A program made the position numbers and the translations under genes. DNA of 35,452 bases from a virus. The stretch spans positions 1 through 35,452 of IMG/VR virus record IMGVR_UViG_3300035698_022718. One strand, given 5' to 3'. Positions 1 to 35,452 of the stretch are shown here, in pieces; the first letter of the stretch is position 1, and each line of letters begins with the position of its first letter. Below the pieces are notes generated by a model. That model worked only from the letters and a program-made list of their open reading frames with translations, was not told the origin of the DNA and did not search any database.

Positions 1-494
1 AAACGATTATTTCGCTTGTTTCTCTGTTGTTGTTTTCTCGTTGCCCAATAACAGTTTTTCTTATGGTATCCCTTATCATTATTTCTTCGTTCTAATGTAA
101 GCCCATCAGGACGCTCACCCATATCTTCCAAAAAGTTCGGAAATGAATTTAACCATCTCTCACAAACGGTTATCCCTCGTCCTCCATAATCTTTGTAAGC
201 TTTATTTTTCGGATTAGTACATCGTTGAATCATCCCGTCCCATATCCGATGGATTTGAGATATTTTTCTGTTTTTGCAATGACCGTGTTTGGTATTTACT
301 TTCAGAATAATTTCTTTTCGCAGGCATCCACAGCTTTTTGTATGGCCACTTTTGAGACTGGAGCCAAGAACAATTTTTTCTTTCCCGCAATCACACCTAC
401 ATAACCATCTATGATGCCCCCATTTATCTCTCTCCACCCGTTTAATTACGGTAAGCCTTCCAAATCTTTGTCCAATTAAATCAGGCAGCTTCAT
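1..494 (-). CDS. Free-standing HNH homing endonuclease-like protein (3' end cut by window edge)
   Basis: The reading frame starts at ATG 494, which overlaps the TAA stop of the upstream gene (TAATG), and runs off the left edge after about 164 codons. The visible protein starts MKLPDLIGQRFGRL, then has a zinc-finger-like CRCDCG and SCGCL pair, then the GGRGITVCERW, NFLEDMGERP and NNDKGYHKKNCYWAT blocks. The same blocks occur in full-length homologues at 2741-3382 and 30971-31612. Proteins of this kind are common in phages and are regarded as HNH-type DNA endonucleases with a C-terminal helix-turn-helix repeat; that C-terminal part lies outside the window here. Family assignment is from recalled motifs plus the internal paralogues. 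It is probably a selfish element placed between co-translated genes. Confidence 0.8.
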   Translation of the reverse strand, partial: MKLPDLIGQRFGRLTVIKRVERDKWGHHRWLCRCDCGKEKIVLGSSLKSGHTKSCGCLRKEIILKVNTKHGHCKNRKISQIHRIWDGMIQRCTNPKNKAYKDYGGRGITVCERWLNSFPNFLEDMGERPDGLTLERRNNDKGYHKKNCYWATRKQQQRNKRNNR

Positions 495-1390
495 TAGATT
501 GCTTTCAATTCTTCCGGCGTTTCGCCATCTTGCCGGATCTTATGCAACCGTTTAGTCACCTCCAAAGCATCTTCATAAGGGAGAGTCTTCAGGTTGACTT
601 CTCCACTCTTTTCACTGATATCATATTGAATCCCCATGCTTTCAAGCAATTTCGCGACAGAAATCCCCATACGATCTGTCAAAATACGAATCATACTAAT
701 CTGGCCGACGTGGATTGCTCCGCCACTCTGGATATCCGCTGCCATAGCTAACGTCTTACTCACTTCCTCCGCCGCCACTACTCGTCGTAACATCAATGCG
801 TTTCTAAACACCCTACCTTTAGCTCTCGTATCAGCCATTGCTACCAAATATGTAACATAATCGTCGATACAATTATCTGGATGCGCATCCGCTAAAGCTT
901 CAAATCTTTTTTCCTTACCCCCGTTTGTAAGAAATATCGCCCACGCCTTTACACACGCTCGATACCCATTAGCCTCACAGGGAGCCGACACCAGGTCACA
1001 CCCCTCTTCCACGAGTTCTCCCACAAGCTCGCTAGAGACCCGTCTAAGCCCCTCCACGCGAGGATTCTGACCATCTACCTCATCCGGCAGGAACTTTCCC
1101 AATACGTACTGAGTCCATTCGGGATCGCTGGGGCCGGGAGGCAAAGACTCTTTATCTTTCTCAGACCATAGAACGTTAGCCACACTTACAGAGCCCTCCA
1201 CTTTGTCGTCAGGCTGCTGGACAGAAATAGTGTCATCAGGAGGTTTCGTGCCTAAGTATGTTTCCATTAGTGCCTCTCTTTTCAGTTTTTTGCCATTCTC
1301 ATCACGAAGTCGTGCTTCGGTAAAACCGGACTTTAATAGAGCATCTTGTAGTTCTTTTTTACTCATTCTGGTGGGTGGGATCAGCGACAT
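494..1390 (-). CDS. Unknown protein, 298 aa, SAP-like N-terminus
   Basis: Start chosen at ATG 1390 (MSLIPPTRMSKKEL) because AAGGAGA lies 6 nt upstream; a longer form starting at 1408 would overlap the preceding gene by about 50 nt and lacks such a site. The N-terminal 40 residues (SKKELQDALLKSGF...) look like a small helical SAP/LEM-like fold, followed by an acidic linker and a mostly helical C-terminal two-thirds. No catalytic motif is recognisable. The C-terminal segment (DRMGISVAKLLESMGI) hints at a second helical module. It lies between an unknown protein and an HNH gene at the end of the sugar-modification block, with which it overlaps by 32 nt upstream. Function is not known; a DNA-binding or structural accessory role is only a guess. 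Confidence 0.7.
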   Translation of the reverse strand: MSLIPPTRMSKKELQDALLKSGFTEARLRDENGKKLKREALMETYLGTKPPDDTISVQQPDDKVEGSVSVANVLWSEKDKESLPPGPSDPEWTQYVLGKFLPDEVDGQNPRVEGLRRVSSELVGELVEEGCDLVSAPCEANGYRACVKAWAIFLTNGGKEKRFEALADAHPDNCIDDYVTYLVAMADTRAKGRVFRNALMLRRVVAAEEVSKTLAMAADIQSGGAIHVGQISMIRILTDRMGISVAKLLESMGIQYDISEKSGEVNLKTLPYEDALEVTKRLHKIRQDGETPEELKAI

Positions 1391-1985
1391 GATTTGTCTC
1401 CTTTGCAATCAGTTCTATGATTTTTTCAGCATCAAAATCAGGGATGATACCGCATACCTTGATATCAAACTCAGTTTCTATTAGTCGTCTATGGTCTTCA
1501 TGCCGAGCAATGATACGCACTCTAGGATCACAATAAGCTCGTTGAAGATCGTTAGAAGGAAGATTATGTTCCCCAATGAAATCGGGATCAATAGCGTAAA
1601 AGAAAATGATAGGGATATTGTAGTCTAAAGCTTCTAGACAGGTTTGGATGCTAGTAGCAAGTACCGGATGATGCCATTCGCTCAACTTGTGGATTTCGAA
1701 TAGTGGACACAAAAGTTTGACAGGTGGTGGAGAATAATGCTGATAAAAGATACAGAAATCAACACCGACACGCTTATGGCAAAATTCATTAATTGATATT
1801 ATCCCGAGATAGGTAAGTTGTGAAACAGTCAAGTATTCTAGGATAACACCGATAGCCATAAGATCGCTTTGTAGTGTTAGTCCTAGTTGGGCCATCTCGT
1901 CTTCCGCCTTCGCTTTACGGCGCATTGCTTCTTTGTGCCGTTGAGCATTCGAATTAGGTTTATGATTTTTCCCGCTATTTCCCAC
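1359..1985 (-). CDS. Unknown protein, 208 aa
   Basis: Starts at GTG 1985 with a G-rich SD (GGGGCGG, 4 nt spacing) and overlaps the upstream GT2 gene by 11 nt. The first 40 residues are basic, helical and charged (HKEAMRRKAKAEDEMAQL). The remainder alternates beta and alpha segments, with VKLLCPLFEIHKLSEWHH and NIPIIFFYAIDPDF resembling strands of a Rossmann-like domain. I do not recognise the family. The setting, immediately after a glycosyltransferase and translationally coupled to it, suggests a part in the same sugar-modification pathway, but no active-site motif is visible. Confidence 0.7.
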   Translation of the reverse strand: MGNSGKNHKPNSNAQRHKEAMRRKAKAEDEMAQLGLTLQSDLMAIGVILEYLTVSQLTYLGIISINEFCHKRVGVDFCIFYQHYSPPPVKLLCPLFEIHKLSEWHHPVLATSIQTCLEALDYNIPIIFFYAIDPDFIGEHNLPSNDLQRAYCDPRVRIIARHEDHRRLIETEFDIKVCGIIPDFDAEKIIELIAKETNHVADPTHQNE

Positions 1986-2751
1986 TGGTCCGCCCCTGTT
2001 GTCTGCGCTGTGCCGTAATCTGCTGTACGATCTGGTCGCTTTGCAACATTAACTGTTGAGTTGAGACACTCTGTTCTGTTATCGTGTTAGTATGAAGCGG
2101 AGAAGGAATGTGATAGATTAGACCTATTTCTGAAGCTCTCGACAGGAGATCGTATGCCTCTCTTGCTTGTAGCTGTTCGGTAAAACCGGCTTGGAGTTTT
2201 TGAAATACTTGGGTGCGTATGAGAAAGTTGTTGTCATACGGAAAAGATTGTGTCAATCTGTTTATATCAAAAGCTGGCTTGAATTGTCTTTCTATTCTTC
2301 CATCAGGATAATGGTCGTCGCAATCACTAACAACGCAAGCAACAACAGGAAATTGCTGAAAAACACCAATCGCTTGTGAAATTTTATCTGGAGCGAACCA
2401 ACTGGCTGGATCGCAGAATCCAAAAATAGTTGTACCTTGATGTCCCATTTGCATTGCGACATTAAGTGTATGAGCCGTAGTAGTTTTTTGTTTACGGAAA
2501 ATCTTAATTGGTACACTATCAATTCCTTTTTCAAATTCAGGAGGCAAACCAGTTTGGCCATCTCTTTCGATCGGCTCTGCTCCTAGAAATTGACACAGAA
2601 CATCATATGTTCCATCGGTACTATCATTATCTCCAACGATGACCTTATTAGCAGAACGAATTCCTCCGATCACTGACTCGATTGCGCGGACAATAGTCTT
2701 GGCATTATTTTCTGTGGCAATAATAATCGTAATTTTTTCGTTATCCTTCAT
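1975..2751 (-). CDS. Family 2 glycosyltransferase (GT-A fold)
   Basis: 258 aa. The N-terminus ITIIIATENNAKTIVRAIES followed by KVIVGDNDSTDGT is the nucleotide-sugar binding half of GT2 enzymes (usual form VDDGSTDGT). Where the metal-binding DXD is expected the protein has GFCDPASW, so the motif is degenerate. A later VVSDCDDHYPDGR could contribute acidic ligands. No membrane segment is seen, so the protein should be cytoplasmic. The start overlaps the end of the HNH gene upstream by 11 nt, so its ribosome binding site lies inside the HNH 3' end. Donor and acceptor cannot be told from the sequence. Confidence 0.85.
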   Translation of the reverse strand: MKDNEKITIIIATENNAKTIVRAIESVIGGIRSANKVIVGDNDSTDGTYDVLCQFLGAEPIERDGQTGLPPEFEKGIDSVPIKIFRKQKTTTAHTLNVAMQMGHQGTTIFGFCDPASWFAPDKISQAIGVFQQFPVVACVVSDCDDHYPDGRIERQFKPAFDINRLTQSFPYDNNFLIRTQVFQKLQAGFTEQLQAREAYDLLSRASEIGLIYHIPSPLHTNTITEQSVSTQQLMLQSDQIVQQITAQRRQQGRTSGK

Positions 2752-3382
2752 TTTTTCTCTTGCACTTTCTAACCGGTGTCTTTAATGCCTTTTCGATTGG
2801 CCAACCGAGATAAATGCGGCTTTTAACAACACTATAGGGCATATTATGCTTTTCGCATAATTCTATTAAAAGCCATCTTTCTCCCCCATGGGTTACAAAA
2901 AGGTTATTCCGCTTATTTCTCTGTTGTTCTTTCGGAGTAATCCAACAACAATTAGATTTGTGATACCCCTTATCGTTATTCATTCGATCAATTTGGTGTC
3001 CTTTAGGGCGATCTCCCATATCCTCAAGAAAATTCGGGAAAGAATTTAACCATCTTTCGCAAACCGTAATACCTCGACCACCATAATCTTTATAACGTTT
3101 ATCTTTCGGGTTGGTACATCTTTGAATCATACTGTGCCATGATTCATAGGTTCTCGTTCCCTTCCCCTTTATGGTGTGGCCATGTTTCAGAGCATTATTT
3201 TTTGCTAAACAACCACAACTTTTTGTATTCCCACTTCTGAGATTATTACCTCCAATGATTTTTTCTTTGCCACAATCGCACCTACACAACCAATAAGATT
3301 TTCTCCATTTATCTCTTCCATCAAATCGAATAACGATAAGCCTCCCAAATCTTTGCCCAACTAAATCAATAAATTTTGGCAT
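2741..3382 (-). CDS. Free-standing HNH homing endonuclease-like protein
   Basis: 213 aa. Order of blocks: FIDLVGQRFGRLIVI; a CRCDCG...SCGCL zinc-binding pair (residues about 34-58); the core YGGRGITVCERW, FLEDMGDRP, IDRMNNDKGYHKSNCCWIT (about 100-150), which would hold the HNH-like catalytic residues; and a C-terminal helix-turn-helix repeat ending GWPIEKALKTPVR. It is paralogous to 30971-31612 and to the partial gene at the left edge. It sits 6 nt after the stop of the unknown gene at 3389 and overlaps the following GT2 start, a typical placement for a selfish gene that does not disrupt translation of its neighbours. Endonuclease activity is inferred from family membership. Confidence 0.85.
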   Translation of the reverse strand: MPKFIDLVGQRFGRLIVIRFDGRDKWRKSYWLCRCDCGKEKIIGGNNLRSGNTKSCGCLAKNNALKHGHTIKGKGTRTYESWHSMIQRCTNPKDKRYKDYGGRGITVCERWLNSFPNFLEDMGDRPKGHQIDRMNNDKGYHKSNCCWITPKEQQRNKRNNLFVTHGGERWLLIELCEKHNMPYSVVKSRIYLGWPIEKALKTPVRKCKRKNEG

Positions 3383-3388
3383 TTTGTT

Positions 3389-4168
3389 TTATATCATCCA
3401 GCATTTATCACAAAGCCATGAGAGAGAGATTCCCCCTGCTATTTCCTGATCTTCCCGTAGTTGTTGGGCAAATGTTTTCCCATCGTTTATCGCTAGTTCT
3501 TTGTATGGTTTAGTAATATAGAGGCCCTTATCGGAACTGGTAAAAGCAATCAATGTTCTTCCCATCATTGTAGGAAAATGCCAATAAATAGCCCTTGTAG
3601 GCAAACTGACAATATGTTCAGCCATGATGTTTATATTAGCTATTCGCCTACCGGCCTCTATAGCTATAAAAAATGGTGATTGTATCTTTCTGGCAAGTCG
3701 ATATATAGTTTTGGGCGATTCACTAGGAAGCTCTTCTCTCGTTGGCACATCAAGTGACACGGGAATGCCATTCAACGTTTTGTTGTTCCTGAGATTGCTA
3801 AAATATTCAAGAGTGATATTTGTGCGTTTTGATGGTGCGGTGGTATCAGCAATGATTATTTTGTCTATAAAGTGGCCAAACCATGTTGCGTTCATGGTGT
3901 GCTGCAAATGATCTTTGTCTGCTATATCTTCATGAAAAAGAACAAGTAAAGTCAATTTGAATCTGGCCAGAGTTTCTTCGGCAGCTTTTTCGCATAATTC
4001 CGTCTTAGACTTTAGGCCGGTTTTAGCCGCCCATGCAAAAGAACGAAAACCACGACAATATCCTGGGGTATTGATTGTATCGTTTTGCCAAAACTGTCCT
4101 ATCCCGCATACTTGGCTGTCTCTATTTTCATGGCGAAAACAGCAATTATTGCAGTCTGTATAAATCAT
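3389..4168 (-). CDS. Unknown protein with N-terminal cysteine cluster, possible GT2-like domain
   Basis: 259 aa, starting with an ATGA overlap on the upstream methyltransferase-like gene. The first 45 residues contain six cysteines (TDCNNCCF, SQVCGIGQFW, GYCRGF), arranged like a metal or Fe-S binding site. Residues about 70-120 (LTLLVLFHEDIADK...FIDKIIIADTT) read like the first strands of a GT-A glycosyltransferase domain, but no DXD motif is evident. The C-terminus ends in a further CDKCWMI. Position within the glycosylation block supports a role in glycan or acceptor modification. I cannot assign an enzyme class. Confidence 0.65.
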   Translation of the reverse strand: MIYTDCNNCCFRHENRDSQVCGIGQFWQNDTINTPGYCRGFRSFAWAAKTGLKSKTELCEKAAEETLARFKLTLLVLFHEDIADKDHLQHTMNATWFGHFIDKIIIADTTAPSKRTNITLEYFSNLRNNKTLNGIPVSLDVPTREELPSESPKTIYRLARKIQSPFFIAIEAGRRIANINIMAEHIVSLPTRAIYWHFPTMMGRTLIAFTSSDKGLYITKPYKELAINDGKTFAQQLREDQEIAGGISLSWLCDKCWMI

Positions 4169-4632
4169 TTCTTTGCCTCAACATATAGAGAGAGTCCAGA
4201 ATATCTCTTAAGCTCAATCGTTAATCCCGATGATTCTAATAGTTGACATAATGTTAGCATGTCCATAACAGATTTACGATTGTCATTTTGTTCTTGAGAA
4301 CCGAAAACTAGACTAGCAAATTCACTGAGATTAAGTTGATTGTTTGCAAATGCAGAGGCAGCCATATGCATATCGATTGCTTGTAGTTTTAATACTCCAT
4401 CTAATTGCAATTTTTGTGCCCAATTTTGAACAGTCTCTTTGAGACTAATCAGATTTATATATTGCAAACAGTCAGTTGCTACTATTTCATCGATAGCGCC
4501 ATTTTCTGCTACCCAGTCTAGTGATTGGATGTCTCCTTGCCGATATAAGTCTGGTGAGACTTGTGATGGAAAAACATCAATATTAAGGTAACCAGCCCTG
4601 ATGTCGTTGCCGCAACGTAGATTTAGTTTCAT
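4165..4632 (-). CDS. SAM-dependent methyltransferase-like protein, short
   Basis: 155 aa from ATG 4632, chosen because AAAGG lies just upstream and MKLNLRCG is the natural start of this domain; a longer frame to 4698 would overlap the previous gene. MKLNLRCGNDIRAGYLNID corresponds to motif I of the class I methyltransferases commonly found in sugar clusters (usual form LNLGCG...GYLNVD), with Gly replaced by Arg. IDEIVATDCLQYI matches the region after motif II. It is shorter than typical members (about 200 aa) and the SAM loop is altered, so it may be inactive or have another ligand. Overlaps the next gene by ATGA. Confidence 0.7.
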   Translation of the reverse strand: MKLNLRCGNDIRAGYLNIDVFPSQVSPDLYRQGDIQSLDWVAENGAIDEIVATDCLQYINLISLKETVQNWAQKLQLDGVLKLQAIDMHMAASAFANNQLNLSEFASLVFGSQEQNDNRKSVMDMLTLCQLLESSGLTIELKRYSGLSLYVEAKK

Positions 4633-4643
4633 TTTATACCTTT

Positions 4644-5663
4644 CTATGCCAATCTTCCCACCGGACCTCGTACTACTTTCCAAAATGCTTGATCCCATTC
4701 ATCAAGGAACCGTTTTTGCCCAAATTGTTCCAATACGGTCTTTCTGCCAGCATCGCCAATACGACGAGCCTCATCCTGATGATCAATCACCCATTTTAAT
4801 CGCTCTTGCATCGCTTTCGGATCATTGGTGATAAAACCATTGACACCATCTTCTATGAATTCAGGCATTGCAGTAGTTGCCGTGGTAACAATTGGACAAC
4901 CAACACTCATCGCTTCAAGTAAACTAAACGAAGTCGTAGACCATAAAGTTGTATTAAGAAAAACCGATGCACGACGATAAAGCTCTCTCAAATGATCAGC
5001 ATTGTCAGCATTTTTGGAAAATCCCGGCGAATCACCCCATGGATTAGTTGGAAGACCTTTGGTGACTTCTTGATACAGATCAAAACCACAAATTTGGTTT
5101 CTTTGTGGATAATTCCATACCGCAGTTATTACTTTACCATCGCCACCAATCCACCCATTCCAGTAATCTGTATCCATTCCGTGTTTAATAACCGTGACAT
5201 TTTGATCCTCGGGGTCACGCAACCAAGCTCCGACCGAAAAGTCGGCCATAAAGATGTCGTGAGAGCACGGTAAACGACCTGTTCGTTCTGTGGTTTCGTC
5301 GGGCCAGTCCGGCCAGGGCAGCGTATGTTCGGCTTGCAATAATGGACAATTTAGTTGTTGAGCTAATTGGACCATTATGGGATAATGATCAATGCGGTTT
5401 TGACTAAGTACTAAATCAAATGTGATATCGCTTTTTAGTTGCCCATTAATATCTCCTCCCCCCAGAGGAATAACATTTGATGGCATTTCGCGTTCTTTTC
5501 GATTCCAAGGATGAAAACGAGGGTGTTGTAGCATAAAGAAGGTATGCCCCGTCTTTGCTAATGTTGCTTGATATGCCTCATGGTTGAGTGCAAAAAGAAT
5601 ATTTAAGGGACGAGTCTTATCTCTATTGATACTTCTTAAAAGCGAAGATAATGGTGATGCCAT
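4644..5663 (-). CDS. GT-B glycosyltransferase (GT4-like)
   Basis: 339 aa. N-terminal Rossmann half (PLNILFALNHEAYQATLAKTG) and C-terminal half with SFSLLEAMSVGCPIVTT, then MPEFIEDGVNGFI, the donor-binding block of GT4-type enzymes; the first Glu of the EX7E pair is replaced. A later QERLKWVIDHQDEARRIG helix and C-terminal closing helix complete the fold. The start codon follows AGGAGG with 6 nt spacing, and that SD lies inside the remnant of an HNH gene (5636-5725). Likely transfers a sugar from a nucleotide donor in the cytoplasm; specificity is unknown. Confidence 0.88.
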   Translation of the reverse strand: MASPLSSLLRSINRDKTRPLNILFALNHEAYQATLAKTGHTFFMLQHPRFHPWNRKEREMPSNVIPLGGGDINGQLKSDITFDLVLSQNRIDHYPIMVQLAQQLNCPLLQAEHTLPWPDWPDETTERTGRLPCSHDIFMADFSVGAWLRDPEDQNVTVIKHGMDTDYWNGWIGGDGKVITAVWNYPQRNQICGFDLYQEVTKGLPTNPWGDSPGFSKNADNADHLRELYRRASVFLNTTLWSTTSFSLLEAMSVGCPIVTTATTAMPEFIEDGVNGFITNDPKAMQERLKWVIDHQDEARRIGDAGRKTVLEQFGQKRFLDEWDQAFWKVVRGPVGRLA

Positions 5664-5725
5664 TTACTTCCTCCTTGTTCAATTACTGTCCATCTTCCAA
5701 ATTTTTGTCCGATTAAATTATTCAT
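5636..5725 (-). pseudogene. Relic of an HNH endonuclease N-terminus (29 codons)
   Basis: Reading from ATG 5725 gives MNNLIGQKFGRWTVIEQGG, then SKW, a short tail and TAA at 5636-5638. This matches the first 20-25 residues of the three HNH homologues in this window (LIGQRFGRLTVI..., LVGQRFGRLIVI..., LTGKRFGRLIVL...), after which homology stops. Like an intact copy, its ATG overlaps the stop of the upstream gene by 8 nt. The AGGAGG inside it now acts as the ribosome binding site for the GT-B gene starting at 5663. Best read as the scar of a lost homing endonuclease. Confidence 0.75.
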
Positions 5726-6899
5726 TTAATAATCCCCGCGCAATCTTCCCGATTTTCCCATAACTAAATTCCCTAGCCCTTGCTGCTGCTGCTTGACCAC
5801 GAATATGTAGAGAGCCATCTTGCCATTCTCGGTACGCCTGTTTCATGCAAACCTTAAGGTGCTCTATATCAGGATCATACCACGATTCCGAGGCCGTGTA
5901 TAAATCTGGAAAGCTTTCGAGTGCTCCAAAGCACGGAGTAAGTCGCCCATCTATTAACCATCCTGTATATATCTCACCGGGATGTGTAAATTGTTGTTTT
6001 TCAGGCGACCAATGGGATGCCGCTTGGCCATAAGCGAGTTCGGGATAAGCGCCCCAGTTACTCAAGATTACTGGTTTACCAAATTTCATTGCGTCATGCG
6101 CTGGGATACCCCATGCCTCGCCATGAGAGGGAGAAACGAACACATCGCACGCTGCATGCAATTGATCTAGTTTGTTGTCTGGCAGATAGTCGGTAATGGC
6201 GATTATTGGTGGGTAACATGGAGTTTTTGTGTAAATATGCATAGCTGCCTTAATATCTGTTGCCATCTTACGAATATAGTCAACTGTCGTTTCGGCAGAT
6301 TGTCCCGGTAAGTTAGTTTTAATTACTAAAGCAACATCGTCTCGTAAATTAAAAGTACCATAATAAGCGCGAAGCAAAGCGGCGAAATTCTTTCTACGAA
6401 TTTGTTCTCCAATAGTATAAAAAACGCACTTACCTCGTAATGATGGTAAAGATAGTGGGGTTGGCGAACTATTAAGCTTTGAGATGTCGCAAGAGTGAGG
6501 AAAGATTTTAATTGGTACTACTACATTACTATCTTTAGCGGCTTGTGCGTTTTGAATTGATGGTACCCAAATTTCATCCATTAAATTGCAGCAATGAGAC
6601 CAATTGGAACGAGTAAAATGGGTGGTTTCCCAAGTGAAAAACCCAATATTTTTTACATTAGCCTTATACTCAAACAAATGCGGCAAAATATGTTGAAAGA
6701 CCACATCTACCCCATCCGTAGTCTTATCCTCTAAATGTTCGACTTGCTTGGCTAATACATGGTTTTTAGATTGAGATAAAGAAACGGTACGGGTAACAAC
6801 ATCAATGCCTCCTTGTTCTAACGCAAGTGCATTGCGAATAGCGGCATTACTATAACCCGTCCCGTCACGGAATACCCCTATATAGCATATTTTTATCAT
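5718..6899 (-). CDS. GT-B glycosyltransferase (GT4 family)
   Basis: 393 aa. N-terminal domain: IKICYIGVFRDGTGYSNAA, with the glycine-rich acceptor-side loop. C-terminal domain: VFYTIGEQIRRKNFAALLRA (the linker strand and donor-site Arg/Lys typical of GT4) and SPSHGEAWGIPAHDAMKFG, an EX7D version of the EX7E motif that binds the nucleotide sugar. NWGAYPEL follows, as in family members. The start overlaps the intein-bearing glycosyltransferase by ATGA, so the two are co-translated and probably act in one pathway. No signal peptide or membrane segment. Confidence 0.9.
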   Translation of the reverse strand: MIKICYIGVFRDGTGYSNAAIRNALALEQGGIDVVTRTVSLSQSKNHVLAKQVEHLEDKTTDGVDVVFQHILPHLFEYKANVKNIGFFTWETTHFTRSNWSHCCNLMDEIWVPSIQNAQAAKDSNVVVPIKIFPHSCDISKLNSSPTPLSLPSLRGKCVFYTIGEQIRRKNFAALLRAYYGTFNLRDDVALVIKTNLPGQSAETTVDYIRKMATDIKAAMHIYTKTPCYPPIIAITDYLPDNKLDQLHAACDVFVSPSHGEAWGIPAHDAMKFGKPVILSNWGAYPELAYGQAASHWSPEKQQFTHPGEIYTGWLIDGRLTPCFGALESFPDLYTASESWYDPDIEHLKVCMKQAYREWQDGSLHIRGQAAAARAREFSYGKIGKIARGLLNE

Positions 6900-9670
6900 A
6901 TTACCACCGCGTTAATTTGGTCATTATCCATAGGTTTTATTTTCGCTAAACGTTTTTGTTCCGATTGATTCCGTTTTGTCAATTCTTGCAAGAAATATTG
7001 GACCAATTGTTGGCGATCAAAGGGTACTCGTTTATCTCCCTGTGTTCTTGCTCCACTATTCAAAGCTTTCGTCCACTCTCCAGCAAAATGAGTTCTAGCC
7101 ATATCGGGCCGTTGCCAAATGTGAGAGATAACCCATCGTACAAACTCAGTGTTATTCATATCTTGCTTAGGTGGAGTGAGGTTGGGCTGATGTATCCTGG
7201 ATTCTGGGGAGAACCATGTGGTCTGTGGGTCTTTGATTTTAATTTCTCGGATTACTTGTCCCCAAATTGCTGCGGTTCTATCCCAACTATATCTTTGCAT
7301 TTTTTGGGTTTGACCATATGTATCTACTAATTCAGTGGCATATGCTCTTGTTTTTTGACTTTGTTCTATGCGTTGTGTTTCACTTTGTTTGAGAAAACGA
7401 TCAAGTTTATTTGCGAAGTCTTGATTGTCTGGCAAAGCGCGTCGTTGTTCAGTTTCGATTATGGCTTCCCAGAAGAAACGTTCGATACGAATTGGGATAC
7501 TCGTTGGACATTGAAAATAGTCCTCCATGGCTGAATATGGCATAGCTGCAACAGGTACCCCACAAGCCATTGCTTCTAGGGCTGGCATCCCTGCACCCTC
7601 ACAGATGGCATATTGGACATGAAGATCAAATGTTTTCATAATATCGGCAAGTACAGTGCGAGGGCATGAATGACCAGCGTTCGGAGGATGTGCTGCCATT
7701 GCGCCGCATTTACGACATGTAGTTAATTCTCCTGAGAAAAAGGCAGGATAAGCCGTGTTACAGTTGCCACATAGATAGGTCATAATAACTCTATTGCCAA
7801 CTTTGAAGTCTTTAATAGCTTTGCCAATATCGTAACCCACATCAGGGTAGCTAGTGTGAAGGTATAAAAAAGTTCTTTTGGCCAATTCGAGATGCCCTTT
7901 GGCTTTGGATTTATGTAACCATTTGGCATAGGCTTCAATAAGATCATAATATAATTTTCTTTTTTGGTTTCGAGCCGTCATACCTATAAGAATAGCATTC
8001 GGATCAATACCCAATTTTGCTTTGTGGTCTCTTTTGTTATCTGGTGGCTTGAATACATCAAGATCAACGCCTGGGGTCGCGATGGTGATTAATTTTGTTT
8101 CTGGTCTGCCTGTCCGTTTAAGCAAATCCATTCCGTATTTAGAATATGTTAAAACGCCATCACATCGCTTATACATATCTAACCACAATTCTCGTTGAGG
8201 TTCTCCATCAATAGTAGGCATGGCGAGAAAAACGAAGTTTTGTCTAAATGCCGATCTATCTATAAATTCACAATTATGAACTGCAAAAGAAGTTACATAT
8301 GAGTTGTCTTTTGCAACTTCAAAATTATAAACATCATGTTCTTTAACACTTTTGATTGTTATATCTTTAACTGTCAAAAATATATAATCATTATTACTTC
8401 TAGTCGTATCTCTTTCTGTTGGTGAACAACAATCATTATAGACTTGTTTGAAACCATCAAGAGATTTAGCACTAATACCCATAATGTATCGATAATGATC
8501 CCCCGGACCTTTGCCAGTGGGGTTTTTATTGTACGACATAGATGGAACTATTCCCAATCGACAAAACAACATAAATGTTTGATACGCTAAATTTTTGCTT
8601 ATTGTATTGTATGATCCACGACGATTATTGAGACAGCCATCGCCCCTTGTCAGTCCGCATAATAATCCAGTAATTTTTTCATTAGGAAGTTGATATAATT
8701 GTTTGGTAATCTTTTTGTTTCTGGCGTGTTCATTGCAATGAGATAAAAAGAATTTCCCGATCTTTTCTCCGTATGCCCGGATTACACTACAATTTTCTCT
8801 TCTATGAATTTTTGCGTCAACAGAAAAATAAGTCATAATTAATTGACGAATATCTTCAATATAATTTATTGCCTTATGGTTAAATGTTAACTGAATACCT
8901 TTAACTCGGCCATTTGCTCGCCTACCTTGATACAATAGACATCCTTGTGCTAAATAATAACCTATTAATCTACATAAATCAATGGAATATCTACTGTCGT
9001 CAATAATATTTTTAGCAATAGGTAAACACAAAAAATCATCTTTGGTAATTTCTCTCGCAGATTTCCACGATGGCTTGTTTTTTGACCATTGTTGATTTAA
9101 AGAATGCTGTTTGTGTCTGTTTATAACCAACACGGGATGTTCTGATGTCATCGTAATAGGGATGGTTAGATTGCTAGCTTTAATAGTATATAAATCGCCG
9201 CTATACTTTTTTCGAAAAACATTGATAACATTATGAATATTACCATTATGAGTCAAAACACTATCTTGCAAAGATATATTTTGAATAGGCTTAACTGAAC
9301 CGTCTGCGAGAACAATTAAAGTACCACTTGCAAAGCACATCCAAAAATCTCTGTGATCGACAACTATATCTGGTTTAAAATCGAGACATACATCGTCTAT
9401 CTTTAACTCGCCAAATTGGTTAGTGGGTTTAGAACTATATATTTGCATAGCTTGTTGATTATTGCGAGATGGAGCTACCGGATAAAACTTCCAAGGGACT
9501 TGTTGGCATCGTGGGTCATCGTCGTGCCCGTAACACCCAATTTCCCCAATTGCGAATTCACCTGTAGCATGAAGTCGTTTAAGAACTTCATTTGTATAAG
9601 TTGAAAACCCCGTAGCGAGAAATGAAGCTTCTCCAACAAATAAGACGCGACGTTTACGCACTATCGCCAT
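6896..9670 (-). CDS. GT4-type glycosyltransferase interrupted by a LAGLIDADG intein
   Basis: 924 aa precursor from ATG 9670 (GGAG 5 nt upstream; a GTG at 9676 is the weaker alternative). Residues 1-111 are the N-extein (RRVLFVGEASFLATGFSTY, a GT-B N-domain start), residues 112-466 are an intein, and the rest is the C-extein. After splicing the enzyme would be about 569 aa. The C-extein has ILIGMTARNQKRK (donor domain start) and CEGAGMPALEAMACGVPVA, a full EX7E motif. Between them an inserted zinc ribbon (CGNC...CRKC) interrupts the donor domain, and about 150 residues beyond the GT fold extend the C-terminus. Overlaps the sigma-like gene by 17 nt and the next glycosyltransferase by ATGA. Confidence 0.9.
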   Translation of the reverse strand: MAIVRKRRVLFVGEASFLATGFSTYTNEVLKRLHATGEFAIGEIGCYGHDDDPRCQQVPWKFYPVAPSRNNQQAMQIYSSKPTNQFGELKIDDVCLDFKPDIVVDHRDFWMCFASGTLIVLADGSVKPIQNISLQDSVLTHNGNIHNVINVFRKKYSGDLYTIKASNLTIPITMTSEHPVLVINRHKQHSLNQQWSKNKPSWKSAREITKDDFLCLPIAKNIIDDSRYSIDLCRLIGYYLAQGCLLYQGRRANGRVKGIQLTFNHKAINYIEDIRQLIMTYFSVDAKIHRRENCSVIRAYGEKIGKFFLSHCNEHARNKKITKQLYQLPNEKITGLLCGLTRGDGCLNNRRGSYNTISKNLAYQTFMLFCRLGIVPSMSYNKNPTGKGPGDHYRYIMGISAKSLDGFKQVYNDCCSPTERDTTRSNNDYIFLTVKDITIKSVKEHDVYNFEVAKDNSYVTSFAVHNCEFIDRSAFRQNFVFLAMPTIDGEPQRELWLDMYKRCDGVLTYSKYGMDLLKRTGRPETKLITIATPGVDLDVFKPPDNKRDHKAKLGIDPNAILIGMTARNQKRKLYYDLIEAYAKWLHKSKAKGHLELAKRTFLYLHTSYPDVGYDIGKAIKDFKVGNRVIMTYLCGNCNTAYPAFFSGELTTCRKCGAMAAHPPNAGHSCPRTVLADIMKTFDLHVQYAICEGAGMPALEAMACGVPVAAMPYSAMEDYFQCPTSIPIRIERFFWEAIIETEQRRALPDNQDFANKLDRFLKQSETQRIEQSQKTRAYATELVDTYGQTQKMQRYSWDRTAAIWGQVIREIKIKDPQTTWFSPESRIHQPNLTPPKQDMNNTEFVRWVISHIWQRPDMARTHFAGEWTKALNSGARTQGDKRVPFDRQQLVQYFLQELTKRNQSEQKRLAKIKPMDNDQINAVVI
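8273..9337 (-). mobile_element. Intein with LAGLIDADG homing endonuclease inside a glycosyltransferase
   Basis: 355 residues in frame with the host gene. Block A starts at Cys1 (CFASGTLIVLADGS), block B is ITMTSEHPVLVI with the Thr/His pair, and the C-terminal splicing blocks read VYNFEVAKDNSYVTSFAVHN followed by Cys+1. The terminal His-Asn and the Cys nucleophiles at both junctions are intact, so it should splice. Two endonuclease motifs are present: LIGYYLAQGCL and LLCGLTRGDGCL, forms of the LAGLIDADG pair. The insertion lies between DHRDFWM and CEFIDRSAF in the N-terminal GT-B domain. Confidence 0.93.
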
Positions 9671-10250
9671 AACCACTCCGATTCAACTTCTTACGAATTC
9701 GACGAATTCTCGTCCAAGACTGTTTACGACTCAGACCTAATGCTCCCACATTATCGTCATATTGAGCCAGAATTAATGCTTTATCTTCAATGGTTAATTG
9801 GGGCAATGCTAGAATGTCATCTAAAGCTAGAGATGTTCCTGGGTCAATGTACAGCGATTCTTGTAACATAAGCAAAGAGGCCGTTGGTTTAATCAATTGA
9901 TGTATTGCTTTCCACATATTAGCTGTGATCTTAAGCTGTTGACGAATTGTTTTTTCTGATTGTCCAATCTCCAACCTACGTCTCACCTTGACCGCTAACG
10001 TTTTAACCTTGAGTGGTGCGGATAGTGGAAATGTAGCTTTAATGGCAGCATCTCTTATAGAGCGGGCTATTACCGCAGTTGCATATGTATGAAAATTGCG
10101 CTTTTGCCACCTATCTTTACGAATCTCGGCCAGTTTCAAATACCCCTCTTGGATATAATCTTCTTCACTAGTACAACTGTTGGGATAGATAGCCGCCATC
10201 TTTCTCGCCCAACAAATAATGAATTTATCTAGCGACCGTCTATGACGCAC
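9654..10250 (-). CDS. Phage sigma-70-family-like factor
   Basis: 198 aa. Starts at GTG 10250 with GGTGAGG 6 nt upstream. Residues about 5-70 resemble sigma region 2 (SEEDYIQEGYLKLAEI, then NFHTYATAVIARSIRDA, the usual DxIQEGxxGL and FxTYAxxxIxxxI pattern). Residues about 78-120 could be a region-3-like helical part. Residues about 150-190 (LTIEDKALILAQYDD, then LGLSRKQSWTRIRRIRKKL) form a helix-turn-helix as in region 4. Likely directs RNA polymerase to phage promoters; the repeated AACAA-N16-TATAAC element in this window is a candidate target (inference). Located 15 nt downstream of ssb and overlapping the intein-bearing glycosyltransferase. Confidence 0.75.
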   Translation of the reverse strand: MRHRRSLDKFIICWARKMAAIYPNSCTSEEDYIQEGYLKLAEIRKDRWQKRNFHTYATAVIARSIRDAAIKATFPLSAPLKVKTLAVKVRRRLEIGQSEKTIRQQLKITANMWKAIHQLIKPTASLLMLQESLYIDPGTSLALDDILALPQLTIEDKALILAQYDDNVGALGLSRKQSWTRIRRIRKKLNRSGYGDSA

Positions 10251-10265
10251 TTAAAGCCTCACCCC

Positions 10266-10715
10266 TTAAAATGGGATTTCCTCGTCAGGAAGATCACTGG
10301 TAGTTGTCGCAGCAGAGGCAGGAACAGGTTCATCTTGAGCAGGCTTTGGTTTTGGCTCATCTTGGTTATTTTTACTATTTTTAGCAGTTCTTTGACATAA
10401 TTGAAAATCTCGTGCCGCAATCGAAAATGCTACTCGTTTTTGGCCTTCCTGATTCTCCCAACTCTCCTGCCTAAGATAGCCACTTACATAAACAGACTGC
10501 CCTTTCTTTACTAATTCGGCAAACTTAACAGCACGATTACCCCATAGCTGAACCCGAACAAATGTAGCTTCAGATTGCCATTCATCTTGCTTATCCTTGT
10601 AAGAACGATTGAATGCAAGATTAACTGAACAAACGTTAGCACCATTCTTTCCTACACTTCTAAGTTCGGCATCTGCCGTTGCAACACCAACACCTGTAAC
10701 CATCAGTTCTGCCAT
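10266..10715 (-). CDS. ssb: Single-stranded DNA-binding protein
   Basis: 149 aa from ATG 10715, chosen because GAAAGGA lies 7 nt upstream and MAELMVTGVGVATAD is a natural SSB start; the longer frame would add nine unrelated residues. The OB fold is clear: VCSVNLAFNRSYKDKQDEW, ATFVRVQLWGNRAVKFAELV, KKGQSVYVSGYLRQESWENQ. A disordered Pro/Lys/Asp linker leads to the acidic tip DEEIPF, the conserved peptide by which bacterial SSBs recruit replication and repair partners. It is the first gene of its unit, 47 nt after a promoter-like element. Coats single-stranded DNA during phage replication. Confidence 0.95.
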   Translation of the reverse strand: MAELMVTGVGVATADAELRSVGKNGANVCSVNLAFNRSYKDKQDEWQSEATFVRVQLWGNRAVKFAELVKKGQSVYVSGYLRQESWENQEGQKRVAFSIAARDFQLCQRTAKNSKNNQDEPKPKPAQDEPVPASAATTTSDLPDEEIPF

Positions 10716-10870
10716 TTTTTTTCCTTTCAAGGTTATACGCAAAACACCTAGTACCTTATAAAGTTATACGTCCAAGTAGAGAGATTGTTTCATAAATTAT
10801 AGATTATCGGACTTTTTTACGATTTTATTTCTAAATTGATGGATTGTTGTTAGATATCGTATCTCTTGAT
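10716..10870. other. Intergenic region between dnaE C-half and ssb
   Basis: The longest gap in the window. It is AT-rich and holds the promoter-like element at 10763-10789, the ssb ribosome binding site next to 10716, a second GTATAAC without the rest of the motif near 10732, and a 5-bp inverted repeat (AGATA/TATCT) at 10852-10864 just after the dnaE stop. No open frame, tRNA-like fold or T-run terminator was seen. Confidence 0.6.
10763..10789 (-). promoter_or_regulatory. Promoter-like 27-bp element upstream of ssb
   Basis: On the minus strand it reads AACAA, 16 bp, TATAAC, with ACTTGGACG directly before TATAAC. It is one of four copies sharing 18 identical columns out of 27. TATAAC ends 47 nt before the ssb start. 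A -35/-10 reading is an inference. Confidence 0.7.
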
Positions 10871-13800
10871 TCATATCAACTTTTGAATATCCGAAATAAT
10901 AAAACTACCATTTTGTTTTTTTCCATAAAATAAACCGATTAAATCGTCTTTACAAAAATGTTTGAGTCTGCTATAGGCGTCAGGGAAAATGACGGCATAA
11001 TCGACAGAATACGTAGAATCTGATATTGTCAAAAAGCACATAGACGATCCCGGGTTCTTGCCTCTTTTGGTTTTTATATGCTTAACCCCATCTATGACAG
11101 CGCAAATAACCATTGATTTATTATTCACCGCCTGCGCCACTTCTAAACACGAATGGGTCGCCAAACTATCATCTGCATCGTCAGCAGGGGAGCATGACAA
11201 AGAAATTCCAAGAAAGTGCCTCTCGGCGGTTGCATTGCCTAAGCTGGTATCGTGGATCGGTTTTTCGAGGATAGCTACTTTCTCTGCTACTGCCGAACGG
11301 CGAGCGTCGGTCGAACAAGCCAACTTCTGTGGAGTATCGTTATATCCGTCTGCTAACAGGCTGTCAGATATCGTCTTTTTTGTTTGACCTTTGAGGCTTT
11401 CTTCTGTAATTCCAAGTCTGTCCATGGCTAAAGAAATTATTTGGGCTTTTTTCATCTGGGCCAAGGTAAGCTTTTTGGGCACAGGTTTCGCCATTTCTTT
11501 TAGAATTGCCTTTGTTGTCTGGCCCTCTTTGAGTTTAGTGAAAAAGAATTCTCTTTCTTTAACCGTGAGTCCTTTGGCTTCGACTTTCTTGCCTGCGGAA
11601 TTGAGAACTGTTGTTCCCAGAATCACTTCAAGTTCTCGGATCATTGTAACTCGATCTAAGGCATAGCAATCGCATGCTCCAGACTTGATCAGAGCCACTC
11701 CAACGTCACGATGGAAATGAGGAACTGTTGTTAAAAAATCACCCCACTTTTCGAGAGAATCTGCGCTTATTGTGGTAACTTTTTGGATTGCGGTTTGCCC
11801 TACTCCTCTAATGTGAGATAAGCCAAATGCTATTTTCTTTTGAGTTCCTTCCATCATTTTGAAATGAATATTGCGTCGTCGAATATCTGGCGGTACGACC
11901 ATTACCCCGAAAAGTCTAGCATCTTGTACTAATCCATAGATTTCTTCTTTTGGATCATTTTTATATGTGGAGTAAGTAAGGTAGCTGGTGAAAAATTCAT
12001 GGGGAAAATGACATTTTAACCAAGCGGCTTGAAAAGCGATTTCGGCGTAGGATCGTGCATGCGATTTATTGAAAGAATTGGAAGTTACAATATCATTACT
12101 GATTACAAAATTATGATTAGGAATATCCATTGTTACATCCCAAACTTCTTCAGTTTCATCTAATTTTATAGACTTAATTCGCAAGATATCAACAGGATAT
12201 CCTTTTTCTCCTCGTCTCATTCTACCATTCGAATAATCATGTTTTTTGTGACACGAAACGCACAACTTCATGAGATTACTTGGATGACTGTTGGTTCTGT
12301 CACCATTTAAGTGGGCAATTTCTATACGACAACCAGTTTTATCGCAAAATTCGCATATGTTGGGGACGTTATCTTTATATTTTCTGTAGTTCGTAAACGA
12401 CCCATTGGTGTATGCTGGATTGGCTGCTCCATTGGGAAATCCACATTGAGCCTGAGCATACGGACGCTGTTTGGCATTTTTGTTTTTATCACTGAATTTG
12501 CTGATATTGCTAAATTCAGATTGTTCATATTCTCCACATACATATAGGCTATCGCCAACACTTAGTTGACATAATGTTTTTTCGCCATTTGGAGTTGGAA
12601 ATTTATGTTGTACCGTTGTTCTAATTGTTGCACCATTTTCCAATGTTAATCTGAATAATTGTTGTTGTCCGGCAGGTTGTATATTGACAATAGTATTAGG
12701 ACGAATACGACCATCTTTGCACAACGATAATCCCTTTCCATAGTTCCCTAATCTATTCCATTTTCGCCTTAATACTTCGTGGCCATGTTTTTTAGCGTAT
12801 TCAAGATTATTCTTAATCCAGTACATGTGTTTGACAGAATATCCACATGATTTTAGAAACCTACCACCATTCGGTCTACGGATTATTGTATCACCAGAAA
12901 TACAATATCTTTGACTTTTCTCAATCCATCCGAAAATTTCTTCAGCAATACCTTTGCCAATATTGCTGTGACTTTTACATCCCGCAACGAACTTCGACTT
13001 TAGTTTCGCCATCAATTCCGGCAGTTTCTTGCCGATGGCTTTGCGAAGTCCATCGGCATCTTCTGGTTTGAATCCCGCAAGGTCTACACCAATACGGATC
13101 GCTTGTTCTTGATAGACTAAACATCCGTAAGTCGGTTCTAGAATAGGTCTGAGCATTGGATGAAGATACGTGGCTTGTTTGCGATTAAACTTAATATCTA
13201 CGTAATCTTCGGTCATTCCAGAGTTGTGAACTACAAAATTACCAGCCAGATAATTGTTGTGAGGATTCGTGACAGCTATGTCATATAAATTTTCTTCACC
13301 CTCGTATTTAATTTCTTCAACTCTTACGAAACGTGTATCAGATATTGATGGCAATCTATATTGTTCTCTCATTTTAATAATAGTCTCTTTGGATAACTTG
13401 CCATCAGTGTACATTCGATGGTGATTGGGGCACATCCATACTAAGTTTTCTGGATCATTGTTTATTCTTCTGTTCCCATCCAAATGATTAACATCCAAAG
13501 ACGCCTCGGTCCAATCGCAACAAGCACAGTGGTATTCCCAATGATAAAAAGCTATGTTCCTGAAGTTTTTATATCCCGGTGCGTTTTTGCCAGAATTGTC
13601 TTTGCGAATACCTCCGCATCGTTTGCCGGTAAAAATGGCTACATAATCTCCAGGATGAATATCCTCTAGTTTTTTCCATCCATTTTTAGTTAGAAAGGTG
13701 TGTTTTTTAGTCGCATGAATATTTAGCCAACTGGCTTGCGAAGCAAACGTCCAACTAGTTCGTACTCTCAAGGAATAGGTTGTTCCTGTCCCTTTTGGTA

Positions 13801-14242
13801 TTACGGCTTCCACAGTATTGTCAATCAGTTTTCCTGTTTGTTCATCAACAGAAACGATTTTTAGTTTACGACCACCCTGATACTTATTGGATTCGAATTG
13901 CTTCCAATCATCGTACAAGTCTTTGATTGTAGATCGCCAAATGTAGCGTTTACCACGTTGCACCCTGCGTCTACCTATTAGCGTATTTTCACCGATACAC
14001 TCTAATGGCCCAGGACGAATGAGGCTGACAAGCGCAGATAATTCTTCTATGCTTGTTGGTTTTACCTTCTTAGCCCAATCTTGTCCCAGTTTTCTCTCAA
14101 GTTGGAAAATTCCAATTGTGTGGCCACTTGCAATGAGTTGCCAAACAGCAGGGCAGTTAAGGGGAATATCATTAATGTTGAACTTGCCCTTTTCAACAGT
14201 ACAATCGCAATTACTGAATTTAATAATCGTACTTGATTGTAT
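10871..14242 (-). CDS. dnaE: DNA polymerase III alpha subunit, C-terminal half, with two inteins
   Basis: About 1123 codons if started at ATA 14242; about 588 aa of extein after removal of both inteins. Extein landmarks in order: FNINDIPLNCPAVWQLI, TIGIFQLERKLG, LSALVSLIRPGPLE, SGMTEDYV, LEPTYGCLVYQEQAIRIG, DADGLRKAIGKK, SFNKSHARSYAEIAFQAAWL, VPPDIRRRNIHF, FGLSHIRGVGQTAI, and a C-terminal OB-like VDYAVIFPDAYSRLK. These match bacterial DnaE from just after KFDFLG onward; the PHP and catalytic aspartates are on a separate gene at 22739-25084. There is no in-frame ATG, GTG or TTG before the first intein. ATA at 14242 overlaps the upstream TAA (TAATA) and follows AAAGGG by 7 nt. GTG 13963, the first ordinary start, lies inside intein 1 and would destroy it. 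Confidence 0.88.
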   Translation of the reverse strand: MQSSTIIKFSNCDCTVEKGKFNINDIPLNCPAVWQLIASGHTIGIFQLERKLGQDWAKKVKPTSIEELSALVSLIRPGPLECIGENTLIGRRRVQRGKRYIWRSTIKDLYDDWKQFESNKYQGGRKLKIVSVDEQTGKLIDNTVEAVIPKGTGTTYSLRVRTSWTFASQASWLNIHATKKHTFLTKNGWKKLEDIHPGDYVAIFTGKRCGGIRKDNSGKNAPGYKNFRNIAFYHWEYHCACCDWTEASLDVNHLDGNRRINNDPENLVWMCPNHHRMYTDGKLSKETIIKMREQYRLPSISDTRFVRVEEIKYEGEENLYDIAVTNPHNNYLAGNFVVHNSGMTEDYVDIKFNRKQATYLHPMLRPILEPTYGCLVYQEQAIRIGVDLAGFKPEDADGLRKAIGKKLPELMAKLKSKFVAGCKSHSNIGKGIAEEIFGWIEKSQRYCISGDTIIRRPNGGRFLKSCGYSVKHMYWIKNNLEYAKKHGHEVLRRKWNRLGNYGKGLSLCKDGRIRPNTIVNIQPAGQQQLFRLTLENGATIRTTVQHKFPTPNGEKTLCQLSVGDSLYVCGEYEQSEFSNISKFSDKNKNAKQRPYAQAQCGFPNGAANPAYTNGSFTNYRKYKDNVPNICEFCDKTGCRIEIAHLNGDRTNSHPSNLMKLCVSCHKKHDYSNGRMRRGEKGYPVDILRIKSIKLDETEEVWDVTMDIPNHNFVISNDIVTSNSFNKSHARSYAEIAFQAAWLKCHFPHEFFTSYLTYSTYKNDPKEEIYGLVQDARLFGVMVVPPDIRRRNIHFKMMEGTQKKIAFGLSHIRGVGQTAIQKVTTISADSLEKWGDFLTTVPHFHRDVGVALIKSGACDCYALDRVTMIRELEVILGTTVLNSAGKKVEAKGLTVKEREFFFTKLKEGQTTKAILKEMAKPVPKKLTLAQMKKAQIISLAMDRLGITEESLKGQTKKTISDSLLADGYNDTPQKLACSTDARRSAVAEKVAILEKPIHDTSLGNATAERHFLGISLSCSPADDADDSLATHSCLEVAQAVNNKSMVICAVIDGVKHIKTKRGKNPGSSMCFLTISDSTYSVDYAVIFPDAYSRLKHFCKDDLIGLFYGKKQNGSFIISDIQKLI
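12077..12904 (-). mobile_element. Intein 2 of DnaE C-half, HNH endonuclease
   Basis: 276 residues. Starts CISGDTIIRRPNG, has TTVQHKFPTPNGEK as block B (Thr/His), and ends NHNFVISNDIVTSN before Ser+1. An HNH nuclease is embedded: CEFC...IEIAHLNGDRTNSHPSNL, then KLCVSCHKKH. Inserted between SQRY and SFNKSHA, the same position as the naturally split DnaE intein of cyanobacteria (Y before CFNKSHS). The penultimate residue is Ser, not His, as in some functional inteins. Confidence 0.92.
13223..13999 (-). mobile_element. Intein 1 of DnaE C-half, HNH endonuclease
   Basis: 259 residues. Starts CIGENTLIG directly after the conserved RPGPLE, has the block B-like NIHATKKHTFLTKNG, and ends NLYDIAVTNPHNNYLAGNF then VVHN before Ser+1 (SGMTEDY). 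The central part carries an HNH nuclease: CACC...LDVNHLDGNRRINNDPENL, then WMCPNHH. Splicing restores the RPGPL-SGM motif of the polymerase. All nucleophiles needed for splicing are present. Confidence 0.92.
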
Positions 14243-14967
14243 TAGGATTCCCTTTCGTTAGTAAAAAGTTCATCGAAATATCGTTGTATTTGCTTTTCAT
14301 TGCAGCATTCTCCAAGCCGTTTTCCAGACCCGCAAACACAAGGAGACGTAGTAGCCATAGTCTTTCTTGCAGAATTTTTGTCAATAGGGATTTTTGTGTC
14401 GTACCCAAATCGTTCGAAATCCTGTTCAGCCCATTGTTGTACTAATTCGGCATTCTTATAATCTCTAAAATAATGCGACCAATGTGGTCTTAAATGCCCT
14501 CTAACGTTATATTTGAGAGTTGGCGAATCGCCTTCCCAGAAAGGCAAGGTAGTTATATCATCTTCTAAATGTTCAAACCGTAAAGTACGATTAAGTTGTA
14601 TCTTTCCCAAAAAGCTCGACATAGAGACCATCGGCAATCCACCAAAACCACCATTTACCTTTGGGGTATTGAGCATCTGCAAAAATGGCACAAACTCTTT
14701 ACCACACGTTTTGACAATCCCATAGTCAAATCTTGGCCAAGAAGCAATAGCAGAAAACCACAGCGAAACTGCACGGGAATAAGGGTTTCTCACAATGCAA
14801 AAGATAAAGTAGTCCTTATATTTTTGCGGAATAGTATTGGGATGTCGAGCCCACTTACCTCCAGCTTTATATTCACCTCCGTATGGCTTAAGAATCTGCT
14901 CCATCATCATTGTTCCTGTTTTTGGAATACACATAAATACGAATTTATATTTTTCGCTAACGATCAT
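14242..14967 (-). CDS. Sulfotransferase-like protein with C-terminal SEC-C zinc motif
   Basis: 241 aa. IPKTGT at residues 14-19 is the 5'-phosphosulfate loop and RNPYSRAVSLW from residue 60 the 3'-phosphate site of PAPS-dependent carbohydrate sulfotransferases; LRFEHLEDD fits the later conserved segment. The tail at about 210-222 is CVCGSGKRLGECC, a SEC-C zinc-binding motif, not usual in this enzyme family. It would transfer sulfate from PAPS to a sugar, which fits the many glycosyltransferases around it. First gene of its unit, 52 nt after a promoter-like element. Its stop overlaps the apparent ATA start of the dnaE C-half, so it may provide translational coupling for the polymerase. Confidence 0.85.
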   Translation of the reverse strand: MIVSEKYKFVFMCIPKTGTMMMEQILKPYGGEYKAGGKWARHPNTIPQKYKDYFIFCIVRNPYSRAVSLWFSAIASWPRFDYGIVKTCGKEFVPFLQMLNTPKVNGGFGGLPMVSMSSFLGKIQLNRTLRFEHLEDDITTLPFWEGDSPTLKYNVRGHLRPHWSHYFRDYKNAELVQQWAEQDFERFGYDTKIPIDKNSARKTMATTSPCVCGSGKRLGECCNEKQIQRYFDELFTNERES

Positions 14968-15046
14968 TGATTTGTCTTTTTTTTGCTATTCGGGTTAATA
15001 GATATTCAATACCTATCTTGTTATACTTTCAACTTAACTTGTTGTT
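14968..15046 (-). repeat. Leader repeat copy B (upstream of sulfotransferase)
   Basis: About 79 bp including the promoter-like element. It aligns with 16156-16237: shared blocks are AACAACAAGT, GTATAACAAG, TGAATATCTATT and ATAGCAAAAAA, roughly 80-85 percent identical by eye over about 66 bp, ending at the start codon in both cases. Confidence 0.75.
15020..15046 (-). promoter_or_regulatory. Promoter-like 27-bp element upstream of sulfotransferase and dnaE C-half
   Basis: Minus strand: AACAA, 16 bp, TATAAC with AGTTGAAAG before TATAAC. It overlaps the last codons of the upstream gene. TATAAC ends 52 nt before ATG 14967. Confidence 0.7.
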
Positions 15047-16155
15047 TCCGATTTTGTGCGCTTTAATAAATATTTTGGCCGCAAATTTCCGTCTCGTGGT
15101 CGTTCAACAATACCTTTTATCGGCGTAACCTTATAGTTGGTAAGGGCGGCTTTGGTACTGAAAACGTTGCGATAAAACTGATCAGTATCTATCGCTTCCT
15201 GATGTCCCTCGAAAATCATTCCTTCCTTACTTCCTGCCCAGATGCCTTTAACCAAACCATCTCGGTCCCTTAGTTCTTTGGTTCGATATGTTGACAGGAA
15301 AACAGAGTAATCCCATTCTGGAATGATGCGACGAACCTGATCAAGCCAATCTGTATCATTAAAGTCTAGGCGATGTGCTTCAACAGAAATCCCTAATCTC
15401 TTGGCTATTAGATTGATGATCTCTACGTTTTGCGGTACAAATTCAAAGCCGATAACCTTGGCTGCTCCGCGATAATAAGCCTCGAACAAAGCAAGCCCAT
15501 TACTGCAAGCAAATTCAACTACTGTTTTGTCTGCGAATAATGAAAAATCGAGAATTTTTGGGAAGCGTCCGCTGTAGCTTCTTTTCCCCGACAGTCCTAG
15601 TTCGATAATTTCTTGATAGTCACCGAACCACTTGCTAATTCCATGCAATACCTTGATCTGTTCTATGAACTGTGGTTCGATGAGATGGGCAATGTCGCGA
15701 CGATGTATGACAATAACTATATCCATCGTGGTGATACCACCAAGAGCCGCAGCCATCAACCTTCTCGACCCATCAACCTGGATCAATTCGTTTGCCTTAA
15801 ATAGCAAAACAGGAGCAGGAAATTTGTCTTTTGCCACCATACGATTCCTATAGTGGAATATGTGCTGAAGTCTCTGTGGGTCAAGAGGCTCGTCTCTGAG
15901 TCGTTGTTGTGTTTCTCTATACTTTTGTTCAAAATTAGCAGCTTCTATTCCGTTTCGAAATCCAACAGTGGCCTGTACGGTTATCATAGCGTATTCAGAC
16001 CTTTCTAGAACCTTCTTACCCTTGAATTCGCAATATCTTTTCATATCGTCATTGCATTCTAGCGATATGACGATCATCGCGTCGTCGGTTTTAACCTCAG
16101 TTTCCAGAAAGATCAATTGTTCCGATACACCATTGTCTGTCATCTTCAGTTTCAT
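15034..16155 (-). CDS. ParB-like domain fused to SAM methyltransferase
   Basis: 373 aa. Residues about 110-150 (FPAPVLLFKANELIQVDGSR, then RLMAAALGGITTMDIVIV) match the ParB/sulfiredoxin-type nucleotide-binding fold (IDGxRRLxAAxxxG). Residues about 210-265 (TVVEFACSNGLALFEAYYRG, then AKVIGFEFVPQNVEIINLIA) give motifs I and II of a class I methyltransferase, with VEAHRLDF as motif III. This two-domain order is not one I can name. It sits alone between two copies of the promoter-like element. The methyl acceptor is unknown; a role in sugar or nucleic acid modification is equally possible. Confidence 0.75.
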   Translation of the reverse strand: MKLKMTDNGVSEQLIFLETEVKTDDAMIVISLECNDDMKRYCEFKGKKVLERSEYAMITVQATVGFRNGIEAANFEQKYRETQQRLRDEPLDPQRLQHIFHYRNRMVAKDKFPAPVLLFKANELIQVDGSRRLMAAALGGITTMDIVIVIHRRDIAHLIEPQFIEQIKVLHGISKWFGDYQEIIELGLSGKRSYSGRFPKILDFSLFADKTVVEFACSNGLALFEAYYRGAAKVIGFEFVPQNVEIINLIAKRLGISVEAHRLDFNDTDWLDQVRRIIPEWDYSVFLSTYRTKELRDRDGLVKGIWAGSKEGMIFEGHQEAIDTDQFYRNVFSTKAALTNYKVTPIKGIVERPRDGNLRPKYLLKRTKSETTS

Positions 16156-16237
16156 TCTGCTATTTTTCCTTTTTTGCTATGCGGATGAATAGATATTCAG
16201 TGCCTACCTTGTTATACCTCCAACTTGACTTGTTGTT
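16156..16237 (-). repeat. Leader repeat copy A (upstream of ParB-methyltransferase)
   Basis: About 82 bp that align with 14968-15046 from the AACAA of the promoter-like element to the start codon. The conserved CCGNATAGCAAAAAA just before the ribosome binding region extends the similarity well beyond the promoter, pointing to duplication of a whole 5' leader. Confidence 0.75.
16211..16237 (-). promoter_or_regulatory. Promoter-like 27-bp element upstream of ParB-methyltransferase
   Basis: Minus strand: AACAA, 16 bp, TATAAC, with AGTTGGAGG before TATAAC. Lies in the short gap after the stop of the GT-A gene; TATAAC ends 55 nt before ATG 16155. Confidence 0.7.
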
Positions 16238-16245
16238 ATATAAAT

Positions 16246-17073
16246 TCAAAAATTCTCGTATGCTTTGGCGACTGATTCTAATGCTCGACCGATCTGCGGC
16301 GACATTGCCGACAATTGTTTGAAAAGTGGTGTCTGGACAGCGGCAAGAATCGCCGGTCGATGAGTCCGATAACCTCTCGCCCCTTTCAGCCCTCGAATTC
16401 CATCATGTTCTGCTAAACGGATATGTGTTCCGTGGTGATTGGATGTTGCCAGGAAAGACCAATAGGTTTCAGATAAATTTGAAGGTGGCTCGCCTAAATT
16501 CGATTCCACAATCATCTGTAATAGCAATTGTTCGTTAAACCCTTTACTCGGTAAATGAATGTTGCCAGCTTTTAGCATTGGTCTATACTTTTCTATCATA
16601 GGTCGTATTGCTACAAACCACTCTTTTGGTCTAATAACATGCACACCACACATCCGTCTAGGACCAGCCCATGATGGACGTATGAAATTACTGTACGGGA
16701 TTCCCAACTGTTCACAGTGAGCTAGATGTTGGTTCATATAGGGGGGCGACTCCCGGTAGATCGCCATGTCAACATCTCCGATAGACATACAAGCGTATTG
16801 TTCAAAAGATGGTTCATATATTAACCATCGCAAACACTTAATGGTAAGGGCGTTTGTTTCGGTGTATTCTGGGAACGCGCATTCACGGACTTCAAAGTTT
16901 CCTTGTAGTAACATGAGCATTTGTTTGAGCTTATCGGTTTTCATACCATCAAGCAACACTAATTGGTGAGCTTCAGGATAAGCTATGTTGAGAAAATACA
17001 GAAACCATGGGACATGTTTTTGGTATGATTGATTGGCCACTGTCATGAAGCACATTTTGCTCTCATTATACAT
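16246..17073 (-). CDS. GT-A-like glycosyltransferase
   Basis: 275 aa from ATG 17073, chosen because it forms a TAATG overlap with the upstream stop; an ATG at 17100 would add nine residues. KMCFMTVANQSYQKHVPWFL resembles the start of nucleotide-sugar transferases acting on glycans. YACMSIGDVDMAIYRE has a clear DVD metal-binding motif. RRMCGVHVIRPKEWF fits the acceptor-side strand. No membrane segments. Probably acts on the same glycan as the five glycosyltransferase genes upstream. Confidence 0.78.
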   Translation of the reverse strand: MYNESKMCFMTVANQSYQKHVPWFLYFLNIAYPEAHQLVLLDGMKTDKLKQMLMLLQGNFEVRECAFPEYTETNALTIKCLRWLIYEPSFEQYACMSIGDVDMAIYRESPPYMNQHLAHCEQLGIPYSNFIRPSWAGPRRMCGVHVIRPKEWFVAIRPMIEKYRPMLKAGNIHLPSKGFNEQLLLQMIVESNLGEPPSNLSETYWSFLATSNHHGTHIRLAEHDGIRGLKGARGYRTHRPAILAAVQTPLFKQLSAMSPQIGRALESVAKAYENF

Positions 17074-18023
17074 TATATTTGTACCCCAACCTGTCGCCAT
17101 TGTTGAACAATATCATTCCACATCGCTTCAGTCATCCCACCATCGGGAAGAAGGCGGTAATATTCATTATACAGATTGTATCCATTTTTGGCAATCCGCA
17201 GTGTAGTTTTGCGGTCGCTGAAAGCCCGTTCGCAAATTTCCTCTAGGTCTGACAGATCGGGTCGCACGTCCAGATAATGTTGTTTCGGTATCATACGATT
17301 GAGCCATCGGAATTGATCAAGACAGCAAGTAACAACACATGATTGCATTCCCATGCTCTCAAAGTGTCGATAGGTCAAAATACTGTTACCCGGCATACAC
17401 AGCGACAGCAACGATCCATTGATAGAATTTAGATAGAACGACCGAGGTCTTTGTCCTGCCTCTATCCCTGTAATATTCCGCTGTGCGCCTGGCTCCTGTC
17501 CAATAATGCCACCTCGAAACCAAGATTTGTCTTTTAACATATGACAGGCTCTAATGCGCAGGTTGTCTTCTGTTTTTAAGTTTCCAGTAGGTAAACCATA
17601 AAATGAAATTATAGGTTTCTTGTCTATTGATGGATTCTTTAGGCCGTCAACTAGAAAGGGCTGCATTACAACTTGCTTACCAGTAATACGGGAATCATAA
17701 TCAGTATCTTTGTGAGTCCATTGAATTTTTGCAAAAGCTATAGCTTTATCTATCACTTCGTCAGGAAGACCCCGACCTTCCATATGGGTATTGAACGAAC
17801 TCCAATCACCAAGAGATACGAGCATGATTTGGCCACGAAATTGAATCAATTCTTCTACAGTGGTATCGTCTATTTTATGCGGCCACATGCAATCAACTAA
17901 CCACAAATCGGCATCAGTGATTTGTCGATCAGTGAATATGTGTCCATGTCTTACCAGCGTAGCTATAATTGGCCTCATTCTCAATGGAGTTGATGCGTGT
18001 ATGATGGTTGCTCTTATCTTCAT
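17073..18023 (-). CDS. GT-B-like glycosyltransferase (exostosin-like C-terminus)
   Basis: 316 aa, ATGA overlap with the GT32 gene. The N-terminal half is a Rossmann-type domain (IRATIIHASTPLRMRPIIAT). The C-terminal half has SLCMPGNSILTYRHFESMGM followed by QSCVVT, the pattern LxxPGxSxxTxRxxExMxxGxxPV of exostosin and related capsule glycosyltransferases. DLSDLEEICERAF is the usual closing helix. The family is diverged, so the assignment rests mostly on the C-terminal motif and context. Confidence 0.72.
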   Translation of the reverse strand: MKIRATIIHASTPLRMRPIIATLVRHGHIFTDRQITDADLWLVDCMWPHKIDDTTVEELIQFRGQIMLVSLGDWSSFNTHMEGRGLPDEVIDKAIAFAKIQWTHKDTDYDSRITGKQVVMQPFLVDGLKNPSIDKKPIISFYGLPTGNLKTEDNLRIRACHMLKDKSWFRGGIIGQEPGAQRNITGIEAGQRPRSFYLNSINGSLLSLCMPGNSILTYRHFESMGMQSCVVTCCLDQFRWLNRMIPKQHYLDVRPDLSDLEEICERAFSDRKTTLRIAKNGYNLYNEYYRLLPDGGMTEAMWNDIVQQWRQVGVQI

Positions 18024-18763
18024 GAACTTATAGCCGCTTTTCTAAACAGTTGTCCCAACAATGTTGGACTATCGAGCAACTCGTGTCGGTTCATTCTGAG
18101 GAAAGGACTATTGCATTGTTTAAACATCTCGTGGAAAAGCATACATCCGTATGATCCCTTAATACAATACTTGTTAATCGATTCTTTGCCAGCAAATCGG
18201 AATGCTTCCCATGATGGAATTGGCATAAGCCATTGATGATCAAGATGATGATATTGATGGCCTCTTACCGCTTGACGAAGTGTTCTCGGACCCAACGACC
18301 CCCACTTAAAAATGTGTTCTGGGGGATGAAGATTAAAAGCGTGCTCGATCAAAGCCACAGCTTTACTAATAATTGTGCCATTTTTGGTAGATATTAAAAA
18401 TCCACTCTCTGGTTCTCCGTATTGAAGAGTGGGGGAGGCTGTTGCCACTAAATCAATATTGTTTTGCAATAAATCAATCAACGGTTTCAGACTTTTGAAC
18501 AATATCAAGTCGCTGTCTAACCAAATCCCTCCGTGTTCTTTTAGCAACGAATATCGCAAGTAATTAGATTTGTTATTAATTTGTGAGATTTGGAAAAAAC
18601 TACTAGGTATGTTTGGCAAAAATTGCTGAACATTCTCACTAGTTACCAGATGGATGTCAAAATCTTTTTCGCAATGTTTACGGATAGTTTCCCAGCAAAG
18701 TTGAACGTATGCTGGGGGAACTGTTTGATCCGATGGATTATCCCAATACAGCCAAATATGCAT
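18020..18763 (-). CDS. GT32-type capsular glycosyltransferase
   Basis: 247 aa from ATG 18763, which follows the upstream TAA by 1 nt; the longer frame to 18808 only adds overlap. MHIWLYWDNPSD is the characteristic start (IPKxIWxxW in relatives). NKSNYLRYSLLKEHGGIWLD followed by SDLILF is the signature of the GT32/DXD sugar-binding domain (KSDxxRYxxLYxxGGxYxDxD). ESGFLISTKNG and the C-terminal histidines (QYHHLDHQW, LFHEM) fit the family. Transfers hexose from a nucleotide donor. Confidence 0.88.
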   Translation of the reverse strand: MHIWLYWDNPSDQTVPPAYVQLCWETIRKHCEKDFDIHLVTSENVQQFLPNIPSSFFQISQINNKSNYLRYSLLKEHGGIWLDSDLILFKSLKPLIDLLQNNIDLVATASPTLQYGEPESGFLISTKNGTIISKAVALIEHAFNLHPPEHIFKWGSLGPRTLRQAVRGHQYHHLDHQWLMPIPSWEAFRFAGKESINKYCIKGSYGCMLFHEMFKQCNSPFLRMNRHELLDSPTLLGQLFRKAAISS

Positions 18764-18764
18764 T

Positions 18765-19499
18765 TTACACTTCTTTCTTCCATCCAGGAGGTACCTTAAG
18801 AAGTTCACTGCGACAAATACCGTATTTAGTATTTAATCGCAGTCTATCTTGGCGCAATCTCGATCCCCATCTGTAGTCCTTGTATACTGGATTACTTGCT
18901 GGTTTATGCAATATGTCAACTATGGGTAGCATTGTAATTTTGAGTTTTCCCCGAATTCGAAGAAATAATGCTTCATGATCCCATACCAGAAAATCATTAT
19001 CCCAACCACCAGCTTGTTTGAATTTTTCTGTTCTAGCCATAAAACACTGTGGCACATAATCGTGCAACGGATAATCGAATGATTTTCCTTTTGATGCGTT
19101 CCAGCGATAAAATACACCATTTTTTATACAAGTAAGCATTCCTTTGCGATTTTGGTTATCGGAAACATTTGTTCCAACAATGTCTATGTCTGTATTCTCC
19201 AAAATGTCATATCTAATTTGTAAATTTGTGTTCAAAGTAAAAATAAAATCGTCATCTAACGTCATAAAATATGCGGTTTTTACCTTGGATACGGCTAAGT
19301 TTCTGCCAATGGAAATGCCTGTGGCAAATGGCAGTATATGATATTCAACACCTGGGATTTCTGTTGGATGCTCACTGTCATCCACCACAACAACACGGAT
19401 ATCTGGGTAGTATTGTTTAATGCTTGCAATCAAACGTTGCACGCACCTTGGTCTCTCGAATGTTTTAACAATCAATGTTATGTCTGTTTCTACTGACAT
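18765..19499 (-). CDS. Family 2-like glycosyltransferase
   Basis: 244 aa. ITLIVKTFERPRCVQRLIAS and RVVVVDDSEHP form the nucleotide-binding half; SIGRNLAVSKVKTAYFMTLD then DDF provides a DXD-type metal site of the B4GALNT/GT2 pattern (RNxxVxxxxTxYxxxxDDD). WDNDFLVWDHEALFLRI is the catalytic-base region. SD AAAGGA lies about 10 nt upstream and the gap to the preceding stop is 1 nt. Confidence 0.88.
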   Translation of the reverse strand: MSVETDITLIVKTFERPRCVQRLIASIKQYYPDIRVVVVDDSEHPTEIPGVEYHILPFATGISIGRNLAVSKVKTAYFMTLDDDFIFTLNTNLQIRYDILENTDIDIVGTNVSDNQNRKGMLTCIKNGVFYRWNASKGKSFDYPLHDYVPQCFMARTEKFKQAGGWDNDFLVWDHEALFLRIRGKLKITMLPIVDILHKPASNPVYKDYRWGSRLRQDRLRLNTKYGICRSELLKVPPGWKKEV

Positions 19500-19500
19500 A

Positions 19501-20181
19501 TCAAGATTTCCTTTTCCACTCGGCTCCGTCCCAGTATGTTGATTCGGCTATTTGTTGATTTATTTTGCCAGCAGCGATTATGTTGGATTTAGGAGCTTGC
19601 GCATGCCATTGGTGCTCTACCGTCAATGGCACTACGACTATTTGACATCCATATTTGACTAAACGAACTCTAAAGTCAGTATCTTCATATCCCCATTCTC
19701 GTAAAAATGGATTGTATCCTCCTATGGCATCAAAATCGCATACTCGAAACATTTGATAAAAACCAGATCGATGTCTTTTATGAACTATAGAAAGTATTCC
19801 TTTTTCGTCATAGGCAGCTATGTATGGTTGTACATAAACCTTTTTATCTAGATTGCCAAAACACTTAATCGATTCTGCTATAATTGTAGGAGGCCACAAA
19901 ATATCGCATTCGGTACTAATCATTATTGGAGTATTGACATATTTCCTACCTAGATGCCTACCTTGTGATCGACTCAACCCTTTTACGGGTCTCCATTGCA
20001 ATTCACACGGTATTGCGTGTTCGTCGCGAAATTGTTGAACTATAGTTTGTATAGCGTCTAGGTCATCGCTACAATCTATAACGACGATTTTAGTAGGTTT
20101 GACAGTTTGCTTACCAACACTTCGCAAGCTATTTGCTAGATATTGTGGACGATTTCTACTGAGGTAACAAACGGTAATCAT
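19501..20181 (-). CDS. Family 2 glycosyltransferase
   Basis: 226 aa, ATGA overlap with the DPM1-like gene. MITVCYLSRNRPQYLANSLR and KIVVIDCSDD form the nucleotide-binding half; PIMISTECDILWPP carries the DXD-like ECD; GGYNPFLREWGYEDTDFRVR is the galactosyltransferase-type ED motif supplying the catalytic base. Compact single-domain GT-A enzyme, cytoplasmic. Confidence 0.88.
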   Translation of the reverse strand: MITVCYLSRNRPQYLANSLRSVGKQTVKPTKIVVIDCSDDLDAIQTIVQQFRDEHAIPCELQWRPVKGLSRSQGRHLGRKYVNTPIMISTECDILWPPTIIAESIKCFGNLDKKVYVQPYIAAYDEKGILSIVHKRHRSGFYQMFRVCDFDAIGGYNPFLREWGYEDTDFRVRLVKYGCQIVVVPLTVEHQWHAQAPKSNIIAAGKINQQIAESTYWDGAEWKRKS

Positions 20182-21050
20182 TTCATTTCCCCTTCTATCA
20201 ATCGGATTAATCTCATTATGAGTCGATGCACTATAAATTGCAATTTATTGTGACCAGTTATATATTGTTCATTACCGACCAGCCGTTGCAGGTCTTCTTG
20301 AATTGATACCAAAAGCTGTGTACGGTCATTGGACAATGGTGTGCAATCTTCTGTGATGAGTAAATGACGAGGTTGTCTCCATAGATATTGTAAAATGCGC
20401 AACGACTCTTTGACTGCCGATGTTTGCACGGACGATTTGGTTCCTATATAAGTAAATGGTATTTCAATGAATGATAAAAGTTGACAATAAAATTTGAATT
20501 CTGTTTGATAGAAATGACCAGTAGATTGAAATTGATCAAATGGCATTTTTACAGCAACTTTACGAGTGAATCCTTGTAGCCCGCTTGTACAATCGGAAAA
20601 TGGAAGTTGCAATACAAAATGAGCCAAGGCAGTGCCTAATCTACTTAATAATTTCCTTCGCCACAATACATTGACAAACTTTCCCCCATTGAATCTCGTG
20701 CCCATTACCAATGGAAATTGATCAAGAGCCTCGACAATTCTTGGAATTAGATGTGTTGGATGTCCAATATCTACTTCGATTATTTTTGTAGCATTTAATT
20801 TTATTGCATGCTGAACTCCACGAATATATGCCTTGGCTACGCCAGTTCCTTTCCCGATACACAAAACAACAATACGAGGATCGCATTTGGCCAATTTCCG
20901 AAGTGCGACATCAGAGCCATCTTGACAGAATGAATCAATTACTGTAATCCACAGATGCCAATTCACCTTTCGGAGTTCTTGGTACATAGTGTCAATGGAT
21001 TCTATCTCATTTCCAATAGGTGTAATAATCGCGATTACGTCATTTTTCAT
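20178..21050 (-). CDS. Dolichol-phosphate mannosyltransferase-like GT2
   Basis: 290 aa. AIITPIGNEIESIDTMYQEL and ITVIDSFCQDGSD form the first half; KIIEVDIGHPTHLIPRIVEA corresponds to the DPM1 DADxQHPP block (here DIGHPTH, the DXD altered). GTRFNGGKF and RRKLLSRLGTALAHFVLQLP then FSDCTSGLQGFTRKV are strongly DPM1/polyprenol-phosphate-glycosyltransferase-like. The C-terminus is basic and helical and could be membrane-peripheral but has no clear transmembrane span. May load sugar onto a lipid or polyprenol carrier of the host (inference). ATGA overlap with the radical SAM gene. Confidence 0.85.
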   Translation of the reverse strand: MKNDVIAIITPIGNEIESIDTMYQELRKVNWHLWITVIDSFCQDGSDVALRKLAKCDPRIVVLCIGKGTGVAKAYIRGVQHAIKLNATKIIEVDIGHPTHLIPRIVEALDQFPLVMGTRFNGGKFVNVLWRRKLLSRLGTALAHFVLQLPFSDCTSGLQGFTRKVAVKMPFDQFQSTGHFYQTEFKFYCQLLSFIEIPFTYIGTKSSVQTSAVKESLRILQYLWRQPRHLLITEDCTPLSNDRTQLLVSIQEDLQRLVGNEQYITGHNKLQFIVHRLIMRLIRLIEGEMK

Positions 21051-21967
21051 TGCCAGTCTCCCAAGTGCTTATCGCTCCATAATGATCCTTTTGTGTATAT
21101 ACGAGTTTTAAGATTATGAGAAGCATCTAAACAAGTATCGCACGGTTTGATTGTACGAGCAAGAGATTGCTGTCGAATATTTTTTCTTTTTTGTCCTTCT
21201 TGAATGCTTCTAAGCGAATTCTGTGTCACTGAACCTATAATAAGTCGCATCCCATTATCTAAAAAACATGGACTAACATTACCTTGCCAGTCAACAACCA
21301 AATAGGCTGGTGCCCCCCACATCCCACATGGGGCGGACGTTAAAAACGGCTCATTTAACATTATTCCACCATAGCTCAATATGCTTTTGGTCAAAATTTC
21401 ATCCCCCATTCTCAAGCGAGGTAACCACATTTCCACAAAAGTTTTTAATTCGTGGACGCTATAGCTTGCAACAGTAAATTCGTGTCGAGTAATAGGACGA
21501 TTTGGAAGCTTAAACCAATGAATGACTTTATCGCGCAATATGTCAAATCGGTTACTAAAGTGGGTTTCGCCATTCAGATCAACGCAAGATTGTCCACAAC
21601 GAATGGCATCATATGTTTGAGATGTCGAAGCATTAATACTCAAATGCACCCTTCTAGGAGTAGTGTTAATAATCTCGTTCATCATCTCTTGGGTGACGTT
21701 GAGAAAATTAGAGAATATTATTATCGTTTTACCCATTGGTCTTCGTTGTAAATACCTAAGACATTGTAAAAATTCTGGATGCAAACTGGGTTCTCCAAAA
21801 AAAGAAAGATTGATAGTAGACGATATTGTCCAAGCTTCATCAACTACTCTTTTAAAAAGATCAAAATTCATATACCCTTTCGGTCTTGATAATCCAACAG
21901 ACTGTGGACAAGACTTACACCTACAATTGCAACGATTGGTCAATTCTATGAAAACAGTGTTGATCAT
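21047..21967 (-). CDS. Radical SAM protein with SPASM-like C-terminus
   Basis: 306 aa from ATG 21967, chosen because GGAG lies 6 nt upstream and it makes an ATGA overlap with the methyltransferase; a GTG at 21982 would add five residues. The 4Fe-4S motif CX3CX2C is at C13, C17 and C20 (NRCNCRCKSC). INLSFFGEPSLHPEF is the GEP-type SAM-binding strand. The C-terminal part (PCGMWGAPAYLVVDWQGNVS, PCFLDN, then CDTCLD) supplies the cysteines of a SPASM auxiliary cluster. Such enzymes oxidise sugars, peptides or cofactors; the substrate here is unknown. Confidence 0.9.
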   Translation of the reverse strand: MINTVFIELTNRCNCRCKSCPQSVGLSRPKGYMNFDLFKRVVDEAWTISSTINLSFFGEPSLHPEFLQCLRYLQRRPMGKTIIIFSNFLNVTQEMMNEIINTTPRRVHLSINASTSQTYDAIRCGQSCVDLNGETHFSNRFDILRDKVIHWFKLPNRPITRHEFTVASYSVHELKTFVEMWLPRLRMGDEILTKSILSYGGIMLNEPFLTSAPCGMWGAPAYLVVDWQGNVSPCFLDNGMRLIIGSVTQNSLRSIQEGQKRKNIRQQSLARTIKPCDTCLDASHNLKTRIYTKGSLWSDKHLGDWQ

Positions 21968-22734
21968 TGTTTTCTCCGACACAACAGAGTTATTCGGTTC
22001 CCGGAATCGTAATCGTCATTTGGAGACATAAGTGGATGTACCGGAACTGGCGACCGAATCTCTTCTATATCATAATCGTGAGCGACGAAAAAACTTCGTA
22101 TTGAATCTTGTGTTGGATGCGCAACTATTGCTGGTTGATCGTTGTATCGAACGCCATCAAATTTCCAATCACCTTTTTCAACGAATGACCGAGTTTTCTT
22201 GGCCCCAGGCAAACTAACGCGAGTATCTATTAAAATAGCATCTACCGCTACAGCCTCAATTCGTTGCAAAAGCAATAGATGATCTTGAAGATGATACATA
22301 ATGCCACAGCAAAGCACAAAATCAAACGGTGCTTCGTTTGCTATATCATTCCACGTCTGGCTACTGTTGACATCTCCAAGCAAAAATCGATAATTTTCAT
22401 TACACATAAACCGACCATATTGCCAATATAAATTACCTTGTGATACAAATTTCTCACGTCCTTCAACAGCTAACAAAGAAGTAGCACCATGCCTCGCATA
22501 ATAAGATGACCAATATCCACAGTTAGCAGCAATATCCAACAACTTCTTACCCTTGAAATCATAACGATCCGTGATTGCATCTACCAGAACTCTTCGTTTA
22601 TACTGCGCATCTGCCATTAATTGCTCAGGTGAATGTGGCGATCCAATTCCAGGTATTACAGTGGTTTGATCAATGGTCAGATCATAGAACCATGGATTCA
22701 AAGTTTCAATTTGTTTCAGCACTTCTGGGTCCAT
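21964..22734 (-). CDS. SAM-dependent methyltransferase
   Basis: 256 aa. GKKLLDIAANCGYWSSYYAR is motif I (usual DxGCGxG, here DIAANCGYW), SLLAVEGREKFV motif II, YRFLLGDVN motif III, PFDFVLCCGIMYHLQDH motif IV/post. This resembles the DUF1698/CmoB-like and sugar-cluster methyltransferases. The start lies 4 nt after the stop of the polymerase N-half and uses AAAGGA inside its last codons, so it is co-transcribed with dnaE. Acceptor unknown, probably sugar. Confidence 0.85.
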   Translation of the reverse strand: MDPEVLKQIETLNPWFYDLTIDQTTVIPGIGSPHSPEQLMADAQYKRRVLVDAITDRYDFKGKKLLDIAANCGYWSSYYARHGATSLLAVEGREKFVSQGNLYWQYGRFMCNENYRFLLGDVNSSQTWNDIANEAPFDFVLCCGIMYHLQDHLLLLQRIEAVAVDAILIDTRVSLPGAKKTRSFVEKGDWKFDGVRYNDQPAIVAHPTQDSIRSFFVAHDYDIEEIRSPVPVHPLMSPNDDYDSGNRITLLCRRKQ

Positions 22735-22738
22735 AGCT

Positions 22739-25084
22739 CTAATCCTTTGCCTCTATAAATGTCTCATCAAGAACATCGTCTTCAAATACACCGTTAATTA
22801 AATCTTGAGCATTCCATAACTTGTCTAATGCCACAATTCCCAGAAAATCAAATTTGACAGCACCCATATCTTCGGCACCAGACATCTCTAAACCAACCAC
22901 ACGATCTTTGTTTTTCGCATCATAAACAAGAGGCACCAATTCTGCGATAGGTCTATCGGCAATCACCACGCCAGCAGCATGTTTCGATTGCGACTTTTTA
23001 GTCCCCTCTATCCTCATCGCTTGCTCAAAAAGCGGCCTATACCATTGATAGGCGTCCATAACTTGATCGATATGATGAGATGCCCATTCAAGAATACCAT
23101 AATCAGGGTTATTTGTCGCATTCCTAACTTCTCTGAGTTCGTCTGAGATCACTGCTTCGTCTGGAATGTGCTTCGTAATCTCATTACATAAATCATGTGG
23201 AGTTATATTGATATCATCAGGATTCTTACCTTCCTTTATGGCTTTGACCCTCATCAGATGTTTTACTGTATCTGGATGAGCGCGAAACACTTCTTTGAGT
23301 GCGGCTTTCCCTTGAAGCCGACCAAACGTTATCATTTGAGCCACATATTTATCCCCCCATCGTTCTTTTAGGTAAGTGATCACCCTGCTACGAAAAACAA
23401 CCCCGATATCTGTATCGATATCCGGTAGACTAATGTGGCCTTTGTGCTTCTTCACCATACGACTCACATCCAACTCTTCTCGTCCTGCAAGTGTCATACC
23501 AAGACCGAACGCTAAGTGGGAATTAGAGGGATTGGCTGCCGGTTTTTCCTTGATCATATCGTGTAGATACATCCACATTCTGGAATTATGTTTATCTATC
23601 CATTCTACCTCTTTCTGCATAATGTCTGTGAAAGCAGCCTGTTTCCGTTGTATCCGTAAAGCCATCCATTTAGATACGGCCTTACGATCATCATCTATAC
23701 TACGAGTGTGCAGTAATTCAAAGTTTTTATCCATCCACGACATAAAGTCTATTTGCCCGACATCAAAGTGGGGAGGTATGTTGCGACTCATGTTGTAGAA
23801 TCGTTCGAAATACAGGCCATATTCTATGGGGTCTATGCCCGTAATTCCTGTGAGGTAATTAATTAGAGAGCCCGCACCGGAACCGCGCCCCTTGCCTCTT
23901 GGCCCTTTTTCTTTATCCACAAATCGACAGACATCCCAAACGATCAGAAAATAATCGGCGAGTCCAGCTTCTTTGATAACGATAAGTTCTCTTTTCAATC
24001 TTGCCCAGTAGATTGCTTTCTGCTCTTTGTCTAATTTAGTCAGTTTTGCTTTTGCGCCTTTTAAGCATAAGTGTTTGAGATATTCGTTGGAGTCAAGCCC
24101 AAGTTCTGCGGATTCTTTGTCGGTGAAAACAGGCAGATATGGCTTATGACCCAACGATGAATATTGAATTTGACTTGCTATATCGAGTGTAGCTTGAAGC
24201 TCTGCTTCGGTAAAATGCTCCTTCATCTCGTCATTAGACTGGATATAATAATTATCTGAGATAAAGAAATCCATTACATCTTGTCCACTAGCGATCTTAT
24301 AATCTTGCTGTGCTTTGGTGGTATGAAGACTGGCGTAAAGCAACAATCGTTGATCTTCTGCTTCTTCCTTTCTACAATAGTGAGAATCGGTAGTTGGTAC
24401 GACAGGAATGCCGGTTTCTTTACTCAGTTCTCGGAGACATTCAGTCACAACTGTCTGTATATCCATGCCCGCCAATTGAATTTCAAGATAATAATTGTTT
24501 TTACCAAAAATTGCCGCATATTCATTGATAATAATCTTGCCAATATCTTTCCAATCGGGTTTCAGTAACTTTTTGACACCCAAAACATTCGTTCCACGTT
24601 GACTTATTCTAGTAGCTTCCTTGAAGTCAATGAATAATGACGATGGTAACTGTCCACCTATACAGGCACTCAAAGCAATTAAATTACCCGATTTTGCAAA
24701 TGGCGCAAGTCGTTCGAGATTGAGACGAGGCTTCCTGTAAAAATATTCTGGCTTATTAGATTCTGATACTAGAGTCATTAAATCTTTAATACCCTGATCA
24801 CTTTTAGCTAATACTACAAGATGATGTCTTTTATTATTAGTATTATTTTTGATTGTGGGGTCTTGTTCACAAATGTACATTTCAACACCGATTATAGGTT
24901 TGATTTTCTTTTTGATAGCAGCATCATAAAAAGCTTTCATACCTGCAATTGATCCATGGTCTGTGATTGCACAACCGGGCAAACCTAATTCTACACATCT
25001 ATCAACAATGTCTTTAGGGCTCGGCAGCGCGTCTAATAATGAAAAGTAACTGTGGCAATGCAGGACAACATATTGATTATTCAT
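22739..25084 (-). CDS. dnaE: DNA polymerase III alpha subunit, N-terminal half (PHP and catalytic palm)
   Basis: 781 aa; AAGGA 6 nt before ATG. PHP domain at the start with metal ligands still present: H9, H11, D18, D42/H43, E68 and a later TDSHY, so an active PHP 3'-5' exonuclease is possible. The palm has GKGRGSGAGSLINYLTGIT, catalytic D555 and D557 in PDIDTD, QMITFGRLQGKAAL, KSQSKHAAGVVIA and the third catalytic Asp D746 in VKFDFLG. About 100 residues between SLINYL and PDIDTD exceed E. coli DnaE. The protein then ends after 35 more residues with an acidic tail, exactly where intact DnaE enters the linker before GVFQLES. The remaining fingers and OB parts are on the gene at 10871-14242. 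Confidence 0.93.
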   Translation of the reverse strand: MNNQYVVLHCHSYFSLLDALPSPKDIVDRCVELGLPGCAITDHGSIAGMKAFYDAAIKKKIKPIIGVEMYICEQDPTIKNNTNNKRHHLVVLAKSDQGIKDLMTLVSESNKPEYFYRKPRLNLERLAPFAKSGNLIALSACIGGQLPSSLFIDFKEATRISQRGTNVLGVKKLLKPDWKDIGKIIINEYAAIFGKNNYYLEIQLAGMDIQTVVTECLRELSKETGIPVVPTTDSHYCRKEEAEDQRLLLYASLHTTKAQQDYKIASGQDVMDFFISDNYYIQSNDEMKEHFTEAELQATLDIASQIQYSSLGHKPYLPVFTDKESAELGLDSNEYLKHLCLKGAKAKLTKLDKEQKAIYWARLKRELIVIKEAGLADYFLIVWDVCRFVDKEKGPRGKGRGSGAGSLINYLTGITGIDPIEYGLYFERFYNMSRNIPPHFDVGQIDFMSWMDKNFELLHTRSIDDDRKAVSKWMALRIQRKQAAFTDIMQKEVEWIDKHNSRMWMYLHDMIKEKPAANPSNSHLAFGLGMTLAGREELDVSRMVKKHKGHISLPDIDTDIGVVFRSRVITYLKERWGDKYVAQMITFGRLQGKAALKEVFRAHPDTVKHLMRVKAIKEGKNPDDINITPHDLCNEITKHIPDEAVISDELREVRNATNNPDYGILEWASHHIDQVMDAYQWYRPLFEQAMRIEGTKKSQSKHAAGVVIADRPIAELVPLVYDAKNKDRVVGLEMSGAEDMGAVKFDFLGIVALDKLWNAQDLINGVFEDDVLDETFIEAKD

Positions 25085-26032
25085 TTATATTCCTTCAGGT
25101 TTCCCAATAGCCAATTGATCTTCATAGTCTAAATTCCTGTAGCGATCTTCAACATATTCGCCCCCAATAGTATGCAAATCCGACCACACCCTTTGGCAAA
25201 TACCGTTCCGTCCAAACGAACATAATTTACATTTCCAATGTCGATTTTGACGAATTAATGTGTCGCCTCTGACTGTGGTCAAAAAGTTGTGTAAAGTTGC
25301 GATAGTCATCGCTAAGTCATTTTGAGATAGAGCGATTGTAATCGGACCACCGTCTCCGGTATAATAGAAAGTGACTAGTAGATTCTTATACTGAGGATAC
25401 AAAAAGTAGGCCGCTAAATGATAGAGTCTTGGTTGAATTTCTCGCATTAATACAGATTCGTCAATTACTTCTTGCGTATGAAAATTCTTTCGCGCCCCCG
25501 TCTTCCAGTCAATGATTTCAATTGTATCTGCATCAATTTCGTTTACAAGATCAATAAATCCTCTGACTGTGAACTGATGTGATTCCCCCTTTTTGTCTAG
25601 ACATTGCCATTCATCTCCCGGCATTTCTAAGGCAAACCATCGCTCTACGTCCACAACTTTGACACTATATGGATTGTAGAATGGATCGGCCAACACCGTC
25701 TCAAGTGAGACACGACACTTCTTATAGTCTGCTGCTTCTTTAAACTCTCCTGTTTCTTTGTCTATTCGAGTGGTTACACGGCGAATTTCTATTTCAGGGG
25801 ATTTCGCAGTATGCATGCTCCAAGCTCTATCTAACAACCACATTGGATCAACACTTGTTTTCCCTCGTTTGCGCAACTTGGCCATCCACTCTAGAGCTTG
25901 ATGAACGATAGTCCCTTGTAAAGCCGCCTTGCCAGCCTTTGCTTCCATGCCCAAAATATAATGCATAAAATACGAGAAAGGACAATGCTCGTATGATCCA
26001 ATTGCACTCGCGCTACAATGAACTACTCGCAT
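25085..26032 (-). CDS. RecB/Cas4-like PD-(D/E)XK nuclease
   Basis: 315 aa. Starts MRVVHCSASAIGSYEHCPFS, the SxxxxxxxCPxxF pattern of the RecB nuclease family, with Cys17. GTIVHQALEWM gives the motif-I His. FTVRGFIDLV and TIEIIDWKTG supply the metal-binding Asp and the D-x-K pair. QPRLYHLAAYFL is the QxxxY helix. C-terminal WKCKLCSFGRNGIC provides three more cysteines, so a 4Fe-4S cluster as in AddB and Cas4 is likely. It directly precedes the polymerase (ATG follows TAA) and probably works in recombination or replication repair. Confidence 0.9.
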   Translation of the reverse strand: MRVVHCSASAIGSYEHCPFSYFMHYILGMEAKAGKAALQGTIVHQALEWMAKLRKRGKTSVDPMWLLDRAWSMHTAKSPEIEIRRVTTRIDKETGEFKEAADYKKCRVSLETVLADPFYNPYSVKVVDVERWFALEMPGDEWQCLDKKGESHQFTVRGFIDLVNEIDADTIEIIDWKTGARKNFHTQEVIDESVLMREIQPRLYHLAAYFLYPQYKNLLVTFYYTGDGGPITIALSQNDLAMTIATLHNFLTTVRGDTLIRQNRHWKCKLCSFGRNGICQRVWSDLHTIGGEYVEDRYRNLDYEDQLAIGKPEGI

Positions 26033-26460
26033 TGTTCTTTATCCATTTCTATATGACGATCTGGTCCATCTGGAAATAATTCCTGAAGATAAGCCACTTT
26101 ACGTTCCATATCATCCAACAAGGTAACCATATTGCATTTCGGTGGACGATCATCGTTTAATTTTTTACATTCTATTGCATCAATAAGTACACCGATACAT
26201 GCTAAAGCACTTGCTAAATGCGGAACTCCGGTCTTTTTATCAGCCCATTCTCCATTGAACCATTTATCTAAATGGCGATTTGCCGCCGCATAATAAACCG
26301 AAGCTTTAACACCAGCAGTTCTATAATTATATCCACCATATTTCAGATCACCTTCGGTCATAGCTAAAGCACCATATGCTTTGGCCGTTGCTGGGAATAA
26401 ACTCAAATCCAATCGAGTGGTAGCCATTCTATCTTTAGGATTTGTGTCTTTTTTCCTCAT
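26023..26460 (-). CDS. DUF5664-like putative dATP/dGTP diphosphohydrolase
   Basis: 145 aa from ATG 26460 (TGATG overlap, GAGGAGG 4 nt upstream). The pattern NPKDR, LSLFPATAKAYGALAMTEGD, KYGGYNYRTAGVKASVYYAA, ANRHLDKWFNGEW, GVPHLASALACIGVLIDA and LNDDRPP is the phage family I recall as DUF5664, described as a dATP/dGTP diphosphohydrolase N-terminal domain and linked with MazZ-type enzymes. The helical acidic/histidine arrangement fits an all-alpha NTP pyrophosphatase. The biochemical role here is inference; no purZ or datZ was found in the window. Confidence 0.75.
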   Translation of the reverse strand: MRKKDTNPKDRMATTRLDLSLFPATAKAYGALAMTEGDLKYGGYNYRTAGVKASVYYAAANRHLDKWFNGEWADKKTGVPHLASALACIGVLIDAIECKKLNDDRPPKCNMVTLLDDMERKVAYLQELFPDGPDRHIEMDKEQCE

Positions 26461-27632
26461 CAAGCCTCCTCTTTAGTTTTATAGCTGCCTGCAAGCATTT
26501 TTGCTTTTGATACCTGCTGCAAAACTGGCACAATCGCGTTTCTAAGGTCGTCAGGAACCATATCGCCCACATCATTTACACCATCCGGTGTAACAAAAAT
26601 CAATCGAAAATACCATTTTAACGTTTCCTCAAATCGTTTTTGGGCTGCTCGGCCAGCCTTATCATTATCAAGTACAAACACTAATGTTAATGCGCCTGCA
26701 TTCTGTAGCAATAAGCGTTGCTGTTGAGACACATTAAGCCCCAGCAGAGCTACACTATTCCTAACGCCTGCCGTTTCAAAAGCCCAGACATCCCCTGGTC
26801 CTTCGCAAATCACAGCGGTACCAGTCTTAGTTATGAACGGTTTCGCATACCAATAGTTGTAAAGGTAATCTTCGCCGTGAAAACCAAAAGAGTGCTTCCA
26901 TTTTACGTATATATTGCCATACTGAGCGTCTGGGCACATAGCCCTGTCGGGATGATGATGCATCTTACACTTTTCACATTTCTCGTAAATGCTGCGACCG
27001 GACCATCCTACAACATATCTGCCAGTGTCATCTAGTATTGGGAAAAACGCTCTTTTGTAAAATGGCTTCCCCTTAGTATTACAGAATGAAATATGATAAC
27101 GTGCAATAATTTCCGAGACAACACCTCTTTGCGGATAATAAGCTGTATCTGGCTGTAAGTGTGGGAGAAAGTCTATCAATAACTTGCCCCTTTTTACAGG
27201 TTGATTTTTCTGACGACGACGATATTGCCGAACAGCCTTGGAGACTTCAATATCATCTTCAGTCTCAGCGTCCATTTCGAGATTTTGAAGACTAAGAACT
27301 TTAGCTACAAAACGAACAGCTTGTTGAAATGTCCATCTTTCTCCTGTTTTATGGACCATTGCGCCTCGTACTAGACCGAAGACACTACTTGACGGACCCG
27401 TTACGGGAGCTTTGTGGCATCCTTGAGTTTTGCACTGCCAATGAGAAGATTGCATAGCCCAGAACATACCTCGGGGGTTGTCTCCACCGTGAACAGGACA
27501 AGGTGCCTGCAAATAATCTATCCGTTCAACGTATTCAATGTCAAGCGAATCAAATACTTCCCCTATACGCTCAGCAGCCCGATTTTGAATAAAGTCTATC
27601 TGTTTGCGAGTGAATTCGCGTGGTTTTCTCAT
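26460..27632 (-). CDS. DnaG-type primase
   Basis: 390 aa, ATGA overlap with the helicase. N-terminal zinc-binding domain: APCPVHGGDNPRGMFW then WQCKTQGCHKA (CX2H and CX4C, the CHC2 type). Core with SGRSIYEKCEKCKMHHHP holds a second cysteine/histidine cluster. TOPRIM: TAVICEGPGDVWAFETAG (Glu) and ALTLVFVLDNDKAGRA (DXD). VNDVGDMV matches the segment where DnaG has KDPADY. Lacks a helicase-binding C-terminal domain of usual size, so it is shorter than bacterial DnaG (about 600 aa). Makes RNA primers at the phage fork. Confidence 0.92.
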   Translation of the reverse strand: MRKPREFTRKQIDFIQNRAAERIGEVFDSLDIEYVERIDYLQAPCPVHGGDNPRGMFWAMQSSHWQCKTQGCHKAPVTGPSSSVFGLVRGAMVHKTGERWTFQQAVRFVAKVLSLQNLEMDAETEDDIEVSKAVRQYRRRQKNQPVKRGKLLIDFLPHLQPDTAYYPQRGVVSEIIARYHISFCNTKGKPFYKRAFFPILDDTGRYVVGWSGRSIYEKCEKCKMHHHPDRAMCPDAQYGNIYVKWKHSFGFHGEDYLYNYWYAKPFITKTGTAVICEGPGDVWAFETAGVRNSVALLGLNVSQQQRLLLQNAGALTLVFVLDNDKAGRAAQKRFEETLKWYFRLIFVTPDGVNDVGDMVPDDLRNAIVPVLQQVSKAKMLAGSYKTKEEA

Positions 27633-29068
27633 TGCACCGGATTCTCTATTGCTGATTGGACTATACTATTAACCATCGAAAAGGACTTTCCTTCGGAAAG
27701 CTTCGCGACTCGTAGTTGGTCTTTGACGTTGACATACTCGCCCTTTTCCATACCAGGACCAAATCGTGTTTCCGTTACTACCAACTTCTTTACGCCATTA
27801 GAAGGAGGGTCTTCATCAAGTTCTGATTGTGTTTTTTGTTTAAGAATGGTAAAATTAGAGCAAAGCCAAATAATACGATCTGATCCAGAAACTACTTCTC
27901 CCCCCTCTTTTTCTACGCCGTCTCTATTAAGCTGAACGGTTGCTAATACTGGGAGACGATGCTTGACAGCAAAGTTGTGTAGGGATGTGATCAAAAAACC
28001 GAGCAATTGATATTCCTGGAGATTTCTTTTGAATCCGCCGTCATCCATTAGTTTGATATAATCATAAATAAGTAAACATGGCTTAGCAGCACCGCTATCT
28101 GCAAAGCCGACGTTCTTGGCTAGCCATCTTCTGGCAATTGACATAATCGCTTGAGGCGATTGCCCAGCAACGGAACAATGGCTAATAGGTAGTTGTTCGA
28201 TATCTTTTTGACATTCCCATACCGCATCTCTTTCGTGTTGATTTGCGGCATATTTACCAGTCTCAATATTATATAATTCCACCCCAGTAACCAGAGAGGT
28301 TAATCTGTTGAGTTGTAAGTCACTGGTTAACTCGGTATCTAAATAGAGCACCGGAATGCCATTTTCGGCCATATTGCGAGCAACATTGATACATAGCATC
28401 GACTTCCCAATTTTGGGTCTCGCGCCTACGACATTTACAGTGGCGGAGCGTAGGCCGCCCCCTATTGCGTTGTCCCACGATGGAAATCCCGTGGGTAGAC
28501 CAACTATATCTTGAGGATCAGAGGCCAGGGCCGTCATTGCATTTTTAAAGTTACCTCCCAGAGAAATGATGTTGCTGCCACCTTCTGTTAGATTGCCGGT
28601 AAATTCAAAAATTGGGTCTTCTATCATACTTATGATGTCACCAATGGGTTCTGAACCAGTAATGCCCATTAAATCAGCGCGGATTTTGGTGACTGCCAGA
28701 TAAGCTTTGCGGGCGAGTGATAATTTACGAATACCAGCAGCCAATATCTGTGTGTTATCCGAGGACGACCCTATTTCATCAAAAATAGCTTCGAGATACT
28801 CGGCTCGTTTCCCGTCCGCAGCGTAATCGTTGTATCCGAGTGATTTAGCCACTGCCTGGACATTAGGGATATCGAAGTCTTTGACATTCTTTTCGTGAAC
28901 TAGGGTCGATAGAATGGCGAATAATTGTTGATTGTATTCACGATAAAAATCTCCAACACTTAAAATATCTGTAACGTCGAAGAAACAATCAGCACCGTTG
29001 GTGGTGATGCCCGCAAGAACCGATCGTTCCATGCCTGTATCTTGAAGCTTTGCATTTTCCTTCGACAT
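27629..29068 (-). CDS. DnaB-type replicative helicase
   Basis: 479 aa. N-terminal helical domain from ERSVLAGITTNG to LARKAYLAV, then a linker and the RecA-like core beginning GLPTGFPSWDNAIGGGLRSA. Walker A GARPKIGKS, ELTSDLQLNRL as motif H1a, Walker B KPCLLIYDYIKL, and VLATVQLNRDGVEK as H3. ETRFGPGMEKGEYVNV matches the arginine-finger strand (KxRxGPxG). Hexameric 5'-3' unwinding ring expected. Adjacent and overlapping with the primase, as expected for a primosome pair. Confidence 0.93.
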   Translation of the reverse strand: MSKENAKLQDTGMERSVLAGITTNGADCFFDVTDILSVGDFYREYNQQLFAILSTLVHEKNVKDFDIPNVQAVAKSLGYNDYAADGKRAEYLEAIFDEIGSSSDNTQILAAGIRKLSLARKAYLAVTKIRADLMGITGSEPIGDIISMIEDPIFEFTGNLTEGGSNIISLGGNFKNAMTALASDPQDIVGLPTGFPSWDNAIGGGLRSATVNVVGARPKIGKSMLCINVARNMAENGIPVLYLDTELTSDLQLNRLTSLVTGVELYNIETGKYAANQHERDAVWECQKDIEQLPISHCSVAGQSPQAIMSIARRWLAKNVGFADSGAAKPCLLIYDYIKLMDDGGFKRNLQEYQLLGFLITSLHNFAVKHRLPVLATVQLNRDGVEKEGGEVVSGSDRIIWLCSNFTILKQKTQSELDEDPPSNGVKKLVVTETRFGPGMEKGEYVNVKDQLRVAKLSEGKSFSMVNSIVQSAIENPVQ

Positions 29069-29071
29069 CTA

Positions 29072-29662
29072 CTATCTCGCTCTATTCTTTTTAGCTTTTA
29101 GACAGCTACGACATTTTTGGCCCAGTTCCCCACCAGGACGATCCGTTTGGAATGGTTGTTCACATTCGTTGCATATGACATCATACATTTGTGTAGGCAA
29201 TCTTGCGAGAGACGCTTTGTTTAGTTGGGCTTTCTCGGCTTTAATCTTGTTGCCTTCTATCTCTTCTGGGTCGGGCTCATTGGTGATTAATCGCGTGTTG
29301 CTCACTTCCTTTTGAACATCCGTCTTTTCAACTTCACATAACAGCAGAGAGGGGTCTTCTCCATCGGCAGTAACGGTTGACTGCTTCTTAGATTTCTTCT
29401 TCCCACTTCCTTTGGGACGACCTCGCTTTTTCTTCGTAGACTTTGGACCAGTTGATTTTTCAGAGTTCTCTGGTGTGGGCATGACACTATCTTTCGATGC
29501 TTTCGCTATAATTTCTACAATTCGATCGAGTGCGATTTCTGCCCAATTAGACTCTATTGGCCATTTTTGCAATAATTCGCCAGTCAATGATTCATAACCA
29601 TCACATACCGTTGTCCAATCTTGTTCCGTGATACCTTTTTTAATTTGTTCAAGTGGGCTCAT
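29072..29662 (-). CDS. AT-hook and zinc-ribbon protein, function unknown
   Basis: 196 aa. The N-terminal 55 residues are helical. Residues about 70-95 are strongly basic with the AT-hook core KKRGRPKGSGKKK. The C-terminus has a zinc ribbon: VICNECEQPF...GQKCRSCLKA (CX2C, CX2C). The two DNA-binding-type modules suggest minor-groove DNA binding. It sits right before the helicase gene and overlaps the preceding gene by ATGA, so it may be a loader or origin-binding accessory (inference). Confidence 0.75.
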   Translation of the reverse strand: MSPLEQIKKGITEQDWTTVCDGYESLTGELLQKWPIESNWAEIALDRIVEIIAKASKDSVMPTPENSEKSTGPKSTKKKRGRPKGSGKKKSKKQSTVTADGEDPSLLLCEVEKTDVQKEVSNTRLITNEPDPEEIEGNKIKAEKAQLNKASLARLPTQMYDVICNECEQPFQTDRPGGELGQKCRSCLKAKKNRAR

Positions 29663-30075
29663 TGACCACTCCCTTCATTATACCGCGATCTCACCAGACC
29701 AGCGAGAGTTTGTCCAAGCACTTCGATCCTTCTAGTCAAATAAGCAATACGAGTATTCCGTAATTCAGCTTTTCTTGTCCATAAAACCATTCTATGCCGA
29801 TCATCGCCCGAGATTCGATTCCCCACTTGTCTTGTCCAAGTCAAAAACGTTTGACACTCATTGGTCTTTTGCTGCAAAAACAATGAATACTGGGCTAAGA
29901 TTATACTGTATTCAGACAACTGGACAGACGAACAGTTTTGGATATCACTTCTGTCCATTCCCAAAATGGTCTCGACGATAGACTCATCTGGTTGATATAC
30001 GAGCAATCCCAAAGATCGTGTCCAATCTTGAAGTTGTTGTTTGTAATCCGCCACTTCATCTTTCCAATTACTCAT
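29659..30075 (-). CDS. Unknown helical protein, 138 aa
   Basis: Nearly all-helical, with EVADYKQQLQDWTRSLGLL and VQLSEYSIILAQYSLFLQQK then TNECQTFLTWTRQVGNRI, and a C-terminal basic helix (RNTRIAYLTRRIEVLGQTL). The tyrosine-rich amphipathic helix pattern and place in a replication/recombination operon recall small recombination-mediator or loader proteins of phages, but no family can be named. Overlaps its upstream neighbour by 8 nt and the AT-hook gene by ATGA. Confidence 0.7.
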   Translation of the reverse strand: MSNWKDEVADYKQQLQDWTRSLGLLVYQPDESIVETILGMDRSDIQNCSSVQLSEYSIILAQYSLFLQQKTNECQTFLTWTRQVGNRISGDDRHRMVLWTRKAELRNTRIAYLTRRIEVLGQTLAGLVRSRYNEGSGQ

Positions 30076-30421
30076 ATTGAATTTCTTCTAGACGAAAACT
30101 ATTTAATGCACACCAATCTCGTTTTCGTTGGTCCCTGATTTGTTGTTGATGAAACTCGTGCTTTGTTTTGTGGAAATGTCTGACATGTTCAATATGTTGT
30201 TTGCCATGACATTCCACGACCAATTTGAGCGATGGAATAAAGAAATCTAAGACAAAGCCTTCTCCTGGAACAGTAACTTCCTCAAAAATTAAATCATGTG
30301 GATATTGCTTTGCCAGTTGTTGACCAATGCGATGCTGAAATTGCGATCTTGACTGAGATCGCAACGCTTTCCCCCGAAGATTCAATCTTGCTGTTTTGCC
30401 GTTGAGCAGATGAACGTCCAT
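30068..30421 (-). CDS. Vsr/DUF559-like PD-(D/E)XK endonuclease
   Basis: 117 aa from ATG 30421 (AAGG 5 nt upstream); ATG 30424 and TTG 30433 are alternatives. FVLDFFIPSLKLVVECHGKQ gives the D-x9-ExxG(K) active site of very-short-patch-repair and DUF559 nucleases. HKTKHEFHQQQIRDQRKRDW then ALNSFRLEEI is the usual C-terminal helix-strand pair (RDxxRxxxLxxxGxxVlri). Expected to nick or cut DNA; in phages such proteins are often recombination or homing endonucleases. Confidence 0.8.
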   Translation of the reverse strand: MDVHLLNGKTARLNLRGKALRSQSRSQFQHRIGQQLAKQYPHDLIFEEVTVPGEGFVLDFFIPSLKLVVECHGKQHIEHVRHFHKTKHEFHQQQIRDQRKRDWCALNSFRLEEIQYE

Positions 30422-30429
30422 CATCACCT

Positions 30430-30978
30430 TCAAACCGCGACATTCTCTCCGTTAAATCGCGACAATACTCCCAAATTACCATCATATAGTAAAAGTTCTA
30501 TTCCAGCTTCATGCATCATTTCAAAACCCAAAATAATAGATTGTTGCCAATATTCGTGATTTTGAGCATGTGCCATTAATTGTGCATGGCCAGTTACCCT
30601 GCGAATATCCGCTCCGATAATAGCCTTCGAACATTCTGAACAAGCGTAAAACGGACAATAAAGGGTACTATTCTTGGTTACTTTTCCCCACTTGGCAGCA
30701 TCCAAGATTGCACCAAGTTCTGCATGTATGATCATAGCCAATTTGATATCTCTATCGTTAAGTCTTTCTTGCGTTTTTTGTACTCCTCGTGGAAAACAAT
30801 TGGCTGAACAACTAATAATGTGCCCGTCGGAATTAACTAAGATAGCGCCATTTTTGGTCCTTGGATCAGGACTTTGGTTGGCATATAGATAGGCCCGCCT
30901 CAGCATATATCCATCATCTGGACTCGTTGTCAGAGTATAATGCGGCAACCAATTTAAATTGCTTGTTATATTAGACAT
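30430..30978 (-). CDS. dCMP/cytidine deaminase-like protein
   Basis: 182 aa from ATG 30978; a GTG at 30993 is possible but the MSNITS start fits better. DGYMLRRAYLYANQSPDPRT, then NGAILVNSDGHIIS are family hallmarks. HAELGAI holds the zinc His and catalytic Glu; TLYCPFYACSECSKAIIGAD holds the two zinc cysteines (CSEC). Lacks the typical dTTP/dCTP regulatory insertion. Probably deaminates dCMP to dUMP for thymidylate supply. The start lies inside the last codons of the HNH gene upstream. Confidence 0.87.
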   Translation of the reverse strand: MSNITSNLNWLPHYTLTTSPDDGYMLRRAYLYANQSPDPRTKNGAILVNSDGHIISCSANCFPRGVQKTQERLNDRDIKLAMIIHAELGAILDAAKWGKVTKNSTLYCPFYACSECSKAIIGADIRRVTGHAQLMAHAQNHEYWQQSIILGFEMMHEAGIELLLYDGNLGVLSRFNGENVAV

Positions 30979-31612
30979 TATTTTTTCTTCCACGGACTGG
31001 TGTCGTCAAGGCTTTTTCTATTGACCAACCCAGTTTATAAAGTCTTTGCCATAAAATGTTATACGGGATATTGTATTCTTTGGCCCAATCGATTACAAGT
31101 TGCCTTTTCCCATTATAAGTTTCATAACGATTACTTCGCCTATTTCTGGCTTGTTCTTTTCTTGTTGCCCAATAACAATTTGAGGGAGAATATCCTTTAT
31201 TATTATTCCTACGTTCTAATGTAAGACCCGGTGGACACTCTCCCATATCTTCCAGAAAGTTCGAAAATGAATATCTCCAGCGATTACAAACAGTGATTCC
31301 ACGACCACCGTAATTCTTATAATGTTTATGATTAGGATTGGCACATCGTTGAATCATATCTGTCCATACACAATAAATTGCGGTAGTTTTTGTTCTTGTC
31401 CTGTGGCCATGTTTTGTTTTTATTTTTATTACAATCTCTTTATGTAAACATCCACAACTTTTTGTATGACCATTTTTGAGATGATTCCCGCGAACAACTG
31501 TATATTGACCACAATCACATTGACATAACCATCGATAATGACCCCATTTATCTTTTCCGGTTAATTTCAGAACAATAAGTCTGCCAAATCTTTTCCCAGT
31601 TAAATCAATCAT
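30971..31612 (-). CDS. Free-standing HNH homing endonuclease-like protein
   Basis: 213 aa, ATG overlapping the recA-like stop by 8 nt. DLTGKRFGRLIVLKLTGKDK at the start, CQCDCG...SCGCL zinc pair, YGGRGITVCNRW, FLEDMGECPPGLTLERRNNN and YSPSNCYWATRKEQARNRR in the core, and a C-terminal helix-turn-helix repeat ending GWSIEKALTTPVRG. Same family and length as 2741-3382. It separates recA and the deaminase without disturbing translation of either. Confidence 0.85.
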   Translation of the reverse strand: MIDLTGKRFGRLIVLKLTGKDKWGHYRWLCQCDCGQYTVVRGNHLKNGHTKSCGCLHKEIVIKIKTKHGHRTRTKTTAIYCVWTDMIQRCANPNHKHYKNYGGRGITVCNRWRYSFSNFLEDMGECPPGLTLERRNNNKGYSPSNCYWATRKEQARNRRSNRYETYNGKRQLVIDWAKEYNIPYNILWQRLYKLGWSIEKALTTPVRGRKNNV

Positions 31613-32660
31613 CAGTTTTTTCTTCTTTGAGAGGCGGCAGAACTATATCTCGTATTTCCTTTTCTAATTGTACAAGTTTTTGTGGATTATCTTGTAAAAA
31701 ATTCGATAATTTGCCTAAGCCTTGAAATTTTTCCTCTCCGAGAATAGGGGCCGTATACCAGGAACCTGCTTTCTCTATTAATCCTAAATTCTCGGCATTA
31801 ATAATAACGTCTTTTGTGTGATCGATCCCAATACCATACCGCAAAGGTAAGACACAAGGAAGAAACGGACGGCCCATAGCTGAAGAATTAATTGTAACAT
31901 ACATATCATGTCCGTCTGGCGCATTGGTTTCTGGATTCCTTTCCCATAATTTTGTCCAGGAAACGGTAAGCCAAGTAGAACAGGCATATTGTACGGCAAC
32001 ACCGCCCTTTTCGATCCATTTTTTCCCTCTGGGATCACGGTTGGTCATCAACTGCGAAATAAATACTATTATAGTATCATTTTTATCTATGATTTGTTGT
32101 GCGCGGCGGAAAAAGCTTGACATTAGCTTCGCCGAACCAGACATATCTTTGTTAGAGCCTATGCCCTCTTCCTGCTCTACCATAGTAGACAATAATGCGA
32201 GACTGTCAACAATAATTAAAGCTCGTTTCTGAGTCTTAATAATCCGTTCGATAATATTCAGATAATCTTCCGCTGTAAGTGGTTTTTCTGTCTGGTGCGG
32301 AATAACTTGAAGCCTAGACGGATCGAGTCCCTGAATGGTACTGAGTAACGATGGAGTACAGCGGCGTTCTATGTTTATGTAAAAAGTGGGTCGGCCTTGT
32401 TGTTGAGCATTTTTAACAAGTTCTAAACATAGTGTAGTTTTGCCGGATTTTGCTTTTCCTGTGATCAAACAAACGGTCCCATCTGGAATTCCTCCACTCA
32501 AACTAATGTCAAGAGAGAGCGGGGTGTGCAATACATCGCGAGGACGAAGAGAAAGCGCCTTGTCAGCAGTCGCCATAATACCTTTCCCATACATGCGCTC
32601 TAAGAATCCATCGAGGTCTTCTTCTTTAATTTGTGCGGTCTTCTTTTGCTTCTTTGCCAC
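31605..32660 (-). CDS. RecA-family recombinase
   Basis: 351 aa from GTG 32660 with AAAGGA 8 nt upstream. TPLSLDISLSGGIPDGTVCL then Walker A GKAKSGKTT (68-76). INIERRC holds the Glu of the ATPase site, RALIIVDSLALL is Walker B, and FISQL is the motif at the end of the core. SGSAKLMSSFFRRAQ and KWIEKGGVAVQYACSTWLTV fit loop L1/L2 regions. Differs from bacterial RecA by the unusual P-loop KAKSGKTT and a short C-terminus. Performs strand exchange in phage recombination and repair. Overlaps the upstream gene by 35 nt. Confidence 0.9.
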   Translation of the reverse strand: MAKKQKKTAQIKEEDLDGFLERMYGKGIMATADKALSLRPRDVLHTPLSLDISLSGGIPDGTVCLITGKAKSGKTTLCLELVKNAQQQGRPTFYINIERRCTPSLLSTIQGLDPSRLQVIPHQTEKPLTAEDYLNIIERIIKTQKRALIIVDSLALLSTMVEQEEGIGSNKDMSGSAKLMSSFFRRAQQIIDKNDTIIVFISQLMTNRDPRGKKWIEKGGVAVQYACSTWLTVSWTKLWERNPETNAPDGHDMYVTINSSAMGRPFLPCVLPLRYGIGIDHTKDVIINAENLGLIEKAGSWYTAPILGEEKFQGLGKLSNFLQDNPQKLVQLEKEIRDIVLPPLKEEKTDD

Positions 32661-33129
32661 CCTCTAATTCCTTTAACTTCGCAAGTTTACTCTTTATTCC
32701 AATATCGACAAGTTTAGCGTTATGTCGACTGTATTCTTTGGTATCAGCAATAACCGGGGACTGTTTCTTTGCAATATGTTCACGATTATCAAGAATCTCT
32801 TGTCGTCTACGACTAGTGGCTCGCGCAATTTTTGCTACAGTTTTTTTAGCTACCATCGCTTGAATATTGTACCGCTTTATAATTTCAGTGAGGGCTGTTC
32901 GAGTAATGGGGTCGTCAAAATCCAATTCTTTACCGAGATTAAACACGCCTTTGATCTCACGACGATACTTTGGCCCCCAATACTTCTCATCTTTCCAAAA
33001 ACGAGGACCGAGCTTGGGTCTCATATTCAAACAAACTAATTCGATGATATAATTGCGAAAATCTACATATAAACCAGGAGTAGTCGGAGAAACAAAAGTT
33101 TTTTTTCCTGTACGATTTTGATTATCCAT
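32626..33129 (-). CDS. Unknown basic helical protein, 167 aa
   Basis: Rich in Lys/Arg with a long C-terminal coiled-coil-like stretch (ARATSRRRQEILDNREHIAK and KLAKLKELEGGKEAKEDR). The middle WGPKYRREIKGVFNLGKELD may be a globular part. It overlaps recA by 35 nt and its upstream neighbour by 8 nt, so it is tightly co-translated with the recombinase. No motif is known to me; a DNA-binding recombination accessory would fit. Confidence 0.7.
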   Translation of the reverse strand: MDNQNRTGKKTFVSPTTPGLYVDFRNYIIELVCLNMRPKLGPRFWKDEKYWGPKYRREIKGVFNLGKELDFDDPITRTALTEIIKRYNIQAMVAKKTVAKIARATSRRRQEILDNREHIAKKQSPVIADTKEYSRHNAKLVDIGIKSKLAKLKELEGGKEAKEDRTN

Positions 33130-33550
33130 TTTTGATCAGAAAAAATCCTGCTGCTGAAGCGCTTCTGGTCTCTGTGTAAGAATGATCCAATCTAGGTTGT
33201 CTGTGCCATACGATATGAACATTGCTCCCATCATAGTAACCAACGCCAAGATACGTATGCTGAGATGATCCTGGCCAAACTATCTGATGCTTAAATCCCA
33301 AAAAATACCCCAATTGATTTGATGGCATTTTGACTTCAATGTTAGAACCGGGTTGACCTTGAAGTCGCAATTCTGTAATATGAATTTCAGGATTAGCTTT
33401 AAGCCATTCTCCGAGCCTTCCCCACGCATGTCTTGTCTTAGGACGATCGTCCTGAATCACTGTGCGACCATCTGATAATGAGGCGAGGAATCGTATTCGT
33501 GGTGTAGAGCTACCAACAGCAAAAGCGACTGTCTGATCATTTTTAGTCAT
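33122..33550 (-). CDS. Unknown protein, 142 aa
   Basis: Starts at ATG 33550 (8-nt overlap with the upstream stop; AAGGAG about 10 nt upstream). Predicted mostly beta: VAFAVGSSTPRIRFLASLSD, ITELRLQGQPGSNIEVKMP and QIVWPGSSQHTYLGVGYYDG. No catalytic signature is apparent. Lies within the replication and recombination operon upstream of the recA-like gene. Confidence 0.68.
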   Translation of the reverse strand: MTKNDQTVAFAVGSSTPRIRFLASLSDGRTVIQDDRPKTRHAWGRLGEWLKANPEIHITELRLQGQPGSNIEVKMPSNQLGYFLGFKHQIVWPGSSQHTYLGVGYYDGSNVHIVWHRQPRLDHSYTETRSASAAGFFLIKNG

Positions 33551-33944
33551 CAGTCTTATTCTCCTTCTTATTACGCCCCGCCAAAGGCGATCTGTTGAGG
33601 TCTTCATCAGCGCGCATTGATTCGCTCGCCGTCATTGCATGCACACCCTTGCCCATGGCTAAACCACGTTGCTTATCAGTAGGCTTAAGTACTTTAATAA
33701 CATCGGGACGCAATCCCGATTGATCAGGTTTAGTTGGAACTTTTTCTGTCGGAACTGCTTCAGAACATGCGCTTGTTGATTCATAACCCACTTTCGTTTT
33801 CCCAAAGTCATGAAAATCGTCTATTCTTTGCATAATTCCCATAATAAATTCTTTTCGTGGTTTACAAGTTCTGCGACCCAAATTGGCGTTAGCATTTTCT
33901 AGAAATTCTAAAAGCTGTTGTCTAAACTTCTTATATGTAATCAC
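33543..33944 (-). CDS. Unknown protein, 133 aa
   Basis: GTG start at 33944 with GGAGG 7 nt upstream. N-terminal helix (YKKFRQQLLEFLENANANLG) then a Pro/Thr/Lys-rich, probably disordered middle and C-terminus (VPTEKVPTKPDQSGLRPDVI, DLNRSPLAGRNKKENKTDD). No family recognised. Overlaps both neighbours by 8-14 nt. Confidence 0.65.
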   Translation of the reverse strand: MITYKKFRQQLLEFLENANANLGRRTCKPRKEFIMGIMQRIDDFHDFGKTKVGYESTSACSEAVPTEKVPTKPDQSGLRPDVIKVLKPTDKQRGLAMGKGVHAMTASESMRADEDLNRSPLAGRNKKENKTDD

Positions 33945-34251
33945 TACGAAACCTCCGTTGAGCTAAAATGTAATGCGTCCGACTTTTGGTACGTAAAAAC
34001 ACTATATATTGATGGTAGCACTCTTTGCGACAAGATTGCAGGCGATAGAACTTACCGCCCCTTTCTCTGTCTGGCTTATCTATTTGGTCTTGAGAATTGG
34101 TAGGATCAAATAAATCCCCTTCACTGGAAGCCATCGCCATAAAACGCTTACCTGACTGACGAGCCAATATATTGCCGATAGAGTCTGAAGGATGATTATC
34201 TCCTTCAATTATGTGCGGCGTTCCGTTGATATCTACAAGAGTTACTTGCAT
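33931..34251 (-). CDS. Unknown protein, 106 aa
   Basis: Start at ATG 34251, inside the last codons of the zinc-ribbon gene; GTG 34260 would add three residues. N-terminal half is beta-like (MQVTLVDINGTPHIIEGDNH), and the C-terminal third is basic and aromatic (KFYRLQSCRKECYHQYIVFL). No known motif. Confidence 0.62.
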   Translation of the reverse strand: MQVTLVDINGTPHIIEGDNHPSDSIGNILARQSGKRFMAMASSEGDLFDPTNSQDQIDKPDRERGGKFYRLQSCRKECYHQYIVFLRTKSRTHYILAQRRFRSDYI

Positions 34252-34568
34252 TTTGACCACGCCTTAAAATATACATCACATTCAATTTCAGTATCATTAT
34301 CGGCAACATCAAAGTTGATATCGTCATTAGCTGCACCAGGGTAGAACTGACCAGCCAATTGCTCTACAGCAGAATGACCGCCACAAAATCCACATTTGAC
34401 TACCACTCGTGTCAACACCTCTGCTTGCGCTTGTGGTTGTACCAATTGGAAATCCATTAAAGATTTACCACAATTAATACAAGTCGAATGGACTTTACCA
34501 CCATCGACTAAACCTTTTAACTTTCTCTTTTCCTCGGGCTCTTGGTTGATTTTGAGTTCTGCCATCAT
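34242..34568 (-). CDS. Zinc-ribbon protein, function unknown
   Basis: 108 aa starting at one of two adjacent ATGs (34568 or 34565), with AAAGGA just upstream. Contains CINCGKSL and CGFCGG, two CX2C knuckles about 30 residues apart, forming a treble-clef or ribbon zinc site, followed by an acidic tail (NDDINFDVADNDTEIECDV). Follows the FmdB-like gene by 1 nt. Confidence 0.7.
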   Translation of the reverse strand: MMAELKINQEPEEKRKLKGLVDGGKVHSTCINCGKSLMDFQLVQPQAQAEVLTRVVVKCGFCGGHSAVEQLAGQFYPGAANDDINFDVADNDTEIECDVYFKAWSKCK

Positions 34569-34569
34569 T

Positions 34570-34896
34570 TTATCCTTTCTTTTTCCCTGTGCGAATATAT
34601 TCATCTGGATTTTCAAGCACAGTTTTGTCTAGTGAACGATCTTTTCTCCACCATGGTGCTTTTTTTATTTTGTTCTTACCTTCTCCCAATTTATCTTTCG
34701 ACTTTGGTTTTATGCTTCTCCCGCCATGACACGGCGTCTCGCTTCCCCTCACAATCACACATGCTCCTGCACCAATTAATTTAATTAACTTCGGTTGATG
34801 GCATTCTGGGCAATTCACAAGAGGTTCTGCCGACATACCATGAAATGCTTCAAACTCGTGATCGCAAACCTGACATTTATAAATATACGTGGGAAT
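34570..34896 (-). CDS. FmdB-like zinc-ribbon protein with apparent ATT start
   Basis: 108 aa if started at ATT 34896. From there the protein reads (I/M)PTYIYKCQVCDHEFEAFHG, then CPECHQPKLIKLIGAGACVI; FmdB-family proteins begin MPTYxYxCxxCgxxFE with the second CPxC knuckle about 20 residues later. The first ATG (34836) would remove the first knuckle. AAAAAGGAGG lies 6 nt before the ATT, an ideal ribosome binding site, and no ATG, GTG or TTG is available in frame. An ATT start, known for infC, is therefore the best reading. The C-terminal half is basic (SIKPKSKDKLGEGKNKIKKA). First gene after a promoter-like element. Confidence 0.82.
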   Translation of the reverse strand: MPTYIYKCQVCDHEFEAFHGMSAEPLVNCPECHQPKLIKLIGAGACVIVRGSETPCHGGRSIKPKSKDKLGEGKNKIKKAPWWRKDRSLDKTVLENPDEYIRTGKKKG

Positions 34897-34956
34897 CGTA
34901 TGCCTCCTTTTTACGATTTAAGAAAATTATTACATTGTCGTATGTGGGCACGATAA

Positions 34957-34983
34957 GTTATACCTCCAAGTATACGTTTTGTT
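34957..34983 (-). promoter_or_regulatory. Promoter-like 27-bp element at head of the replication operon
   Basis: Minus strand: AACAA, 16 bp, TATAAC, with ACTTGGAGG directly before TATAAC. The first A of AACAA is the last base of the TGA stop of the membrane-protein gene. TATAAC ends 60 nt before the ATT start at 34896. An 86-nt gap here holds this element plus the AAGGAGG site at about 34903-34909. Confidence 0.7.
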
Positions 34984-35452
34984 CAAGCATTTTTGAAGAA
35001 AGTCCCTATTTTACGACAAAATCGTGCCAACGCTTCCTTATCTTGTGCTCGAAATTTTCCTCCATTGTTAACTTCTTTGTCAAGCTGGGTGGAAAGAGCT
35101 TGCTGCATAGAGGGATGTTCTTTTGCGACTTTTTGGACGGCACAGGTTACAAGATTCAATAAATTGCTTCTTTTTATAAATGCTCTCACAAGTAACACGC
35201 CAGCCCCCACAAAAATGAAGGCTATAACACCAGTCCCGGCAACAATCCATCCTCCACCACCATAATTTATAGTCTCCGCTTTAATAATTTTGTCTCTCCA
35301 AACAGATAATTCCCCAGCCACTTGGGATGTTTGCTCTATCTTGTTATTCACTGTGTCTATCTGGTCTGCAACGACCGAGTTGTCTGCTTTCTGTTCCACA
35401 ATTTTTTCAAGAGCGCCTACATCATTTCGAACCCCCTGAATGTCTGCTTTGA
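34983..35452 (-). CDS. Coiled-coil protein with one transmembrane segment (5' end outside window)
   Basis: The frame is open to the right edge, so the true start is beyond 35452; a GTG at 35399 is an internal candidate only. The visible protein has a heptad-like coiled coil (VGALEKIVEQKADNSVVADQ and VNNKIEQTSQVAGELSVWRD), a single hydrophobic span of about 23 residues (GGWIVAGTGVIAFIFVGAGV then LLVRAF) followed by basic residues, and a soluble C-terminal helical tail. Topology resembles small phage membrane proteins such as spanin-, holin-accessory- or anchoring-type proteins, but no family is recognised. It ends exactly at the promoter-like element of the next unit. Confidence 0.7.
   Translation of the reverse strand, partial: KADIQGVRNDVGALEKIVEQKADNSVVADQIDTVNNKIEQTSQVAGELSVWRDKIIKAETINYGGGGWIVAGTGVIAFIFVGAGVLLVRAFIKRSNLLNLVTCAVQKVAKEHPSMQQALSTQLDKEVNNGGKFRAQDKEALARFCRKIGTFFKNA

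Follow-up and report, generated by a model that had tools for sequence, protein, structure and literature searches.

A LAGLIDADG intein in a phage GT4-type glycosyltransferase gene family with four intein insertion sites

We have analysed a stretch of 35,452 nucleotides of viral DNA (IMG/VR record IMGVR_UViG_3300035698_022718; "the window") and confirm, by sequence, HMMs and predicted fold, that the segment at 8273–9337 on the minus strand is a class 1-type intein with a LAGLIDADG domain. Its host is confirmed as a GT4-type, GT-B glycosyltransferase gene. The intein itself is ordinary; what is unusual is the glycosyltransferase host family and the invasion of this family at four sites. The explanation that we hold with high confidence is that a self-excising element was acquired by homing, has since probably suffered decay of its endonuclease, and resides in a host gene that is a repeated target.

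Anatomy and setting of the intein

A single open frame of 926 residues spans 6896–9676 (−), and the intein takes up residues 114–468 (Table 1). The junctions read DHRDFWM/CFASG...AVHN/CEFIDRS and the boundaries are right to the base. Cys1, the TxxH of block B, the C-terminal His-Asn and Cys+1, that is, all of the class 1 residues, are present, bearing out the complete splicing motifs described in the initial annotation. In Pfam searches the insert matched Hom_end_hint (6.9e-9, with a score above its cut-off), Intein_splicing (1.2e-8; 35.3 bits against a cut-off of 35.8) and LAGLIDADG_3 (2e-4), the last lying, like TIGR01445, just under its cut-off. As Intein_splicing and LAGLIDADG_3 are marginally sub-threshold, the case for an intein is made by the sum of the evidence. 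In the PDB the intein's confident AlphaFold structure (pLDDT 88.6) is matched best by VMA inteins that carry a homing endonuclease (7qsu, E 7e-21); PI-SceI and I-DmoI are also matched, and two LAGLIDADG helices are recognised. The insert is more AT-rich than its surroundings, with a GC content of 32.4% versus 41.1% for the exteins.

The exteins match the Pfam profile Glycos_transf_1 at 2.2e-7, and at 6.1e-8 when joined. The structure modelled for L022 (pLDDT 79), a homologue without an intein, has a GT-B fold whose best matches are the GT4 enzymes MshA, BshA and a chlorovirus glycosyltransferase, and the EX7E motif, CEGAGMPALEA, was located at a position supported by the aligned motif of MshA. 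The profile and structure matches agree with the initial annotation, in which the intein-bearing domain is the N-terminal one of a GT4/GT-B enzyme; sugar transfer is the predicted activity of this enzyme. The precursor would be translated through the in-frame intein, and excision would proceed by an N–S shift at Cys1, transfer to Cys+1 and cyclisation of the Asn to release an intact enzyme of 571 residues.

Table 1 Features of the glycosyltransferase gene and its neighbours in the window
Feature	Position	Strand	Remarks
GT4-type glycosyltransferase gene	6896..9676	(−)	926-aa precursor; 571 aa after predicted splicing
N-extein, GT-B N-terminal domain to ...DHRDFWM	9338..9676	(−)	aligns with intein-free alleles
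Site-A intein, HINT and LAGLIDADG endonuclease domains	8273..9337	(−)	355 aa
Cys1, splicing nucleophile, block A CFASGTLI	9335..9337	(−)	
Block B T-S-E-H, intein residues 64–67	9137..9148	(−)	T64 and H67 do not vary among 15 glycosyltransferase inteins in alignment
LAGLIDADG motif 1 (block C) LIGYYLAQG	8942..8968	(−)	Gln131 in place of catalytic Glu/Asp
LAGLIDADG motif 2 (block E) CGLTRGDG	8636..8659	(−)	Asp233 kept
Block G, His-Asn at the C-terminus of the intein; Cys+1 comes next in the C-extein	8273..8278	(−)	
C-extein from Cys+1 (CEFIDRS), with Cys-rich insert and EX7E motif (CEGAGMPALEA)	6896..8272	(−)	
Second GT4 gene of conserved three-GT4 cassette	5718..6899	(−)	
Third GT4 gene of conserved three-GT4 cassette	4644..5663	(−)	
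Conserved upstream gene, sigma-factor-like by eye	9654..10250	(−)	overlaps glycosyltransferase start
SSB-like gene by eye, syntenic, upstream of glycosyltransferase	10266..10742	(−)	
Split DnaE, C-terminal half, with two HNH inteins	10871..14254	(−)	

The gene order DnaE-C, SSB, sigma-like, GT4-1, GT4-2, GT4-3 is conserved in most of the loci examined; in the most distant (L028, L030, L031, L043 and L039) the SSB or sigma-like gene was undetected or lay beyond the fetched stretch. Synteny with polymerase and SSB genes is consistent with a core role. The synteny with replication genes, seen in most loci, and the repeated invasion at four sites support the earlier suggestion of an important and conserved enzyme. 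No thymidylate-synthase-like enzyme was seen in eight related contigs, which lends no support to DNA glucosylation as the enzyme's job and does not amount to its exclusion. A large set of glycan-related genes is present at 1975–2751, 14242–14967, 18020–18808 and 18765–21982 of the window, comprising GT2-like genes (by eye), a capsular/GT32-like protein, a sulfotransferase and a radical SAM/SPASM protein.

In the window two same-strand genes, at 22739–25084 and 10871–14254, encode the halves of DNA polymerase III alpha; ~8.5 kb lies between them and includes glycan-modification genes. DnaE-C is found as a gene of its own in relatives too, and the break in the window's DnaE shows no split intein. 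Both inteins of the window's DnaE-C (PLE/C..HN/SGM and QRY/C..SN/SFNK) are of the HNH type, so that the glycosyltransferase intein does differ from them in endonuclease type, as first noted. The second adjoins what we take to be the site of the cyanobacterial split DnaE intein, and in two relatives (G004 and G008) a DnaE-C intein lies about four residues beyond it. RecA, DnaB and DnaE-N in the window are intein-free. About ten inteins were seen in a 160-kb phage contig, IMGVR_UViG_3300014914_000003 (the source of L010, with loci L051, L052, L053 and L025), in ribonucleotide reductase (two), RecA and DnaB (both Walker A), DnaE-N, DnaE-C (two), glycosyltransferase (two) and a terminase-like protein (by eye). 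A repeated family of small intergenic ORFs (QRFGRL...CDCG...SCGCL...YGGRGI; window 3–494, 2741–3382 and 30971–31612, and L005 4881–5519) resembles free-standing mobile endonuclease genes, and in L005 one of these lies between GT4-1 and GT4-2.

Occupied and empty alleles at four sites

The alleles compared number 29, the window included (26 distinct), and come from a wider homologue search and a junction search. Three pairs (L014/L015, L016/L033 and L035/L036) are apparently identical over the stretch compared and four alleles (L034, L035, L036 and L039) are partial. At least one intein is found in 17 of the 29; 12 are free of inserts throughout the gene, and many more are empty at site A. As three of the occupied alleles (L039, L041 and L043) came from a search that favoured site D and the window was itself the seed, the less biased occupancy is 13/25.

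The extein homologues in IMG/VR are ~70% identical to the window's, and in L005, L007 and L008 the gene lacks the insert and is otherwise colinear. Because phage homologues this similar do without it, the segment is an insertion and not a domain of the enzyme. The reading of it as an ordinary extra domain of the glycosyltransferase could appeal to the in-frame insert being free of stop codons, but it is refuted by the intein-free homologues, which, as the initial annotation had proposed, could be aligned around the insertion site; with all of the intein motifs and an intein fold in the segment, and with other inteins elsewhere in the same gene, we give this reading practically no credence.

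LAGLIDADG inteins occupy four sites in the 29 alleles. Site A follows RDxWM (window, L030 and L031); site B is just before MPTIDGEP (L004/L012); site C follows KPDIV (L006/L017, L010/L025, L014, L015, L023 and L034); and site D directly precedes the Cys-Glu with which the EX7E sugar-nucleotide motif begins (L009/L024, L010/L025, L011/L026, L027, L029, L039, L041 and L043). One allele, L010, carries two inteins, at C and D. In L030 the neighbouring GT4 gene (6019–8400) has an intein of its own within the EX7E loop (EAF/C..HN/CIPYIEA). C1, TxxH, HN and C+1 are kept in all 19 glycosyltransferase inteins, 18 from this gene and the one from the neighbour.

A scan for HNCEGxGxP, aimed at site-D-type inteins of any glycosyltransferase, gave eight matches in viral contigs, all of them inteins of the window's glycosyltransferase family, and six chance matches in bacterial genomes; by the patterns used, neither the site-D junction nor a close homologue was found in 84,980 bacterial and archaeal genomes. 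The C-extein had no match in isolated phages or in GTDB genomes. With the intein alone as query, IMG/VR yielded no close relatives, and isolated phages yielded only inteins of 20–35% identity, in other proteins where annotated. The literature searched, which had InBase and one major survey outside its scope, reports no glycosyltransferase intein.

At site A the +1 residue is Cys in all three occupied alleles (one column off in the alignment in L031), and in the empty alleles it is Asp (19), Ser (3), also Gln and Val, and Cys only once. Site B has Cys+1 in its one occupied allele and in none of the 27 empty ones. Cys+1 is already present in empty alleles at site D (14/18) and site C (7/22). Since Cys is almost confined to the occupied alleles at A and B, it may there have been brought in along with the intein or favoured by selection together with it; a similar contrast between invaded and empty alleles is known at MCM-d (PMC10643990).

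Proposed homing history and probable state of the endonuclease

The inteins group by site. In the intein tree site A is monophyletic with support of 98/97 and site D with 100/100, and site C forms one clade except for the long-branch L034. In the extein tree, where some placements are without resolution, the site labels are scattered and require three changes for A, three for C and six for D. Grouping by site and not by host gene is what would be expected of homing alleles. The site-C inteins of L017 and L025 are 95% identical (exteins 90%) and the site-D inteins of L025 and L029 66% (exteins 59%); that inteins at the same site are as similar as the exteins, or more so, hints at transfer. The identities for site A are 32–44%, the inteins of the window and its two relatives being only 32–36% identical, and do not suggest recent transfer at this site. 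In a local gene-conversion comparison around site A, with the out-of-register rows of L019 and L027 unused, L012 was nearest to the window, though not strikingly so. The element would have arrived through homing, driven by its endonuclease, from one large phage to a related one; sites A, B, C and D of the one enzyme each hold an intein type of their own, in different phages.

Both endonuclease motifs had been claimed in the initial annotation, which mentions neither the lost acid, nor the three further sites, nor the rarity of Cys+1 in empty site-A alleles. Both are indeed recognisable, but motif 1 has Gln at the position of a catalytic acid; of the acidic residues expected towards the motif ends, the window intein keeps only that of motif 2 (LAQG in motif 1, RGDG in motif 2). 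The other two site-A inteins have Glu at this position, their motif ending in AEG, and the intact inteins at the other sites Asp or Glu. The codon of Gln131, CAA at 8945–8947, is one base from GAA, and a sequencing error is a possible source. Acids of motif 1 are lost or displaced in three of the 19 glycosyltransferase inteins; L034 has lost both motifs and in L027 motif 1 is displaced. In the PhoVMA intein, the missing acids of blocks C and E accompany an inactive enzyme (PMC8966425). With one catalytic acid gone and the splicing residues intact, the window endonuclease is probably dead or crippled: the intein belongs to the LAGLIDADG fold family, its activity is doubtful, and homing has probably stopped or almost stopped.

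Three other readings of this state were weighed. That the intein is still a fully active selfish element, the Gln in motif 1 permitting cutting or nicking that supports homing, would draw on the Asp kept in motif 2 and the intact predicted endonuclease fold; we consider it unlikely, given the acid in every intact relative and the PhoVMA precedent (PMC8966425). Much less probable is domestication of the intein into a switch by which the enzyme's activity is delayed or made conditional. Splicing residues retained beside an impaired endonuclease would fit such a switch, and conditional splicing is described for other inteins (PMC5790916, PMC6195587), but there is no sign of regulation in the data, the empty relatives manage without an intein and its patchy presence fits a parasite. 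Slighter still is the chance that the intein has decayed beyond splicing and the gene is broken: an endonuclease short of one catalytic acid might indicate general decay, yet all of the splicing residues examined are present, the 926-residue frame is open and the EX7E motif of the glycosyltransferase is kept. The preferred reading is an intein with a probably decayed endonuclease that would still splice, splicing having presumably been kept because the enzyme is needed.

Inteins are thought to persist in indispensable proteins, chiefly those of DNA metabolism. The four-site invasion of a sugar transferase widens that rule and suggests that the enzyme has a central function in this uncultured lineage of phages. 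We propose, tentatively and as the less likely side of the question, that few intein hosts other than replication proteins are invaded as heavily as the GT4 enzyme with its four independent sites, that it is indispensable and conserved, possibly with a part in genome modification beside the polymerase genes, and that the window intein lies between loss of homing and fixation. One gene here provides, in its occupied, empty and decaying alleles, a natural series for study of the homing cycle, suited also to the question of why the +1 Cys is nearly limited to occupied alleles at A and B.

Relation to known systems

The window intein shares the layout of the VMA-type LAGLIDADG inteins (PI-SceI, TliVMA and PhoVMA), a HINT domain with a nested double-motif LAGLIDADG endonuclease. 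It differs from them in being shorter, in identity (<20% over the structural match), in its phage glycosyltransferase host and in the Gln that replaces one catalytic acid, PhoVMA being a known case of lost acids. The spliced enzyme's family has the GT-B fold and EX7E motif in common with MshA, BshA and the chlorovirus NY2A glycosyltransferase; identity is ~14%, and the window enzyme has a Cys-rich insert and an intein, the latter absent from those enzymes.

Mycobacteriophage inteins (PMC5050341) likewise occupy several sites (in TerL), lie at functional motifs and show allelic spread among phages. Their hosts are terminase, a RecB-like nuclease, methylases and nucleotide enzymes, and the string "glycos" does not occur in the text of that paper. 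A parallel in pattern is that of the MCM inteins of Haloarchaea (PMC10643990), where, as here, one conserved gene has four sites with patchy occupancy and some two-intein alleles, and the +1 residue at one site differs between invaded and empty alleles; the host there is a replicative helicase and here a phage sugar transferase.
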